From NCBI GenBank assembly GCA_017396555.1, contig JAFQLS010000013.1, positions 1 to 64,000 of the forward strand: a stretch of DNA of 64,000 bases, read 5' to 3'. The notes beneath the pieces were generated by a model. That model saw nothing but the letters and a program-made list of their open reading frames with translations, made no database searches and was not told where the DNA came from. The stretch's first letter is position 1. The number at the start of each line of letters is the position of its first letter. Position numbers and translations under genes: made by a program. Source of the stretch: Lachnospiraceae bacterium (GTDB lineage: Bacteria; Bacillota; Clostridia; Lachnospirales; Lachnospiraceae). Shown here piece after piece: positions 1 to 64,000 of the stretch.

Positions 1-1311
1 ATTGTTCCAGGTAAAACCTCAACAATGCGTTGCTGTGTATACAAGGAAAGAGCAATATTAACTGAAAGAGTTAAAATAGCAATGGGTGGAGATAAAGAAA
101 ATCCAAATGTTATTGAGGTTATTGATATTGCTTGCGATGAGTGTCCGGCAGCAGGCTATGAGGTAACAGATTCATGTCGTGGATGTTTAGCTCACAGATG
201 TGAGGATGTATGTAAAAGAGGTGCTATTTCATTTGACCATAATCATGTAGCTCATATTGATAAGTCAAAATGTGTGGAATGTGGTCAATGTGCAAAGGTA
301 TGTCCTTATTTTGCAATTGTTAATAGGAAGCGCCCTTGTCAAAATGCATGTAAGGTAAAAGCTATCTCAATTAATGAACAGAATGCAGCAGCTATTGATA
401 ATGATAAATGTATCAGCTGTGGAGCGTGTGTATATCAGTGTCCGTTTGGAGCAATTTCTGATAAGTCGTATATCTTAAATGTAATAGATTTGATTAAAAA
501 GAGTAATAATAATCAGAAATATAAGGTGTATGCAATAGTTGCACCATCTATTTCAAGCCAGTTTGTGTATGCTAAGCTTGGTCAGGTAATAACAGGCTTA
601 AAGGAACTTGGTTTCTTTACGGTAATAGAGGCAGCACTTGGTGCTGATATGGTAGCACAGGCAGAGTCGAAGGAGCTTGTTGAAAAAGGATTCTTAACAA
701 GCTCGTGTTGTCCGGCATTTGTGTCATATATTAAATCAGAGTTTCCGGAATTGCTTGAATATGTATCACACAATATGTCTCCTATGGGGGCATTGGCAAA
801 ATATATAAAGGATACAACTGAAAATGCAAAGGTTGTATTTATAGGACCTTGTACGGCTAAGAAGGCAGAAGCACAGCTTGAAAATATTAAGCCTTATGTG
901 GATGCAGTTATGACATTCGAGGAATTACAGGCACTATTTGACAGCAAGGATATAGATATTACAACTCTTGAGGAAGATGTTCTTGATAATGCTTCGTATT
1001 TTGGAAGAATATTTGCACGTAGTGGTGGATTGTCAGATGCAGTAGTTCAGGGCTTAAAGGAACAGAATATTGACTTTGAGTTAAATGCTATCGCATGTGA
1101 TGGAATTGAGGAATGTAAGAAAGCTCTTATGAGAAAGAGTAAAAATGTCCTTGATGCTAACTTCATTGAAGGTATGGCGTGTATTGGTGGCTGTATCGGT
1201 GGTGCAGGTTGTCTGACACATGGTGAGAAGAACAAGGCAGAAGTAGATAAGTATGGCAGGGAAGCATTGGAAAAGACCATAAGTGATGCGGTTTCGGTAT
1301 TGAATATTTAA
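1..1311 (+). CDS. Monomeric [FeFe] hydrogenase (group B type), 5'-truncated by window edge
   Basis: The frame is open from base 1, so the ATG at 25 is internal and the true start lies outside the window. The visible part has many ferredoxin-type cysteines (CVECGQCAKVCP and CISCGACVYQCP), consistent with 4Fe-4S clusters, followed by the H-cluster domain. The three H-cluster motifs are visible: TSSCCPAFV, FIGPCTAKKAEA and MACIGGCIGGAGC. The family couples ferredoxin oxidation to proton reduction in fermenting Clostridia; group B members are often of unproven direction or sensory role. It is followed by the thrS leader with only 80 bases between the stop and the T-box motif. The family call is firm; the physiological role is not. 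Confidence 0.9.
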   Translation: MVPGKTSTMRCCVYKERAILTERVKIAMGGDKENPNVIEVIDIACDECPAAGYEVTDSCRGCLAHRCEDVCKRGAISFDHNHVAHIDKSKCVECGQCAKVCPYFAIVNRKRPCQNACKVKAISINEQNAAAIDNDKCISCGACVYQCPFGAISDKSYILNVIDLIKKSNNNQKYKVYAIVAPSISSQFVYAKLGQVITGLKELGFFTVIEAALGADMVAQAESKELVEKGFLTSSCCPAFVSYIKSEFPELLEYVSHNMSPMGALAKYIKDTTENAKVVFIGPCTAKKAEAQLENIKPYVDAVMTFEELQALFDSKDIDITTLEEDVLDNASYFGRIFARSGGLSDAVVQGLKEQNIDFELNAIACDGIEECKKALMRKSKNVLDANFIEGMACIGGCIGGAGCLTHGEKNKAEVDKYGREALEKTISDAVSVLNI

Positions 1312-1319
1312 TTTATTTA

Positions 1320-1347
1320 TTGACTTTGCCTATAAAAATGTTATAAT
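1320..1347 (+). promoter_or_regulatory. Promoter of thrS
   Basis: A -35 box TTGACT (1320-1325) and a perfect -10 box TATAAT (1342-1347) lie 16 bases apart. Transcription would start near 1354, just upstream of the T-box elements. Confidence 0.75.
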
Positions 1348-1353
1348 CAAACA

Positions 1354-1454
1354 GATGATAGTCTATGAGAGGTCTACTAATGTAGGCAAGGTGGGTGGAA
1401 CCGCGAGAAATGATAACTCATCCCTCTGATGTGAATGCATCAGGGGGATTTTTT
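1354..1454 (+). promoter_or_regulatory. Short T-box leader of thrS with terminator
   Basis: The conserved T-box signature GGTGGAACCGCG is at 1394-1405. GGTGGGT (1390-1396) can pair with ACTCATC as the antiterminator base. A competing terminator follows: CCCTCTGATG (1422-1431), a six-base loop, CATCAGGGGG (1438-1447) and a T run. T-boxes raise readthrough when uncharged tRNA pairs with the specifier codon and the UGGN bulge; Thr is inferred from the downstream gene. The oddity is length: only about 40 bases separate the predicted start site from the antiterminator, too short for a canonical Stem I. A small hairpin GTCTAC-TAAT-GTAGGC precedes the T-box and contains ACT, a Thr codon. Confidence 0.75.
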
Positions 1455-1475
1455 ATTTTAGAAAGGAAGATGAAT

Positions 1476-3434
1476 ATGAAGATTACATTAAAAGACGGAT
1501 CTGTTAAAGAGTATGCAGAGGCTATGGCAATTATTGACATAGCAAAGGATATCAGCGAAGGGCTTGCAAGAAATGCATGCGCTGCTGAATTAAATGGTGA
1601 GGTTGTTGATTTAAGAACTGTTGTAGAGGAAGACAGCGAGCTTAGTATATTAACGTTTAATGATGAGAAGGGTAAGGCTGCTTACAGACATACAGCTTCT
1701 CACGTGTTAGCTGAGGCGGTTAAGAGATTATATCCTGATGCAAAGCTTGCAATCGGACCATCTATAGATACAGGTTTTTACTATGATTTTGAACACGAAT
1801 CGTTTTCAAGAGAAGACCTTGATAAGATTGAAGCAGAAATGAAGAAGGTTATTAAGGAAAATGCAAGACTTGAGAAATTTACACTTCCAAGAGAAGAAGC
1901 TATTAAATTTATGGAAGAGAGAAATGAGCCATACAAGGTAGAGCTTATTAGAGATTTACCTGAGGATTCAATTATTTCCTTCTATCAGCAGGGGGAATTT
2001 GTTGACCTTTGTGCTGGTCCTCATCTTATGAATACAGGTGTTATTAAAGCATTTAAGCTTATTTCATCATCTGGTGCATATTGGAGAGGTAATTCTGACA
2101 ATAAGATGCTTGCAAGAATATACGGAACAGCATTTACAAAGAAGGCAGAGCTTGATGAGTATCTTGCATATCTTGAGGATATTAAGAAGAGAGACCATAA
2201 TAAGCTTGGTCGTGAGATGGAATTGTTTACAACTGTTGATGTTATCGGACAGGGGCTTCCACTTATTATGCCAAAGGGCGAAATTATGATTAGAACAATG
2301 CAAAGATGGATTGAAGACGAGGAAGAGAAGAGAGGATATGTAAGAACAAAGACCCCTCTTATGGCTAAGTCAGATCTTTACAAGATTTCAGGACATTGGG
2401 ATCATTACAAGGAAGGTATGTTCGTACTTGGTGACGAAGATAAGGATAAGGAAGTATTTGCCTTAAGACCTATGACATGTCCATTCCAGTATTATGTATA
2501 CAAAGCAAGCCAGAAGAGCTATAGAGACCTTCCAATCAGATATGGTGAGACATCTACACTCTTTAGAAATGAAGATTCAGGAGAAATGCACGGACTTACT
2601 CGTGTACGTCAGTTTACAATCTCAGAAGGTCATTTAGTAGTTAGACCTGACCAGATGGTTGAAGAATTTAAGGGATGTCTTGCACTTGCTAAGCATTGTC
2701 TTGAGGTTCTTGGCGTAGAAGAGGATGTAACATACCATTTATCAAAATGGGATCCTGACAATAAGGAAAAATATATCGGAGCACCTGAGGTTTGGGAAGA
2801 AACAGAAGGTCATATTCGTGGAATTCTTGAAGAACTTGGTGTTAATTATACAGAGGATGTTGGTGAGGCAGCATTCTATGGACCTAAGGTTGATATTAAT
2901 GCTAAGAATGTATATGGTAAAGAAGATACAATGATTACAATTCAGTGGGATGCTCTTCTTGCTGAGCAGTTTGATATGTACTATGTAGACCAGAATGGTG
3001 AAAAGGTAAGACCATATATCATTCACAGAACATCAATGGGCTGCTATGAGAGAACATTGGCATGGCTTATTGAGAAATATGCAGGTCTTTTCCCTACATG
3101 GTTGTGTCCGGAGCAGGTAAGAGTACTTCCTATTTCTGAGAAATATCAGGAATATGCTACTAAGGTTGAAGCAGCACTTAAGGATAATGGAATCAGATGT
3201 AGTGTGGATAACCGTTCTGAAAAGATTGGTTTCAAGATTCGTGAAACAAGACTTGACAGAGTACCTTATATGTTAGTAGTAGGTCAGAAGGAAGAAGAGG
3301 AAGGAAAAGTATCAGTAAGAAGCCGTTTCCTTGGTGATGAAGGACAAAAGACACTTGATGAATTCATAGATGCAATCTGTAAGGAAATAAGAACAAAAGA
3401 AATTCGTAAGATTGAAGTAGAAGAGAATAAATAG
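1476..3434 (+). CDS. thrS: Threonine--tRNA ligase
   Basis: Class II aminoacyl-tRNA synthetase of 652 residues that charges tRNA-Thr. Order: TGS domain (about 1-62), editing domain with HTASH (H72, H76) and CAGPH (C179, H183), the catalytic core with motif 2 around RYGETSTLFRNE and motif 3 around HRTSMGCYERTLAW, and a C-terminal anticodon-binding domain. The zinc ligands appear kept: Cys in PMTCPF, His in SEGHL and His in IIHR. The core differs from the usual MNCPGH and GSMERF wording, so this is a divergent ThrRS branch. I place the start at 1476 because AGGAAG ends six bases upstream; the longer frame from 1395 would translate the terminator hairpin. Regulated by the T-box leader. Confidence 0.93.
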   Translation: MKITLKDGSVKEYAEAMAIIDIAKDISEGLARNACAAELNGEVVDLRTVVEEDSELSILTFNDEKGKAAYRHTASHVLAEAVKRLYPDAKLAIGPSIDTGFYYDFEHESFSREDLDKIEAEMKKVIKENARLEKFTLPREEAIKFMEERNEPYKVELIRDLPEDSIISFYQQGEFVDLCAGPHLMNTGVIKAFKLISSSGAYWRGNSDNKMLARIYGTAFTKKAELDEYLAYLEDIKKRDHNKLGREMELFTTVDVIGQGLPLIMPKGEIMIRTMQRWIEDEEEKRGYVRTKTPLMAKSDLYKISGHWDHYKEGMFVLGDEDKDKEVFALRPMTCPFQYYVYKASQKSYRDLPIRYGETSTLFRNEDSGEMHGLTRVRQFTISEGHLVVRPDQMVEEFKGCLALAKHCLEVLGVEEDVTYHLSKWDPDNKEKYIGAPEVWEETEGHIRGILEELGVNYTEDVGEAAFYGPKVDINAKNVYGKEDTMITIQWDALLAEQFDMYYVDQNGEKVRPYIIHRTSMGCYERTLAWLIEKYAGLFPTWLCPEQVRVLPISEKYQEYATKVEAALKDNGIRCSVDNRSEKIGFKIRETRLDRVPYMLVVGQKEEEEGKVSVRSRFLGDEGQKTLDEFIDAICKEIRTKEIRKIEVEENK

Positions 3435-3444
3435 TTTAGTGAAA

Positions 3445-3477
3445 ATAATGGGACTGTCTGTGGGATGGTCCCATTAT
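3445..3477 (+). terminator. Stem-loop after thrS, possible terminator
   Basis: ATAATGGGAC and GTCCCATTAT form a 10-bp stem around a 13-base loop eleven bases after the thrS stop. There is no strong T run on the plus strand, so termination may be weak. The downstream arm runs into TTGACA (3477-3482), a possible -35 box for the next unit. Confidence 0.5.
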
Positions 3478-3516
3478 TGACATGATTTATTGAATGTGGT
3501 AGTATGATAAAGTAAT

Positions 3517-3663
3517 AATTAATTAGGGCAAACTTATGGAAACATGAGGACGCAAAGCTGTAAGTCTAAGGTTATATGTAAAAGGGTACAAAGGGAAAAA
3601 ATTCTTGATATACATATTACTATGATGGTTTAGTTGCAATGAGTATTCGTTGCAACTTTTTTT
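3517..3663 (+). promoter_or_regulatory. Cyclic di-GMP-I (GEMM-I) riboswitch with intrinsic terminator
   Basis: The GEMM-I core is present in order: AGGGCAAAC (3525-3533), a GAAA tetraloop hairpin, GGACGCAAAGC (3548-3558) and GTCTAAGG (3564-3571). A longer second hairpin closes with ATATGTA and TACATAT, then GATGG. A terminator follows: AGTTGCAA (3632-3639), loop, TTGCAACT (3650-3657) and a run of T. AATTAA near 3517 can pair with TTAGTT at 3630-3635 as P1. P1 shares bases with the terminator arm, so bound c-di-GMP should prevent termination: I infer an ON switch. It controls the secreted protein at 3700 and probably the two lipoproteins behind it. The aptamer is recognised from its consensus, not from a covariance search. 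Confidence 0.85.
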
Positions 3664-3699
3664 GCTTTATGGGATATGATAAAGGAGGAACAAAAGAGT

Positions 3700-4884
3700 A
3701 TGAAATTATTTAAAATTGGAGTTTTAGGAGCTATAATTATGGTATGGATTGGAAGTATGACAATTAGGGCAGAGGCAGCTACTATTAAGGATTCGGAAAC
3801 CGGATATAGGTATACAAAGGATGGAGATAGTACATCAGTAATCCCTATATTGGAGGCGATTAAAGAGATAGAGAAATATGAAGCAACGGAAAATGTACAT
3901 TATCTACGAAGTACACTTGCTGATTATCTTGTGGGTGGTTATCTATATTATCCGATTCCGGGAGCAAGAAATACCAATGTACTTGGTAGTAATACTGCAA
4001 CAATGGTACCTCAGGGAATATGCAGGATGGATAATTATATTTTAATCACTGCTTATGATGGGATTGCAAAAAAAGATAAGAGAATATATACTTCTGAAAT
4101 AAAGAAGTATGAAAAAGAAAATCTGTATATGAACAGAGGAAAGAGAAATTCTGTGATATATATTCTTACTGTAGATGGAAAGTATATAACAACTCTTGTG
4201 TATGATAAGGCGTGTCATATGGGTGGAATAACATATGATGGAGCTAATGTATGGATAGCTGAGGATGAAAATGGTGTGAGTGCTATAAGTAAGGCAGATA
4301 TACTAAGAGCTACTAATATAGCTATATCAAAGGGTGCAAAGTCTATTGAATTAAAAGGAATTAATAAGGTGGCTATCAGTAGACTTGAAAAAGCAAGCTA
4401 TTGTACATATTTTGATAACAAATTATGGGTTGGAACGTTTTGGGAGAAAAAAGAAGGCGATATATATGGATATTCAATAAGTTATTTAAGAGGGAAACCT
4501 ATATTAACTCCTTCAAGGCATATCAAGTCACCAAAGAAAACACAGGGAATGTGTTTTTATAAGGAAAATAATATAGTATATCTTGCATTAGCAATATCGC
4601 ATGGAAGGAATAATGACTCAAAAATATTATGTTATAAGTTGAATACATATTATACTACTACAACAAGGAAATCAGATGGGTCATTACAGATAACAAGACC
4701 TAAGGCTTATAAGACGATATATTTGCCACCCATGCTAGAGCAGATAAGTATGAATGGAGTATTTATGTATAGTATATTTGAATCGGGAGCGAGACCATAT
4801 ATTGATGGAACAGATGGGGATCTTACTACAGATACACCGATAGGATATTATTGTATATTTGATGCCAATAAGATTTTTAAATAA
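3700..4884 (+). CDS. Secreted protein of unknown function, c-di-GMP riboswitch controlled
   Basis: 394 residues. An N-terminal signal peptide (MKLFKIG, hydrophobic run, then IRAEAA as a plausible cleavage site) sends it outside the cell. The mature part has repeated beta-rich segments, each with a short 'G-I-x-Y-D-G-x-N-V-W-I-A'-like or 'N-K-L-W-V-G-T-F' stretch, which suggests a beta-propeller fold; I do not recognise a named family or catalytic residues. I start at 3700 because AGGAGG lies eleven bases upstream, whereas the ATG at 3676 has no site and would bury the signal peptide. The next gene begins eleven bases after the stop, so the three genes to 6868 are likely one transcript. A surface or adhesion role under c-di-GMP is inference. 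Confidence 0.7.
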   Translation: MKLFKIGVLGAIIMVWIGSMTIRAEAATIKDSETGYRYTKDGDSTSVIPILEAIKEIEKYEATENVHYLRSTLADYLVGGYLYYPIPGARNTNVLGSNTATMVPQGICRMDNYILITAYDGIAKKDKRIYTSEIKKYEKENLYMNRGKRNSVIYILTVDGKYITTLVYDKACHMGGITYDGANVWIAEDENGVSAISKADILRATNIAISKGAKSIELKGINKVAISRLEKASYCTYFDNKLWVGTFWEKKEGDIYGYSISYLRGKPILTPSRHIKSPKKTQGMCFYKENNIVYLALAISHGRNNDSKILCYKLNTYYTTTTRKSDGSLQITRPKAYKTIYLPPMLEQISMNGVFMYSIFESGARPYIDGTDGDLTTDTPIGYYCIFDANKIFK

Positions 4885-4895
4885 GGAGAAAACGT

Positions 4896-5876
4896 ATGAA
4901 AAAGGCGATAATTTTAATATTATGTGTATTATTATTAACAGCATGTCAGGATAAAGGAAAATCTACAAATACAGAACAATCAACAAGGACACCTAATTCT
5001 ATAGTTGGGACATGGTATGAATTAATTGCTAATGATTCTACCAATAGATGGAGCTTTAGTGAGGGCGGTGATTATGAGTATGTAAAAGAAAACAAAGAGG
5101 ATAAAAAGTATAATCATAGTGGAAGTTATATTATAGAAGATAATATAGTTACTATGACAAGGGATAATGGTAAGGTGTATGGTAAATATAGAATAAAATA
5201 TACGGATTATGGTCTTAAACTAATGTATGCCGAGGAGGCAGGTAGGCCAATTGAATTATATGAGAGTAAACAGCAATTATTAGAAACAAGTCCAAATTAT
5301 TACAATACTAAAACATATTATAAAACAATAGCAGATGAAGAGGGGTACGTTATTGAAGATGGTGTATTAATAGCATATGTTGGAGATGCAAAGAAAATAA
5401 GGATACCATCAGAAGTAAAAACGATAGATGCAGTTTGGTACGGAAAAAGGTTGAAAAAGGTTACATTTCCGGGTACACTGAAAAAAATTAATTCAACAGT
5501 AATAGATGCTGAATCGAATATTGAGTGTGTGTATATAGAAGAAGGAGTAGTAGAAATAGAAGATCATGCATTTTGGGATGCGTATTTATTAGAACTTCAT
5601 ATCCCTTCATCTGTTACTAAAATAGGAAAAGATATTATAGGAGTAGAGGAGGGAGGAATATCTGAGGAGACTACAATCTATATACAAAAAGATTCATATG
5701 CTCATCAATATTTTGTAAAAGAAGGCTTAGAAGACCAACTTGTATTTGAAGAACCAGAAAATATATGGGTTAAGATATTAATAATTACAGTAGTTGTCGT
5801 GTTAGTAATAGGTGTGTCGGTGGCAATTGCTATAGTAGTGAAAAAGAAAAGTAAGAATGCAGACATTTCGAATTGA
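4896..5876 (+). CDS. Lipoprotein with LRR-like region and C-terminal membrane anchor, copy 1
   Basis: 326 residues. A lipobox LLTAC puts the lipidated Cys at 17. Residues about 35-130 contain SIVGTWY and a GSYIIEDNIVTMTRD stretch typical of small beta-barrel lipocalin-like domains. Residues about 150-285 carry BspA-type leucine-rich features (KIRIPSEVKTID, LHIPSSVTKIGKDI). A strongly hydrophobic segment near the C-terminus (KILIITVVVVLVIGVSVAI) ends in lysines. A lipid anchor plus a C-terminal membrane helix in one protein is unusual. It has a near-duplicate directly downstream and sits in the riboswitch-controlled transcript. Function unknown; surface binding is a guess from the LRR type. 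Confidence 0.75.
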   Translation: MKKAIILILCVLLLTACQDKGKSTNTEQSTRTPNSIVGTWYELIANDSTNRWSFSEGGDYEYVKENKEDKKYNHSGSYIIEDNIVTMTRDNGKVYGKYRIKYTDYGLKLMYAEEAGRPIELYESKQQLLETSPNYYNTKTYYKTIADEEGYVIEDGVLIAYVGDAKKIRIPSEVKTIDAVWYGKRLKKVTFPGTLKKINSTVIDAESNIECVYIEEGVVEIEDHAFWDAYLLELHIPSSVTKIGKDIIGVEEGGISEETTIYIQKDSYAHQYFVKEGLEDQLVFEEPENIWVKILIITVVVVLVIGVSVAIAIVVKKKSKNADISN

Positions 5877-5902
5877 TGAGATAAAAGGAAGACCAAAAGA
5901 GT

Positions 5903-6868
5903 ATGAAAAAGGCAATAATTTTAATATTATGTGTATTATTATTAGCAGCATGTCAGAATAAAGGAAAATCTACAAATACAGAACAGTCAACGAGGACACC
6001 TGATTCTATAGTTGGGACATGGTATCAATTGAAAAGTGCTGATTATGTAATAAGCTGGTACTTTGGTGAAGATAATACCTTTGAGATTATAGATGACTAT
6101 TATGGAGATGTTTCTATTCATAGTGGAAGTTATGTTATAGAGGATAGTATAGTTACTATGACAAGGGATAATGGTGGAGGATACGGTAAATATAGAATAA
6201 AATATACAGACTATGGATTTAAGCTAATGTATGCCGAAAAAGCAGGCAGACCACTTGAATTGCATGAAAACAAGCAAAAATTAATTGAATCTGCCCCTAA
6301 TTATTACACTAGTATTACATATTATAAAACAATAGCAGATAAAAATGGATATGTTATTGAAGATGGTGTGCTTATAGAATATATAGGAGAGGCAAAGTCT
6401 ATAACAATACCCTCAAAGGTAAAATCAATAGAGAGTGGGTCGTTTAGTCGGGTGAGAAACTTAGATAAAATAACTTTTCCGGAGACGATAAAAATAATAC
6501 CATCGCATGTAATTGGGGTTGAAGGTTCGGTGAGTTATGTATATATTAAGGATGGTGTTCAAGAAATAGAGGATTATGCATTTTGGGATGCGTATTTATT
6601 AGAACTTCATATCCCTTCATCTGTTACTAAAATAGGAAAGGATATTATAGGAGTAGTGGAGGGAGGAATATCTGAGGAGACAACAATCTACGTCGAAAAA
6701 GACTCATATGCCCACCAATATTTTGTAAAAGAAGGCTTGGAAGAACAACTTGTATTTGAAGAACCGGAAAATATATGGGTTAAGATATTAATAATTACAG
6801 TAGTTGTCGTGTTAGTAATAGGTGTGTCGGTGGCAATTGCTATAGTAGTGAAAAAGAAACGCAAGTAG
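5903..6868 (+). CDS. Lipoprotein with LRR-like region and C-terminal membrane anchor, copy 2
   Basis: 321 residues and a tandem duplicate of the preceding gene: lipobox LLAAC (Cys 17), SIVGTWY domain, LRR-like region and the same C-terminal hydrophobic helix. The first 40 codons and the last 100 are nearly identical at DNA level to copy 1, while the middle (roughly residues 45-75 and 165-200) has diverged. This pattern fits duplication followed either by diversification of the exposed middle or by gene conversion of the ends. It lies 26 bases after copy 1 and is followed by a strong bidirectional terminator. Function unknown. Confidence 0.75.
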   Translation: MKKAIILILCVLLLAACQNKGKSTNTEQSTRTPDSIVGTWYQLKSADYVISWYFGEDNTFEIIDDYYGDVSIHSGSYVIEDSIVTMTRDNGGGYGKYRIKYTDYGFKLMYAEKAGRPLELHENKQKLIESAPNYYTSITYYKTIADKNGYVIEDGVLIEYIGEAKSITIPSKVKSIESGSFSRVRNLDKITFPETIKIIPSHVIGVEGSVSYVYIKDGVQEIEDYAFWDAYLLELHIPSSVTKIGKDIIGVVEGGISEETTIYVEKDSYAHQYFVKEGLEEQLVFEEPENIWVKILIITVVVVLVIGVSVAIAIVVKKKRK

Positions 6869-6915
6869 TTGATGTGTTTTAAGGTATAAGTATAGGTAAT
6901 AATTCTACTATCTAA

Positions 6916-6963
6916 AAAGAACATCAAGCTAAAGTATATGATTTAGCTTGAGTGTTCTTTTTT
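6916..6963. terminator. Bidirectional terminator between lipoproteins and ABC operon
   Basis: AAGAACATCAAGCTAAA pairs with TTTAGCTTGAGTGTTCTT around an eight-base loop and is followed by T runs on the plus strand. The minus-strand operon ends at 6979, so it can serve both directions. Confidence 0.85.
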
Positions 6964-6978
6964 TACAAATTGCAAATA

Positions 6979-8625
6979 TTATTTTATTATTTCTTGAAAT
7001 AGTAGGAAAGTTTTAGGTGTACGTTCTAAATCAATATTAGCATAGTCTATAGTAGCAAGTCGTCCTTTGTACATAAAATAAATACTAATATCATATGTAA
7101 AATGGTCAGGAGAATTGTATATAAGGTCTATTTTGTCTTCTGTTTTGTTAAGATTAATTTCCCTTAAATAGCTGGTATAAAGTTGCTTTATATCTGATTT
7201 GTTAAATGTCTTTTCAGAGTAAGCAGCAGGATAACTCTCTATATATGCGTCAGAATAATCTGGAAGAGTTGTAAGTTTATTAATAAACTCTTCACTTTTT
7301 TTAACACTTTTATTAATTGTATCAGCATAAGGAGTATAGTACAAATTTCTATAGTATACCTTGTTTCCTGAATGAATTGCTATAGGAGTTGAGTAGTAGT
7401 CCTGCTCCATGTCATAGTCTGTATTTTCTAGAACCACAAGAGATTTAGCTACTATTTCCTTAATGTAGTCATCATCGATTTTTATTTCATATGATACTAG
7501 GTCATAATAAGAAGTATCATCGTAACCGAACCATAGAGCAAGGTAGTTATCCTTTATCTCAGACTCTAGTGTAATATAATCAATATCATCTGCTTCAAGC
7601 TGTGTAGCTTTGGTAACATTTCCTATTATATCTACAGTAGCATCAAATATAAGGCTTATAAGTATTGCAATTAAGAATAATGGCATTTTCTTTAATGATT
7701 TTGCAAGTTTTCTGCTTATTGTTAATTCAAAAATAAAGAATACAATAATTCCAATTATATAGAACAATATAATATTATCAAATTGGCTTGTAGCAACACA
7801 TATAAGAGTAGGTATTGCTCCTGTTATTATCAGAGAAACAGGTTTGTTTCCGGTAGTTTTTGCTATATCGCTTTTTCTTTTTCTAAAGCATATACCGGCA
7901 AGAATAAAATAAATGATAGCAAGCACAAATGTATATATAACACCCTCTATGTGTATGAAGTTTGTGTTGCCTCCAAAAATGCATCCTATTGAATAAGTGA
8001 CAATGTTATATTTGTTGTTTAATAATCCCCAAAATTTTTCTACATCGAGGTATTGGTATTTATGTACGGTAAAGGCTATAAGAAGATTAGTCATCATTCT
8101 TGGCATAAATAAAATAATGCCTGTCAGCAAAATGTTTGAATAAATTTTACCGGTTAGTGATATTGCAAGTGTAATAGCAGATATCACTAGCATAGATGCT
8201 GCAATAATTCCTAGAAATTCCACCAACATTTCTGAATATATTATAATTGCGTACCTAAAAAAAATAGCAGACAACATTGATGGTATTAAAATCACAATAA
8301 ATATGCCAATAACCCATGTAATAACAGATAATACATATGATATGTAAATGCAGGTTCTGCTATAAGGTATTGCGTAGTAAAAATCACAGGAATTTCGTTT
8401 ATTAAAACCATAAAAAAGAGTAAATGTCAATACTGGAGAGACGAGCATAAATGTCAATACCAGCATTGGGTTTATCTCAAAAAATGTATAAATAACAGTT
8501 GCTTCATCATAAAAAGTTAATAATGACAGAAAAGCTGATAAAAGCAACATAAATATCCCCATTTTTCTTAATTGTTTTAAGCCTTCAATATATAAATGCA
8601 GGCTGAATGTATTTCTATTTTTCAC
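6979..8625 (-). CDS. ABC transporter permease with large extracytoplasmic domain (copy A)
   Basis: 548 residues. I start at the GTG at 8625 because GGAGG lies nine bases upstream and the protein then begins VKNRNTFSLHLYIEGLKQLR, matching the starts of its two paralogues. The first 345 residues or so hold many membrane helices with an FYYAIPYSRTC stretch in the first cytosolic part. The rest is a soluble domain opening with ADDIDYITLESEI. It overlaps the end of the ATPase gene by 11 bases, which implies translational coupling. Members of this group belong to YtrBCDEF/BcrAB-like exporters that respond to cell-wall damage; the substrate here is unknown. Confidence 0.8.
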   Translation of the reverse strand: MKNRNTFSLHLYIEGLKQLRKMGIFMLLLSAFLSLLTFYDEATVIYTFFEINPMLVLTFMLVSPVLTFTLFYGFNKRNSCDFYYAIPYSRTCIYISYVLSVITWVIGIFIVILIPSMLSAIFFRYAIIIYSEMLVEFLGIIAASMLVISAITLAISLTGKIYSNILLTGIILFMPRMMTNLLIAFTVHKYQYLDVEKFWGLLNNKYNIVTYSIGCIFGGNTNFIHIEGVIYTFVLAIIYFILAGICFRKRKSDIAKTTGNKPVSLIITGAIPTLICVATSQFDNIILFYIIGIIVFFIFELTISRKLAKSLKKMPLFLIAILISLIFDATVDIIGNVTKATQLEADDIDYITLESEIKDNYLALWFGYDDTSYYDLVSYEIKIDDDYIKEIVAKSLVVLENTDYDMEQDYYSTPIAIHSGNKVYYRNLYYTPYADTINKSVKKSEEFINKLTTLPDYSDAYIESYPAAYSEKTFNKSDIKQLYTSYLREINLNKTEDKIDLIYNSPDHFTYDISIYFMYKGRLATIDYANIDLERTPKTFLLFQEIIK

Positions 8626-9532
8626 CGGCAATCTCCTCCAATACTTTTTCAAAATTGTATCCAAGCGCCTGCATTTCATATGTAAATACTTCCTCGAGAG
8701 TAAGAGGAAGGATATCAAGAAGAGCAGGAGACAAGTTGTTTAATTTACCTACTATTTCATCCTTATCGCCTCTTAATATCAGGTTTGTAACAGAACCTTT
8801 CTTATTAAAATTGAGGATATCTATATCTGTAAAAATTTCTTTATCATATTCTTTGTTAAATGCAATCTGTACCTTGAATAGAGAAGTTTTAAGATTGTTA
8901 ACCTCGCTTTGAAGAACTATTCCACCTTCATGAAGAAGAGCCAGCTGATCACAAACATCTTCAAGCTCTCTTAGTGAGTGCGAAGTGATAATTGCAGTCG
9001 CTTTTCTTTCCATAACATCTTCACATATGAGTCCCTTTACAAGGTTACGCATAACCGGGTCAAGTCCATCAAATGTTTCATCAAAGAAATAGTATTTTGG
9101 TTTAACGGCAAGTGCAAGGATAATTGCTGCCTGTCTTTTCATTCCCTTTGAAAAAGAGCGAATAGGAGCTTTGTATTTAAGCTTGAATGAATTAACAAGC
9201 TGTTCGAAATATTCCTTGTCAAAGCTTTCGTAAATTGAACTATAGAAGTCAGCCATTCTCTTTAGCGACGCTCCGGGAAGGAAGAATAACTCGTCTGAAA
9301 CATACATAAAATGTGATTTTATAGCGGGATTGTTATATACCTCTACATCATCTATTGTTATTTCGCCGGAATCTGCTTTGTATACTCCGGTCATCAATCT
9401 GATAAATGTTGATTTTCCGGCTCCGTTTGAACCAACCAGACCGTATATACAACCCTCTGGAATTTCGCAGGAAATATCCTTTAAGGCGGTGAATTTATCA
9501 AAAGTTTTTGTTGCATTTATAACTTTAATCAT
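8615..9532 (-). CDS. ABC transporter ATP-binding protein, YtrB/BcrA type
   Basis: 305 residues. Walker A is GSNGAGKST, the signature is FSKGMKRQ (a variant of LSGGQ, common in this branch) and Walker B runs YYFFDETFDGLDP. The C-terminal 90 residues form the extension seen in drug and antimicrobial-peptide exporters. It is the only ATPase in an operon with three permeases, so it presumably energises all of them. The ATG at 9532 lies inside the last codons of the GntR gene (ATGATTAA overlap). Confidence 0.9.
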   Translation of the reverse strand: MIKVINATKTFDKFTALKDISCEIPEGCIYGLVGSNGAGKSTFIRLMTGVYKADSGEITIDDVEVYNNPAIKSHFMYVSDELFFLPGASLKRMADFYSSIYESFDKEYFEQLVNSFKLKYKAPIRSFSKGMKRQAAIILALAVKPKYYFFDETFDGLDPVMRNLVKGLICEDVMERKATAIITSHSLRELEDVCDQLALLHEGGIVLQSEVNNLKTSLFKVQIAFNKEYDKEIFTDIDILNFNKKGSVTNLILRGDKDEIVGKLNNLSPALLDILPLTLEEVFTYEMQALGYNFEKVLEEIAGEK

Positions 9533-9911
9533 TTTTTTTATCTCCTTTCAGCATGAATGCATTATCCATACATTTAATCATTTCTTCTCTGGTTACACCT
9601 GCAAGAACAAGCTCGTACATTAATTTTTCTAAATCTCCAATCTGCTTTCTTTTGAGGCTGCTTAGGATATCCATAGCATTTTCGGTTATAAAACATCCTC
9701 TTCCCGGAACAGAGTAAATAAGACCGCGTCTGTCGAGCTCTGAATAGGCCTTTTGAATCGTATTAGGATTGATTGACAATTCAACTGACAGACTTCGAAC
9801 AGAAGGAATCTGTGAACCGGGAACTAAAATTCCGGTTAGAACAAATTGTTCAACTTGAGAAATAATCTGTTCATATACAGGTTGTCTTGACATAACATCT
9901 ATTCGAAACAT
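9525..9911 (-). CDS. GntR-family repressor, YtrA subfamily
   Basis: 128 residues. An N-terminal winged helix-turn-helix (PVYEQIISQVEQFVLTG, then IPSVRSLSVELSINPNTIQK, then the wing GRGCFI) is followed by a short C-terminal helical part of about 50 residues, the hallmark of the small YtrA type. Start chosen at 9911, where AAAGGAG precedes ATG; the longer frame lacks a site. It sits inside the ABC operon, and the matching operator lies on the operon promoter at 13293-13319, so autoregulation is likely. YtrA-type repressors are typically released by cell-wall antibiotics; the signal here is unknown. Confidence 0.9.
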   Translation of the reverse strand: MFRIDVMSRQPVYEQIISQVEQFVLTGILVPGSQIPSVRSLSVELSINPNTIQKAYSELDRRGLIYSVPGRGCFITENAMDILSSLKRKQIGDLEKLMYELVLAGVTREEMIKCMDNAFMLKGDKKND

Positions 9912-9915
9912 ATAA

Positions 9916-11634
9916 TTACTCCTTTCTAAGAATTTCTTGATACAAAGCATAAGACTTTGGTGTTTTTTCTGTGATATTTAGAAATAAAGTTTTAGTGTTA
10001 TCATTTATATCATAGTAAATTTTTATAAGGCCCGTATCCTGGTATTTTGCATCAAAATCATCATATTTAAGTGTAGAATCTTCCGTAGCTATTTCATATG
10101 AGGTTTTAACTATTTCACGACTCTCTTCAAGACTTAAGGAAGCAAGTTCCATACGATAAATTTCGTAAATATTTAAAATATCTGTTTCTGAATAGTCCTT
10201 ATTCGTATATATTTTAAAATCACTTATATATTCTGCATCGGGTAGTTTTGAAGCCAGCCTAATAAATTCATCATTTTCCAGTAAGGCACTAGGTATCAAA
10301 TTATGGTATTTATTTTCTTTGATTTCTAAATTTCTGTAGTATTTGGTTCCGTTTGAACAAATTAATACTTTTAAGTTTGTGTAACCTTCGGCATAATAAA
10401 AGAATCTATTGTTACCAGATGCATATACCTGTTTAGACATATCGATACTTTCTTTTATTGCATCCGAAATAACCTTTTTAGTTTCCGAATCTGTTATTTT
10501 TATTTTATTAATAACAGTTGAATAATAGGAATCATCATCTTCATATGACCATATGCGAGATGTGAATTTTACATAATCAATTTCATCTGCATCTGGTGTA
10601 AAACTCGTAGCCTTGTTACTTGTTATCAATATTGTGCTTATAATTAATATGTTAATTAATATAAGCACAGGTAGTCCAAGAATAGCAGACTTGAAGGTCT
10701 TAACAGTTCTGGTTGAAATAAATTCATATATAAAGTATACACATATGGCTGTAAAATATAAAAATAAGATTCCGGGTATGGTATAGTTTGCTTCTTCTCT
10801 ATAGTATATATATTCCACGATTCCGGTTATTGCCGGAAGGCAAACGAAAGTTGTCAATATACATCTTGTTATGGTTTGCACAATTCTGTTATTTATTTCA
10901 GAACCGGCATTTTCGCTTCTCTTAGTCTTGGACAAAATAATAGCAAGTATGAAATAAATAATAGCAATTGTTAATGTATATATAATTCCTGGAATATAGT
11001 CATAATTTTCGTAGGTAACTCCAAAATTATGTGTTAAAAGATTTAATTTTCCGTCAAGAAAAATAGCTTTATTATTACTGTCAAGGAAACAACATATTCT
11101 ATAAACAGAGCTGCTTATAAATGTAATTATAGCCTGTGGCAGCACCAATATAAGACCGGATACAACAATATGCGAAAAAAGTGTATTAGTCACTGACCAT
11201 GCAAGATAAATTGTTGATATAACCAAAAGGTATGTTACAAATAGTCCTATGAAGTAAGTGATTCTATCTAATGCGTTGTAGTCATCTGATAATGTAGGAA
11301 TTATTAGTGCAGACATCGGCAGGGCATAAGTAACAACTGATGCCATATATGAAAATGACGTACACACTATTGAGTTTGGAATAGAAAAATAAAAGTCGCT
11401 GGAATTCCTTCTGTGGAAAAAGCGTAGTATGTAAAAGGCCATTATTGGAATAAATGTTAAGTGTGCTGTCTGTGCGTAAATAGGAACAAGAATATCAGCG
11501 CCTCCTATACCAGTGCCTATAATAATTCCAAAAACACAAATTACCAATAAAATAGCAAACGCATCAATGGCAATGGTTGATAGTTGCTTTAAACCTTGAA
11601 TATAAAGTTTTGGATTAAATAGTTTATTTTTCAT
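9916..11634 (-). CDS. ABC transporter permease with large extracytoplasmic domain (copy B)
   Basis: 572 residues, paralogous to the permeases at 6979 and 11658. It opens MKNKLFNPKLYIQGLKQL, has FYFSIPNSIVC in the first cytosolic segment, membrane helices through about residue 345, and a soluble domain starting PDADEIDYVKFTSRI. AGGAG sits 10 bases before the ATG. The gene ends four bases before the GntR start, so all five genes are closely packed. Specific substrate unknown. Confidence 0.8.
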   Translation of the reverse strand: MKNKLFNPKLYIQGLKQLSTIAIDAFAILLVICVFGIIIGTGIGGADILVPIYAQTAHLTFIPIMAFYILRFFHRRNSSDFYFSIPNSIVCTSFSYMASVVTYALPMSALIIPTLSDDYNALDRITYFIGLFVTYLLVISTIYLAWSVTNTLFSHIVVSGLILVLPQAIITFISSSVYRICCFLDSNNKAIFLDGKLNLLTHNFGVTYENYDYIPGIIYTLTIAIIYFILAIILSKTKRSENAGSEINNRIVQTITRCILTTFVCLPAITGIVEYIYYREEANYTIPGILFLYFTAICVYFIYEFISTRTVKTFKSAILGLPVLILINILIISTILITSNKATSFTPDADEIDYVKFTSRIWSYEDDDSYYSTVINKIKITDSETKKVISDAIKESIDMSKQVYASGNNRFFYYAEGYTNLKVLICSNGTKYYRNLEIKENKYHNLIPSALLENDEFIRLASKLPDAEYISDFKIYTNKDYSETDILNIYEIYRMELASLSLEESREIVKTSYEIATEDSTLKYDDFDAKYQDTGLIKIYYDINDNTKTLFLNITEKTPKSYALYQEILRKE

Positions 11635-11657
11635 AATTTGGTTCTCCTGTATAAATG

Positions 11658-13262
11658 TTAATTTGTCAGATATTCCTGATATTTAGCATAAGCCTTTGGT
11701 GTGGCTTTTGTGATATCAATTATTAATGTGTAGTATCCTGGAAATGAATTTCCATTATCATATAATACATGTAATTTGTTGGAATTACTAAAATCATCCA
11801 AACCTGAATAGAAGTCATTTGTTAATTTGCAATTGTTGATTATCATTTCCTTTCTGCTTGCTTCATCTAATGCTTCGAATTCCTTTATGTATATATTGTA
11901 TATATCTAGAGCTTCAATAAAAATAAGTCCGTTAAATCCGTAACTTCCGTTAGTAATTGTTTTTGGTAGGTTAGAAGCTAATTCAATAAATTTATCAGTT
12001 TTTTCTATATTACTGAATAATTTGCTAAGATTATTTTCATCAATTCTTAGTTTTCTATATTCTGTTGAACCATTGGAACATATGGTAACTTTAATAGTTT
12101 TAAAGTTGTTATTTGGTGAGTCATATATTGGAACTCCATTAGCATCTAAATTTTTGGAATAAGCAACATTTTTATCAAGCAAATTTGCAATAATCTCTAA
12201 GGACTCAGTATCGCTAACCTTAGTTTTAGCATATATTAAATGCATATATGGGTCTACATCGTGAGAAGGTGAACCATTTTCAATGATAACATAATCAATC
12301 TCAGCTGCTGTAGGTGTAAAGGAAGCAAAGGATTTGCAAATTAGCAGAATTGCTCCTGAAATTACTATGTTAAAGGTAATAATAATCAAAACTCCCGTAA
12401 GTGCTCTTGACTTTGTTTTATTCTGTTTGGTTTTGTATATATTCCATAGAACATAGATGCAAATAACTGCAAGAAAAATAGCTATCGAAGCAATTATAGG
12501 TAAACCTACTTGCTTTCCATAATAAATAGTCCTGATAATACTATGCAAAGGAAATAGACAAGTTGCCGAACAGATGTAAATACTTACAAATGTCAGGAGC
12601 GCATTTTGAGCAGATTTAACTTTAGTTAATACTAATATAGCCAATATTGTTAATATAAGAGCAAATATAGTTGTATATATAATTCCTGATAAAGAATTAT
12701 AATTGTAGTCAGAAATATGTGGTTTAATACCAATGTTATTAGTTAATAAGTTTAATTCTCCATTTAATAAAGGGTAGATTTTGCTTTTGTCAAGATAAGA
12801 ACAAAGCTTATATACTGTTTTGGCGATATATGTAATAAGTGCCTGAGGTGATAATATGATAAGAGATAAAGCAAAACACAAGTAATTATTATCAGTTAGT
12901 GACCATGCAAGTAAAAATGCAGATATAAATAGCAAATTTGCAACAAATAATCCACAAAATCCCATCAAAATAGATGGAATCAACAAAATAACAAACGAAT
13001 AGGTAAGTAGTGCTGTAGTATATGAGAAAATTATACATGCTCTTGTATATTCTGTTTGGTCTGTTTTGAATAGTTTGGTAACATAATTATGCATATAAAA
13101 AGCAAATATAGCTATGAGATATACATTTGTAAGTAAATAACTTGTAGCAGGAATAATTATGGGTACTATTATAGAAGATGCACATATTATCAGAGCTACC
13201 AATACGAATTGCTTTAATCCTGCAAGATAAAGTTTTAAATTAAAAAATTTTTTGCTTTTCAT
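11658..13262 (-). CDS. ABC transporter permease-like protein (copy C)
   Basis: 534 residues, first gene of the operon. It opens MKSKKFFNLKLYLAGLKQF and shares the layout of the other two permeases, with a soluble tail starting PTAAEIDYVIIENGS. It is more divergent: the FYFSIP-type motif in the first cytosolic loop is lost (it reads KTDQTEYTRACIIF). Start at 13262 is chosen for GGAGG eight or nine bases upstream; the longer frame runs through the promoter and operator. It may be a partner subunit of copy B or a degenerate duplicate. Confidence 0.75.
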   Translation of the reverse strand: MKSKKFFNLKLYLAGLKQFVLVALIICASSIIVPIIIPATSYLLTNVYLIAIFAFYMHNYVTKLFKTDQTEYTRACIIFSYTTALLTYSFVILLIPSILMGFCGLFVANLLFISAFLLAWSLTDNNYLCFALSLIILSPQALITYIAKTVYKLCSYLDKSKIYPLLNGELNLLTNNIGIKPHISDYNYNSLSGIIYTTIFALILTILAILVLTKVKSAQNALLTFVSIYICSATCLFPLHSIIRTIYYGKQVGLPIIASIAIFLAVICIYVLWNIYKTKQNKTKSRALTGVLIIITFNIVISGAILLICKSFASFTPTAAEIDYVIIENGSPSHDVDPYMHLIYAKTKVSDTESLEIIANLLDKNVAYSKNLDANGVPIYDSPNNNFKTIKVTICSNGSTEYRKLRIDENNLSKLFSNIEKTDKFIELASNLPKTITNGSYGFNGLIFIEALDIYNIYIKEFEALDEASRKEMIINNCKLTNDFYSGLDDFSNSNKLHVLYDNGNSFPGYYTLIIDITKATPKAYAKYQEYLTN

Positions 13263-13292
13263 AAATATATTCCTCCATTTATAAAATGTATC

Positions 13293-13348
13293 AAGTGTAC
13301 TATTCGAACTAGTACACTTAATATAATGCATAAAATATATCTTGTCAA
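13293..13348 (-). promoter_or_regulatory. Promoter and YtrA-type operator of the ABC operon
   Basis: On the minus strand TTGACA (13348-13343) and TATATT (13325-13320) are 17 bases apart. Directly downstream is a perfect 10-bp inverted repeat, AAGTGTACTA and TAGTACACTT, with a 7-base spacer (13293-13319). It fits AGTGTA-N13-TACACT, which is the spacing I recall for the Bacillus YtrA operator. A repressor bound there would cover the start site. Confidence 0.85.
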
Positions 13349-13349
13349 G

Positions 13350-13391
13350 GGAAAAATGAAAAATGCCACAACCTAAGAAGATTGTGACATT
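13350..13391 (-). terminator. Terminator of the peptidase gene
   Basis: Read on the minus strand, AATGTCACAA and TTGTGGCATT form a 10-bp stem around an 11-base loop, followed by TTTCATTTTT. It ends the gene at 13411 before the ABC promoter. Confidence 0.75.
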
Positions 13392-13410
13392 TGCTCTAAT
13401 TCAATATCTA

Positions 13411-14139
13411 TTATTCTTTATAAAAATGCTGATAATCAACGGTTCCTTCCCATTCACCGCCCCATTTGAATCCTCTCTTAATGAATGCGTTGTAGCATAC
13501 ATCTCCTTTTTCTATTTTGTGTTCAAAATCCTTTGTTCTGTCTGCATATTCTGTAGCATTTATAGGTAGAATATTACGGTCGCCATATTCTGTTCTAACA
13601 TAAGGATTGTACAGTGGATTGATGTCAACTGCCATACCATAGCTATGGTCGGATAAGGTATTTGTACCATCAACAAATCTATAGCAGAAAGCCGATGAAT
13701 TATTGTCTGCCATGGATTTGTCATCGTTAGCATTGTATTCGTCAATTAATTTAATTTTTTCTATTTGATACTTGGCATCATAGAGTTCTTTGAAAATCTC
13801 TACAATATCTAAAGCAATTGCAGAATTAACGATTAATTCACCTTCTTTAATATTATTATCAAAATCATAATATTTTACTTTTACATATCTAAGATTATCA
13901 AGAGAATAATCACAATCCTGTGGGTACGATTTGCCGGTTATGCGTGCCTTTATCTCGTCGGAAACAGGCTCGAAATAAAATCCTTCTGCGTATGTAATTC
14001 TAAGAACTTCTGATAAATCTTCTTCAGTAGATATTGTAGTGGTTTGCATTGTAGTCTCCTTATTATTATCTTCTTGCTTACAACTGGTTAATAGAATAGA
14101 AGATATTATTATAAATGTTATGATGTAAATATTCTTCAT
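13411..14139 (-). CDS. Lipoprotein of the M15 D-Ala-D-Ala carboxypeptidase-like family
   Basis: 242 residues. A lipobox LLTSC (Cys 20) gives an exported, lipid-anchored protein. The C-terminal half has the M15 zinc site: SDHSYGMAVDINPLYNP supplies His and Asp, and YQHF near the end supplies the last His. M15 enzymes trim peptidoglycan stem peptides or cut L-Ala-D-Glu bonds. A GAGAGG site precedes the ATG and TATAAT is at 14164-14159 on the minus strand. It is adjacent to, but separately transcribed from, the cell-wall-stress-type ABC operon. Confidence 0.85.
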   Translation of the reverse strand: MKNIYIITFIIISSILLTSCKQEDNNKETTMQTTTISTEEDLSEVLRITYAEGFYFEPVSDEIKARITGKSYPQDCDYSLDNLRYVKVKYYDFDNNIKEGELIVNSAIALDIVEIFKELYDAKYQIEKIKLIDEYNANDDKSMADNNSSAFCYRFVDGTNTLSDHSYGMAVDINPLYNPYVRTEYGDRNILPINATEYADRTKDFEHKIEKGDVCYNAFIKRGFKWGGEWEGTVDYQHFYKE

Positions 14140-14239
14140 AGTAACCTCTCATTTGTGTATTATATTAATTATGGTAACATATATTTGCGAAAAATGCACA
14201 TAATAAAGGTGTAAATATTTTAGAAATGGAGGAAAATTT

Positions 14240-14563
14240 ATGCCATTATTAGATTGTAGTGTAAGAACATGCTATTATAATAAGGAAAATAGCTGTTGCC
14301 TTGAGGGAATTAAAGTAGAGGGTAGTGAAGCAGATAAGCCATCAGCTACTTTATGTGCAAGCTTTAGAAAAAAGACGGGTGATACATTAACAAATAAGTG
14401 TAGTTGTTCTATGAATCCTACAGAACATTCGTCTGTAGATTGTATGGCCACCCACTGCGTATACAATAGCGGTTTATACTGTATGGCAGATAAGATTGGT
14501 ATCTGTGGTAGCAGTGCAAAGCAGAGCGAAGAAACAGAATGTGGAACCTTTAAAAAAAAGTAA
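14240..14563 (+). CDS. Cysteine-rich protein with two DUF1540 domains
   Basis: 107 residues with two copies of the DUF1540 pattern, one at about 4-45 (LLDCSVRTCYYNKENSCC...CASF) and one at about 65-104 (VDCMATHCVYNSGLYC...CGTF). The spacing of cysteines suggests a small metal-binding fold. The family is common in Clostridia and has no established function. AGGAGG-like GGAGG precedes the ATG. It stands alone, followed by a hairpin. Confidence 0.85.
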   Translation: MPLLDCSVRTCYYNKENSCCLEGIKVEGSEADKPSATLCASFRKKTGDTLTNKCSCSMNPTEHSSVDCMATHCVYNSGLYCMADKIGICGSSAKQSEETECGTFKKK

Positions 14564-14580
14564 AAAAGTTGTAATTTGTG

Positions 14581-14611
14581 AATCACCAACTGGTTTATCC
14601 GGTTGGTGATT
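14581..14611 (+). terminator. Hairpin after the DUF1540 gene
   Basis: AATCACCAAC and GTTGGTGATT form a 10-bp stem; the T run after it is weak. Confidence 0.6.
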
Positions 14612-14663
14612 ACTTGTAAATAAAATATGAACAAAATTAGTTTATAAATAGCTAAAAAAACTA

Positions 14664-14692
14664 TTGACAACATAATATGGTAGTGGTATTAT
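14664..14692 (+). promoter_or_regulatory. Promoter of infC-rpmI-rplT
   Basis: TTGACA (14664-14669) and TATTAT (14687-14692) are 17 bases apart. Confidence 0.8.
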
Positions 14693-14698
14693 ATCAGA

Positions 14699-14870
14699 GT
14701 TGATTAAGACCGATTATGTATCGGCAAGAAGCAGAGTATCCACTCTCACCGGGTAACAGTTAAGACTCGTTCACTCCGGTACTGATATTTAGAATACTAT
14801 TACATATAATGTGTTGTGATATTAATCTGGTATTAAGTGGATAGTCTGACTATCCACTTTTTTTATTTTA
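14699..14870 (+). promoter_or_regulatory. L20-type attenuator leader of infC operon
   Basis: A roughly 190-base leader precedes infC. TATCCACT at 14737-14744 is exactly complementary to AGTGGATA at 14836-14843. That second copy is also the 5' arm of a strong terminator (AAGTGGATAG, five-base loop, CTATCCACTT, T run, 14835-14865). The two pairings are mutually exclusive, the layout of the Firmicutes L20 leader, in which ribosomal protein L20 binding favours the terminator. Confidence 0.85.
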
Positions 14871-14889
14871 ACTTTGGAGGTGTACTACT

Positions 14890-15396
14890 ATTAGCGATTT
14901 AATGATTAACGAACAGATTAGAGACAAAGAGATTCGTTTGATAGGCGAAGACGGCGAACAGCTTGGAATTATGTCTGCAAAAGATGCATACAAGCTTGCG
15001 AAGGAAGCAGATCTTGACCTTGTTAAGATTGCACCAAATGCAAAGCCACCGGTATGTAAGATTATTGATTACGGTAAGTATCGATATGAACTTGCTAGGA
15101 AAGAAAAAGAAGCAAAGAAAAAGCAGAAGGTTATTGATGTTAAAGAAGTACGTTTGTCACCAAACATTGAATCTAACGACCTTAATACCAAGGCAAATAT
15201 GGCAAGAAAGTTCCTTGTTAAAGGTGATAAGGTTAAGGTTACATTGCGCTTCAGAGGTAGAGAAATGGCACATATGGCAAGTAGCATGCATGTTTTAGAT
15301 GATTTTGCAAAGTTGCTTGATGATGTTGCTGTTATCGAGAAACCTGCTAAGTTAGAAGGAAGAAGTATGCAGATGGTATTAGCAGAAAAAAAATAA
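14890..15396 (+). CDS. infC: Translation initiation factor IF-3, probable AUU start
   Basis: 168 residues with the AUU start. IF-3 binds the 30S subunit and checks the initiator codon. The N-domain starts [18 protein letters not shown] and the C-domain contains [16 protein letters not shown] place the start at the ATT at 14890: GGAGG (14876-14880) lies nine bases before it, while the in-frame ATG at 14902 is 21 bases away. AUU starts are a known autoregulatory feature of infC, since IF-3 discriminates against them. First gene of infC-rpmI-rplT behind the attenuator. Confidence 0.92.
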
Positions 15397-15424
15397 TATT
15401 TACGATATTAAGGAGGATAATATA

Positions 15425-15622
15425 ATGCCAAAAATGAAAACAAGCAAAGCAGCAGCTAAGCGTTTTAAGAAAACAGGTACAGGACAGTTAAAGAGAATGA
15501 AGGCTTACAAGAGCCATATCTTAACAAAGAAGTCTGCTAAGAGAAAGAGAAATCTTAGAAAAGCAGCTATGACAGATAGCACAAATATCAAGAACATGAA
15601 GAAGATTTTACCATATTTATAA
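15425..15622 (+). CDS. rpmI: 50S ribosomal protein L35
   Basis: 65 residues, full length, very basic: [20 protein letters not shown] start and the conserved [17 protein letters not shown] stretch. AGGAGG precedes the ATG. It lies 28 bases after infC and 24 before rplT, the standard operon order. Confidence 0.97.
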
Positions 15623-15646
15623 TAAATTGATAGGAGGAAGACTGAA

Positions 15647-16003
15647 ATGGCAAGAATTAAAGGCGGAATGAACGCTAGAAAGAAACATAATAGAGTATTA
15701 AAGTTAGCTAAAGGTTACAGAGGCTCAAGATCTAAGCAGTACAGAGTAGCTAAGCAGTCAGTTATGAGAGCATTAACAAGCTCATATGCTGGTAGAAAAG
15801 AAAGAAAGAGACAGTTCAGACAGTTATGGATTGCAAGAATTAACGCTGCAGCAAGAATTAACGGATTATCATACAGCAAATTTATGTATGGTTTAAAGTT
15901 AGCTGGTGTTGAAATGAACAGAAAGATGTTAGCAGAAATGGCTGTTAACGATGCAGAAGGATTTGCTAAACTTGCAGAAGTAGCAAAGGCTAAGCTTGCA
16001 TAA
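15647..16003 (+). CDS. rplT: 50S ribosomal protein L20
   Basis: 118 residues, full length. The N-terminal basic arm ([20 protein letters not shown]) and the globular end with [15 protein letters not shown] are typical. L20 helps 50S assembly and, by family knowledge, binds the leader of its own operon to repress it. Followed by a strong terminator. Confidence 0.97.
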
Positions 16004-16020
16004 TTAATAAATTAATTACG

Positions 16021-16048
16021 TCCGGTACCAAAAGGTGCCGGATTTTTT
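16021..16048 (+). terminator. Terminator of infC-rpmI-rplT
   Basis: TCCGGTACC, AAAA loop, GGTGCCGGA, then six T. Confidence 0.92.
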
Positions 16049-16117
16049 CGTAAAATTTTGAATAAAAAAATTTAAATACCATATACTATAGAAGAACAAT
16101 AAAAAAGAAAAAATCCC

Positions 16118-16145
16118 TTGACAATTCTTGCTCCGGGTGTATAAT
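16118..16145 (+). promoter_or_regulatory. Promoter of tRNA-Asn
   Basis: Consensus TTGACA (16118-16123) and TATAAT (16140-16145) with a 16-base spacer. Confidence 0.85.
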
Positions 16146-16172
16146 ACTTTATAGGTTTTCAAAACTGAATAT

Positions 16173-16244
16173 TCCTCGATAGCTCAATGGTAGAGCACAC
16201 GGCTGTTAACCGTGGGGTTGTTGGTTCGAGCCCAACTCGGGGAG
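16173..16244 (+). tRNA. tRNA-Asn (anticodon GTT)
   Basis: Cloverleaf folds: acceptor TCCTCGA with TCGGGGA, D-loop AGCTCAATGGTAGAGC, anticodon arm with loop CTGTTAA giving GTT, and T-arm GTTGGTTCGAGCCCAAC. CCA is not encoded. Confidence 0.95.
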
Positions 16245-16250
16245 CTAAAA

Positions 16251-16282
16251 AAAATCCGTAGACAATTTGCCTACGGATTTTT
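16251..16282. terminator. Terminator shared by tRNA-Asn and the flavodiiron gene
   Basis: AAATCCGTAG and CTACGGATTT stem with a nine-base loop; A run on the left and T run on the right make it work in both directions between convergent genes. Confidence 0.9.
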
Positions 16283-16297
16283 GTATTAGTAAAATTA

Positions 16298-17452
16298 TTA
16301 TTTGCAAAGTTCATCAGCTAAAGCTTTTATCTGATTTTCATTTTCTTCATACATTGAAGAAAGAATACTAACAGTATTTTCGGCTAATGTAATATTCTTA
16401 CTCTTTTCAAGCATTCCCTTCATGATTCTGGTAGCCATAGGAGCCCAGCTTCCATTTTCGATAAATGCTACAGTGCGGTTGCTATAATTACGTTCTGTTA
16501 AGTGATTAATGAACTCTCTCATAAATGGAAAGATTTCACCGTTGTATGTGGTTGTTGCCAAAACCATTTTGCTATAGCGAAAGGCATCTTCAACGGCTTC
16601 GGCCATATCACATCTGGCAAGATCATTAACTACTACTTTAGGACAGCCTTTTTCTTCAAGCTGTTTAGCTAATTCCATTACAGCTTTCCTGGTGTTGCCA
16701 TAGACAGAGGTATAAGAAATAACTATACCATCTTCCTCAGGCTGATAACTTGACCAGGTATCATATAAATTAATATAATATTCAAGATTTTCTGTTAATA
16801 TTGGTCCGTGAAGAGGACATATAATCTGAATGTCTAGTCCGGCAGCTTTCTTAAGAAGCGTCTGAACAGGAGCACCATATTTGCCAACGATACCAAAGTA
16901 ATAACGTCTTGCTTCACATGCCCAGTCTTCATCCACATCTAAAGCGCCAAATTTACCAAATCCGTCAGCGGAGAAGAGAACCTTATCCGTGCTATCATAT
17001 GTTACAATAACTTCTGGCCAGTGAACCATTGGAGCTGTAACAAATGTAAGTTCGTGTTTCCCGAGAGATAATGTATCTCCTTCTTTTACTATAGTGCGTC
17101 TGTCTTCATAATCATAGCCATAGAAATTCTTCATCATTTCAAATGCCTTAGCAGAAGCTACGACAGTAGCATTAGGATAAGCATTTGTGAAGCTTAAGAT
17201 GTTGGCAGAATGGTCAGGTTCCATATGTTGAACTATAAGGTAGTCTGGTGTTCTGTCATCGAGTGCTGTCTTAATGTTATTAAGCCATTCATTGCCGAAA
17301 TTGGCATCTACGCTATCCATTATTGCTATCTTTTCGTCCATAATTACATATGAATTATATGCCATGCCATTAGGAACGTCATACTGTCCTTCAAATAAAT
17401 CAATGTTATGGTCGTTAACTCCTATGTATTTGATATCATTTGTTATTGTCAT
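16298..17452 (-). CDS. Flavodiiron protein (FprA type)
   Basis: 384 residues. The N-terminal metallo-beta-lactamase-like domain carries the diiron ligands (HMEPDH, then the His in MVHWPE, an Asp in SADGFGKF and the His in PLHGP). The C-terminal flavodoxin domain (from about 250) has the FMN loop SYTSVYGNTRKA. Such proteins reduce O2 to water or NO to N2O and protect anaerobes from oxygen or nitrosative stress; length and two-domain form match the simple class A type without added rubredoxin. AGGAGG-like GGAGG precedes the ATG. Monocistronic. Confidence 0.92.
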   Translation of the reverse strand: MTITNDIKYIGVNDHNIDLFEGQYDVPNGMAYNSYVIMDEKIAIMDSVDANFGNEWLNNIKTALDDRTPDYLIVQHMEPDHSANILSFTNAYPNATVVASAKAFEMMKNFYGYDYEDRRTIVKEGDTLSLGKHELTFVTAPMVHWPEVIVTYDSTDKVLFSADGFGKFGALDVDEDWACEARRYYFGIVGKYGAPVQTLLKKAAGLDIQIICPLHGPILTENLEYYINLYDTWSSYQPEEDGIVISYTSVYGNTRKAVMELAKQLEEKGCPKVVVNDLARCDMAEAVEDAFRYSKMVLATTTYNGEIFPFMREFINHLTERNYSNRTVAFIENGSWAPMATRIMKGMLEKSKNITLAENTVSILSSMYEENENQIKALADELCK

Positions 17453-17587
17453 ATAAATATCCTCCGTTCTTTGTTGAATTGTTAAAATTCCAAAAATGAG
17501 TATAACATAGATTTAATATTTATTAAATAGAAAAAAACACCATATAATCCAAATTTAATGATAAGGATTATACAGTGTTATAGGTAA

Positions 17588-17671
17588 TGCACTTGATGGG
17601 ACTTGAACCCACACCTGGGAACCCAGACATGAACCTGAATCATGCGCGTATGCCAATTCCGCCACAAGTGC
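17588..17671 (-). tRNA. tRNA-Leu (anticodon CAG)
   Basis: Class II tRNA: acceptor GCACTTG with CAAGTGC, anticodon loop TTCAGGT giving CAG, long variable arm (CTGGG/CCCAG) and T-arm GTGGGTTCAAGTCCCAT. On the minus strand TTGACT and TATTAT, 17 bases apart, lie upstream. Confidence 0.95.
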
Positions 17672-17794
17672 TTATCAACGAATAAAATAATATCATCATA
17701 TTGAAAAAAAGTCAATAATAGTAAAAAAGTTGTTGACAAATATCTTTCATCGTGATAATATAATACACGCGTTCGAGATAAACGAATGTGGTAA

Positions 17795-17878
17795 GCGGAA
17801 ATGCTGGAATTGGCAGACAGGCTAGACTAAGGATCTAGTGTTGGCAACGACGTGAGGGTTCAAGTCCCTTTTTCCGCA
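17795..17878 (+). tRNA. tRNA-Leu (anticodon AAG)
   Basis: Class II tRNA: acceptor GCGGAAA with TTTCCGC (one T-T-rich end), anticodon arm CTAGA/TCTAG with loop CTAAGGA giving AAG, long variable arm and T-arm GAGGGTTCAAGTCCCTT. The A at position 34 is unusual for a bacterial Leu tRNA, where GAG normally reads CUU/CUC. TTGACA (17733) and AT-rich -10 candidates lie upstream. Confidence 0.93.
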
Positions 17879-17894
17879 CTGAATATATTTAGTG

Positions 17895-17929
17895 AATCGT
17901 TTCAAGTGTATGCTTGGAACGATTTTTTT
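17895..17929 (+). terminator. Terminator of tRNA-Leu
   Basis: AATCGTTTCAAG, six-base loop, CTTGGAACGATT, then a T run. Confidence 0.88.
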
Positions 17930-17985
17930 GTTTTGAAGAAGAGACTTTGGTTAAGTGTGAAGGGGGCAAAGTATAGGAAAATTTA

Positions 17986-18014
17986 TTGATATAAACTGTT
18001 TAATATTGTATAAT
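17986..18014 (+). promoter_or_regulatory. Promoter of the FecR/LRR-cAMP cluster
   Basis: TTGATA (17986-17991) and TATAAT (18009-18014) are 17 bases apart, 42 bases before the first gene. Confidence 0.75.
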
Positions 18015-18055
18015 TATAAATAGTGTTGAGCGTGTGAAAGGAGTGTGAATTCCTT

Positions 18056-21000
18056 ATGAAAAAAAATAAGAATGGGTTTTTGAAAATTTGTTTTGTGATA
18101 TCAATATTAATTATTATTGGAAGTCTATTTATGCATATATCAAGTAGCGGTGAGGGCTACAGAGTTGTACGTATTGCAGAAGTTAATGGAAATGTAACTG
18201 TAGTTAAAGATGGTATAGAGTACAAAGCTTATAAGGGGATGAATGTATCGGAAGGAGCAGTACTTGTTACATCGGCAGGAAGTAACGTGAGAATGGTTCT
18301 TGATGATGATAAGTATGTTAAGCTTGAATCTGGTAGTAGAATGGTTTTTGAGACTTTAGGTTTACTTGGAAGCGGTAATACCTCAATGAAGCTTGAAAGA
18401 GGAAGTGTAACGAGCGAGATAATTAAACCTCTGGCTGTAGATGAAAATTTTATTGTAAATACACCTAATGCAGTTCTTGCAGTTAGGGGTACATATTTTC
18501 GTGTGGGCTTAAGCAGAGACGAAAATGGAGATACTACGACAGATGTTCTTACATATGGTGGAACTGTAGCGAGTAACCGTGTGTTGCCTGATGGCGAAGT
18601 GGTAGAGGAAGAGGTGTTAATTGAGGTTGGATATAAAGCTAAGATTAATATGGATACCAAGGATACAGTCTATGTGGTAGATGAGGTTGAGGGTGATGGA
18701 AAAGGGAAAAAGACAGCTAAAATAAGCATTGATGATATTTCGGATGAAGACCTGGTGGATATATATTTTGCTTCTGAAAATGGACATGATATGTTTATTA
18801 AATCAGAAGAAATCAAGAAAAATATTGATATAAGAGAGATTAAGGTTGAAGAATATTCTTCTGTATATGATAAGGTAAAAGAACTTGATAGGGAAAAGGA
18901 AGTGGTTGTTGCAGATGATAGTGTGCCACTTATACAGGAGGAAGAAAAGGAAGAAGAGGCAAATTCTACATTTGGAGCTCCATATGATGGAGCACACACT
19001 CATAAGGAAAGCAGGACTACTGTAGATGCAACCTGTCTTGAAGATGGTCTTACAACAGTTACATGTGACACTTGTGGGATGGTAGTGCAGGAAGTTGTTA
19101 TACCGGCTGCAGGACACACAAATGGTGAGGCGGTAGTAACTCTTGAAGAAACCTGTACTACTGATGGAACTTTGACAACAAGTTGTATAATCTGTGGGAT
19201 AATAATAAAGGAAGAGGTTATTTCGATGACGGGTCATACAGCTGGTGAACCGGAAGTGACAATACATGCTACTTGTACAACAGATGGAGTATTAACTACG
19301 AAATGTACAGTATGTGAAGCTGTAACCAAAGAGGAAGTTGTTCCAATGACAGGTCATAGAGAAGTTACTAATACAGTGGTAGCAACTTGTACATCAAAGG
19401 GTAAATCTACTGTGAAATGTAACGTATGTGGATTGATTTTTTCTGAAACAGAGTTAGAAGCAACGGGGCATACAGAAGTAAATGGAGGGACAAGAAATTG
19501 TCATAGCAAATGTTCTACTTGTGGGGTAACTATAATTAAGGAGCATAATATAAGCTCTAAGAAAACAAAGGCGCCGACTTGTACAGATAAAGGTGTTATG
19601 ACACATACCTGTAAATGTGGATACAGTTATACCACAGATATATCTGAGACAGGGCATACAGAGGTAACAGGAGGAACAAAAGATTGTCATAGTAAATGTA
19701 GTGTGTGTGGGGCAATTTTGCAAAATGAAACAAGTCACAGTTATGTAGGAAAGGTAACAAAGGCGGTGACCTGTACAGAAAACGGTATTAGAACGTATAC
19801 TTGTTCTTGTGGACATATATATACAAAGGAAATTGTAGCAACCGGACATGCTAAGACAGATGAGAATGCATCAATAACAACTTGTAGTGGGTGTGGTGAG
19901 GCATGGATTGATTTGAACAGTAAGAATTTTAAGGATAATGTTTTATGTGCTTATTTGACTACAAATTATGATACTGATACAAATGGTGTGTTATTAGGAA
20001 AAGAAATTACAGCTGTTACAACAATTGATGTATCCGGTACAACAACTACGGATGGTGGTGTTACAACCTTGGCGGGTATAGAATACCTGTCAGAATTAAC
20101 ATCAGTTTCGTGTAACTATAATACAGGAATTGCAAATGTTGATTTATCGCAAAACAATAAGATTAATACATTTAGTGCAATAAATTGTACGGGTATTACA
20201 GCATTAGATGCAAGTGGTTGTAGCGTACTTAAAACAATAAATCTGAAAAATAGTACAGCAATTACGAGCCTGGATGTATCAAACTGTGCATCACTTACAA
20301 CTTTAGATACAAGTACACTGGCAACGCTACAGACAATCACAGTAAGTGGTAGTGGATTGACAAGTCTGGATGTTGCTGCAAATACAGCACTTACTACATT
20401 AGAGGCACAGAATTGCTTATCATTGACAAGCGTAACATCTGAGGTGCTAGAAAAGAACTCAAATGCATTGAGTTCTGTAGATGTAAGTGGATGTGCAAAT
20501 TTAGTTACATTAAATCTTAAATACTGTAGCTATGTTACAGAATTAGATTTACGAACCCTTACAAATCTGGAAGTGTTAAATGTGGCATATTCGGGAGTTA
20601 CAATTTATACAGGTATGACAGGTATGGCATTCCCTAACAATACAAAGTTGAGAGAGGTTTATGCAAACCATATTAACCTTAGTGCAATTGATTTGTCTGC
20701 TAACGCAGATTTGGAAGTATTCTATAATACCTCAAATACTACGACTACCAGTCTTGATTTGACAAATAATGTAAAGCTTAGAGAATTGGCACTGGGAGAT
20801 TTAACACAGGTTACAACACTGGATTTAAGTAAATGTACCTTGTTGGAATTTGCGAGCATAGGAGGAACAAAGATAACCACATTGTCTTTAACAAATCATC
20901 CTAACCTAACATTTTTAGAGCTGACCAATAGTTCGAAACTTAATCAACTAGAGATATCTAATTCGCCAAGTCTTGCTACACTGACTGTTGTAAATTGTAC

Positions 21001-21574
21001 GTCCCTTACAAGCTTGGATATTAGTACATTTACAAATCTTGAAGTGTTTAAGGCAAATGGTTCCGGCATAAAGAATTTGTCAGGAAGTACAACCTGTTTG
21101 GATTTTTCGACTAATAAAAAGCTAAAGGAATTGCAATTGAATAGATTAACGTCATTTAGTGAAATCGACTTAACAGAAAACACGATGCTGGAAATCTTTG
21201 TATATAGTAGTATGCCAATGACTTCGATTGATTTGTCAAATTGCGTGGCACTGCAAAATTTCCAGATAGATGGTTCGGCTGTTACTTCATTAGATTTTAG
21301 TAACTGTCCGGAAATATTTAGAATTATTAATCAGAACTCAAGTGCGTTAAAATCAGTGAATGTAAGTGGATGTACAAAGCTTATGGATATACGTTTGAGA
21401 TCGTCAAATAATGTAACAACATTTAATATATCAGGTGCAGGAAGTGAAGTTGAAGAAGGCGCATATAAGGAAGGCTTGTATCTTGTATTTGCAGTTTCAT
21501 CCGGTTCAACTACACAAACTACTTTGCAAAATGCAACAGGCTGGGATGCTACCAAGATGAGCATTGATAATTAA
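18056..21574 (+). CDS. FecR-domain, Cys-repeat and leucine-rich surface protein, copy 1
   Basis: 1172 residues. One N-terminal membrane helix (about 8-28) anchors or exports it. Residues about 34-190 are a FecR-like domain (RVVRIAEVNGNVTVV, NTPNAVLAVRGTYFRV). Residues about 310-620 hold seven or more repeats of an 'AxCTxxGxxTxxCxxCG...ATGHT' type, each with a CxxC. Residues about 640-1170 are leucine-rich repeats of the LTSLDVSxC form. There is no LPXTG motif at the C-terminus. GAAAGGAG precedes the ATG. It pairs with the cNMP-DUF2225 gene 28 bases downstream; the same pair recurs at 22874. The FecR domain usually senses or transmits a signal across the membrane; ligand and partner are unknown. 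Confidence 0.8.
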   Translation: MKKNKNGFLKICFVISILIIIGSLFMHISSSGEGYRVVRIAEVNGNVTVVKDGIEYKAYKGMNVSEGAVLVTSAGSNVRMVLDDDKYVKLESGSRMVFETLGLLGSGNTSMKLERGSVTSEIIKPLAVDENFIVNTPNAVLAVRGTYFRVGLSRDENGDTTTDVLTYGGTVASNRVLPDGEVVEEEVLIEVGYKAKINMDTKDTVYVVDEVEGDGKGKKTAKISIDDISDEDLVDIYFASENGHDMFIKSEEIKKNIDIREIKVEEYSSVYDKVKELDREKEVVVADDSVPLIQEEEKEEEANSTFGAPYDGAHTHKESRTTVDATCLEDGLTTVTCDTCGMVVQEVVIPAAGHTNGEAVVTLEETCTTDGTLTTSCIICGIIIKEEVISMTGHTAGEPEVTIHATCTTDGVLTTKCTVCEAVTKEEVVPMTGHREVTNTVVATCTSKGKSTVKCNVCGLIFSETELEATGHTEVNGGTRNCHSKCSTCGVTIIKEHNISSKKTKAPTCTDKGVMTHTCKCGYSYTTDISETGHTEVTGGTKDCHSKCSVCGAILQNETSHSYVGKVTKAVTCTENGIRTYTCSCGHIYTKEIVATGHAKTDENASITTCSGCGEAWIDLNSKNFKDNVLCAYLTTNYDTDTNGVLLGKEITAVTTIDVSGTTTTDGGVTTLAGIEYLSELTSVSCNYNTGIANVDLSQNNKINTFSAINCTGITALDASGCSVLKTINLKNSTAITSLDVSNCASLTTLDTSTLATLQTITVSGSGLTSLDVAANTALTTLEAQNCLSLTSVTSEVLEKNSNALSSVDVSGCANLVTLNLKYCSYVTELDLRTLTNLEVLNVAYSGVTIYTGMTGMAFPNNTKLREVYANHINLSAIDLSANADLEVFYNTSNTTTTSLDLTNNVKLRELALGDLTQVTTLDLSKCTLLEFASIGGTKITTLSLTNHPNLTFLELTNSSKLNQLEISNSPSLATLTVVNCTSLTSLDISTFTNLEVFKANGSGIKNLSGSTTCLDFSTNKKLKELQLNRLTSFSEIDLTENTMLEIFVYSSMPMTSIDLSNCVALQNFQIDGSAVTSLDFSNCPEIFRIINQNSSALKSVNVSGCTKLMDIRLRSSNNVTTFNISGAGSEVEEGAYKEGLYLVFAVSSGSTTQTTLQNATGWDATKMSIDN

Positions 21575-21602
21575 TATATATTATTTTAGGAGAGAGAATA
21601 AA

Positions 21603-22742
21603 ATGCAAGCAGAAACAATTTTACAACTAAAAAAGATTTCGGAACCAAAACAATTTGTGGCAAAGGACTATATTTGCTGTGAAGGGCAACCTGGTGATGA
21701 AATGTATATCATTCTTAAGGGTTCAGTTGGGATATATATTACAAGTGTGATTGGTACACTTACACAGGTGGCAACCATAAAAGAAGGTGACTTCTTTGGC
21801 GAAATGGCAATATTTGATAATCTTCCCCGTAGTGCATCGTGTATTGCACTGGAAGATACTATAACAGTTGCGATTAATAAGGATAACCTCGAAAAATTTT
21901 TGGAGGCATGTCCTGAAATTGCAAGGCAAATGCTTGAGAAAATGAGCGGAAGAATTCGTAAATTGAATAATGAGTTATATCAGAATACTCGTTTTGTTAA
22001 AAATCGATTTGTGCCTAAGTTTTCAATACCTACAGTGTATAATAGTGGTCATGTGGTAAAAGCTCCGTATCAGGATCCGCATCTTGTTAATGAATACAAG
22101 CAAAAATGTCCGATTTGTGGAAAAGTAGTTACGGTTAAAGATTTAAAACGAAATATTCTTGAAGAGAAGAGCTTTGAAGTAGATGGACGTATAATTTATC
22201 TGGGATGCGATCCTCTATGGACAGAAATAATATCTTGTCCTCACTGTTATTATACTAATCATTATTTAAAGTTCTTTAGTATTAACAATTTTGAATATGA
22301 AGTGGTTGAAAAATTGCTGTTTTCAGAACACAAGACTGTTGTCGAAGATAGATTAGAACGCAGAGGCGATTTTGATATTATGGTTATGAAGTATTTACAG
22401 GCTATTAATATAAACGAACATATTAATCCGGGAGCGAATATTTTGATTGGTGGAATGTGGAGAAATCTATATTGGATGTGTAAGGATGTATCTGATAAGG
22501 AATTTGCAAAATATTGTGCTAGAAATGTTATTGATAAATACAAAAAGGCTATAGATCAGGATGAGATATATGATGCATCAAGTAGAGCTGCAATTGCATT
22601 ATCGCTTACTAATATGATGTATGTTTGTGGAGAATATAAAGATATTATGCGTTATATATCAATAGCTACAGAGAGCCCAAATGAGAAAGTAAAGAATATG
22701 GCACTTCGTGTGAAGGAACATTTAGAAAAGATACAAAAGTAA
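21603..22742 (+). CDS. cNMP-binding protein with DUF2225 zinc-ribbon region, copy 1
   Basis: 379 residues. Residues 1-120 are a cyclic-nucleotide-binding domain; the phosphate-binding cassette reads GDFFGEMAIFDNLPRSAS, with the ribose-contacting Glu at 67 and the phosphate-contacting Arg at 76 both present. Residues about 165-225 are a DUF2225 region with C169, C172, C202, C212 and C215, likely a metal site. The C-terminal 150 residues look helical, TPR-like. No helix-turn-helix is evident, so it is not a plain CRP-type regulator. Start at 21603 chosen for AGGAGAG upstream. Coupled to the FecR/LRR gene. Role unknown; cAMP-binding is predicted from residues. Confidence 0.82.
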   Translation: MQAETILQLKKISEPKQFVAKDYICCEGQPGDEMYIILKGSVGIYITSVIGTLTQVATIKEGDFFGEMAIFDNLPRSASCIALEDTITVAINKDNLEKFLEACPEIARQMLEKMSGRIRKLNNELYQNTRFVKNRFVPKFSIPTVYNSGHVVKAPYQDPHLVNEYKQKCPICGKVVTVKDLKRNILEEKSFEVDGRIIYLGCDPLWTEIISCPHCYYTNHYLKFFSINNFEYEVVEKLLFSEHKTVVEDRLERRGDFDIMVMKYLQAININEHINPGANILIGGMWRNLYWMCKDVSDKEFAKYCARNVIDKYKKAIDQDEIYDASSRAAIALSLTNMMYVCGEYKDIMRYISIATESPNEKVKNMALRVKEHLEKIQK

Positions 22743-22755
22743 TAAATTCATTATA

Positions 22756-22784
22756 TTGATAAATAACTTGGTGTATGATAAAAT
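22756..22784 (+). promoter_or_regulatory. Promoter of the second FecR/LRR pair
   Basis: TTGATA (22756-22761) and TAAAAT (22779-22784) are 17 bases apart in the 131-base gap. The -35 box is the same as that before copy 1. Confidence 0.55.
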
Positions 22785-22873
22785 ATATAAAAAATGAGTA
22801 GCTAAAGTCAAGTTATTTGTGCAAAAGCAACAAAGACACTAATACAATATGGACAGAAACGGAGTTGAATTAT

Positions 22874-25800
22874 ATGAAAACTACAGTAAATATAATAATA
22901 AAAGTGGGTTCTGTAGTATTAGGACTTATTGTGGCTATAATGGTGTCTTTTATTGTTTCAGAAGGTAATGATGGCTACAGAGTTGTACGTATTGCAGAAG
23001 TGAACGGGAATGTAACCGTAGTTAGAGATGGTATAGAGTACAAAGCTTATAAGGGGATGAATGTATCGGAAGGAGCAATACTTGTTACATCAGCAGGAAG
23101 TAACGTGAGAATGGTTCTTGATGATGATAAGTATGTCAAGCTTGAGCCTGGTAGCAGAATGACCTTCGAGACTCTTGGTGTACTTGGAAGTGGTAATACT
23201 GCTATGAAGCTTGAGCGCGGAAGTGTAACAAGTGAGATTGTAAAACCTCTTGCTGTTGATGAATCATTTATTGTAAATACGCCTAATGCGGTTCTTGCGG
23301 TTAGGGGAACATATTTTCGCGTGGATTTAAGTATGAATGAGAACGGAGATACTACAACGGATGTACTTACATATGGCGGAACAGTAGCAAGTAATCGTAT
23401 AATGCCGGATGGACAGGTTGTGGAAGAGGAAGTATTAATCGAGGATGGATATAAAGCAAAGATTAATATGGATACAAAGGATACAGTCTATGTGGTAGAT
23501 GAGGTTGGTGTTGAAGGAGAAGGAAAGGGCAAAAAAACTTCTAAGATAAAACTTGACGATATTCCGGATGAAGACCTTGTAGACATATATTTTGCTTCTG
23601 AAAATGGACATGATATGTTTATTAAAACAGAAGAAATTAAGAAAAATATAGAGATAAGAGACATTAAATTAGAAGAGTATACATCTGTATATGATAAGGT
23701 AAAGGAGCTTGACAGAGCAAATGAAGTGGTTGTAGCAGATGACAGTATGCCACTTATTCAGGAAGAAGAAAAGGATGAGACGGTAACATCTACATTCGGT
23801 GCGCCATATGATGGAGCACATACTCATAAGGAAAGCAGGACTATAGTGGGTGCAACCTGTCTTGAAGATGGTCTTACAACAGTTACCTGTGATACCTGTG
23901 GAATGGTAGTGCAGGAAGTTGTAATAGCGGCTACAGGACACACAGATGGTGAGGCGGTAGTAACTCTTGAAGAAACTTGTACTACGGATGGAACTTTGAC
24001 AACCAACTGTACAATCTGTGGAGCAGTAACTAAGGAAGAAGTAATACCAATGACAGGGCATACAGATGGCGAACCGGAAGTGACAACACCTGCCACATGT
24101 ACTCAGACAGGTATGCTGACAACGAGATGTACAGTATGTGAAGCTATAACAAAAGAAGAAGTCATAGCAATGCTTGAACATACTCAGGTTACCAATATAG
24201 TGGCTGCAACCTGTACGACAAAAGGTAAAGAAACAGTGAGTTGTAGTGATTGTGGATTAATCTTTTCAGAGAAAGAGCTTGATATAACAGCTCATACAGA
24301 GGAAAAAGGTGGTACAAGCGATTGTCATAGCAAGTGTAATGTGTGTGGAGTAACATTGAGTAAAGAGCATACATATACATCAGTGCAGACAAAGGCACCA
24401 ACTTGTACAGAAAAAGGTGAGACAACACATACCTGTGAATGCGGATATACATATAAGACAGAGGTACCTGCAACGGGACATACAGAGGTTAAAGGAGGAA
24501 CCAAAGATTGTCATGTAAAATGTAGTACATGTGGAGTTGTATTACAGGCTGAAAAGGCGCATAGCTATACTAATTCAGTGACAAAGGCAGCAACCTGCAC
24601 TGCAACAGGAGTGCGAGCATACACATGTGCCTGTGGTTACAGTTATACAGAAGAAATAGCAGCAACAGGTCATAGTTATAAGGATATGATAGATGAGCCT
24701 ACAGATATGGCTGATGGTAGAGAATATGAAGAATGTAGTAATTGTGGTGATGAAATTAATATATCTCCAATTATTGCGATAAATGCAGTAAACTTCCCTG
24801 ATGAAACTCTTAGAACGTATGTAGAAGCAAACTACAATACTAATGGAATAAAAGGATTACATATATCAGAGATAGGAGCAGCAACAAATTTACATATAGA
24901 ATCAGATGCTGTTACTACGATGAAAGGAATTGAATACCTGACAGCACTCGAATCAATTGTTGTAGATGATGGTTCCGGTATTTCTGATGGAGAATTGGAT
25001 ATAAGTAAGAATACTGCTTTACAACAATTTGCTATTCCTAATATGGAAATTAGTAGCATAGATGTAAGTAAAAATTCAGAATTACAGATGCTTTTATTAA
25101 CAGATGCTAATATTACAAGTATTGACTTAAGTAATAATAAATCACTAAATTATTTATATGTAGATAGCACTGAACTTACAAGCCTTGATGTGAGTGGTAA
25201 TACAAACTTACAATACTTGATTGCAGGGACAACAAATATTTCTAGCTTGAATGTAAATGGCTGTACATCATTACTAAGCTTGCAGATACCATATACGGAA
25301 CTTACAAGTATTGATGTTACATCATTGAAAGCATTGAACGAAATAGATTGCAGATATTCTGATATAACTTCATTAGATTTATCTGCAAATTCAGAACTTA
25401 CTAATCTTATGTTGGATGGTTCTACTATTGATTTGATAGATGTATCTTTAAATGTAAAGCTTAACAGATTAAGCGCTGATAGCTGTGGTGCTCTTACAGT
25501 GATAAAGTGTAGTGTAGATGAAGATACAGAACATGCATTAAAGTATATGTATGTAAATGATTGTACGAATCTTATTGACATAAATGTAACAAACTGCTCA
25601 GAACTTGTATCATTAGATACAAGTACCTGTACTGCACTAGAGTCATTACTGATTAGTGGTACGAGACTTGAAAACGTAGATGTAACGGCTAATGCAAGTC
25701 TTAGTAGTTTGGAGGCAAATAATTGTACATCTTTGAATACAGTAAATGCAGCCGGAGTAACAACTCTTAGTAGTTTAGAAACAAATAATTGTACAATGCT

Positions 25801-26527
25801 TACTACGCTTGATGTATCTGGAAGTATTGTTTCTGATATAGATTCAGCTATATCAGGTTCTACATCACTGGAAGTGTTAGATATAAATGGCTGTACCGGC
25901 GTTACAGAGTTTGACCCAAGCACGTTTACCAATCTTACGGATTTAGATATAAGTGGAACAGGTATAACGAATCTTGACTTGGTAAATAATGTGGCGTTGA
26001 CTAATCTGGTAGCTACAGGAAGTGCTCTTACGGGTGCTTTGGATTATACATATCTTACTAACCTTGTAACACTTGAACTTGGCAATATTACCGGAATTAC
26101 AAGTATAAATGTAAGTAATGTAGATACACTTGAGAGACTTGTGGTAACAGGATGTAGTGTTTTGAATACAATAAGAGCCACAGACTGTACAAGTCTTACA
26201 TATTTAGGTTTCAGCAGAACTCTGGCTGTTACACATATGTATTTGGAAAGAACAGCTATACCTGGAAGTGCTGGAAGTGCTAATTTTAATCTATATAATG
26301 ATAATAAGATACAGGTGCTTAGATTTGATGGTAATACAGCATTAAATTGTTTACAGATTTCAGGAGCTAATACATTAACAGAAGTTTCTATAGTGGGCTG
26401 TACAGGATTGACGCAGTTCCATATGACTGATTATACAGGAACAATTACTATTGATGGTTCTACTTGTACATCTCTTACAACAATAAGTACAGGTAATAGT
26501 AGCGGACTAACATTTATTAGACCTTAA
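22874..26527 (+). CDS. FecR-domain, Cys-repeat and leucine-rich surface protein, copy 2
   Basis: 1217 residues and a paralogue of the protein at 18056: N-terminal membrane helix (about 8-30), FecR-like domain, a block of CxxC repeats ending in GHT, then leucine-rich repeats. FecR and repeat blocks are strongly similar to copy 1; the LRR part differs in sequence and count, which points to different ligands. Start at 22874 is chosen because CGGAG lies upstream and the other copy begins at the equivalent place; the longer TTG-started frame has no site. No sortase motif. Function unknown. Confidence 0.8.
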   Translation: MKTTVNIIIKVGSVVLGLIVAIMVSFIVSEGNDGYRVVRIAEVNGNVTVVRDGIEYKAYKGMNVSEGAILVTSAGSNVRMVLDDDKYVKLEPGSRMTFETLGVLGSGNTAMKLERGSVTSEIVKPLAVDESFIVNTPNAVLAVRGTYFRVDLSMNENGDTTTDVLTYGGTVASNRIMPDGQVVEEEVLIEDGYKAKINMDTKDTVYVVDEVGVEGEGKGKKTSKIKLDDIPDEDLVDIYFASENGHDMFIKTEEIKKNIEIRDIKLEEYTSVYDKVKELDRANEVVVADDSMPLIQEEEKDETVTSTFGAPYDGAHTHKESRTIVGATCLEDGLTTVTCDTCGMVVQEVVIAATGHTDGEAVVTLEETCTTDGTLTTNCTICGAVTKEEVIPMTGHTDGEPEVTTPATCTQTGMLTTRCTVCEAITKEEVIAMLEHTQVTNIVAATCTTKGKETVSCSDCGLIFSEKELDITAHTEEKGGTSDCHSKCNVCGVTLSKEHTYTSVQTKAPTCTEKGETTHTCECGYTYKTEVPATGHTEVKGGTKDCHVKCSTCGVVLQAEKAHSYTNSVTKAATCTATGVRAYTCACGYSYTEEIAATGHSYKDMIDEPTDMADGREYEECSNCGDEINISPIIAINAVNFPDETLRTYVEANYNTNGIKGLHISEIGAATNLHIESDAVTTMKGIEYLTALESIVVDDGSGISDGELDISKNTALQQFAIPNMEISSIDVSKNSELQMLLLTDANITSIDLSNNKSLNYLYVDSTELTSLDVSGNTNLQYLIAGTTNISSLNVNGCTSLLSLQIPYTELTSIDVTSLKALNEIDCRYSDITSLDLSANSELTNLMLDGSTIDLIDVSLNVKLNRLSADSCGALTVIKCSVDEDTEHALKYMYVNDCTNLIDINVTNCSELVSLDTSTCTALESLLISGTRLENVDVTANASLSSLEANNCTSLNTVNAAGVTTLSSLETNNCTMLTTLDVSGSIVSDIDSAISGSTSLEVLDINGCTGVTEFDPSTFTNLTDLDISGTGITNLDLVNNVALTNLVATGSALTGALDYTYLTNLVTLELGNITGITSINVSNVDTLERLVVTGCSVLNTIRATDCTSLTYLGFSRTLAVTHMYLERTAIPGSAGSANFNLYNDNKIQVLRFDGNTALNCLQISGANTLTEVSIVGCTGLTQFHMTDYTGTITIDGSTCTSLTTISTGNSSGLTFIRP

Positions 26528-26579
26528 AATAATTACTTGCTTAAATTTATACAATATAGAGAAGGAAATTGTTTATAAT

Positions 26580-27722
26580 ATGCAGGCAGAAACAATTCTA
26601 CAACTAAAAAAGATTTCAGAACCAAAGCAATTTGCTGCAAAGGATTATATATGTTTTGAAGGACAACCCGGTAATGAAATGTATATCATATTAAAAGGCT
26701 CGGTTGGTGTGTTTATTACGAGTGTCATTGGAACACTTACACAGGTAGCAACCATAAAAGAAGGTGACTTCTTTGGTGAAATGGCAATTTTTGATAAACT
26801 TCCGCGTAGTGCATCATGCATTGCGCTGGAGGATACCATAGCAGTTGCGATTACAAAAGAAAACCTTCAGGAATTTATGGCAACCTGTCCGGAAATTGCA
26901 AAACAAATGCTTGAAAATATGAGCGGACGAATCCGAAAATTGAATAATGAATTATATCAGAATAATCGTTTTGTAAAAAACCGCCATGTGCCTAAGTTTG
27001 AAATCCCTGTAGCCTATACTACAGGACATGTGGTAAAGGCACCATATCAAGATCCGAATCTTGTTAACGAATACAAGCAAAAGTGTCCTATTTGTGGAAA
27101 AGTTGTTACAGTAAAGGATTTGAAGAGAAATATTTTAGAAGAGAAAAGTTTTGAAGCAGATTGCAGAATTATTTATTTGGGATGTGATCCGTTATGGACT
27201 GAGATTATTGCATGTCCACATTGCTATTATACAAACCATTATTTGAAATTCTTTGGAATTAATAATTTTGAATATGAGGTTATAGAAAAATTATTATTTG
27301 CAGAGCATAAGCCGATTGTTGAGGATAGATTAGAACGACGAGGGGATTTTGATATTATGGTTATGAAATATTTACAGGCTATTAATATTAATGAGCATAT
27401 TAATCCTGGAGCAAATGCTTTGATTGGTGGTATGTGGAGAAATCTATATTGGATGTGCAAGGATGTTTCTGACAAAGAATTTGCAATGTATTGTGCAAAA
27501 AAAGCTGTAGAAAAATACAAAGTTGCAGTGGATGAAAATGAATTTCATGATATTGAAAGTAAGACTGCTACAGCACTATCACTTGCGAATATAATGGCTT
27601 ATTGTGGAGAACGAAAAGAAGTAAAACATTATATAACAATAGCCACAGATAGTCCGAATGAGAAAATCAAAAATAGAGCAGTTCGTATAAAGGCACATTT
27701 GGAGCAGAGGGAGAATAAATAG
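26580..27722 (+). CDS. cNMP-binding protein with DUF2225 zinc-ribbon region, copy 2
   Basis: 380 residues, close paralogue of the protein at 21603. The cassette GDFFGEMAIFDKLPRSAS keeps Glu and Arg, and the CPICG and CPHC pairs are present. The greatest differences are in the last 70 residues. GAAGGAAA lies about 10 bases before the ATG. It follows the second FecR/LRR gene by 52 bases. The preserved cassette in both copies suggests both still bind a cyclic nucleotide. Confidence 0.82.
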   Translation: MQAETILQLKKISEPKQFAAKDYICFEGQPGNEMYIILKGSVGVFITSVIGTLTQVATIKEGDFFGEMAIFDKLPRSASCIALEDTIAVAITKENLQEFMATCPEIAKQMLENMSGRIRKLNNELYQNNRFVKNRHVPKFEIPVAYTTGHVVKAPYQDPNLVNEYKQKCPICGKVVTVKDLKRNILEEKSFEADCRIIYLGCDPLWTEIIACPHCYYTNHYLKFFGINNFEYEVIEKLLFAEHKPIVEDRLERRGDFDIMVMKYLQAININEHINPGANALIGGMWRNLYWMCKDVSDKEFAMYCAKKAVEKYKVAVDENEFHDIESKTATALSLANIMAYCGERKEVKHYITIATDSPNEKIKNRAVRIKAHLEQRENK

Positions 27723-27728
27723 TATTTA

Positions 27729-27757
27729 TTGTATATATGTGTAAAATATGCTAAAAT
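27729..27757 (+). promoter_or_regulatory. Possible promoter of the cyclase gene
   Basis: TTGTAT (27729-27734) and TAAAAT (27752-27757) are 17 bases apart. The region is AT-rich, so this is tentative. Confidence 0.45.
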
Positions 27758-27805
27758 ATTTGTATATTTTTGCTGGTGAAATGAAATAAACGGGAGGCTT
27801 AATAC

Positions 27806-29608
27806 ATGAGTAAAGGAATTAAAAAAGCAATTATTTGCATAGTATGTGCAGTTGTTGCATTTTTGTCGGCATATTTCAATGTATTTGGTACTATTGATAA
27901 AGCAATTGAAGATGTATTGTATCATAATGCAGGGAAAGTTAATCCTAAGATTAAGATTATTAAGATTGATGATTCTACAATGAATAGATATGGTGATATT
28001 TATGAGTGGAATAGAGATATTTATGCTGATTTAATTGATACGTTATGTGTGTCGAAGGATATACGTCCTGCAGTAATTGGATTTGATGTGCTTTTCAGTA
28101 GCGAAAAAATAAAGGATTCAGATCAGCAGTTTGCTGACAAGTGTAAAGAATATGGAAATGTTGTACTTGGATTTAGTTATGTCTTTGAAAGTGCAATAGT
28201 GACAGATAGTAACGGTGAATTGTACAATGATACAATGGCTGTTAAAGAAAAGGTAGTTCCTATTGATATATTAAAGGATGTGACAAGTCAAGGCTTTGTT
28301 AATGCGTTGATGGATAGTGAAGATAGCAAGATAAGAAGTGCATTTATGTACTTTGAAGAAGAGGATGGAACGGTTACAAGAAGCTTTAATTCAATGATAT
28401 ATGAAAAATATATGGAAAGCTTAGGTAAGGAACCAAAATACCCTACTGATGACAGTATAATGACATTTAAGTATTCTGGTGAACCAGAAGATTTTGAAAA
28501 TGTCTCATTATGTGATGTATTAGATGGGAATGTACCGGCTGAGGCTTTTGATGATTGTATCGTACTTATAGGAGCTTATGCAGCAGGAATGCAGGATGCA
28601 TATTTTGTTCCTGTTGATACAACACAGCAGATGTATGGAGTAGAGATTCATGCTAATATTATTCAGGCTATTATGGACGAGAATACACTTGAGAGAATTC
28701 CAATGTGGATTGATGCGGTTATTGCAGCAATTATAGCATTTGTGTTGGTGTTGCTTTTTGACAGACTCAGTGTAATAAAGATGGTTCTCACAAGTTGTGG
28801 GGTTATAATTACTAAGCTGTTAATCGGCTTGTTATTGTTTAATATGGGTTATACATGGAACAATCTTGTTGTGCCTGTTGTAGTTGTTCTGATTGCTTTA
28901 TACTATATAGGACTTCATTATTACAAGGCTAGAGCAGCAAGGCAGAGTATAGAAAAGGCTTTCAGTAAATATGTGGCTCCACAGGTAGTTAAGGAAATTG
29001 CAAAGGATGGTACATTTGAATTAAAGCTTGGTGGCGAAAATAGAAATGTTGCAGTATTGTTCGTGGATATTCGTGGATTCACACCTCTATCAGAAAGTCT
29101 AGAGCCGGAGCAGGTAGTTGATATATTGAACAATTATCTTGAACTTACAACAAATAGTATTTTCCGTCATGGAGGAACTCTTGATAAATTTATAGGTGAT
29201 GCTACGATGGCGGTATTTAATTCACCATTTGATACTGAAGACTATGTATATAAGGCGATTCTTGCAGCGTGGGATATAGTTCAGGGAGGAAATAAGATAG
29301 AAGAACAATTTGTTAAAAAATATGGTAAACATGTTGGATTTGGTGTTGGTGTTAACTGTGGTCCGGCGGTTGTTGGTAATATTGGATGTGAATTTAGAAT
29401 GGACTACACTGCAATTGGTGATACAGTCAATACAGCTGCAAGACTTGAGGCAAATGCACCAAGAGGAACTGTATACATAAGTGATGCTGTATACAAACAG
29501 GTTAAAGATAGAATTACAGTAGAAGATGTGGGAGAAATTCCGCTTAAGGGTAAATCAAAGGGTGTGTTTGTATACTCTGTTACGGGAATCAATGGTTACG
29601 AAGGCTAA
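27806..29608 (+). CDS. CHASE2-domain class III adenylate cyclase
   Basis: 600 residues. A first membrane helix (about 7-27) is followed by an extracytoplasmic CHASE2 sensor (about 30-290), a cluster of membrane helices (about 295-375) and a cytosolic class III cyclase domain (about 406-595). All catalytic residues are there: metal Asp421 (FVDIRGFT) and Asp465 (FIGDATMAVF), substrate Lys461 and Asp533 (DYTAIGD) that specify adenine, Asn542 and Arg546 for the transition state. It should make cAMP from ATP in response to an external signal. GGGAGG precedes the ATG. It follows two cNMP-binding genes and precedes a cNMP-phosphatase. Adenine specificity is residue-based inference. Confidence 0.9.
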   Translation: MSKGIKKAIICIVCAVVAFLSAYFNVFGTIDKAIEDVLYHNAGKVNPKIKIIKIDDSTMNRYGDIYEWNRDIYADLIDTLCVSKDIRPAVIGFDVLFSSEKIKDSDQQFADKCKEYGNVVLGFSYVFESAIVTDSNGELYNDTMAVKEKVVPIDILKDVTSQGFVNALMDSEDSKIRSAFMYFEEEDGTVTRSFNSMIYEKYMESLGKEPKYPTDDSIMTFKYSGEPEDFENVSLCDVLDGNVPAEAFDDCIVLIGAYAAGMQDAYFVPVDTTQQMYGVEIHANIIQAIMDENTLERIPMWIDAVIAAIIAFVLVLLFDRLSVIKMVLTSCGVIITKLLIGLLLFNMGYTWNNLVVPVVVVLIALYYIGLHYYKARAARQSIEKAFSKYVAPQVVKEIAKDGTFELKLGGENRNVAVLFVDIRGFTPLSESLEPEQVVDILNNYLELTTNSIFRHGGTLDKFIGDATMAVFNSPFDTEDYVYKAILAAWDIVQGGNKIEEQFVKKYGKHVGFGVGVNCGPAVVGNIGCEFRMDYTAIGDTVNTAARLEANAPRGTVYISDAVYKQVKDRITVEDVGEIPLKGKSKGVFVYSVTGINGYEG

Positions 29609-29620
29609 TAGGAGGTGTGT

Positions 29621-30400
29621 ATGAAGCAAATACTTATTGTGCCGGATATAAATAATTTAGATGCTGATATGGAATTAGTGGATAGATACTCTTTTGGTTT
29701 TGAGTATAATGATTTCTTTTATCCGGATGTATTGGATGATGAAAAGAGGCTTAATGAAATTATTGAAAAATATAAAAGCTATAAGCTTCCGGAGTATTCA
29801 ACAGTTCATGGGGCTTTTTTTGATGTGATTCCATTTAGTATTGATTCTAAGATAAGGGAGATTTCAATGCTTAGAATAGAACAAAGTATTGATGTGGCAT
29901 TAAGGCTTGGGGCAAAGGCAGTTATATTTCATACTAACTATAACCCGTTTCTCAATTCCGCAATATATGTAGAGGGGTGGATTAAAGAAAATGTAAAGAT
30001 TTGGACTGAGGTTGTTGAAAAATATACTGATATAAATATCTATCTGGAAAATATGTTTGATATGACTCCTGATATTATGTTAAAGCTAGGGGAAAGTTTA
30101 TGTAAATATGAAAATTTTGGTATATGTCTTGATTATGCTCATGCATCGCTTGGTAAGGTTCAACCACATATCTGGGTGGAAAAGCTTGGTAAATATATAA
30201 AACATATTCATATTAACGATAATGACCTTGTTAGCGATTTGCATCTTGCATGGGGAGATGGAAAAATAAAAAGGGAGTTGTTTTATGAAAGCTACGAGAA
30301 ATTTATGAGTAGTGCTACTGTTCTAATAGAAACATCACTCATGGAAAATAAATTACAATCTATAAATGTTCTGAAAAAAGAAGGCTTTATAGATAAATAG
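29621..30400 (+). CDS. TIM-barrel protein, xylose isomerase/AP endonuclease 2-like
   Basis: 259 residues. The sugar-phosphate isomerase/epimerase-like fold is suggested by VHGAFFD, VIFHTNYN, IYLENMFD, CLDYAHA, HIHINDND and VLIETS, which supply His, Glu and Asp residues for a divalent metal site at the expected strand ends. Substrate unknown; sugar isomerase, epimerase and endonuclease IV-like roles are all possible. AGGAGG precedes the ATG at 29621. It lies 12 bases after the cyclase and 13 before the STAS gene, so it is embedded in the signalling operon, an unexpected place for a metabolic enzyme. Confidence 0.78.
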   Translation: MKQILIVPDINNLDADMELVDRYSFGFEYNDFFYPDVLDDEKRLNEIIEKYKSYKLPEYSTVHGAFFDVIPFSIDSKIREISMLRIEQSIDVALRLGAKAVIFHTNYNPFLNSAIYVEGWIKENVKIWTEVVEKYTDINIYLENMFDMTPDIMLKLGESLCKYENFGICLDYAHASLGKVQPHIWVEKLGKYIKHIHINDNDLVSDLHLAWGDGKIKRELFYESYEKFMSSATVLIETSLMENKLQSINVLKKEGFIDK

Positions 30401-30413
30401 GAGGCTAAAGAAT

Positions 30414-30710
30414 ATGGAAATTTTAAAGAAACGTGATGGAGAAACATTGAAGGTTGACTTAGTAGGAAGACTTGATACAACTACAGGTCCTGAACTTGAA
30501 AGTAATTTGATTGATGAACTGGATGATGTCACAGAATTGATTCTTGATTTTGAACAACTTGATTATGTATCATCAGCAGGACTTAGAGTACTTCTGGTGC
30601 TTCAGAAAAAGATGAATAAGCAGGGAAACATGGTTATTAGAAATGTGAGCGAATCTATTATTGAGGTATTTGATATTACAGGGTTTATTGATATTTTGAC
30701 AATTGAATAG
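30414..30710 (+). CDS. STAS-domain anti-sigma factor antagonist-like protein
   Basis: 98 residues, a single STAS domain. The phosphorylatable Ser sits in DYVSSAGLRVLL, the site that partner-switching kinases modify. The RsbV/SpoIIAA family binds and releases a HATPase-type kinase depending on phosphorylation. The next two genes encode such a kinase and a PP2C phosphatase, so the three form a full partner-switch set. GGAGG lies upstream. Which output it controls is unknown. Confidence 0.9.
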   Translation: MEILKKRDGETLKVDLVGRLDTTTGPELESNLIDELDDVTELILDFEQLDYVSSAGLRVLLVLQKKMNKQGNMVIRNVSESIIEVFDITGFIDILTIE

Positions 30711-30727
30711 TTTGGGGGCTGTAATGT

Positions 30728-31150
30728 ATGGTTCAAAAAATATTTCCGGCAAATGACATATTTTTAAAAGATGTCATGACTTTTACTGAAGAGGAAATGG
30801 TTAAAGTCAATGTTTCTACAAAGGTTATTACGCAGGTTAAGATTTGTGTAGAAGAGATTTTTGTGAATATCGCGCATTATGCATATGGAGACGAAAAAGG
30901 AGAGGCAAAAATAAGCATTCTATATGATGAATATAAAAATGCAATGACATTTATTTTTGAAGACGAGGGTGTTCCTTATAATCCGCTGGATAAAAGCGAC
31001 CCTGATACTACTTTAAGTGCAGAGGAGAGGAAAATAGGAGGACTCGGTATATTTATATGTAAGAAAACTATGGATGATATTCAATATAAGTACGAAAATG
31101 GTAAAAATATATTATCTATGACAAAAACATTAGATAGTAAGTACTTATAG
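30728..31150 (+). CDS. HATPase-type serine kinase, RsbW/SpoIIAB-like
   Basis: 140 residues. The GHKL ATP site is seen as the N box EEIFVNIAHYAY, the G1 box DEGVPYNPL and the G2 box GGLGIFIC. Such proteins phosphorylate a STAS partner and often sequester another protein. Here no alternative sigma factor gene is nearby, so the sequestered target need not be a sigma factor. It lies 17 bases after the STAS gene and 14 before the phosphatase ATG. Confidence 0.88.
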   Translation: MVQKIFPANDIFLKDVMTFTEEEMVKVNVSTKVITQVKICVEEIFVNIAHYAYGDEKGEAKISILYDEYKNAMTFIFEDEGVPYNPLDKSDPDTTLSAEERKIGGLGIFICKKTMDDIQYKYENGKNILSMTKTLDSKYL

Positions 31151-31164
31151 TGACAGGAGGCTTT

Positions 31165-32340
31165 ATGGACGCAAATTATTTAAGAAAAGTGCCAACTATA
31201 CAGGAATTTTTTAAGATTAAGGAAGGTCAGGAATTGTCCGAGGAAACAAGATTGTTTCTTGAGGCAATGAGTGAGGTTAGTATTAGCAAAGGTCAGAATA
31301 TTGTTACTGTTAATGAGGATTGTCAGGATGGTATGTACATAATTTTAGAAGGTAGAGCAAATGTATTTGCCAGTGATGGTTCGTTGATAAATATTCTTGG
31401 TAAAGGTGAGTTTATTGGTGAATTAGGACTTATAAATGATCAAAAACGTGGCGCTACAGTGTGTGCAGATACGGATGTAGTATGTGCTAATATTTCGAGA
31501 CAGTTATTTGAAGATGTAGCGATGAAGAATCGTAAAATTTATGGTGCATTCATAAATATGTTATATAACAAGACAACGAAAATGGTTGCTGAACAGGAAA
31601 GAATACGTTCTGAACTTGAAATTGCGACTAAGATACAGGCTGATTGTCTGGAATCAGATTTTTCTGAATTTAATAAGTTGCCTAATCTTAAGGTTAATGC
31701 ACTTATGAGACCGGCTAAGGAGGTTGGTGGAGACTTTTATGATATATTTATGATTGATGATACTCATATGTGTTTTTTAATTGCAGATGTATCGGGTAAA
31801 GGCGTACCGGCAGCGTTATTTATGGTAATGGCAAAGACACACATTAAGAATTATTCATCACTTGGTTTGTCTCTTAGTGAGTCTGTAACAAGAGCTAATA
31901 ATCAGTTGTGCTATAAAAATGAGCAGGGTATGTTTGTAACTGCATTTGTGTGTGTTCTTGATATTGAAACTAATAAGGTTACGTTTGTAAATGCAGGACA
32001 TAATAAGCCATTTATACGTAAGAAGGATGATAAATTCGTTATGTATCCGGCAAAGAGAAATCTTGTGCTTGGTTTGATGGAAGATATCGTATATAAAGAA
32101 CAGGAATTTATGTTGGAGGAGGGTGACTGCCTGTATCTATATACCGATGGAGTGTCGGAAGCATTGAATATAAATAAAGAATTGCTTGGTGATGCGAGAT
32201 TAGAAGAAATGCTTAACAGACATACTGATGATGTGTATGATGTTGACTTGTTTGTGCAAGATATGTTTAAAGAAGTCGATGATTTTGCGGGAGAAGAAAT
32301 TCAGGCAGATGATATTACGATGCTATATCTTGCGAGATAA
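31165..32340 (+). CDS. cNMP-binding domain fused to SpoIIE-type PP2C phosphatase
   Basis: 391 residues. The N-terminal domain (about 20-140) is a cyclic-nucleotide-binding fold with GEFIGELGLINDQKRGAT, which keeps the ribose Glu and phosphate Arg. A coiled linker (about 145-165) leads to a complete SpoIIE/RsbU-type phosphatase (about 185-390): EVGGDFYD, ADVSGKGVPAALFM, NAGHN, LYTDGVSEA and ADDITML supply the metal Asp residues. It should dephosphorylate the STAS protein, with cyclic nucleotide as the input. Start at 31165 chosen for AGGAGG seven bases before; an upstream GTG at 31150 lacks a site. Input-output logic is inference. Confidence 0.9.
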   Translation: MDANYLRKVPTIQEFFKIKEGQELSEETRLFLEAMSEVSISKGQNIVTVNEDCQDGMYIILEGRANVFASDGSLINILGKGEFIGELGLINDQKRGATVCADTDVVCANISRQLFEDVAMKNRKIYGAFINMLYNKTTKMVAEQERIRSELEIATKIQADCLESDFSEFNKLPNLKVNALMRPAKEVGGDFYDIFMIDDTHMCFLIADVSGKGVPAALFMVMAKTHIKNYSSLGLSLSESVTRANNQLCYKNEQGMFVTAFVCVLDIETNKVTFVNAGHNKPFIRKKDDKFVMYPAKRNLVLGLMEDIVYKEQEFMLEEGDCLYLYTDGVSEALNINKELLGDARLEEMLNRHTDDVYDVDLFVQDMFKEVDDFAGEEIQADDITMLYLAR

Positions 32341-32366
32341 ATAATATTTTAGGAGTAGGTGATAGA

Positions 32367-33581
32367 ATGGATTTTAGTAAAGAAATATTAGAATTAATTA
32401 ATGGACAGGAGACTTGCATTACAATAGTGGATGCGAAAAGTTTGGAAGTTGTATATGGTGGTTCGGATTGTATAGAGGGACTTATGGAAGAGTGTCCTAC
32501 ATTAACATCACAAAAGAATCGTGTGGAATGGGAATTCTTAGATATTATGACTAAGAAATATTATAAGTGTAATTCTACTATGTTTGAAAAGAATGGGAAT
32601 AATTATATTATGCATTTGCAGTGTGATGTAACTGAGTATATGAGCCTCAACCGAGATGTAACGAAGTATATGGCGTTTTTTAAAAAACTTTCTGCATTTC
32701 AGACTGCAGTGCTTGAAAATCTTTCAAATACTTATTATGAACTACTTCCGATGCTTCTTGAATATTTTAAGGGCGAAAAAGTTTATTTTATGATTCAAAG
32801 AGATGATAAGTTGGATATAATAACATACATAGGTAAGGAAAAAATCTTTGAAAATGCCAGAATTAATTATGACGATACAGTGGCTGAATGTTTTGAAAAA
32901 TGCAAGACAGCAGATATTCTCGGTATGTCGGTAAAAGGTGAACTACCAGAGATGCATACATTGTGTAATGGTAATGCACTTAATCAGAATTATTCAATTG
33001 TTTTCCCAGAGTCGGCAAAGCTGGATAAAGATTCAATGAGTGAAAAGACTCTTATAAATGTTATTAAGCTCTTTGTTGAAAATACAATGCTTAGAGAAAA
33101 ACTTGTGTATGACAGCGAACATGACAAGCTTACAGGCTTGTACAACAAAGGAAAATATTTGGAAATGACGGAGCAAACATTCCCTAATGCCGGTTCTATA
33201 GCAATATTTAACTTTGATGTAAATGATTTGAAGATAATGAATGATACCTATGGACATGAAGCTGGTGATAAGTTATTGATTAAGGCGGCAGATAGTATTC
33301 GTAAAGTTGTCAATAATAATACCTTTGGCTTCCGTATGGGCGGTGATGAATATCTTATGGTTGCAATTAATATAGAACAGGAAGAAGTTGACAGGCTTCG
33401 TAAGCGCTGGGAAGAAGAACTTGCAAGACTCAATGAGGCAGATGATGGTATTAATTGCGTTATTGCTGTTGGTGTGGCTTATGCAAAGTCGCCATATGAT
33501 TTTAGTGAATTAACAAAAATAGCAGATGCCTTGATGTATGAAGATAAGAAGATTAAAAAGGCAGGAAGAGAAATAAGATAG
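32367..33581 (+). CDS. Cytosolic diguanylate cyclase (GGDEF) with N-terminal sensor region
   Basis: 404 residues with no membrane helix. Residues about 10-95 look PAS-like (CITIVDAKSLEVVYG) and about 110-235 GAF-like. The GGDEF domain (about 245-404) has DKLTGLYNKGKYLEM, FDVNDLKIMNDTYGHEAGD and the signature GGDEY, a common active form. No RxxD inhibitory site is seen ahead of it. It should make c-di-GMP. It follows the cNMP-phosphatase by 26 bases and precedes deoD by 14, so it looks co-transcribed with the cAMP genes. Confidence 0.88.
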   Translation: MDFSKEILELINGQETCITIVDAKSLEVVYGGSDCIEGLMEECPTLTSQKNRVEWEFLDIMTKKYYKCNSTMFEKNGNNYIMHLQCDVTEYMSLNRDVTKYMAFFKKLSAFQTAVLENLSNTYYELLPMLLEYFKGEKVYFMIQRDDKLDIITYIGKEKIFENARINYDDTVAECFEKCKTADILGMSVKGELPEMHTLCNGNALNQNYSIVFPESAKLDKDSMSEKTLINVIKLFVENTMLREKLVYDSEHDKLTGLYNKGKYLEMTEQTFPNAGSIAIFNFDVNDLKIMNDTYGHEAGDKLLIKAADSIRKVVNNNTFGFRMGGDEYLMVAINIEQEEVDRLRKRWEEELARLNEADDGINCVIAVGVAYAKSPYDFSELTKIADALMYEDKKIKKAGREIR

Positions 33582-33595
33582 AGAGGTGATTAAAT

Positions 33596-34312
33596 ATGTC
33601 AACACCACATAATCAGGCTGAAATGGGAGAAATAGCTAAGACGGTACTGATGCCAGGTGATCCGCTTAGAGCAAAATTTATAGCAGAGACATTTCTTGAA
33701 AACCCGGTGCAGTTTAATTCTGTAAGAAATATGTTTGGATATACAGGAACCTATAAGGGTAAGGAAGTATCGGTTATGGGTTCGGGTATGGGAATGCCAT
33801 CAATAGGCATTTATTCATATGAACTCTATTCGCAGTATGGAGTTGAAAATATTATTAGAATTGGTTCTGCGGGTTCATATTGTGAAAAAGCTAAGGTATA
33901 TGATGTTGTATTGGCAACAGAAGCATATTCTAAGTCGAATTTTGCTTTGGTTCAGAATGGATATGACAAGGATAAAACTTATCCATCGGATAAATTAAAT
34001 GATATGATTAGAGAATCTGCTAAAAACTTGGGCATTCCATTGATAGAAGGATGTATACATTCGTCGGATGTATTTTATCAGGAAGATAAGACACCATATC
34101 ATGAAAAATTATATAGTGACCACGGATGTTTTGCGGTTGAGATGGAGAGCTTTGCTTTGTTTCATAATGCATCGGTTCTTGGTAAAAATGCAGCATGTCT
34201 GCTTACGATATCAGATTCATTTGTGTCAAAGGAAGTCACTACGGCAGAGGAAAGGCAGAATTCATTTACTAATATGATGAAAATTGCTCTTGAGACAGCA
34301 ATAAATTTATAA
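33596..34312 (+). CDS. deoD: Purine nucleoside phosphorylase, DeoD type
   Basis: 238 residues, the usual size of the hexameric family. MPGDPLRAKFIAE binds phosphate, GSGMGMPSIGIYSYEL forms part of the nucleoside pocket and VEMESFALF carries the ribose-binding Glu. The active-site Asp is in TISDSF. It splits purine nucleosides with phosphate for salvage. It lies 14 bases after the GGDEF gene, probably as the last gene of that transcript, then a terminator follows. Confidence 0.93.
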   Translation: MSTPHNQAEMGEIAKTVLMPGDPLRAKFIAETFLENPVQFNSVRNMFGYTGTYKGKEVSVMGSGMGMPSIGIYSYELYSQYGVENIIRIGSAGSYCEKAKVYDVVLATEAYSKSNFALVQNGYDKDKTYPSDKLNDMIRESAKNLGIPLIEGCIHSSDVFYQEDKTPYHEKLYSDHGCFAVEMESFALFHNASVLGKNAACLLTISDSFVSKEVTTAEERQNSFTNMMKIALETAINL

Positions 34313-34338
34313 AAACAATAAAAAATAAAGGAAAAGAG

Positions 34339-34376
34339 GAAAGTCCGCAGAATATATATTATGTAGGACTTTTTTT
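34339..34376 (+). terminator. Terminator after deoD
   Basis: AAAGTCC and GGACTTT close a longer AT-rich hairpin, followed by a T run. Confidence 0.75.
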
Positions 34377-34402
34377 CTATTTTGCAAAAAGGGGCTTTTA
34401 TT

Positions 34403-35410
34403 ATGTTGATTAGAGAACAGCTGGAACAGCATGAAGAAAAATATTTAAGTAAATATGCAGCTAAAAGTGTTAATAGTCTTGGACGTGACAGGGAGGAAGA
34501 GCCTTGTGATATTAGAACATGCTATCAGAGAGACAGGGATAGAATTATTCATTGTAAAGCATTTAGACGTCTTAAGCATAAGACACAGGTGTTTTTAGCA
34601 CCTCTGGGTGACCATTACAGAACAAGACTCACACATACGCTTGAGGTGTCACAGATTGCGAGAACTATTGCTGTTTCGTTAAAAATGAATGAGAATCTTA
34701 CCGAGGCGATAGCACTTGGACATGACCTTGGACATACGCCATTTGGTCATGCAGGAGAAGATGCACTTAATAAGGTGTGTTCGGAGGGATTTACTCATTT
34801 TGAGCAGAGTATAAGGGTTGTAGAACTTTTAGAGAAAAAGGGAGAGGGTCTTAATCTTACAAAAGAGGTCAGGGATGGTATTATTAATCATCGTACCAGT
34901 GGAAATCCATCTACAATGGAAGGAAAGATTGTCAGGTTGTCTGATAAGATAGCTTATATTAATCATGATATAGATGATGCCATAAGGGCAAAAATATTAA
35001 GAGAAGAAGACATTCCTAAGGAATTTACGCAGGTTCTTGGTAATACTAAGCAGAAGCGACTTAATACAATGATATATGACATTGTAAATAATAGTATGGA
35101 TAAGCCGGATATTATTATGTCCGAAGAGATTGAAAATGCGATGAAGGGACTTAGGAAGTTCATGTTTGAAAATGTATATTCTAATAACGTGGCAAAGGGA
35201 CAGGAATTTAAAGCGAAGACAATGCTTAAATCTATGTACGAGTACTATCTCGAGCATATTAATGAATTGCCGGAAGAATATATATATATGATAAGTGATA
35301 AGGGACAAAAGGAAGAAAGAGTGGTATGTGATTACATAGCAGGAATGAGTGATCCATATGCGGTATCCCAGTTTGAACAGATATTTGTACCATTCTTTTG
35401 GAAAATGTAG
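34403..35410 (+). CDS. dgt: dGTP triphosphohydrolase (HD domain)
   Basis: 335 residues. HD-domain residues are seen in RTRLTHTLEVSQIAR and GHDLGHTPFGHAGE, the metal site of the family, which releases triphosphate from dGTP or other dNTPs. Start at 34403 chosen for AAGGGG upstream; the ATG-less extension from 34382 has no site. It is followed by dnaG and rpoD at short distance, the usual clostridial arrangement of the primase-sigma operon. Confidence 0.92.
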   Translation: MLIREQLEQHEEKYLSKYAAKSVNSLGRDREEEPCDIRTCYQRDRDRIIHCKAFRRLKHKTQVFLAPLGDHYRTRLTHTLEVSQIARTIAVSLKMNENLTEAIALGHDLGHTPFGHAGEDALNKVCSEGFTHFEQSIRVVELLEKKGEGLNLTKEVRDGIINHRTSGNPSTMEGKIVRLSDKIAYINHDIDDAIRAKILREEDIPKEFTQVLGNTKQKRLNTMIYDIVNNSMDKPDIIMSEEIENAMKGLRKFMFENVYSNNVAKGQEFKAKTMLKSMYEYYLEHINELPEEYIYMISDKGQKEERVVCDYIAGMSDPYAVSQFEQIFVPFFWKM

Positions 35411-35440
35411 CTGTAAAGCTATGAAAGGTTAGGTTATAGA

Positions 35441-37198
35441 ATGTTTTATTCTGATGAATTGATAGAAGATATACAAAATAAAAACGACATAGTGGATGTT
35501 GTATCTGAATATGTGAAGCTTAACAAAAAGGGTGGAACGTATTTCGGATTGTGCCCGTTCCATAATGAAAAGACAGGTTCTTTTTCTGTATCGCCTAATA
35601 AGCAGATGTTCTACTGCTTTGGATGTGGTGTAGGAGGAAGCGTGTATACATTTCTTATGAAATACGAAAATGCTACATTTCAGGAGGCTATTAAGATGCT
35701 TGCAGACAGAGCAGGAGTATCGCTTCCTGAGGTAGAGTTATCAGGTGAGGATAAGAAAAAGCGGGAGTTAAAGAATACTTTATTAGACATTAATAAATTG
35801 GCAGCAAAGTTTTATGTATACCAGCTTCGTAATGAAAGTGGTGAAATTGGAAGAAAATATTTTGCTAATCGTAATTTGTCTGAGGAAACAATTACTAAGT
35901 TTGGACTTGGCTATTCGGGTAAATATGCAGATGCACTGTATATGTATCTTAAAAAGCAGGGATATTCGGATGATATATTAAAGGAAACAGGTTTGTTTAC
36001 GTTTAAGGATGCAAAAGTATATGATAAATTTTTTAATAGGGTTATGTTTCCGATTATGGATATTAATAGTAAAGTAATTGGTTTTGGTGGCAGAGTTATG
36101 GGAGATGGCGAGCCTAAGTACCTTAATTCGCCTGAGACGAAGGTGTTTGACAAGAGTAGAAATTTATATGGACTTAATCAGGCAAGAAGTTCAAGAAAGC
36201 CCAATATTATAATCTGTGAGGGATATATGGACGTTATAGCTCTTCATCAGGCAGGTTTTAATAATGCGGTGGCTTCGCTAGGTACGGCATTTACGTCAGG
36301 ACAGGCTTCTTTGCTTAAGAGATATACAAAGGAAGTATTACTTACTTATGATAGCGATGGAGCAGGAGTTAAGGCAGCACTTAGAGCGATACCTATGCTT
36401 AAGTCTGTTGGAATGACAGTTAGAGTAATTAATATGAGACCATACAAAGATCCGGATGAATTTATTAAGAATCTTGGAGCGGATGAATTTCAAAAGAGGA
36501 TTGATGATGCTGAGAATTATTTTATATATGAAGCAAATGCACTTAAAAATAATTATGATATGCATAATCCTCAGCAGACAAATGATTATTATAATGAAAT
36601 TGCTAAGAGATTACTTGAATTTGATGATGAAATTGAAAGAACTGTGTATATGGAATCGGTTAGTAGAGAGTGTATGATACCACTGGATATTCTTAAAAAA
36701 CTGGTTGCGAGACTTGCACTCACATATACCGGTGAGAAGGAGTATGTTCAACCGAAGTCAGGAAATAATAAGAAAAACGAGAAGGATGATGGTGTCAAAA
36801 AATCACAGAGATTACTTCTTACATGGCTTATTGATGATTCGTTAATCTACAGTAAGATTAAGAATATTATTTCGGAGGATGATTTTACAACACCTTTATA
36901 TAAAGAAGTTGCCAGACAATTGTTTGAACAATTAGAAGAAAATAGACTTAATCCGGCAAAGATTATAAATCATTTTGAAAATGAAGAAGAACAAAACGAG
37001 GTTGCAAAGCTATTTAATACTACGTTAGATTCGGAAATGGATATAAAAGAGAAGGAAAAAGCAATTAACGATATAGTATTAAAGGTTAAAAAGAATAGTC
37101 TTGATAACCTTAGCAGAAATGCATCTGATATAGAGACATTACAAAAAATAATTATTGAACAAAAAAATATTTCAAACATGCATATTTCTCTTGGATAA
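35441..37198 (+). CDS. dnaG: DNA primase
   Basis: 585 residues. The CHC2 zinc finger (CPFHNEKTGSFSV then FYCFGCG) is at about 38-65. The TOPRIM domain (about 255-340) shows the conserved Glu in ICEGYMDVIAL and acidic residues in YDSDGAG. The C-terminal third is the helicase-binding region. It makes RNA primers at the replication fork. It lies 30 bases after dgt and 36 before rpoD. Confidence 0.96.
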   Translation: MFYSDELIEDIQNKNDIVDVVSEYVKLNKKGGTYFGLCPFHNEKTGSFSVSPNKQMFYCFGCGVGGSVYTFLMKYENATFQEAIKMLADRAGVSLPEVELSGEDKKKRELKNTLLDINKLAAKFYVYQLRNESGEIGRKYFANRNLSEETITKFGLGYSGKYADALYMYLKKQGYSDDILKETGLFTFKDAKVYDKFFNRVMFPIMDINSKVIGFGGRVMGDGEPKYLNSPETKVFDKSRNLYGLNQARSSRKPNIIICEGYMDVIALHQAGFNNAVASLGTAFTSGQASLLKRYTKEVLLTYDSDGAGVKAALRAIPMLKSVGMTVRVINMRPYKDPDEFIKNLGADEFQKRIDDAENYFIYEANALKNNYDMHNPQQTNDYYNEIAKRLLEFDDEIERTVYMESVSRECMIPLDILKKLVARLALTYTGEKEYVQPKSGNNKKNEKDDGVKKSQRLLLTWLIDDSLIYSKIKNIISEDDFTTPLYKEVARQLFEQLEENRLNPAKIINHFENEEEQNEVAKLFNTTLDSEMDIKEKEKAINDIVLKVKKNSLDNLSRNASDIETLQKIIIEQKNISNMHISLG

Positions 37199-37234
37199 GG
37201 GGAAAATTACAAAAATATTGGAGGACAAGCAAAA

Positions 37235-38362
37235 ATGAAAAATAATGAAGTGGATTTTGAGGGAAAGATAAAAGAACTCATAGAGGATGCAAAGAAGAAG
37301 AAAAATCTAGTGGAATATGAGAATATTAAGGATTTTTTCAAAGGTATAGATATTGATGAGACTAAAATGGATATTATTTTAGAAAATCTGGAAAAAAATA
37401 AAATTGATATATTAAGAACTGTTGAGAGTGATGATATTATACTTTTAGATACTGATGATGATATACCTGAAAATGAGGTGATAGAGGAAGTTGATTTAGA
37501 AAAAATTGACCTTTCAGCACCAGAGGGCGTTAGTATTGATGATCCGGTCAGAATGTATCTAAAAGAAATTGGTAAGGTTCCGCTTTTATCTGCTGAGGAG
37601 GAGGTAGAACTCGCTATAAAAATGACTGAGGGAGATGAAGAAGCTAAGAAAAGATTGGCAGAAGCGAATCTTCGTCTTGTTGTTAGTATTGCAAAAAAAT
37701 ATGTCGGAAGAGGTATGCTTTTTCTTGATTTGATTCAGGAAGGAAATCTTGGACTTATAAAAGCTGTTGAAAAGTTTGATTATAAGAAGGGATTTAAGTT
37801 CAGTACCTATGCAACATGGTGGATAAGACAGGCTATAACAAGAGCAATTGCAGATCAGGCAAGAACTATTAGAATTCCTGTTCATATGGTTGAGACAATT
37901 AACAGACTTATTAAGATTCAAAGACAACTTTTACAGGAACTTGGAAGAGAACCATCAGTGGAGGAAATCGCAAAGAAAATGGAATTACCGGAGGAACGTG
38001 TAAGAGAGATTATAAAGATTTCTCAGGAGCCGGTTTCGCTTGAGACACCTATTGGTGAAGAGGAAGATAGTCATTTGGGGGACTTTATTCAGGATGATAA
38101 TGTGCCGGTGCCGGCAGAGGCAGCAACATATATTTTATTAAAGGAACAGCTTTTAAATGTAATTGGAACGCTTACTGAGAGAGAGAGAAAGGTTCTTGTG
38201 CTTAGATTTGGTCTTGAGGATGGAAGACCAAGAACACTTGAAGAGGTTGGTAGAGAATTTGAGGTTACAAGAGAGCGTATCCGTCAGATAGAGGCTAAGG
38301 CACTTAGAAAATTAAGACATCCAAGCAGAAGTAAGAAATTAAAAGACTTTTTGGAGGACTAA
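37235..38362 (+). CDS. rpoD: RNA polymerase primary sigma factor
   Basis: 375 residues. Region 1.2 begins [16 protein letters not shown]; region 2 has [15 protein letters not shown] and [16 protein letters not shown]; region 3 spans the middle; region 4 ends with [20 protein letters not shown]. This is the housekeeping sigma-A, so the TTGACA/TATAAT promoters in the window are its targets. Region 1.1 is short and acidic. GGAGG precedes the ATG. Confidence 0.97.
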
Positions 38363-38364
38363 AA

Positions 38365-39060
38365 ATGCATTTATCAAAGAGACTGCTTAATATAGCAGGA
38401 ATGGTTACTCCGGGAAACAGATTGGTAGATGTTGGAACAGACCATGGTTATGTTCCTATTTATCTTATGCAGAAAGGTGTAATTAATGAAGCTCTTGCTA
38501 TGGATATAAATAAAGGACCGTTAGTTGGGGCGGACAAGCATATAGAAGAGGCAGGATTTACAGGAAAGATAAGAACTCGTTTGTCAGATGGACTTAAGGA
38601 ATATAAAAAGGGTGAGGGAGATACTATTTTAATTGCAGGAATGGGTGGAGCGCTGGTTGTTAAAATATTATCATCAAGTATTGATAAATTGGAGGGTATT
38701 AAGGAATTAGTGTTGTCTCCACAGTCGGAGATATTTCTTGTCAGAGAATTTCTTAAAGAATCAGGATTCGTAATTCAAGATGAAAAAATGGTGTATGATG
38801 AAGAAAAATATTACACCATAATCAAAGCTGTTCCGGGTGAGGATAGCAATACATATTCAGAATGGGAAATGCATTATGGCTATAAGATGTTAGAGAAGAG
38901 GGATGAGGTTCTTAGAGAGTTCTTGGAGAAGGAATATAAGAATTACAATAAGATTTTTGAGTCTCTTGATAAACAGACATCTGATACAGTAATAATTAGA
39001 AGACAGGAGATTGTTAATAAACTTAAGGGGATTGAGAAGGTACTAAAAATGTATTACTAG
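38365..39060 (+). CDS. trmK: tRNA (adenine(22)-N1)-methyltransferase
   Basis: 231 residues. The SAM-binding motif is LVDVGTDHGYVPIYL, followed by AMDINKGPL and the catalytic-site stretch IAGMGG. The C-terminal helical part matches the TrmK family, which methylates A22 of tRNAs in Gram-positives. It starts two bases after the rpoD stop, indicating coupling. Confidence 0.9.
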   Translation: MHLSKRLLNIAGMVTPGNRLVDVGTDHGYVPIYLMQKGVINEALAMDINKGPLVGADKHIEEAGFTGKIRTRLSDGLKEYKKGEGDTILIAGMGGALVVKILSSSIDKLEGIKELVLSPQSEIFLVREFLKESGFVIQDEKMVYDEEKYYTIIKAVPGEDSNTYSEWEMHYGYKMLEKRDEVLREFLEKEYKNYNKIFESLDKQTSDTVIIRRQEIVNKLKGIEKVLKMYY

Positions 39061-39081
39061 TTTAAAAATGGAGGTATTCGT

Positions 39082-40746
39082 ATGGGCGATATGTACAAGG
39101 TTACTATTGGTGATGTAGAAAAAATGTATGAGGACGGAACAAGTCTTGAAGACATCGCAAAGGATTTTCAGGCAGAATATGATAGCGATATAGTTATGGC
39201 TATCAGAAATGGAAAGCTGTGTGAATTATTTAAAAAGATTACAAGCGATTGTAAATTGGAGTTTATAACTACAGGTATGAAACCTGGAATGCAGGCATAC
39301 AGAAGGAGTGCTACTCTTCTTATGCTTAAAGCATTTTATGATGTGGTTGGAAGAAAAAATGTTAAGTCATTGTTTGTGGATTTTTCTATAAGCAAAGGAT
39401 ATTTTTGTAGAGCAACTGGAGAGTTTACATTAAATGAGACACTTCTAGAAGCTGTTGAAGCCAGAATGAGAGCTATGGTAATTGAAAATATTCCGATATA
39501 TAAACGTTCAGTAAGTGTTGATAGTGCAAGGGAAATGTTCAAGAGACACAAGATGTATGACAAGGAGAAGTTATTTGCATTCAGACGAGCTTCGAGAGTA
39601 AATATTTATAATCTTAAAGGCTTTGAGGATTATTTTTACGGATATATGGTTCCGAATACAAGCTATATTAAATATTTTAAATTGTATTTGTATGATGAAG
39701 GTTTTGTATTGCAGCTTCCTGTCGTAGAGAAACCAAATGAGGTTCCTGAATTTAATCCACCGGCAAAATTATTCAATGTTCTTAAGGAGTCTACAAAATG
39801 GGGAGAAATGCTTGATATAACTACTGTTGGCGACTTAAATGAGCAAATTTCGAAATGTAATATAAGTGATTTGATTCTTGTACAGGAGGCTTTACAGGAG
39901 AAGAAAATAGCTGATATTGCGGCAAGAATAGTTGAAGAAGGCAATAAGAAATTTATTATGATAGCAGGACCTTCGTCATCAGGTAAGACATCATTTTCGC
40001 ACAGATTATCAGTACAGCTTAAGGCACATGGACTTAAACCACATCCTATTGCTGTAGATAATTATTTCGTGAATAGGAAAGATACACCAAGGGATGAAAA
40101 GGGTGATTATAATTATGAGGTTCTTGAAGCACTTGATGTGGAATTGTTTAATCAAAATATGATAGACCTTGCAGCAGGAAAAGAAGTGAATTTGCCTACA
40201 TATAATTTTGTAACAGGTGAAAGAGAGTATAAAGGAAACAAACTGAAATTAGGAGAGGATGACATTCTTGTTATTGAAGGAATTCATTGTCTTAATGATA
40301 AATTGTCATATTCTTTACCAAAGGAAAATAAATTTAAAATATATATAAGTGCCTTGACACAGCTTAATGTTGATGAACATAATAGAATACCAACCACAGA
40401 CGGTCGACTAATTAGAAGGATGGTTAGGGATGCAAGAACCAGAGGGACAGGCGCAAAGGAGACCATTGCCAGATGGCAGTCCGTAAGGAATGGCGAAGAA
40501 AGCTATATTTTCCCTTATCAGGAGGAGGCAGATGTTATGTTTAACTCGGCACTTATATATGAACTTGCTGTGTTAAAGGTATATGCTGAACCACTATTAT
40601 TTGGGATACCAAAAGATTGTCCGGAATATATGGAGGCGAAGCGACTTCTTAAATTCTTAGATTATTTCCTTGGAATTAGTAGTGAAAATATCCCTAATAA
40701 TTCGTTGGTGCGTGAATTTATTGGCGGAAGTTGTTTTAAGGTTTAA
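39082..40746 (+). CDS. Nucleoside kinase with uridine kinase-like C-terminal domain
   Basis: 554 residues. The N-terminal 270 residues resemble the TGS and editing-like region seen in a Firmicutes kinase family; the C-terminal half is a uridine kinase/phosphoribulokinase-type P-loop NTPase with AGPSSSGKTSFSHRL (Walker A), DNYFVNRKDTP (substrate site) and ILVIEGIHCLND. It likely phosphorylates a nucleoside, uridine or cytidine being usual. GGAGG lies nine bases before the ATG. It ends 57 bases before RNase P RNA. Confidence 0.85.
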   Translation: MGDMYKVTIGDVEKMYEDGTSLEDIAKDFQAEYDSDIVMAIRNGKLCELFKKITSDCKLEFITTGMKPGMQAYRRSATLLMLKAFYDVVGRKNVKSLFVDFSISKGYFCRATGEFTLNETLLEAVEARMRAMVIENIPIYKRSVSVDSAREMFKRHKMYDKEKLFAFRRASRVNIYNLKGFEDYFYGYMVPNTSYIKYFKLYLYDEGFVLQLPVVEKPNEVPEFNPPAKLFNVLKESTKWGEMLDITTVGDLNEQISKCNISDLILVQEALQEKKIADIAARIVEEGNKKFIMIAGPSSSGKTSFSHRLSVQLKAHGLKPHPIAVDNYFVNRKDTPRDEKGDYNYEVLEALDVELFNQNMIDLAAGKEVNLPTYNFVTGEREYKGNKLKLGEDDILVIEGIHCLNDKLSYSLPKENKFKIYISALTQLNVDEHNRIPTTDGRLIRRMVRDARTRGTGAKETIARWQSVRNGEESYIFPYQEEADVMFNSALIYELAVLKVYAEPLLFGIPKDCPEYMEAKRLLKFLDYFLGISSENIPNNSLVREFIGGSCFKV

Positions 40747-40803
40747 TTTGGAAAAATAATATATTTACAAAAATAAGAATTAGTGTTAATCTATGGTTTG
40801 AGA

Positions 40804-41152
40804 ATTGAGTAGGACGAGTGATCGCGGCTGCATTAGCGAAAGCGTGCAGGTGAGGAAAGTCCGGGCTTCGTAGGGCAGGATGCCGGATAACGTCCGGTGG
40901 AGGCGACTCTAAGGATAGTGCAACAGAAATATACCGCCAGCAATTGCTGGTAAGGGTGGAAGGGTAGTGTAAGGGACTACCGCCCGGGTGGTAACATCCG
41001 GGGCATATGTAAACCCCATCCGAAGCAAGACCAGATAGAAAGCGTTGAGGTGGCCCGTTTAGCTTTCGGGTTGGTCGCTTAAGCCTATTGGTAACAGTAG
41101 GATTAGATAGATGATCATTCTAGACATAACCCGGCTTATAGTTCTACTCAAT
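40804..41152 (+). ncRNA. rnpB: RNase P RNA, bacterial type A
   Basis: The universal blocks are present: GAGGAAAGTCCGGGCT near the 5' end, ACAGAAATATACCGCC in the middle and CATAACCCGGCTTATAG near the 3' end. P1 pairs ATTGAGTAGGA (40804-40814) with TTCTACTCAAT (41142-41152), which sets the ends. It is the catalytic RNA that trims tRNA 5' leaders. TTTACA and TAATCT, about 17 bases apart, may be its promoter. Confidence 0.96.
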
Positions 41153-41176
41153 ATCTATAGAATGGAAAGTGATAAT

Positions 41177-42127
41177 ATGAACAAGAAAATGTTAATTAGC
41201 TGGTTTTCCATATATTTAAGCATTACATTGATAATGATATGTGGAATTACTGTACTTGATAGAGCAGATGATGACAGACAATTTGCTAAAAATGCAGTAG
41301 CAGAAGAGGAAAGCACAGATAACAAATATATAGAAAATAATACTCAGGTCATAGATAAAGAAGTTGAAAAGATTGAAAAGGAAACTTTTGTGGAAAATAA
41401 TGCAAATGATAAAGAAAAAGAAACAATAAATGTTGATGATGTAGTTGTACATATGGGAAATGGTAAGGCTGATAGGACAAATGTTGGGGCAAGGATATTT
41501 ACGGATGTAGATCCTGACAAACCTATGGTTGCAATTACATTTGATGATGGACCGGATGCTAAGAGTACTAATCTTATCCTTGATGCTTTAGATGAGTATG
41601 ATGCAAGAGCAACTTTTTTTGTTGTTGGATATAAGATTCCTGATGCTGAAACTACGGTTAAAAGAGCATATGATATTGGTTGTGAGATTGGTAGCCATAC
41701 ATATGATCATGTAAATCTTACAACATTGAATAAATCACAGAGAAGGATTCAGTTAAATAATACTAAAAAAATGATTACTGCAATAACAGGTCAGAAACGT
41801 GTATTGTTGCGTCCGCCATATGGTGCAACAAATGAAGAAATAATTAAAGAGATAGATACTCCTATTATTTTGTGGTCAATAGACACAGAAGACTGGATAA
41901 CGAGAGATCCGGAGAAAACAGTTGATAATGTAATGAAAGATGTGAGGGATGGTTCTATTATACTTATGCATGATTCGTATGAAGAGACAGCAGAAGCTAC
42001 GATTGAATTAATAAAGAGATTGACAGATGAGGGGTATCAGTTAGTTACAGTGAGTGAGCTTGGTTATCATAAATTTGGTGGACTTGCAAGAGGAGTAAGA
42101 TACGGCGCTATGTATGGAGATGAATAA
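41177..42127 (+). CDS. Membrane-anchored polysaccharide deacetylase (NodB domain)
   Basis: 316 residues. An N-terminal membrane helix (about 5-25) is followed by an acidic linker and a NodB domain (about 110-310). Its five motifs are there: TFDDGP, SHTYDHVNL, LRPPYG, DTEDW and ILMHD, so metal ligands Asp, His and His and the catalytic base are intact. It probably removes acetyl groups from peptidoglycan or another polysaccharide. Start at 41177 chosen for GGAAAG upstream; the longer frame overlaps the 3' end of rnpB. It lies 25 bases after rnpB. Confidence 0.88.
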   Translation: MNKKMLISWFSIYLSITLIMICGITVLDRADDDRQFAKNAVAEEESTDNKYIENNTQVIDKEVEKIEKETFVENNANDKEKETINVDDVVVHMGNGKADRTNVGARIFTDVDPDKPMVAITFDDGPDAKSTNLILDALDEYDARATFFVVGYKIPDAETTVKRAYDIGCEIGSHTYDHVNLTTLNKSQRRIQLNNTKKMITAITGQKRVLLRPPYGATNEEIIKEIDTPIILWSIDTEDWITRDPEKTVDNVMKDVRDGSIILMHDSYEETAEATIELIKRLTDEGYQLVTVSELGYHKFGGLARGVRYGAMYGDE

Positions 42128-42140
42128 ATTGTTTTATGAT

Positions 42141-42190
42141 AAAATCAACCCTCGTATTTAGTAATTACTGAATACGAGGGTTTGATTTTT
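42141..42190. terminator. Bidirectional terminator between convergent genes
   Basis: AAATCAACCCTCGTATT and AATACGAGGGTTTGATT form a long stem with A and T runs at the ends. It separates the deacetylase and the minus-strand GGDEF gene. Confidence 0.92.
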
Positions 42191-44096
42191 ATTGTTGTTC
42201 TTTTCTTTTTATTTTATTAAGATACATTTGTCTGTCTGCATTTCGAAGGTGGTTATTATAGTCAGTAATTTCATTTATTATAGAATAACCATAAGAAAAT
42301 CTCAATGGAAGCTTAGTATTAGTATCTAATTGAATATAGTTAGTGTCTTGAATATTTTTGAGATTGACTAGACTATTTACCAAATCTCCTTGATTATCAT
42401 AATTATATAGTAATAATAAAAATTCGTCGCCACCAAGCCTTGCCGCAAGACTATTATTATCTCCAAATTCTTTAAGTAATTGTGATATTTCTTTAAGATA
42501 AATATCACCTTTTTCATGACCGTATGTGTCATTGATATTTTTTAGACCGTCTGCATCAATCACAACAATGGCACTGTTTGTAAAATATTTTGGTTTATCT
42601 GATAAGTGTGATAGCTTTTCATCAAAGCCTCGACGATTATATAGTCCGGTTAGTGAGTCGATGTCTCTTTCTACTTCAAGCTGTTTGCGTTTTTTTATCT
42701 CATTTGTTACATCAATAACAACTCCGAATACCTCTCCATTGTTATTGATTTCTTCAATTCGAATATATCGTTCGGGTTCACCACTTATCATATATACTCC
42801 CTCCTCGTCAGGAATAGGATTATTAAGAATATTATTGATAAATTCTTTGAAGCGTTCTTTATCCATAGACAATTGATTCATTGTATCGTTATCTAAAGAT
42901 AATATTCTTGGTGTGTACTCAGTATAACGAATAGATTGGGTACTATCGCTATATTCATATATTCCTATATAGAGGTCGGTCTTACTAAGAATATAAGACA
43001 TTTTCTTATTGCTGTCTAAAATACTTTTAACCATAGCATTGATATAGTTGCTAAGTTCATAGAATTCCACACTGCTCTTAATATCTATTGTTTCATCAAG
43101 ATTGCCATTTGTTATAGATTCAAGCTTCAGGTTGATATCATGAATTTTATTAACTACATGCTTGTTCATATGTCTAGTTACAGCATTGGAAAGAAAAACA
43201 GCTACAATTACAAGACCTAAGGTAAGTGTTAACATTATAGTAGGTATACGTTGATATAAATCTTTTGTAGCTATACATCTTCCTATGTAGGTTTCGTCTA
43301 TTTTCTTAAAAACACAGAAGTAGTTAATTCCATCTATTTTGCAATGAAAGCCATCAGTGTCATTAAAAACTTTGTTTGTATTAAGTCCTATTTTTTTAGA
43401 GTTAAGATTTACAAAATCGAGGTTGTTTGAACCTACAATTAGTCCATCAGTAGCTATTGCAAAATAAATAACCTCTGTATTAACTCTAAATTGAGAAAAG
43501 ATATATGATAATTCGTTTTTTTCAGTGACCTTCATTACATTGTGTGGTTCCATACCTACTTGAACTATGAATTTACCATTTTCACTCCATAAGGCAGAGT
43601 ATTGCATGAATTTTTGTTCAGCAGTATTAGGTGTAATATCCTGTACGAGTTTTAAAGTTTTATCGTTAAGTAAAGGCTTGAAAAAATTCATCTGTTCACC
43701 AGAATCAAAAGTATAATCATAGTATTCTGGATGAGTACCCGTAAATATGCGACCGGTGGTATCAAAAATGTGAATTTCATCAACCTCTATAGATTCAGCT
43801 ATGGATTTTAGCTCATCCAGACTATTTAATACATCAGGATCGCTTTCTATAATGCGAGCAACAACTTCTGCATTTTTAAGGCAGGTTTCTCTGTATTCTT
43901 CTTGTATTTCTTCTAAGTCTCTTTGATTGTCTTCAAGAAGTGGCTCCATTTGAATAAAAACTTTTTCTGAGCTTTCAATAGCGTTATTTTGTTCTATTTT
44001 TAACTGAATTAATAATACACATACAAGTATGATTGATACTAATATTGTTGTGATGGTATACATGTATTTGCTTATTAAATATTTAAGATTCTTCAT
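42189..44096 (-). CDS. Membrane-bound diguanylate cyclase with extracellular sensor and PAS domain
   Basis: 635 residues. Two membrane helices (about 12-32 and 288-312) flank an extracytoplasmic sensor of the Cache type (about 35-285). A HAMP-like stretch, a PAS-like region (about 375-470) and a GGDEF domain (about 475-630) follow. DSLTGLYNRRGFDEKL, IDADGLKNINDTYGHEKGD and LGGDEF are intact; no RxxD inhibitory site is seen. It should make c-di-GMP in response to an external ligand. Monocistronic, with its own upstream gap. It is one of two GGDEF genes here; a c-di-GMP riboswitch is at 3517. Confidence 0.9.
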   Translation of the reverse strand: MKNLKYLISKYMYTITTILVSIILVCVLLIQLKIEQNNAIESSEKVFIQMEPLLEDNQRDLEEIQEEYRETCLKNAEVVARIIESDPDVLNSLDELKSIAESIEVDEIHIFDTTGRIFTGTHPEYYDYTFDSGEQMNFFKPLLNDKTLKLVQDITPNTAEQKFMQYSALWSENGKFIVQVGMEPHNVMKVTEKNELSYIFSQFRVNTEVIYFAIATDGLIVGSNNLDFVNLNSKKIGLNTNKVFNDTDGFHCKIDGINYFCVFKKIDETYIGRCIATKDLYQRIPTIMLTLTLGLVIVAVFLSNAVTRHMNKHVVNKIHDINLKLESITNGNLDETIDIKSSVEFYELSNYINAMVKSILDSNKKMSYILSKTDLYIGIYEYSDSTQSIRYTEYTPRILSLDNDTMNQLSMDKERFKEFINNILNNPIPDEEGVYMISGEPERYIRIEEINNNGEVFGVVIDVTNEIKKRKQLEVERDIDSLTGLYNRRGFDEKLSHLSDKPKYFTNSAIVVIDADGLKNINDTYGHEKGDIYLKEISQLLKEFGDNNSLAARLGGDEFLLLLYNYDNQGDLVNSLVNLKNIQDTNYIQLDTNTKLPLRFSYGYSIINEITDYNNHLRNADRQMYLNKIKRKEQQ

Positions 44097-44233
44097 ATGT
44101 GCCCCCTAAGGATTTATCGTAAGTATACGTTGATGATTCGTACTAAATAGTATAACAAATCGTATATGTCTTTGCAAGATATAATAATATCCGGAATATG
44201 TATTTAGATACATAGACCGGATTATTTTTGAGT

Positions 44234-44662
44234 TTATAGAGAAGAATATTTTTCTTCACAATATTTGCATCTGTATACTTGTTTATCCTTATCTGTTAGT
44301 GTAAAGATGTGTTCAAGTTCTTGTTCAATAGAAGTTATACATCTTGGGTTCTTACATTTGATAACATTTTTAACGGTCTTTGGAAGCGACAATTTCTTCT
44401 TATCAACAATTACACCATCTTTGATTATACTGACAGTAATGTTGTGGTCAATAAAACCTAATATATCTAGGTCTACTATATCAAGAGAACCTTGAATCTT
44501 AATAATGTCTTTGCGCCCCATTTTCTTGCTGGATGCATTTTTAATAATAGCAACTTGACAATCAAGCTTATCAAGACCAAGATATTTATAGATTGACATT
44601 GCTTTTCCAGCCTGAATATGGTCAAGTACAAATCCTTCTTTAAGTGCTCCTACATTTAACAT
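44234..44662 (-). CDS. pyrI: Aspartate carbamoyltransferase regulatory chain
   Basis: 142 residues. The nucleotide-binding N-terminal domain and the zinc domain with CKNPRC and CKYC (four Cys) match the PyrI family, which binds CTP/ATP and tethers catalytic trimers. It overlaps pyrB by seven bases. Pyrimidine biosynthesis. Confidence 0.94.
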
Positions 44663-45576
44663 ACTTCCACCTCCAATAAAGTTAAAATCAATGCCATTCT
44701 TACATATACACCATATTTTGCCTGTTTAAAGTATACAGCTCTTGGATCTTCGTCAACTTCTACAGATATTTCATTAACTCTTGGTAGAGGATGAAGCACA
44801 AGCATATTATCTTTAGCTAAAGCCATTTTTTCTTTTGTAAGAATATAGCTATCTTTTAATCTGATATAATCCTCTTCGTTAAAGAAACGTTCGCGCTGAA
44901 CTCTCGTCATATAAAGAATGTCAAGCTTGTCCATAGCGTCTTCTAAACGTTCAACTTCTGTATATTCTATATTATTAGCATCAAGAACTTCTTTCCTTAT
45001 ATAGCCTGGAACTCTAAGCTCGGGAGGAGATATTAGTACAAAAGAGATATTTTTATATCTTACAAGAGCATTTATTAATGAGTGAACTGTTCTGCCAAAC
45101 TTAAGATCTCCACAAAGTCCAATTGTAAGGTTGTCAAGAGAACCATTCAAAGAACGTATGGTTAATAAATCTGTAAGCGTCTGTGTAGGGTGTTCGTGTC
45201 CTCCATCACCGGCATTAATAACCGGAATAGATGATTTGAGGGAAGCTACTAAGGGTGCACCCTCCTTAGGATGTCTCATTGCACAGATATCAGCATAGCC
45301 TGAAATAACCTGAATAGTGTCAGATACACTTTCACCCTTTGATGCAGAGCTCGAATCGGCAGAAGAAAAACCAAGAACATTACCACCTAGATTAAGCATA
45401 GCAGCTTCAAAACTAAGTCGTGTACGTGTACTTGGTTCATAAAATAAAGTAGCAAGCTTTTTTCCTCGACAACAATCCTTGTATTTGTCAGGATTCTTTT
45501 CGATGTCATTAGCTAAATTAAGTAAAGTATCTAATTCTTCAACTGAAAAGTCCATGGGACTAAGTAAATGTCTCAT
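44656..45576 (-). CDS. pyrB: Aspartate carbamoyltransferase catalytic chain
   Basis: 306 residues, normal length. The carbamoyl phosphate site [11 protein letters not shown], the HPTQTLTDL loop and the aspartate-binding HPLPRVNEI are visible. It joins carbamoyl phosphate and aspartate, the first committed step of pyrimidine synthesis. Start at 45576 chosen for GGAGG five bases before the ATG; an upstream frame extension lacks support. I see no PyrR-type attenuator in the 260 bases upstream. Confidence 0.95.
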
Positions 45577-45683
45577 CTTTACCTCCATTCTAATTGCGTT
45601 AAGTCTGTTATTTGGTACTGCAAATATATTAATATAATTCAGAGTAAAATACAAGAAAAAAATATAATAAAGTAAAAAAGTAC

Positions 45684-45712
45684 TTTACAAATAATTATAT
45701 AAATAGTATAAT
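45684..45712 (+). promoter_or_regulatory. Promoter of the Tad-like operon
   Basis: TTTACA (45684-45689) and TATAAT (45707-45712) are 17 bases apart. Confidence 0.7.
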
Positions 45713-45751
45713 AACAATATCTTAAATATCTTAGTGCAAATCTTATTTCTC

Positions 45752-45789
45752 ATGTCTATATCAGAATTAATTAGTTATAGACATTTTTG
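45752..45789 (+). terminator. Terminator-like hairpin in the 5' UTR of the Tad-like operon
   Basis: ATGTCTATA and TATAGACAT form a 9-bp stem with a 15-base loop, followed by TTTTGTTC. It lies between the predicted promoter and the first gene, so it may act as an attenuator. Confidence 0.55.
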
Positions 45790-45836
45790 TTCGATTCAGA
45801 ACATTTCACAAATTAATTTACAGGAAAGGGGATTGA

Positions 45837-46646
45837 TTGTTGAATATTGTTTTTTTTGGAGCATCGCCGGGGAAATCATCTGTTTCGTCTAATATGCTGG
45901 CGGTAGCTACGTTTGCAAGTGTTAAGTATCAGATGGAGGTTTCGGTTATGCAGGCTCAGTTTAATGAGAACAGGCTTGAGGACTGCTTTATGCCAATAAG
46001 CTCCTTGGTATGTATGAAAGAGGATTTTGCATATTACAGAAGGGAAGGAATAGATGAGATTATTGATAATATTCGTCTTGGACGGGGCAATAATTCGTTT
46101 GAAAATGCATTGATTAATGTCAAGAGTAGCAGAATGTTTTATCTTCCTTCTACAAGTGAAATCAGTGAAGAATTATTTGAAAGGGAGTGTGAGAAAGAGA
46201 TATCTAAAATTGTTTCAATTACCAGCAAATATAATAAGCCTAATTTTATTGATTGCAGAGATTGCAGAGGTGGACTTAGCAGGGCCTTTTTGGAAAATGC
46301 AGATTTGGTCGTGTTTAATCTTGAGCAGGGTTTACATTGCATACCTAAAAAAATTTTTGAAGAAAAAACATTTATGGAAAAGAGCCTTTTTCTAATTGGA
46401 AGATATGACGATAATTCTCGTTATAATATAAGGAATATTAGGAGAAAGTATCACATTGATGAATCCTGTATAGCTACAATACCTTATAACATTTATTTTA
46501 GGGATGCTGTTTGCGAAGGAAAGATTATCGACTATTTTAGCAGGAATATAAACTGTAATAGAGATAATGATAATTACAATTTTATTTGCGGGGTTAATGG
46601 TGCTGTAGATATGATATTAGGAAAGGTGGGAATAGGTGATAAATAA
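45837..46646 (+). CDS. CpaE/MinD-like ATPase of Tad-like operon
   Basis: 269 residues. A P-loop-like GASPGKSSVSSN opens the protein, but the signature Lys of the deviant Walker A motif (KGGxGKT) is missing. The later IDCRDCRGGLSRAFLENADLVVFNL fits the MinD-like central region. A TGA just upstream (45834) forces a TTG start at 45837 or 45840; AGGAAAGGGG precedes it. It likely helps place the machine encoded downstream. The next gene overlaps its end by 11 bases. Confidence 0.72.
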   Translation: MLNIVFFGASPGKSSVSSNMLAVATFASVKYQMEVSVMQAQFNENRLEDCFMPISSLVCMKEDFAYYRREGIDEIIDNIRLGRGNNSFENALINVKSSRMFYLPSTSEISEELFERECEKEISKIVSITSKYNKPNFIDCRDCRGGLSRAFLENADLVVFNLEQGLHCIPKKIFEEKTFMEKSLFLIGRYDDNSRYNIRNIRRKYHIDESCIATIPYNIYFRDAVCEGKIIDYFSRNINCNRDNDNYNFICGVNGAVDMILGKVGIGDK

Positions 46647-48216
46647 CAAAATTGACGAATTGATATTTAGAGTTAGTGATGAGTTTAATGGTATTCTTAG
46701 GGCTAATTTGTATGAAATTGGTCTTAATGATGATGAAATGACTAAATTAAAAAAGAGAAAGAGGGAAATGCGTACAGCTCTTAAGAATTGCGGGATAGGT
46801 GATTTGGATGCTAAGAACTATATCAAGAGCTGTATAAAGGATATTCTAATTAAAAAAATTAATATCACTGAAGATAATATTGAGGAATATATTAGTTTTT
46901 CAAATGTAGATAAGTTATCTGTAAGAGAAAAGTTTGATATATTGTTGTACTGTTATAAGAAGGAGGAAGGCGACTATGCGCTTGTCAGTCTGTGTGATAA
47001 ATATAGATTAGCTGAACCGGTACAAAATAAAGATAATAGTTTTTCGTATTATGTATCAGTGGATGCTATAGAAGATATATTTGAAGAGGAAAGGATATAT
47101 TTATCATTTGTAGATAAACTGGAGATTCTTGTGCAAAGAGTTTATGCAGGTTATAAGGGACTTGGTGTTATTGATGAGCTTAGAGATATGGTAATAGATG
47201 GCATTTCGGGTGGTGTATCAGGAACTGAAGATATGCTTAACAGTATATGGATATTTATCAAGGGTAAGACTGTTCATTTGCAATTTCTTGAGTTTGAGAG
47301 TGAGAAAGAGCTTGAGAGAATTTGTATGAATATATACAGGTTTGGTTATCCGGGGCAGTTTTCAATGGCTAGGGGATATGTTGTGAATGAAATGAAGGAC
47401 CATTCGAGAGTGGTTGTCGTTCGCCCGCCTTTCTCCGAAAGCTTTGCATTCTTTGTAAGAAAATTTAATACTATTGAAAATCATACAGTAAAGGAATTAT
47501 TGACGGATGAAGGTTCTGACATAGTAGAAAATGTAATCAAATTCATAGTTAAGGGGTGCAGGGTTGTAGGAATTACAGGGGCTCAGGGCTCGGGCAAGAC
47601 AACTATGCTTATGGCATTGATTGGGTTTATTCATCCTGCATATACGCTTAGAATACAGGAAATGGCATTTGAACTTCATCTTAGAGAAGTGTATCCGGAC
47701 AGGAATATTTTGACTTTTAGAGAAACGGATACAGTAAATGGTCAGGATGCACTTGATTTACAGAAGAAAACAGATGGTACAGTAAATATATTAGGTGAAG
47801 TTGCGTCGGCTCCCGTGAGTTCGTGGCTTGTACAAATGTCTATGGTAGGTAGCTTGTTTACCATGTTTACTCACCATGCCAAAACAACTAAGGCATTAAT
47901 TAAGTATATGAGAAATTGTTTGCTGTCACATGGTGCTTTTACAAATGAAAGAATTGCTGAAGAGCAGGTCGTAGATGCGATTAATTTTGATATTCATATG
48001 GAAAAGGATATTAAAGGACACAGATATATAGAAAGAATAACAGAAATTGTTCCTTTGGAAAATTCAAGTGAATTATATAGAACGAGAGATATAGTGAGAT
48101 ATATTGATGGAAGGTATATTCTTGGCGATAAAATCAGCGAGAATACTAAGAAGGAAATTTTTAGATATCTTTCGAGTGATGAACAGGAGGAATATAATGT
48201 TATCTTTGGTCTATAA
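46636..48216 (+). CDS. CpaF/TadA-like secretion ATPase
   Basis: 526 residues. The C-terminal ATPase has Walker A GAQGSGKTTMLMALI, a Walker B-like VNILGEV and a His-box variant FTHHAKTT. The N-terminal 250 residues are divergent. By family, it powers assembly of Flp/Tad-type pili or type II-like secretion. GTG start at 46636 with AAAGGTGG upstream; it overlaps the previous gene by 11 bases and the next by 20. Confidence 0.82.
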   Translation: MINNKIDELIFRVSDEFNGILRANLYEIGLNDDEMTKLKKRKREMRTALKNCGIGDLDAKNYIKSCIKDILIKKINITEDNIEEYISFSNVDKLSVREKFDILLYCYKKEEGDYALVSLCDKYRLAEPVQNKDNSFSYYVSVDAIEDIFEEERIYLSFVDKLEILVQRVYAGYKGLGVIDELRDMVIDGISGGVSGTEDMLNSIWIFIKGKTVHLQFLEFESEKELERICMNIYRFGYPGQFSMARGYVVNEMKDHSRVVVVRPPFSESFAFFVRKFNTIENHTVKELLTDEGSDIVENVIKFIVKGCRVVGITGAQGSGKTTMLMALIGFIHPAYTLRIQEMAFELHLREVYPDRNILTFRETDTVNGQDALDLQKKTDGTVNILGEVASAPVSSWLVQMSMVGSLFTMFTHHAKTTKALIKYMRNCLLSHGAFTNERIAEEQVVDAINFDIHMEKDIKGHRYIERITEIVPLENSSELYRTRDIVRYIDGRYILGDKISENTKKEIFRYLSSDEQEEYNVIFGL

Positions 48217-49807
48217 CTGTTTTTCGGGATTTTTTCTAACAAAGGAATTTTGCGGAAAAATAGAAAAAAGAATGAATATTTTATATCCGGGGGCAAGAGA
48301 GCTTGTTATTAGAAAAACTGCAATTACTTTGTGCAGGGTATTTTTGATGGGAGTGCTGTCGGTTATGGCACTGATGTTTTTTGCGGATATTTCTTTGTAT
48401 TATTCTGTGATAACAGCAACAATTGTTTACGTTGTAAGTGTTAGCATTGTATACAATGGACTTGATAAAATTGAGACAAAGATGCTTATTCAGTTAGAGC
48501 AGTTTATTACGGATGTAAGATATAGATTCAGGTTTGATGGTATGATTGATGATGCACTTGAGGATGCTATTAATTCTGCAGAATACGAAATGTCTTTACA
48601 TGGTCAGCTTATACTTGATACCTTGAAGGAAAATGTAAGTAAAACATATGATGAACCATATAAGGAATATGCTCCAAATCATTTCTTTTTAACCTTTTAT
48701 GTTATGTGTGAAACGATGATGATATATGGTGATAAATATATTAATGGTAATAGTATGTTTCTTAAGAATATCAGCTATTTAAAAGAAGATATACATATTG
48801 AATTGCTTAAACGAAAAAAGATTCAGAATGAATTTATGGGGTTGACTGGTATAACTATTTTGCCAGTGTTTGCTATAAAACCTATAGAAGTATGGGCACT
48901 AAGCAATATGCCGGAACTTATAGAAGAATATCAAAGTATAAAAGGAACAGTTTTAACTATTTTATTAGTACTGTTTTCAGTAATGATTTTCATGATTATT
49001 AAGAGACTTAAATACTCGGTTGATTTAGATAATGTAAAAAGTGAATGGGTTAAAAAAATGCTGTCGATAAGCTTTGTTGAAAAATTTTTGCTCAGCATTA
49101 TATCTGCAAATTATGAGAAATATTTTAAAATGGACAGAATGTTAAAATCAGTAGTTTATAAGTATAATATCAAGGAATTTTTATTGGTTAGAATAGTATA
49201 TTCTTTTGTTGCAGGTATGATTGCAAATATTGTAGGAATTAGTATTGGACTGGATATTTTCTCTTTAGCATTTGGGATTATGGCTATGCTTGTAACATAT
49301 ATTTCAATGTATATAAGCATTGTTTTGAAACGACAAATGATACTCATTATGAGAGAAGATGAAGTTGTCAGATTCCAAACAATAATTCTTATACTTATGC
49401 ATATGGATAGAATTACTGTTGAACAAATTTTAGAACAGATGGAAGCATTTGCAGTTGTATTTAAGGACACACTTGAAAAAATATCAGATCATCTTGTGTT
49501 TAAGGGGAAAAAGGCTTTTGAAGAGGCAAAGGATGAGGTATCTTTTGTGCCGTTTGAAAGGCTTATAGATGCTTTTATAGCAAGTGACAGAATCGGAATA
49601 AGCAGTGCTTTTGAAGATGTTGAAGGAGATCGTGCGTATTATGTTGAAAAACATAAGCAGGAAAATGAAGAGTTAGTTAAGAATAAAGCTCTAATAGCTA
49701 AATTTATAGCTTTTATACCATTATGCAGTGTAATAATAATTAAGTTGATTTTGCCATTTGTAATAATGGGTATGGAGCAAGTAGGAAGTTTTGAATTTAA
49801 TATATAG
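48197..49807 (+). CDS. TadB/TadC-like membrane protein (possible fusion)
   Basis: 536 residues. Membrane segments occur at about 50-95, 215-275 and 330-400 and at the C-terminus (about 500-530), with soluble helical parts between. The length is roughly twice a single TadB or TadC, which suggests that both platform proteins are merged. Start at 48197 chosen for AGGAGG and the overlap with the ATPase gene. It should be the inner-membrane platform of the apparatus. Confidence 0.7.
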   Translation: MLSLVYNCFSGFFLTKEFCGKIEKRMNILYPGARELVIRKTAITLCRVFLMGVLSVMALMFFADISLYYSVITATIVYVVSVSIVYNGLDKIETKMLIQLEQFITDVRYRFRFDGMIDDALEDAINSAEYEMSLHGQLILDTLKENVSKTYDEPYKEYAPNHFFLTFYVMCETMMIYGDKYINGNSMFLKNISYLKEDIHIELLKRKKIQNEFMGLTGITILPVFAIKPIEVWALSNMPELIEEYQSIKGTVLTILLVLFSVMIFMIIKRLKYSVDLDNVKSEWVKKMLSISFVEKFLLSIISANYEKYFKMDRMLKSVVYKYNIKEFLLVRIVYSFVAGMIANIVGISIGLDIFSLAFGIMAMLVTYISMYISIVLKRQMILIMREDEVVRFQTIILILMHMDRITVEQILEQMEAFAVVFKDTLEKISDHLVFKGKKAFEEAKDEVSFVPFERLIDAFIASDRIGISSAFEDVEGDRAYYVEKHKQENEELVKNKALIAKFIAFIPLCSVIIIKLILPFVIMGMEQVGSFEFNI

Positions 49808-49824
49808 AAAGGAAGTAAAGATTA

Positions 49825-50271
49825 ATGGAAAATAGTTTGAAAGGATTAATATTGGCGGCAGGTACGATTATTACCTGTGTTGTAATTTCGCTTGGATTTT
49901 ATATTTCCAGAGAGGCTAAGAATACGGCATCAACGGGAACAAATCAGATTAATAAGGTAAATACTGAATTTGCTGAAAGTGATAAGACGATATATGATGG
50001 AACGAATATATCAGGAAGTGAAGTTGTAAGTGTAATAAAGAGACTTCAAGGTGAGCAGACAGGAGTGTATGTGAAAACAACAGAAAGTAACACATTTTAT
50101 GGCTATGAATTTGATATAGAATCAGGTGAACTAATTCAAATGACTTTGAATAAATGCACTTCAACGGATGCAAGCAGCAAGCAATATATTAATCCTTATG
50201 CCACTTATTTGGGTGAAGTTGTTCGTAATTCAAATAATGCAATTACCGGATTAATATTCACACAGAATTAA
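49825..50271 (+). CDS. Pilin-like protein of the Tad-like operon
   Basis: 148 residues. A short N-terminus (MENSLKG) is followed by a hydrophobic helix (LILAAGTIITCVVISLGFYIS) and a soluble Ser/Thr-rich domain with a central beta-rich region (YGYEFDIESGELIQ). It has the pilin shape but lacks the Glu-Tyr pair of Flp prepilins. It lies 17 bases after the platform gene. Structural subunit is an inference from position and shape. Confidence 0.65.
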   Translation: MENSLKGLILAAGTIITCVVISLGFYISREAKNTASTGTNQINKVNTEFAESDKTIYDGTNISGSEVVSVIKRLQGEQTGVYVKTTESNTFYGYEFDIESGELIQMTLNKCTSTDASSKQYINPYATYLGEVVRNSNNAITGLIFTQN

Positions 50272-50273
50272 GT

Positions 50274-50429
50274 ATGGAAGAGGCTGTTAAGACAATTTAT
50301 ATAGGAGTGGCAGCAGTAATATTTGCCTTGGCGCTTAGTATGCTGTTGATTCTGTATAAAGAATATATTAATGTTACCAAAAATGAGCCGACATTTAGAA
50401 AGGAAGCAGTAATACATAATGAGCGATAG
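50274..50429 (+). CDS. Small single-helix membrane protein, 51 residues
   Basis: 51 residues. It opens MEEAVKTIYIGVAAVIFALA and has one membrane helix followed by a basic soluble tail (KNEPTFRKEAVIHNER). It starts two bases after the previous stop and overlaps the next gene by 11 bases, so translational coupling supports it. Possible minor pilin or assembly factor; no family recognised. Confidence 0.62.
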   Translation: MEEAVKTIYIGVAAVIFALALSMLLILYKEYINVTKNEPTFRKEAVIHNER

Positions 50430-50814
50430 TTTTTCTAAGATTGTGGCAATTCTTATATCAGTAATCCTTATGTTTATTATACCCATAAGTATAACAAGAG
50501 AAAGGCAAAATGAATATAAGCAGACATATGTGTTATCAGAGACAATGTATCTTGTGGATAATATAAGAAATACAGGTGTTTTATCTAAGGAAATGTATAA
50601 TATATATGTTAATAAGATAACAGGTATGATTAATAATTCCAGAATAGAAATTGTATCATCTGATATGGAGTATAAGGATTTTGTGTTTTTAAATGATATT
50701 ATAGATGGCTTTAAGAACAATGAAAAATATGAATTTGCAAGGTTTGATTATATAAAAATTATTGTATATGAGAATGATAAGCCGATAGCATATTATGGAG
50801 GGAGTGTGAAATAA
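50419..50814 (+). CDS. Pseudopilin-like protein of the Tad-like operon
   Basis: 131 residues. A hydrophobic segment (ISVILMFIIPISITRERQ, about 10-28) is followed by a soluble mixed domain. It overlaps the end of the 51-residue gene. Its shape fits a minor pilin, but no signature residues are seen. Function unknown. Confidence 0.65.
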   Translation: MSDSFSKIVAILISVILMFIIPISITRERQNEYKQTYVLSETMYLVDNIRNTGVLSKEMYNIYVNKITGMINNSRIEIVSSDMEYKDFVFLNDIIDGFKNNEKYEFARFDYIKIIVYENDKPIAYYGGSVK

Positions 50815-50864
50815 TTAAAATAACAGATTTTTCAATAATATTTTCAATTATATTTTTAAGTATA

Positions 50865-51389
50865 ATGTGTAGTATGTATTTGATAAATTATGCTGCATCA
50901 AAAGAACTTATACATAATCAGCAGATTAACCTTACAATGGATGAAGTAGTAGTTGATAGTCTTAATGTATCTTTTTATGATACGGATAGTAATGGAGTAC
51001 CGCTTGTTGACAAGGAAGAGCTCAAAGAAAATATAATAAATGAAGCGGCAATAGGTTTACTTGGAAGCATAGATGAAAGTTCCAAAAATATTATTGAATC
51101 CAGAATAATGTTTCTTCTGTATCTTGATAGTGACGGATACTATTGTTATAGAAATGGAAAATGGACAGATGAAATCAAATATGATTCTGATATACATGCC
51201 GTAGTTGTAGAACAGGTATCACAGAAAATAAATAGTATAGTTGGAAATAAATATAAGACATTAATACCATATAACGATGGAGAAGATTATAAAAATTCAA
51301 TAGATAAATATAGCTGTCTGGTATTTTATGAGCAGCAAAATAAATACTATTGTTTTTCCGGTGCTACAATTATACTAACTTCTGCTTGA
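50865..51389 (+). CDS. Pilin-like membrane protein, last gene of the Tad-like operon; start uncertain
   Basis: 174 residues from the ATG at 50865, but this start has no ribosome site and cuts a membrane helix in half. The frame stays open upstream to 50805. From about 50811 it reads IIKITDFSIIFSIIFLSI before the ATG, restoring a full helix, and GGAGGG (50797-50802) lies at a suitable distance from the ATA at 50811 or the ATT at 50814. A non-ATG start there is therefore likely. The soluble part has no family I recognise. Confidence 0.65.
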   Translation: MCSMYLINYAASKELIHNQQINLTMDEVVVDSLNVSFYDTDSNGVPLVDKEELKENIINEAAIGLLGSIDESSKNIIESRIMFLLYLDSDGYYCYRNGKWTDEIKYDSDIHAVVVEQVSQKINSIVGNKYKTLIPYNDGEDYKNSIDKYSCLVFYEQQNKYYCFSGATIILTSA

Positions 51390-51448
51390 CAATTTCTGCC
51401 TAATATCACAAAATATCATATAGAGTTTATGATGTGGAGGAAAAGAAT

Positions 51449-52687
51449 ATGAAGATTACTACAGTTAAAGGAACAAATGATTATCTTCCAAGAGAAGTTG
51501 CTATTAGAGATTATTTGCAGTCAGTTATACTTAGAACATACCAGTCGTATGGTTTCGAAAGGATAATGACTCCTATTATAGAAGATATAGAGAATCTTGA
51601 TAAGAGTGAGGGTGGAGAGAATCTTAACCTTATATTTAAAGTGCTTAAAAGAGGAGATAAGCTTCAAAAGGCTATTGACTCGGGAGATGAAAAGGAATTA
51701 GCCGATATGGGGCTTAGGTATGACCTTACATTACCTCTTACAAGATATTATGCAAATAATAGAGCGAAACTTGTATCTCCATTTAAGGTTATTCAGATGG
51801 ATAAGGTATATAGAGCAGAGAGACCGCAGAAAGGTCGACTTAGAGAGTTTGTTCAGTGTGATATAGATATTATAGGTACTAAGTCATCTAATGCGGAAGT
51901 TGAACTTATCAATACAACAGCAAATGCGTTGATGAACATTGGAATTAATAATTTTAGAATTAAGATTAACGACAGAAGATTGCTTAAGTCTATTTTGCTT
52001 AAGGCAGGTTTTGAAAATGAACAGTTAGACAGTGTATGTATATCTTTTGATAAGCTTGATAAGATTGGAGCAGAAGGAGTAAAGGAAGAACTTCTTAGCA
52101 AAGAATTTGGTGAGGATGCAATAGACAATCTTATGAAGGTGCTAGAGGATGCTCCGTTTACACTTGATAAGGCGAAGGCATATGTAGGTGAAGATGAAAG
52201 TATAGAAAGTCTTGAAAGCATTATGTCAGCGGTAGAAAGCATTTCAGGTGGTAAGTATACAGTTGTATATGATATGAAGCTTGTAAGAGGTCAAGGATAT
52301 TATACAGGTACTATATTTGAGGTTGAAAGCCCAGACTTTAGAGGTGCTATAGCCGGTGGTGGAAGATATGATAATCTTATAGGAAAGTTTATTAATGAGG
52401 ATGTTCCAGCAGTAGGATTTTCTATTGGATTCGAGAGAATATATGGAATTCTTCTTGAGAGTGACTTTAAGATTCCTAACCAGAAGAAAAAGATTGCCGT
52501 TATATATGACGCAGATGATATAGCTTCTGCGCTTAAGATTGCAGATAGCTATAGAGAAGAATATGATGTGGCACTTTATGAGAGAATCAAGAAGGTTGGA
52601 AAGCTTATTGATAAGCTTGAGAATGCAGGATTTGACGGATTTTATTTATGCAATCAGTCCGAAGAACTGAAGATGTTTGATGAATAA
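51449..52687 (+). CDS. hisS: Histidine--tRNA ligase, divergent form
   Basis: 412 residues. Motif 1 is near the N-terminus (VKGTNDYLP), motif 2 reads KVYRAERPQKGRLREFVQCD, the His-binding loop is LVRGQGYYTGTIFEVES (usually RGLDYYT) and motif 3 is VPAVGFSIGFERI. The anticodon-binding tail is shorter and less conserved than usual. The family charges tRNA-His. Start at 51449 chosen for GGAGG upstream. I prefer hisS to hisZ because catalytic motifs are intact. Confidence 0.85.
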   Translation: MKITTVKGTNDYLPREVAIRDYLQSVILRTYQSYGFERIMTPIIEDIENLDKSEGGENLNLIFKVLKRGDKLQKAIDSGDEKELADMGLRYDLTLPLTRYYANNRAKLVSPFKVIQMDKVYRAERPQKGRLREFVQCDIDIIGTKSSNAEVELINTTANALMNIGINNFRIKINDRRLLKSILLKAGFENEQLDSVCISFDKLDKIGAEGVKEELLSKEFGEDAIDNLMKVLEDAPFTLDKAKAYVGEDESIESLESIMSAVESISGGKYTVVYDMKLVRGQGYYTGTIFEVESPDFRGAIAGGGRYDNLIGKFINEDVPAVGFSIGFERIYGILLESDFKIPNQKKKIAVIYDADDIASALKIADSYREEYDVALYERIKKVGKLIDKLENAGFDGFYLCNQSEELKMFDE

Positions 52688-52701
52688 TATTATACGTTAA
52701 T

Positions 52702-52740
52702 TAAAAAGAGGAATCGTTCGTATGAATGATTCCTCTTAAA
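52702..52740. terminator. Bidirectional terminator between hisS and CNNM gene
   Basis: AAGAGGAATC and GATTCCTCTT form a stem extended by GTTC/GAAT, with A runs left and T runs partly right. Confidence 0.82.
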
Positions 52741-52744
52741 TATT

Positions 52745-54019
52745 TTATTCAGTTTCTTCGTCTGATTTTTCAGTAAGTTTTATAACGGATACTTTATCAA
52801 TACGTTTCTTGTCAAGAGAAAGAACAGTTAACTTAACTTCTGGTAGTTCTACAAAATCTCCAACATCGGGAAGCTTATCGAGCTGCTCTATTATAATTCC
52901 ACCAATAGAATCATAGTTGTCAGAATCGAGTCTGAGCTGGAGCTTATCGTTAATATCTTCAAGGTTCATCTGTCCTTCAACTATATATTCATTTTCGCTT
53001 TTTTGAATAATAAGATTTTCTTCATCCTTATCATATTCATCTCTTATGTCACCAACTATTTCTTCTAATAAATCCTCAAGTGTGATAAGTCCTGCAGTAA
53101 CACCATATTCATCAAGAACTATAACGATTGTCATTGAATTTTGCTTCATTTCTATCATTAAATCAGATAAATTTTTAGATTCGTATGTATAAGAAGCTTC
53201 TCGTAAATAGTTTCTAACATTGAATTCTTCATTGTTGTTATATAATAAAAGGTCTTTCATATTAATTACACCAATTACATTGTCTGTCGAATTCTCATAT
53301 ATAGGAATACGTGTGAATCTGTCACGTCTAAATATTTCAAGAATATCTTCGTATGAAGAGTTAACATCTGCCATAGTCATATCTATTCTAGGTATCATTA
53401 TATCTCTTACATTGGTATCACCGAAGTCAAATACGTTATTGATAATTTTTCGTTCCTCAGTTTCAATAACGCCTTCCTGATGACTTACATCAACTAAAGA
53501 TCTTAATTCACCTTCTGTAATAGATGTTATTTTTGTATTTTTGTTTATACCAAATAGCTTCAATACTATTCCGGAAAGAATATTAACAATATAGATTACC
53601 GGAGTAAGAATCCACATTAAGCCGTATATAGGCTTTGCGTATAAAAGAGCCATTCGTTCAGTGTAGTAAGTAGCCATTGTTTTTGGTGTAATCTCGCCAA
53701 AAATCAATACAAGGATAGTTAATATACCTGTTGCAATACTTACAGCATAGTTTCCAAACATACTTTGTGCAAGTAAAGTAGCAAGTGAAGATGCAGAAAT
53801 ATTAACAATATTATTTCCAATTAATATTGCACTGAGCATCTTTGATGAATTGTTTATTATTTTGTCTACTATTACAGCATTTTTGTTACCTTCTTCAATA
53901 AGTGCCAAAATTCTGTATTTGCTGACTGTTGTTAAAGATGTTTCGGCAGATGAGAAAAATGATGAAAGTAATAGTAAAATTACTAGGACTATAAGCTGCC
54001 CTATTTCACTTGATTCCAA
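52745..54019 (-). CDS. CNNM/CBS-domain membrane protein (CorC/HlyC family)
   Basis: 424 residues from the TTG start. The N-terminal CNNM domain has four hydrophobic segments (about 10-165), beginning with LLSSFFSSAETSLTTVS. Two CBS domains (about 200-330) and a C-terminal CorC_HlyC domain (about 340-415) follow. Related proteins export or handle Mg2+/Co2+. I choose TTG at 54019 because GGAG lies eight bases before it, while the GTG at 54028 overlaps that site. Confidence 0.88.
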   Translation of the reverse strand: MESSEIGQLIVLVILLLLSSFFSSAETSLTTVSKYRILALIEEGNKNAVIVDKIINNSSKMLSAILIGNNIVNISASSLATLLAQSMFGNYAVSIATGILTILVLIFGEITPKTMATYYTERMALLYAKPIYGLMWILTPVIYIVNILSGIVLKLFGINKNTKITSITEGELRSLVDVSHQEGVIETEERKIINNVFDFGDTNVRDIMIPRIDMTMADVNSSYEDILEIFRRDRFTRIPIYENSTDNVIGVINMKDLLLYNNNEEFNVRNYLREASYTYESKNLSDLMIEMKQNSMTIVIVLDEYGVTAGLITLEDLLEEIVGDIRDEYDKDEENLIIQKSENEYIVEGQMNLEDINDKLQLRLDSDNYDSIGGIIIEQLDKLPDVGDFVELPEVKLTVLSLDKKRIDKVSVIKLTEKSDEETE

Positions 54020-54123
54020 GTTGTTCACTCCTTTAAAAAATATTTGAAATATATATTACTATTTTTTGAGATAAAAGTAAAGGACTTTGCATATATTTTA
54101 CAAATGGATAGGTGGAGGGATAT

Positions 54124-54489
54124 ATGAATAAAATTGGTAAAAAAATAGCATCCGTAATAAAAACACTCATAGCTACATATCTCATATCTGCAATAATTTT
54201 GCTTATTATAGCTGCACTTATGTATAAGTGTGATATTGGAGATGGAATGATTAATGTATTAATAATTCTCTCGTATGTAATATCAACATTTATAGGAGGA
54301 GTAATTATTGGAAAGGTTGAGAAGGAAAATAAGTACTTGTGGGGAGGATTAGTAGGTATAAGCTACTTTGTAGTTTTAATAGTTATTTCGATGATTGTAA
54401 ATGGAAATATTTCGGAAAGTGCAAGCGGTATAATATCTACAATGTTATATTGTACGGCCGGAGGAATGATTGGAGGAATGATTAGTTAA
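54124..54489 (+). CDS. Small membrane protein, TIGR04086-like
   Basis: 121 residues with four predicted membrane helices (about 15-35, 44-63, 70-92, 103-120). MNKIGKKIASVIKT start follows GGAGG. The pattern and size match a conserved Clostridia membrane family placed near SCIFF or SecDF loci; function unknown. Confidence 0.72.
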   Translation: MNKIGKKIASVIKTLIATYLISAIILLIIAALMYKCDIGDGMINVLIILSYVISTFIGGVIIGKVEKENKYLWGGLVGISYFVVLIVISMIVNGNISESASGIISTMLYCTAGGMIGGMIS

Positions 54490-54497
54490 AAAAACAC

Positions 54498-54526
54498 TTT
54501 CAAATCTGCAAGATATATGCTATAAT
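54498..54526 (+). promoter_or_regulatory. Promoter of the SCIFF peptide gene
   Basis: TTTCAA (54498-54503), 17 bases, TATAAT (54521-54526). The -35 box is weak, the -10 perfect. Confidence 0.65.
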
Positions 54527-54561
54527 GTCGAAAGAATATTAACTATTAAGGAGGTTTCGCT

Positions 54562-54702
54562 ATGAAACACGTTAAGACATTAACTAATAAGACATTAAAG
54601 GATACAATGAAGAAGGGTGGATGTGGTGAATGCCAGACATCTTGCCAGTCAGCTTGTAAGACATCTTGTACAGTAGGAAATCAGAGCTGCGAGAATAAAT
54701 AA
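54562..54702 (+). CDS. scfA: SCIFF ranthipeptide precursor
   Basis: 46 residues: a leader opening MKHVKTLTNKTLKDTMKKGG, then Cys at 21, 24, 28, 32, 36 and 43. This is the 'six cysteines in forty-five residues' pattern. The family is modified by a radical SAM enzyme that makes Cys sulfur-to-gamma-carbon thioether links, giving ranthipeptides. AAGGAGG lies eight bases before the ATG. The maturase follows at 54842. Confidence 0.93.
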   Translation: MKHVKTLTNKTLKDTMKKGGCGECQTSCQSACKTSCTVGNQSCENK

Positions 54703-54733
54703 TATTGTATTTAATATGAATAAGATATATGCA

Positions 54734-54783
54734 ATAACAGAGTTGGTGAATGATTTCAATAATCTGTTTGCCGACTCTGTTAT
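54734..54783 (+). terminator. Hairpin between SCIFF peptide and maturase genes
   Basis: ATAACAGAGTTGG and CCGACTCTGTTAT form a 13-bp stem around a 24-base loop. No strong T run follows, so partial termination or mRNA stabilisation is more likely than full stop. Confidence 0.6.
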
Positions 54784-54841
54784 CGTGCGTTATTATTTAT
54801 TAGGTGCTTTAATGAATTAGAGAAGAAAGGTATGATACCAG

Positions 54842-56194
54842 GTGATTCATTGTTATAAGAATAATGGCTATAATATTGTTCTTGATGTTAATAGCGGTTC
54901 TGTACATGTAGTAGATGATGTAACATATGATGTTATATCAATGTATGAAGAGCATACCGAAGAAGAAATATTAACTGCATTAGGTACAAGCTATGATACT
55001 AAAGAAATTAAGGAAGCCATTGATGAGGTAAATGAACTCAAGGAAAATGAGCAATTATTCACAAGAGATATTTATAAAGAATATATAACAGACTTTAAGA
55101 AGAGGAAGACCGTTGTTAAGGCAATGTGTCTACATATAGCACATGATTGTAATCTTGCCTGTAAATATTGTTTTGCAGAGGAAGGTGAATATCATGGAAG
55201 ACGTGCTCTTATGAGTCTGGAGGTTGGTAAGAAGGCTTTAGATTTTCTGATTGAAAATTCCGGTAATAGGAGAAATCTTGAAGTAGATTTCTTTGGTGGA
55301 GAGCCACTTATGAACTTTGATGTAGTAAAGCAACTTGTGGAATATGGACGTTCAAAGGAAAAAGAACATAATAAGAATTTCAGATTCACATTAACAACTA
55401 ATGGAGTTCTTCTAAATGATGATATATTAGAATTTATTAATAAGGAAATGTCTAATGTTGTATTAAGTCTTGATGGAAGAAAAGAAGTCAATGACAGAAT
55501 GAGACCATTTAGAAATGGAAAAGGAAGTTATGATTTGATTGTTCCTAAATATCAGAAGGTTGCAGAAAGCAGAAATCAGACAGATTACTATGTAAGAGGA
55601 ACCTTTACAAGAGATAATCTTGATTTTTCAGAAGATGTAATACATTTTGCAGACTTAGGATTTAAGCAAATGTCAATTGAGCCTGTGGTTGGTTCGGATG
55701 ATGAGCCTTATGCTATCAGAGAAGAAGATCTTCCTAAAATTATGGAAGAGTATGACAAGCTGGCTGTTGAATATATTAAGAGAGAGAAGGAAGGCAGAGG
55801 CTTTAACTTCTTCCATTTTATGATAGATTTGCAGCAGGGACCTTGTGTAGCTAAGAGATTATCAGGCTGTGGTTCTGGAACTGAATATTTGGCAGTTACT
55901 CCATGGGGTGACTTGTATCCATGCCATCAGTTTGTAGGACAGGAAGAATTCCTTCTTGGAAATGTATTCGAGGGAATAAATAAGCCTGATATATGCGATG
56001 AATTTAAGCTATGCAATGTATATGCAAAGGAAAAATGTAATGACTGCTTTGCTAAGTTCTACTGTAGTGGTGGATGTGCAGCTAATTCATATAAGTTTCA
56101 TGGTTCAATAACAGATGCTTATGATATCGGTTGTGAAATGGAACGAAAAAGAGTCGAATGTGCCATAATGATTAAGGCAGCTTTGGCGGAATAA
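54842..56194 (+). CDS. scfB: Radical SAM SCIFF peptide maturase
   Basis: 450 residues. N-terminal peptide-binding part, then the radical SAM cluster motif CNLACKYC (about residues 100-107), then a SPASM C-terminal region with many Cys (CGSGTEYL, YPCHQF, CNVYAKEKCNDC, YCSGGCAAN). The enzyme forms thioether links in the SCIFF peptide. The frame starts with GTG at 54842, with AGAAAGG upstream, and reads MIHCYKNNGYNIVLDVNSG, as in the family. Confidence 0.94.
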   Translation: MIHCYKNNGYNIVLDVNSGSVHVVDDVTYDVISMYEEHTEEEILTALGTSYDTKEIKEAIDEVNELKENEQLFTRDIYKEYITDFKKRKTVVKAMCLHIAHDCNLACKYCFAEEGEYHGRRALMSLEVGKKALDFLIENSGNRRNLEVDFFGGEPLMNFDVVKQLVEYGRSKEKEHNKNFRFTLTTNGVLLNDDILEFINKEMSNVVLSLDGRKEVNDRMRPFRNGKGSYDLIVPKYQKVAESRNQTDYYVRGTFTRDNLDFSEDVIHFADLGFKQMSIEPVVGSDDEPYAIREEDLPKIMEEYDKLAVEYIKREKEGRGFNFFHFMIDLQQGPCVAKRLSGCGSGTEYLAVTPWGDLYPCHQFVGQEEFLLGNVFEGINKPDICDEFKLCNVYAKEKCNDCFAKFYCSGGCAANSYKFHGSITDAYDIGCEMERKRVECAIMIKAALAE

Positions 56195-56255
56195 TAATTG
56201 ATTACTTCCACTTATATAATAGTGGTGTAAATAAAAAGGAGAGGAAATAACAACT

Positions 56256-58502
56256 ATGATGAAGTACAGTAAAGGAAAAAATATTATTATCTTCATCCTT
56301 ATGCTTGTATTGATAGCAGGCTGTTGCTATACTGCAGGTTTTGGATGGGGTAAGACTAAGTCAGGTGCTGCAGAGAATATTATTCTTGGTCTTGACTTAA
56401 AAGGTGGAGTAAGTATTACTTACCAGGTAAAAGAAGGTCAGGATTATACAAATGAGGATTTTGAGGATACTAAGTATAAGCTTTCTTTGAGAGTAAATGA
56501 CTATAGTACAGAGGCAGAGGTATATAAAGAAGGCGATGACAGAATTACTGTTGATATTCCTGGTGCAGATAATGCTGAAGAGGTACTTGAAGAAATCGGT
56601 AAGCCGGGTTCTTTGTATTTTGCAACTTTAGTATCAGAAGAAGATCCACTTGAAGATGGTGAAAAGTCAGTTAAGGCGATAGATAAGTGGGGCCAGGAGC
56701 AAGAATATAAGATATGGGTAACAGGAGCTGAGGTAGATGATGCGCAGGCGATAAGTTATGTAGATGATAATAAAAATACACAGCATGAAGTATCACTTAC
56801 ATTTAACGATGCCGGAGCAAAGGCATTTAAAGAGGCTACAACAGAATATAAAGGAGACATAATATATATAATATATGACGAAAAAGTTATTAATGAACCT
56901 ACTGTAAATGATGTTATTTCTAATGGTATGGGTGTTATTAACGGACAGGAATCTTATGAAGAGGCTGAAAAGCTTGCTTCTAATATAAGAATTGGTGGAC
57001 TTTCACTTGAACTCGAAGAAATTAGTTCTAAGGTAGTAGGAGCTAAGCTTGGAAACGATGCTGTTAAGACAAGTCTTCAGGCAGCATTTATTGGTATCTT
57101 ACTTGTAATGCTCTTTATGATTATTGTATATAGAATTCCAGGTTTTGCATCAGCAATTGCACTTGTTTTATATACAGCAGCAGAACTTATGGTTCTTAAT
57201 GCATTTGATTTAACACTTACACTTCCTGGTATTGCGGGTATTATTCTTTCGATTGGTATGGCGGTAGATGCTAACGTAATCATTTTCGCAAGAATTAAGG
57301 AAGAACTTGCACTTGGTAAGAGTGTTGATTCTGCTATAACAACAGGATTTAAGAAGGCTACATCAGCAATCGTAGATGGTAATGTTACAACATTTATTGC
57401 TGCATTAGTTCTTATGTGGAAGGGTACAGGTCCGGTACAGGGATTTGCCCAGACACTTGCAATAGGTATTATTCTTTCAATGTTTACTGCAATGGTAGTA
57501 ACAAGATTATTAGTAACATGTTTTTACAAGATGGGATTCAAGTCTACTAAGTTCTATGGTGTGCAGAAGGAAAGAAAGACTATTAATTTCTTAAAGAGAA
57601 AGGCTGTTTTCTTTGTACTTTCTGTAGTATTAATGGTATCTGGTATTGCATCTATGTTTGTATTTAACAGCAAAGGTGACGGATATATGAACTTCAGTAT
57701 AGAGTTCAAGGGTGGTATTTCTACAACAGTTGATTTTGATAAAGAATACAGTATTGATGATTTTAATGATAAGATTAAACCTGAACTTGCAGAGGCTCTT
57801 GACACAAATGATATACAGGGTCAGAAGATTAAGGGAACTAATCAGTTAGTTATTAAGACACCATATATTTCTGACACAGCTAAGAGAGCAGCTATGAAGG
57901 ATGCTCTTGCAGAATTTGGTGCTATCGAGGATAGTTACGAAGAATCAAATATTAGTGCCAGTGTAGGTAAGGAAATGAAGCAGGATGCTATTATAGCAGT
58001 TATTCTTGCAACAATCTGTATGCTTATCTATATCTGGTTTAGATTTAAGAACTTAAGATTTGCTTCAAGTGCGGTACTTGCTCTTGTTCATGACGTAGTT
58101 ATTGTTATTGGATTCTATGCGATATCAAGAATTACAGTGGGTACAACATTTATCGCTTGTATGCTTACAATTGTGGGTTATTCAATCAATGCTACAATCG
58201 TAATCTTCGATAGAATTAGAGAAAATATAGCGGCTGATTCTAAGAAGGATATTAAGGATATTGTTAACGAGAGTATTACTCAGACGCTTACAAGAAGTAT
58301 CTATACATCAATAACAACATTTATTACGATATTTGTATTATACATTTTAGGTGTAACAGCAATTAAAGAATTTGCGCTTCCAATTATGGTAGGTATTGTA
58401 TGTGGTGGTTATTCATCAGTATGTATAACAGGCGCACTCTGGTATGTTATGAGTAAGAAATCATTTAAAAAAGCTAAAGAAGTTAAAAAAGCTAAGAAAT
58501 AA
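56256..58502 (+). CDS. secDF: SecDF fusion, protein export membrane protein
   Basis: 748 residues with about 12 membrane helices. SecD opens with ILGLDLKGGVSITYQV and SecF with FSIEFKGGISTTVDF, separated by hydrophobic regions; each half has an extracytoplasmic domain. SecDF uses the proton gradient to help protein export through SecYEG. The natural fusion is common in Firmicutes. It follows the SCIFF genes, a conserved neighbour in Clostridia by my recollection. Confidence 0.95.
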   Translation: MMKYSKGKNIIIFILMLVLIAGCCYTAGFGWGKTKSGAAENIILGLDLKGGVSITYQVKEGQDYTNEDFEDTKYKLSLRVNDYSTEAEVYKEGDDRITVDIPGADNAEEVLEEIGKPGSLYFATLVSEEDPLEDGEKSVKAIDKWGQEQEYKIWVTGAEVDDAQAISYVDDNKNTQHEVSLTFNDAGAKAFKEATTEYKGDIIYIIYDEKVINEPTVNDVISNGMGVINGQESYEEAEKLASNIRIGGLSLELEEISSKVVGAKLGNDAVKTSLQAAFIGILLVMLFMIIVYRIPGFASAIALVLYTAAELMVLNAFDLTLTLPGIAGIILSIGMAVDANVIIFARIKEELALGKSVDSAITTGFKKATSAIVDGNVTTFIAALVLMWKGTGPVQGFAQTLAIGIILSMFTAMVVTRLLVTCFYKMGFKSTKFYGVQKERKTINFLKRKAVFFVLSVVLMVSGIASMFVFNSKGDGYMNFSIEFKGGISTTVDFDKEYSIDDFNDKIKPELAEALDTNDIQGQKIKGTNQLVIKTPYISDTAKRAAMKDALAEFGAIEDSYEESNISASVGKEMKQDAIIAVILATICMLIYIWFRFKNLRFASSAVLALVHDVVIVIGFYAISRITVGTTFIACMLTIVGYSINATIVIFDRIRENIAADSKKDIKDIVNESITQTLTRSIYTSITTFITIFVLYILGVTAIKEFALPIMVGIVCGGYSSVCITGALWYVMSKKSFKKAKEVKKAKK

Positions 58503-58516
58503 TTAAGGTATAATAG

Positions 58517-58540
58517 AGGCCTCATAATTACATGAGGCCT
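58517..58540 (+). terminator. Hairpin after secDF
   Basis: AGGCCTCAT and ATGAGGCCT around a short loop, followed by TTTAG. Short T tail, so efficiency is uncertain. Confidence 0.65.
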
Positions 58541-58568
58541 TTAGTTAATAGAATGGAGGATAAAACAT

Positions 58569-59405
58569 ATGAGAAAGAAATTATCAAAAATCATGTTATG
58601 TGCAGTTTTAGCAGGAACAATGCTTTTTACAGGTTGTGGAAGTAGTGAGTCAAAGAAGGAAGATTCTAAAGATGTTGCTACAACAGAAGATAATTCATTA
58701 CAGAAAGTTAAGGATGCGGGAAAGTTAATCCTTGGTCTTGATGCTACATTTAAACCTATGGGATATACAGATGAAAATGATGAAATAGTTGGATTTGATA
58801 TTGATGTGGCAGAAGAAGTTTGTAAGAGAATGGGAGTTGAGCTTGTAAAAGAGCCAATTAACTGGGATACAAAGGAACAGGATCTTAATGTAGGAAAAAT
58901 TGACTGTATATGGAACGGTATGTCTGTTAATCCTTCTAGACAGGAAGCAATGAACCTTTCAGAGGCATATATGGAAAATGAAATGGTATTTGTAGTAACA
59001 GGTAAAAGTGAAGTAACAGGTATGGCTGATCTTGCAGATAAGAATATAGCAGTTCAGAACGGCTCTACAGCACAGGATATTCTTGAAGCATCAGAGGTTG
59101 GTAAGACATGTACAATTACAACAATTGCTACTAATGTAGAAGCATTACAGCAGTTGGAACTTAACCTTGTAGATGCAGTTTTTCTTGATAGTGTAGTAGC
59201 TAATTATGAAATAACTGAAAGTGGTAAGGATTATAAGGTGTTAGAAGAGGGTCTGGAAAAAGAAGAATATGCTATCGGATTTAGAAAGGGAGACCAGAAG
59301 CTTCGCGATGAAGTACAGAAGATTCTTAGCGAAATGAAGGCGGATGGTTCACTTGGTGAAATATCAACAAAGTGGTTTGGTAGCGATGTTACTACTGTGA
59401 AATAA
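58569..59405 (+). CDS. Polar amino acid ABC transporter substrate-binding lipoprotein
   Basis: 278 residues. Lipobox LFTGC (Cys 23) gives a lipid-anchored binding protein. The SBP family 3 fold is indicated by LKVGLDATFKPMGY-type start (here LILGLDATFKPMGYTDEN), GFDIDVAEEVCKRMG and the later NGSTAQDIL. It delivers an amino acid, possibly cystine, glutamine or similar, to the permease. First gene of a three-gene transporter. Confidence 0.9.
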   Translation: MRKKLSKIMLCAVLAGTMLFTGCGSSESKKEDSKDVATTEDNSLQKVKDAGKLILGLDATFKPMGYTDENDEIVGFDIDVAEEVCKRMGVELVKEPINWDTKEQDLNVGKIDCIWNGMSVNPSRQEAMNLSEAYMENEMVFVVTGKSEVTGMADLADKNIAVQNGSTAQDILEASEVGKTCTITTIATNVEALQQLELNLVDAVFLDSVVANYEITESGKDYKVLEEGLEKEEYAIGFRKGDQKLRDEVQKILSEMKADGSLGEISTKWFGSDVTTVK

Positions 59406-59419
59406 TGGAGAAATAGAAA

Positions 59420-60124
59420 TTGAGTCAGAAAGAAATATTAGATGTAACTAAAATTTTATTAGAATATCTAGGACCAACACTGAAATTGTTTGCAGCTACA
59501 TTAGTATTTTCAATTCCACTTGGATTGATTGTGGCAATGCTTAAAATGTGTAAGTTTAAGCCTATTTCATGGCTTACCAGTATTTACATACTTATAATGC
59601 GTGGAACACCTCTTATGCTTCAGATTATAGCAATATATTATGCTATTCCGTATCTTAAGATAAATGAGAATTTGCCGGTGTTTTTAAAGAAGATAGTAGA
59701 TGTGGTGGATATTAAAAGTCCTAATTATATGTTCATAGCGGTAGTTGTAGCATTTTCACTTAATTATGCAGCGTATTTTGCAGAAATATTCAGAGGTGGA
59801 ATTGAGGCAATACCTAAGGGACAATATGAGGCCGCTGCTTGTCTTGGAATGACTAAGACAAAAACATTCTTTAGAATTATTTTGCCACAGGTAGTTAAAA
59901 GAATTCTTCCGGCGAGCTCGAATGAGATTATAATTCTTGTAAAGGATACATCTCTTGCAAATATTATTGCGTATACTGAGATTATTATGAAGGCTAAACA
60001 GCAGATGCAGCTATATAGCTCGCTAACGCCTTTATTTATAGCTGGTGTATTCTATTTAGCTATGACTATAATTTTAACAGCGATATTCTCAATGCTTGAA
60101 AAGAAGCTTAACTATTACAAATAA
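59420..60124 (+). CDS. Polar amino acid ABC transporter permease
   Basis: 234 residues with five membrane helices. The EAA-type loop that contacts the ATPase reads EAAACLGMTKTKTFFRIILP. HisM/GlnP family. It starts 14 bases after the binding protein and ends 12 before the ATPase. TTG start at 59420; the first residues are MSQKEILDVTK. Confidence 0.9.
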   Translation: MSQKEILDVTKILLEYLGPTLKLFAATLVFSIPLGLIVAMLKMCKFKPISWLTSIYILIMRGTPLMLQIIAIYYAIPYLKINENLPVFLKKIVDVVDIKSPNYMFIAVVVAFSLNYAAYFAEIFRGGIEAIPKGQYEAAACLGMTKTKTFFRIILPQVVKRILPASSNEIIILVKDTSLANIIAYTEIIMKAKQQMQLYSSLTPLFIAGVFYLAMTIILTAIFSMLEKKLNYYK

Positions 60125-60136
60125 AAGGAGATAATT

Positions 60137-60892
60137 ATGGCTATATTAGAAGTTAAAAATATATCAAAAAGCTTTGATGGCTTGGAAGTCTTAAAAGATA
60201 TCTCCTTTGATGTAAATAAGGGAGAGGTGCTTGCAATAATCGGACCATCAGGGAGTGGAAAATCTACACTCCTTAGATGTATTAATCAGCTTGAAAGGGC
60301 TGACGGAGGCTGTGTGGTTGTTGATGGAATGACAATGTTTCAAAATGACGAGAATGGTTATGCAGTATACAGCGACAAAAAGATTCTTAGAGATATAAGA
60401 CTCAAGATAGGACTTGTGTTTCAGAATTTTAATCTATTTCCTCATATGAATGTAATGCAAAATGTAATAGAGGCGCCGGTACAGGTGCTTAAAATGAACA
60501 AGGCAGATGCAGAGGAAAAGGCACGAGAATTATTAAAGAAAATGAGCCTTGAAACTAAAGAAAAGTCGTATCCGTGTGAATTATCAGGTGGTCAGCAGCA
60601 ACGTGTATCAATAGCTAGGGCTTTGGCACTTAGTCCGGATGTGTTATTTTTTGATGAACCAACGTCAGCACTTGATCCTGAATTAACAGGTGAGATTTTA
60701 AAGGTTTTAAAATCTCTTGCGGAGGAAAAGATGACAATGGTTATTGTTACGCATGAGATGGAATTTGCAAAAAATGTTGCTGATAAAGTAATATTTATGG
60801 ACGAGGGTGTAATTGTTGAACAGGGTACACCGGAAGAAGTATTTGATAACAGTAAGAGTGAGAGAACTAAGAAATTTATTCAGAAGTTCTAA
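60137..60892 (+). CDS. Polar amino acid ABC transporter ATPase
   Basis: 251 residues. Walker [12 protein letters not shown], signature [15 protein letters not shown], Walker [13 protein letters not shown]. GlnQ/HisP family. Energises uptake with the two preceding genes. RBS AAAGGAG. Confidence 0.94.
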
Positions 60893-60904
60893 TTAGGAGT
60901 AAAT

Positions 60905-62641
60905 GTGAAAGAAAAATGGATTGTGCACAGCAAACGAGCAGATTTTGATGCTGTGGGTAAAAAATTTGGTATTTCTCCGATAACTGCAAGGATAATACGA
61001 AATAGAGACATCATAACAGATGAAGAAATTAATATGTATTTAAATGGGAGCCTGGAGGAATTATATTCCCCCTGGCTTCTTAAGGATATGGAGAAGGCTG
61101 TTAATATAATTGAAGAAAAAATTGTGGCAGGAAAATCTATAAGGATAGTCGGTGATTATGATATAGACGGTGTATGTGCCGGAAATATTTTAGTAAAGGG
61201 ATTGGATATGCTGGATGCAAATGTATCTTTTGTAGTCCCTGACAGAATAATAGATGGTTATGGTATAAATGACAGGATTATTGATGAGGCTCTGGAAGAG
61301 GGAGTGGATACAATAATTACCTGTGACAACGGTATAGCGGCATATGATACAATATCTTATGGTAAACAAAAGGGATTGACGATTATTATAACAGATCATC
61401 ATGAAGTGCCTGAAAACATTCCTCCAGCAGATGCGGTAATCGATGCAAGGCAAAAGGATTGCAAATATCCATATAAGGAATTATGTGGTGCAAGTATAGC
61501 CTATAAGCTTATCTGTGCATTACATAACAGAATCAAGGGTAAGTTGGATGGGGTTATAAATCTTTTAGAATTAGCTGCGATTGCAACAATTGGTGATGTG
61601 GTTGATTTAAAGGATGAGAATAGAATTATTGCAAAATATGGTCTTGGTCTTATTAATAGTTCTCCAAGTAAAGGTGTTCAGGCTCTTATTAATGCTAACG
61701 AGCTTAAAGGTAAGAAGATAACAGCTTATCATATAGGATTTGTTATTGGTCCGTGTCTTAATGCAGGAGGACGTCTAGATACTGCTATGAAGTCATATAC
61801 GGTTATAAAAGGTGATGCACCAAACCTTGACGATTTGGCATTAGAATTAAAAGAACTCAATGATGAAAGAAAAGCTATGACAATAGATAATACAGAATTA
61901 GCTATTAATATAGTTGACTCAAATAAAGAGTATTTGACACAGACTGTACTGGTTGTGTATTTGCCTGAGTGCCATGAGAGTCTTGCAGGAATTGTAGCAG
62001 GAAGAATAAGAGAACGATATAATAAACCAACTTTTGTCATTACAAAGGGTGAAACGATACTCAAGGGTTCCGGACGCTCAATAGAAGGCTATAATATGTA
62101 TGAGGAACTTGTTAAATGCGAAAAATACCTTGCCAAATATGGTGGACATGAAATGGCAGCAGGTTTATCAATAGAGGAAAACAACCTGGAAAAATTTATC
62201 AAATTAATTAATTCCAATTCAAAGCTTACTGATGAAGATTTAGTTCAAAAGGTGTGGATTGATGTTCCGATGCCATTTAATTATGTCAAAGAGGAATTGA
62301 TTGAAGAACTCAGTAGACTAGAGCCGTTTGGGAAAGCAAATACCAAGCCTGTATTTGCTGAAAAGAATGTTAAATTATTAAGAGCTACTGTGTTAGGGCA
62401 GAATAGGAACGTCATTAGACTTAATATGGTAAATGAATATGGATATAGGATGGAAGGAACTTTTTTCAGTACCGAGGAGGAATTTGTTGAAAAGCTTGAA
62501 AATAGATTTTCAATTAATGAAATAAATGAGTTACTTAATGGTAGGGATAATGGTATAATGGTAAGTGTTACATATTATCCGGAAATTAATGAATATATGG
62601 GTAACCGATATATAAGAGTTATAGTGGATAGGATAATCTAG
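60905..62641 (+). CDS. recJ: Single-stranded-DNA-specific exonuclease RecJ
   Basis: 578 residues. DHH-family motifs: VGDYDIDGVCAG, ITCDNG, ITDHHEVPE, then the DHHA1 part with GPCLNAGGRLDTA and GGHEMAAG. RecJ degrades 5' single strands in recombination and repair. GTG start at 60905 with AGGAG upstream. Followed by apt at 18 bases. Confidence 0.94.
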   Translation: MKEKWIVHSKRADFDAVGKKFGISPITARIIRNRDIITDEEINMYLNGSLEELYSPWLLKDMEKAVNIIEEKIVAGKSIRIVGDYDIDGVCAGNILVKGLDMLDANVSFVVPDRIIDGYGINDRIIDEALEEGVDTIITCDNGIAAYDTISYGKQKGLTIIITDHHEVPENIPPADAVIDARQKDCKYPYKELCGASIAYKLICALHNRIKGKLDGVINLLELAAIATIGDVVDLKDENRIIAKYGLGLINSSPSKGVQALINANELKGKKITAYHIGFVIGPCLNAGGRLDTAMKSYTVIKGDAPNLDDLALELKELNDERKAMTIDNTELAINIVDSNKEYLTQTVLVVYLPECHESLAGIVAGRIRERYNKPTFVITKGETILKGSGRSIEGYNMYEELVKCEKYLAKYGGHEMAAGLSIEENNLEKFIKLINSNSKLTDEDLVQKVWIDVPMPFNYVKEELIEELSRLEPFGKANTKPVFAEKNVKLLRATVLGQNRNVIRLNMVNEYGYRMEGTFFSTEEEFVEKLENRFSINEINELLNGRDNGIMVSVTYYPEINEYMGNRYIRVIVDRII

Positions 62642-62659
62642 AAACAGGAGGATGAATGA

Positions 62660-63184
62660 ATGAAGAATATTGAAGAATATGTAAGAAGTATACCTGATTT
62701 TCCAGAAGAGGGAATTATTTTCAGAGATGTAACAAGTGTGTTGCAGGATGCCGATGGGTTACATTTATCTATTGATTTGATGCAGGAGAAGATAAGTGAT
62801 ATTGATTTTGATGTGGTAGTTGGACCGGAATCAAGAGGTTTTATATTTGGTGTGCCTATTGCATATAACCTTCATAAGCCGTTTGTACCTGTAAGAAAGA
62901 AGGGTAAGCTTCCTTGTGAAACAATAGAGAGAGAATATGAGCTTGAGTATGGAACGGCTACAATCGAGATACACAAGGATTCTATAAAACCAGGTCAAAA
63001 AATTGTTATAGTAGATGACCTTATTGCAACGGGTGGAACTATTGAAGCAATAACTAAGCTTGTAGAAGAACTTGGTGGAGAAGTGGCAGGAATTGTATTC
63101 TTAATGGAGCTTGAAGGACTTAAGGGACGAGAAAAGCTAGAGGGATATAGGGTTGAATCTGTAATTAAATACGAAGGTAAATAG
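62660..63184 (+). CDS. apt: Adenine phosphoribosyltransferase
   Basis: 174 residues. The PRPP-binding motif is VIVDDLIATGGT; EEYVRSIPDFPEEGI at the start and GPESRGFIFG are typical. It salvages adenine to AMP. recJ-apt order is common in Firmicutes; relA, which often follows, is not here. Confidence 0.96.
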   Translation: MKNIEEYVRSIPDFPEEGIIFRDVTSVLQDADGLHLSIDLMQEKISDIDFDVVVGPESRGFIFGVPIAYNLHKPFVPVRKKGKLPCETIEREYELEYGTATIEIHKDSIKPGQKIVIVDDLIATGGTIEAITKLVEELGGEVAGIVFLMELEGLKGREKLEGYRVESVIKYEGK

Positions 63185-63187
63185 ATA

Positions 63188-63239
63188 AAAACTCAGACAC
63201 AAATTGGTTGTAATATAATCAATTTTGTCTGAATTTTTT
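63188..63239 (+). terminator. Terminator after apt
   Basis: CAGACA(C)AAATTG and CAATTTTGTCTG form the stem, followed by a run of six T. Confidence 0.82.
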
Positions 63240-63345
63240 GTTGACAAATAAATACTAATAATATACTATATATATCAATATAAGATTTACATTTTAAAAC
63301 ACTTCTGATATAATTTATATATATTTATCAGGAGGTGTCGGAAAG

Positions 63346-63510
63346 GTGAGAGATACAATGCCAAATGCAAGTGAAACAATTGAAAAATTAGCCAAGCAGC
63401 TTGAAAGAATGAAATTTCTAAATGATTTAAGAGATTGTGAGACTCTTGAGGATTTAAAAAAACTTAAAGATAAATATGAAGCAATCTGTAAAGAAGATAG
63501 TAAAGAGTAA
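63346..63510 (+). CDS. Small helical protein, 50-54 residues
   Basis: Starts GTG at 63346 (54 residues; GGAGG at 63331-63335, ten bases upstream) or ATG at 63358 (50 residues). Sequence is Glu/Lys/Leu rich (EKLAKQLERMKFLNDLRDC, then EDLKKLKDKYEAI) and likely a helical hairpin. No family recognised. It has the good site and a terminator after it, so it is probably a real gene. Confidence 0.62.
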   Translation: MRDTMPNASETIEKLAKQLERMKFLNDLRDCETLEDLKKLKDKYEAICKEDSKE

Positions 63511-63550
63511 CTTATTAATATACATTATGAAGTGTGAATCTTATTATAAT

Positions 63551-63595
63551 AAAATACTGGTGAGAGCTTAAGAGTAAGCTGGCACCAGTATTTTC
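63551..63595. terminator. Bidirectional terminator between small gene and ABC-2 permease
   Basis: AAAATACTGGTG and CACCAGTATTTT with inner AGCTTA/TAAGCT form a strong stem with A and T runs at each side. Confidence 0.88.
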
Positions 63596-63620
63596 ATTAG
63601 TAAAGACTATTATTATATAT

Positions 63621-64000
63621 TTAACTTCCAGAGCTTTCATACCTTTTTAGTCCCATATTCCATATGGAATATCCAAGTAAGGATAAAATACTGGCAACAA
63701 ATATTATAGCTATACTTATTACCACAGCGTTATATCCACCCCTGAGCACCACCTCTATAGGAATGGAAATAACCAGACCAAAAGGAAGTATGAATGTCAT
63801 TATAAATTTAATCACGGGATGATAAATTTTAATCGGATATTTTGAAAAATCCGCAAAGTTGTAAGCTGTTGACATGAGCTGTCCGCTTCGTTTGGTCCAG
63901 AATGCAATTGAACATGTAATAAGCTTAATTGCTGTAAATATTGCTGCACCAAATAATGAAGCTACTATAAGTAGTACAACATTTGCAAAAGACCAGTGTA
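63621..64000 (-). CDS. ABC-2 family permease (DUF990-like), 3' part only
   Basis: At least 125 C-terminal residues; the frame remains open to the window edge at 64000, so the ATG at 63875 is internal. It has hydrophobic segments and FWTKRSGQLMSTAYNFADF, a KYPIKIY stretch and a LRRYESSGS-like end (LKRYESSGS), which is typical of DUF990-type ABC-2 permeases. Partner ATPase would lie outside the window. Confidence 0.75.
   Translation of the reverse strand, partial: HWSFANVVLLIVASLFGAAIFTAIKLITCSIAFWTKRSGQLMSTAYNFADFSKYPIKIYHPVIKFIMTFILPFGLVISIPIEVVLRGGYNAVVISIAIIFVASILSLLGYSIWNMGLKRYESSGS

What the first reader, a model, noticed from the sequence alone, without database searches (positions are those of the whole stretch)
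18056..33581. Candidate cAMP circuit linking surface LRR proteins, three cNMP receptors and a partner switch
Ten genes run in one direction: two FecR/CxxC/LRR surface proteins, two cNMP-DUF2225 proteins, a CHASE2 adenylate cyclase with all catalytic residues, a TIM-barrel protein, STAS, HATPase kinase, cNMP-SpoIIE phosphatase and GGDEF. One enzyme could make the nucleotide that three adjacent proteins could bind, since each keeps the ribose Glu and the phosphate Arg. cAMP signalling is little described in Lachnospiraceae, and no CRP-type regulator with a DNA-binding domain is in the cluster, so the output seems to run through protein partner switching rather than a classic regulon. I know of no named system with this exact content; that is recollection, not a search.
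Basis: partly seen in the sequence, partly recalled or inferred. Interest (0 to 1): 0.82.

Follow-up and report, generated by a model that had tools for sequence, protein, structure and literature searches.

The report
cAMP-to-c-di-GMP relay with new phosphodiesterase
In a bacterium likely of the family Lachnospiraceae, ten neighbouring genes encode predicted surface proteins, a predicted cAMP-making enzyme, three proteins with cAMP-receptor-like domains and a phosphatase/kinase set beside a predicted c-di-GMP-making enzyme; together they would likely pass an outside signal from one messenger to the other, and one gene of a kind named as a sugar enzyme is predicted to be an unrecognised cAMP-destroying enzyme.

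Summary
The ten genes are real and correctly typed, but they are not a conserved ten-gene block. In 125 cyclase loci the recurring parts are the CHASE2 cyclase, a FecR-domain protein (94) and a hydrolase-like protein: the TIM barrel (68) or a metallo-beta-lactamase-fold protein (20), never both. The read-out part is exchangeable: GAF-HD-GYP, cNMP-DUF2225, or cNMP-PP2C/STAS/HATPase/GGDEF as here. Four CHASE2 sensors are fused straight to an HD-GYP domain. So the likely output is c-di-GMP, and the closest working analogue is SiaABCD of Pseudomonas. All 31 genomes found with a close copy also have a class III cyclase (29 of 29 in a sample where 53 of 299 have one), with or without CHASE2. I propose it is the circuit's cAMP phosphodiesterase, a class that no paper in my search listings described. 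The only three cNMP-binding matches in the 85% complete genome are the three here. No biochemistry was done, and the TIM/lactamase exclusion rests on three switches in the cyclase tree.

The parts
17986..18014 (+). sigma-70-like promoter match (11 of 12) about 40 bases before gene 1
   Evidence: consensus scan only; 63 promoter-like sites found against 80.8 in shuffles, so this is weak
17894..17925 (+). terminator-like hairpin after tRNA-Leu, upstream of the cluster
   Evidence: 6 found against 4.9 in shuffles, weak
18056..21574 (+). predicted surface protein 1: N-terminal hydrophobic segment, FecR domain, 7 CxxC motifs, LRR
   Evidence: Pfam FecR 40.4 bits, LRR_EndoS 44.5; hydrophobic segment 4-32, CxxC count
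21600..22742 (+). cNMP-binding + DUF2225 protein 1
   Evidence: Pfam 79.5 and 66.1 bits; aligns with PKA RI-alpha
22874..26527 (+). predicted surface protein 2: FecR, 7 CxxC motifs, LRR; 53% identical to protein 1
26580..27722 (+). cNMP-binding + DUF2225 protein 2; 82% identical to copy 1 (tandem duplication of the two-gene unit)
27806..29608 (+). CHASE2 sensor + class III adenylate/guanylate cyclase; adenine-type K/D pair
   Evidence: CHASE2 144.5, Guanylate_cyc 88.3 bits; invariant columns in 20 aligned cyclases
29621..30400 (+). TIM-barrel protein with nine ligands of the endonuclease IV tri-zinc pattern; proposed cAMP phosphodiesterase
   Evidence: AP_endonuc_2 66.6 bits; H63 H104 E143 D171 H174 H197 D206 H208 E237 invariant in 21 of 21; AlphaFold pLDDT 95.8; co-occurrence with cyclases
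30414..30710 (+). STAS protein with the conserved serine of anti-sigma-factor antagonists (role recalled)
   Evidence: Pfam 57.0 bits; serine in 6 of 6
30728..31150 (+). HATPase_c_2 protein, predicted STAS kinase
   Evidence: Pfam 79.3 bits; alignment of 7
31150..32340 (+). cNMP-binding + SpoIIE-type PP2C phosphatase
   Evidence: SpoIIE 166.6, cNMP_binding 63.8 bits; alignment of 9
32367..33581 (+). GGDEF protein (GGDEY here, GGDEF in the 3 aligned relatives); proposed target of STAS
   Evidence: Pfam 91.1 bits; alignment A4
33596..34312 (+). nucleoside phosphorylase 14 bases downstream, possibly co-transcribed; not considered part of the circuit
   Evidence: PNP_UDP_1 129.7 bits; matches in 2 of the 57 stretches scanned, the window and L034

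Best explanation
The cluster encodes two FecR/LRR proteins with an N-terminal hydrophobic segment, a CHASE2 cyclase, three cNMP-domain proteins, a STAS/HATPase/PP2C set and a GGDEF protein, and would likely work as a relay that turns an outside signal into cAMP and then into c-di-GMP, with the TIM-barrel protein predicted to be the cAMP phosphodiesterase that resets it. Steps. (1) Inferred: the FecR proteins sit outside the membrane and touch or gate the CHASE2 ectodomain. (2) Inferred from conserved residues: the cyclase makes cAMP. (3) Inferred: cAMP binds the cNMP domain of the PP2C and changes its activity. (4) Inferred by analogy with SiaABCD: the HATPase phosphorylates STAS, the PP2C dephosphorylates it, and unphosphorylated STAS switches the GGDEF protein. 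(5) Inferred: c-di-GMP is then read by the genome's riboswitches and PilZ proteins; those receptors are present by sequence. (6) Inferred: the two cNMP-DUF2225 proteins are a second cAMP output of unknown action. (7) Inferred: the TIM barrel hydrolyses cAMP with a tri-zinc site.
For: Content and order. FecR is tied to CHASE2: 40 of 45 FecR genomes have CHASE2, against 9 of the 254 others; FecR in 94 of 125 cyclase loci. TIM is tied to the cyclase: 29 of 29 strong-TIM genomes (over 300 bits) have a class III cyclase, against 24 of the other 270, plus 2 of 2 new ones at class level; in 25 of 29 the two matches start within 4 kb. It follows the cyclase rather than CHASE2: strong TIM in 4 of 7 cyclase-without-CHASE2 genomes, 0 of 3 CHASE2-without-cyclase genomes, 25 of 46 with both, 0 of 243 with neither. 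In three of those four it sits about 3 kb from a cyclase of another type. Nine Endo IV-type ligands invariant in 21 of 21. TIM and the lactamase-fold gene share no locus; the one profile overlap, L099, is a 23.8-bit hit 7.5 kb from its TIM gene. c-di-GMP as output: STAS and the GGDEF family occur in the same 6 loci of 125; GAF-HD in 29 of 54 CHASE2 neighbourhoods; four CHASE2-HD-GYP fusions whose loci lack cyclase, TIM and lactamase-fold gene (Pfam run on L073 only); three TIM-GAF-HD fusions. Eight c-di-GMP-I riboswitches and 3 PilZ proteins in the genome. No other cNMP_binding match in the assembly. An Xth-type AP endonuclease is present at 342 bits.
Confidence: 0.5

Rival explanations
1. The TIM-barrel protein is a sugar phosphate isomerase/epimerase, as databases name its relatives, that only rides along; the circuit has no dedicated phosphodiesterase here.
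For: The four relatives that bear a name among the 120 listed are called sugar phosphate isomerase/epimerase; the fold class includes epimerases; solved relative 3wqo is titled a D-tagatose 3-epimerase-like protein.
Against: Nine ligands of the tri-zinc hydrolase pattern are invariant, where epimerases use one metal (recalled); 31 of 31 strong-TIM genomes carry a class III cyclase; it is fused to the GAF-HD protein three times. The recurring neighbour families that I identified are signalling or hydrolase genes plus one NHL-repeat family; three recurring families (clusters 5, 8, 9) were not identified.
Confidence: 0.17
2. The TIM-barrel protein hydrolyses a different nucleotide of the circuit (for example pGpG, c-di-GMP or 2',3'-cyclic nucleotides), not cAMP.
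For: Endo IV-like enzymes cleave varied phosphodiesters (CbiR, PMC7733943, passages); in L173 and L177 TIM sits beside an HD or GGDEF gene with no cyclase in the stretch, and GGDEF genes also lie between TIM and cyclase in L174-L176.
Against: It is absent from the loci of the four CHASE2-HD-GYP fusions and every strong-TIM genome has a cyclase. Its co-occurrence with c-di-GMP enzymes across genomes was not measured.
Confidence: 0.2
3. The STAS/HATPase/PP2C set controls an unlinked sigma factor, and the GGDEF protein is an independent neighbour.
For: HATPase_c_2 and STAS proteins classically control sigma factors (recalled); the window's nearest relatives lack the cassette nearby.
Against: STAS and this GGDEF family occur together in 6 of 6 loci with STAS, in more than one gene order; no sigma factor is among the ten genes. 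A sigma gene elsewhere was not searched for; a housekeeping-type sigma gene lies at 37235-38362 by eye.
Confidence: 0.25
4. The cNMP domains do not sense cAMP but a different ligand, and the cluster is several unrelated modules side by side.
For: Closest solved domains include both cAMP- and cGMP-dependent kinases; the cluster is a composite.
Against: Pocket Glu and Arg in 18 of 18 domains; these are the only cNMP_binding matches in a genome with three class III cyclases; single or double cNMP proteins also sit beside TIM and cyclase in L154, L180 and L181.
Confidence: 0.12

Closest known systems
SiaABCD of Pseudomonas aeruginosa (PMC7278518, whole text read)
   Same: PP2C phosphatase and a kinase set the phosphorylation of a small partner protein that switches a diguanylate cyclase; same four-part logic in one operon
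   Different: Here the PP2C has no hydrophobic segment and carries a cNMP domain instead of a membrane part; the partner is a STAS-domain protein and the kinase HATPase_c_2; a cyclase and its predicted hydrolase are built in
CHASE2-adenylate cyclase clusters of Campylobacterota (PMC9239204, section 9 and passages read)
   Same: CHASE2 cyclase clustered with a FecR-domain protein and a cAMP phosphodiesterase; the same paper predicts PP2C/STAS/kinase control of c-di-GMP enzymes
   Different: There a TPR protein and an outer-membrane FecR protein; the two systems are described apart; no TIM-barrel hydrolase, HD-GYP fusion or cNMP-PP2C is described in what I read
Bd1971 of Bdellovibrio (PMC6717892, abstract and outline read)
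   Same: cAMP read by a cNMP domain controls a c-di-GMP enzyme
   Different: One protein, EAL domain, direct control; no phosphatase or partner switch
BiofilmReg operon of Burkholderia (PMC5192318, passages read)
   Same: FecR-domain envelope protein next to a CHASE2 sensor
   Different: CHASE2 is on a histidine kinase; FecR is joined to LysM
Endonuclease IV and CbiR (PMC7733943, passages read)
   Same: AP_endonuc_2 fold; CbiR shows that the fold can serve as a small-molecule phosphodiesterase
   Different: TIM scores far below both curated cut-offs and co-occurs with cyclases; DNA-repair or cobamide neighbours were not looked for
CHASE2 cyclases CyaD1, CyaD2, CyaK with Clr in Sinorhizobium (PMC13001267, passages read)
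   Same: CHASE2 cyclase answering an outside signal with the help of an envelope protein (NsrA)
   Different: Output there is the CRP-type regulator Clr; no CRP found here

Membership tests
Class III adenylate cyclase with CHASE2 | CHASE2 and Guanylate_cyc domains over cut-off | tested here: met
   144.5 and 88.3 bits against 26.3 and 21.9
Class III adenylate cyclase with CHASE2 | catalytic Asp pair, adenine-type Lys/Asp, Asn/Arg | tested here: met
   D421, D465, K461, N542, R546 invariant and D533 nearly so in 20 aligned proteins; roles recalled
Class III adenylate cyclase with CHASE2 | makes cAMP | not testable with these tools
   needs an assay
SiaABCD | SiaA equivalog with membrane part | tested here: not met
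   NF038263 53.2 bits against cut-off 700; no hydrophobic segment in the PP2C
SiaABCD | PP2C + kinase + partner + diguanylate cyclase genes together | tested here: met
   by domain; same set in 6 of 125 loci. That the kinase and partner act as such is untested
SiaABCD | SiaB and SiaC family proteins | not tested
   no SiaB/SiaC profile was run on the STAS and HATPase proteins
Endonuclease IV (nfo) | NCBIfam TIGR00587 over cut-off | tested here: not met
   25.2 and 21.5 bits against 129.65
Endonuclease IV (nfo) | nine tri-zinc ligands | tested here: met
   nine residues invariant in 21 of 21; eight align with solved Endo IV 5zhz, and H63 with a His of 3wqo and 3ayt (read by eye); ligand numbering of E. 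coli Nfo recalled
CbiR cobamide phosphodiesterase | NF041277 over cut-off | tested here: not met
   25.2 bits against 105
Sugar epimerases of AP_endonuc_2 | fructoselysine 3-epimerase or IolO profile over cut-off | tested here: not met
   30.9 against 305 and 20.3 against 300; no other NCBIfam epimerase profile matched at 0.001; epimerase activity not tested
cAMP phosphodiesterase | hydrolyses 3',5'-cAMP | not testable with these tools
   needs an assay
CRP/Clr regulon | cNMP domain with DNA-binding domain | tested here: not met
   three cNMP_binding matches in the assembly, none with a DNA-binding Pfam domain; genome 85% complete
Campylobacterota CHASE2-AC/PDE/FecR/TPR cluster | CHASE2 cyclase, FecR protein, PDE, TPR protein | tested here: inconclusive
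   CHASE2 cyclase and FecR met; the PDE would be TIM, of a different fold, unproven; no TPR domain called by Pfam in the ten proteins

The most novel reading that the evidence does not exclude
The TIM-barrel gene is the founding member of a new class of cyclic-nucleotide phosphodiesterase, built on the tri-zinc endonuclease IV fold and hidden under the name 'sugar phosphate isomerase/epimerase'; it partners class III cyclases with at least two sensor types across Clostridia and closes a cAMP-to-c-di-GMP relay in which a cAMP-gated PP2C/STAS switch drives a diguanylate cyclase.
Probability: 0.45. Interest if true: 0.86.

Novelty: new variant of a known kind. Interest (0 to 1): 0.7.

Why it matters
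If true it gives three things at once. First, a phosphodiesterase class that nobody would find by name, with 2416 relatives at E <= 1e-20 (how many are close copies is unknown), and a direct enzyme test. Second, a worked example of one second messenger handed to another through a protein partner switch, with natural variants (GAF-HD-GYP, cNMP-PP2C/GGDEF, direct CHASE2-HD-GYP fusion) that let each step be swapped and tested. Third, a concrete handle on what CHASE2 senses: FecR-domain proteins go with CHASE2 whether the output is a cyclase (94 of 125 loci) or an HD-GYP domain (3 of 4 loci).

Tried and rejected
The ten genes as one conserved system: rejected; none of the other 124 cyclase loci holds both the DUF2225 and the PP2C module.

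Riboswitch or other RNA leader directly in front of the cluster: none found; the only Rfam hits in 14000-34500 are three tRNAs and three matches below gathering score.

TIM/lactamase exclusion as strong statistics: Fisher p 2e-7 on 125 loci (which still counted L099) is inflated by kinship; the tree needs 3 TIM/lactamase changes, and the independent-pairs test was not significant (median p 0.625). I keep it as supporting only. The same holds for PP2C against GAF-HD (1 of 9 overlap, L123; pairs test median p 0.5). The GAF-HD profile also hits GAF-GGDEF proteins, so its count of 75 of 125 is an upper bound. The genome-level Fisher values also ignore kinship, although the tool's tally shows one genome per genus.

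Structure of the GGDEF protein: mean pLDDT 66.6 from 4 sequences, too poor to search; not used.

Class-level replicate: of 14 further genomes with TIM matches at E <= 1e-25, the 2 strong ones have a class III cyclase and the 12 weaker ones (100-188 bits) have none; in the family sample 2 of 15 weaker ones have one. So the tie holds for the close family only. One of the 12, G436 (188 bits), has a CHASE2 start running into the end of a TIM.

MBL protein as a proven cAMP phosphodiesterase: not shown; for L062 its best profile matches are RNase Z (77.8 bits) and, further down, a cyclic-nucleotide phosphodiesterase profile (54.8 against cut-off 400), and solved relatives are RNase Z and other lactamase-fold hydrolases.

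STAS and HATPase matches in L075 at a looser threshold were not counted. Rows dropped before counts: L132, L094, L153 (same cyclase C-terminus as L066, L051, L044); the 127-residue CHASE2 fragment G086:C11 was not fetched. L195 and L122 look like the same contig (41669 bases); only L122 is in the 125. The loci are of unequal length (3.6-24 kb), so absences are lower bounds.

Nine literature searches: no title or abstract start listed describes an Endo IV-fold cAMP phosphodiesterase or a cNMP-PP2C/STAS/GGDEF system; the library lacks most subscription journals. PMC3828134 (abstract and outline) concerns another protein, Tm1631. Listed papers not named as read were seen as search listings only.
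Full report
What is there. The first four are a tandem duplication: the FecR/LRR proteins are 53% and the cNMP-DUF2225 proteins 82% identical. The last six genes are tightly packed, with gaps of 26 bases or less and one overlap. Both surface proteins have a single hydrophobic stretch near the N-terminus and none elsewhere; the cyclase has one at the start and a group at 295-373, which fits an outside CHASE2 and an inside catalytic domain.

How common are the parts. In 299 genomes of the same family (one per genus by the tool's tally), CHASE2 is in 49, FecR in 45 and a class III cyclase in 53. FecR and CHASE2 occur together in 40 genomes, against 5 with FecR only and 9 with CHASE2 only. I fetched 53 CHASE2 neighbourhoods besides the window and annotated them with profiles built from the window proteins. 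A second set of 80 loci with named records came from a genome-collection scan. After removing three duplicates and the six CHASE2 loci without cyclase, 125 cyclase loci remain.

The cluster is modular. Of the 125, FecR is in 94, the TIM protein in 68, a metallo-beta-lactamase-fold protein in 20, a GAF-HD or related protein in 75 by the profile (an upper bound, since it also hits GAF-GGDEF proteins), cNMP-SpoIIE in 9, STAS with the window's GGDEF family in 6, and cNMP-DUF2225 in 5. In the first 54 loci a stricter clustering gives GAF-HD in 29. These are GAF + HD proteins by Pfam for the two tested; the HHE...GYP residues of HD-GYP phosphodiesterases (motif recalled) are invariant in 19 of 19 aligned, which include four CHASE2 fusions and one TIM fusion. 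Two further TIM-GAF-HD fusions are in the named set (L148, L150). The window joins two modules that are otherwise apart: the FecR/cNMP-DUF2225 module of its nearest relatives (L051, L053, L092, L095) and the PP2C/STAS/HATPase/GGDEF module of L035, L037, L043, L121 and L123. In L037 and L121 the TIM gene lies on the other strand, a few genes away. L102 has the PP2C and HATPase and then its contig ends; L056 and L119 have the PP2C without STAS.

Why c-di-GMP is the likely output. In the 6 loci with STAS the same GGDEF family is present, and in none of the other 119 is that family found. Where the cassette is missing, a GAF-HD-GYP protein is often present. In L065, L073, L076 and L082 the CHASE2 sensor is fused to the HD domain itself; Pfam was run on L073 and confirms it. 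These loci have neither cyclase nor TIM nor lactamase-fold gene: the cAMP step has been cut out and so have its two candidate hydrolases. The window's genome has 8 c-di-GMP-I riboswitches, one of them in the window at 3517-3641, and 3 PilZ proteins, so c-di-GMP has predicted readers there.

The receptors. Whole-assembly search finds three cNMP_binding matches, all in this cluster, and three class III cyclases. The assembly is 85% complete, so a missed CRP is possible. The pocket Glu and Arg are kept in 18 of 18 domains. phmmer pairs the DUF2225-type domain with PKA RI-alpha and the PP2C-type domain with cGMP- and cAMP-dependent kinase domains, so the nucleotide cannot be told from sequence alone.

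TIM against the lactamase-fold gene. The latter keeps the HxHxDH motif and further ligands in 20 of 20 aligned and resembles RNase Z and, less, a cyclic-nucleotide phosphodiesterase profile (one member). No locus has both: the single profile overlap (L099) is a 23.8-bit match 7.5 kb from its TIM gene. On the cyclase tree the two labels need 3 changes; L119 (lactamase inside a TIM clade) and L154 (TIM inside a lactamase clade) are the clear ones. I read this as replacement of one hydrolase by another, but three events are few. Published Campylobacterota clusters put a cAMP phosphodiesterase next to CHASE2 cyclase and FecR (PMC9239204, section 9 read), so a hydrolase is expected in this position.

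How it probably works. An outside cue acts on the FecR/LRR proteins and through them on CHASE2 (inferred). The cyclase raises cAMP (inferred). cAMP sets the PP2C (inferred), which with the HATPase kinase sets STAS phosphorylation (by analogy with SiaABCD, PMC7278518) and so the GGDEF protein. The TIM barrel removes cAMP (inferred). The cNMP-DUF2225 pair is a second reader with unknown action. Sign and ligand of each step are open.

Limits. Everything is sequence-based. Absences in short contigs are lower bounds. Literature was searched in an open-licence library only.

Noticed in passing
window 3517-3641: c-di-GMP-I riboswitch (57.3 bits) 34 bases before ORF 3676-4884, a 402-aa protein with no Pfam match and a hydrophobic start; one of 8 in the genome.
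   Followed up: partly
L065, L073, L076, L082: CHASE2 sensor fused directly to an HD-GYP-type domain, in 3 of 4 with FecR in the stretch: a short-cut version of the circuit without cAMP.
   Followed up: partly
L083, L148, L150: TIM barrel fused to the GAF-HD protein in one chain of about 750 residues.
   Followed up: partly
L088:4453-6743 (G000:C23): second cyclase of the window's genome starts 11 bases after a TIR-domain protein (TIR_2 73.0 bits); possible signalling or defence pair.
   Followed up: no
L181:8603-11776: protein with two cNMP domains, a TIM relative and a PAS-cyclase in a row: a three-gene candidate receptor/hydrolase/cyclase set.
   Followed up: no
L197:8949-10139 (G436): open frame with a CHASE2 start running into the second half of a TIM barrel; the genome has no class III cyclase match. 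Looks like a natural deletion.
   Followed up: no
window 18056-27722: tandem duplication of a two-gene unit (FecR/CxxC/LRR + cNMP-DUF2225); the cNMP-DUF2225 partner is far better kept (82%) than the surface protein (53%).
   Followed up: partly
window 14723-14871: L20-leader-like RNA (37.1 bits, below gathering 58.7) before ORF 14902-15396, which looks like IF3 by eye.
   Followed up: no
L159:12096-15221: 1041-aa protein with a cNMP domain near a CHASE2 cyclase, with no TIM or lactamase-fold gene found in the stretch.
   Followed up: no
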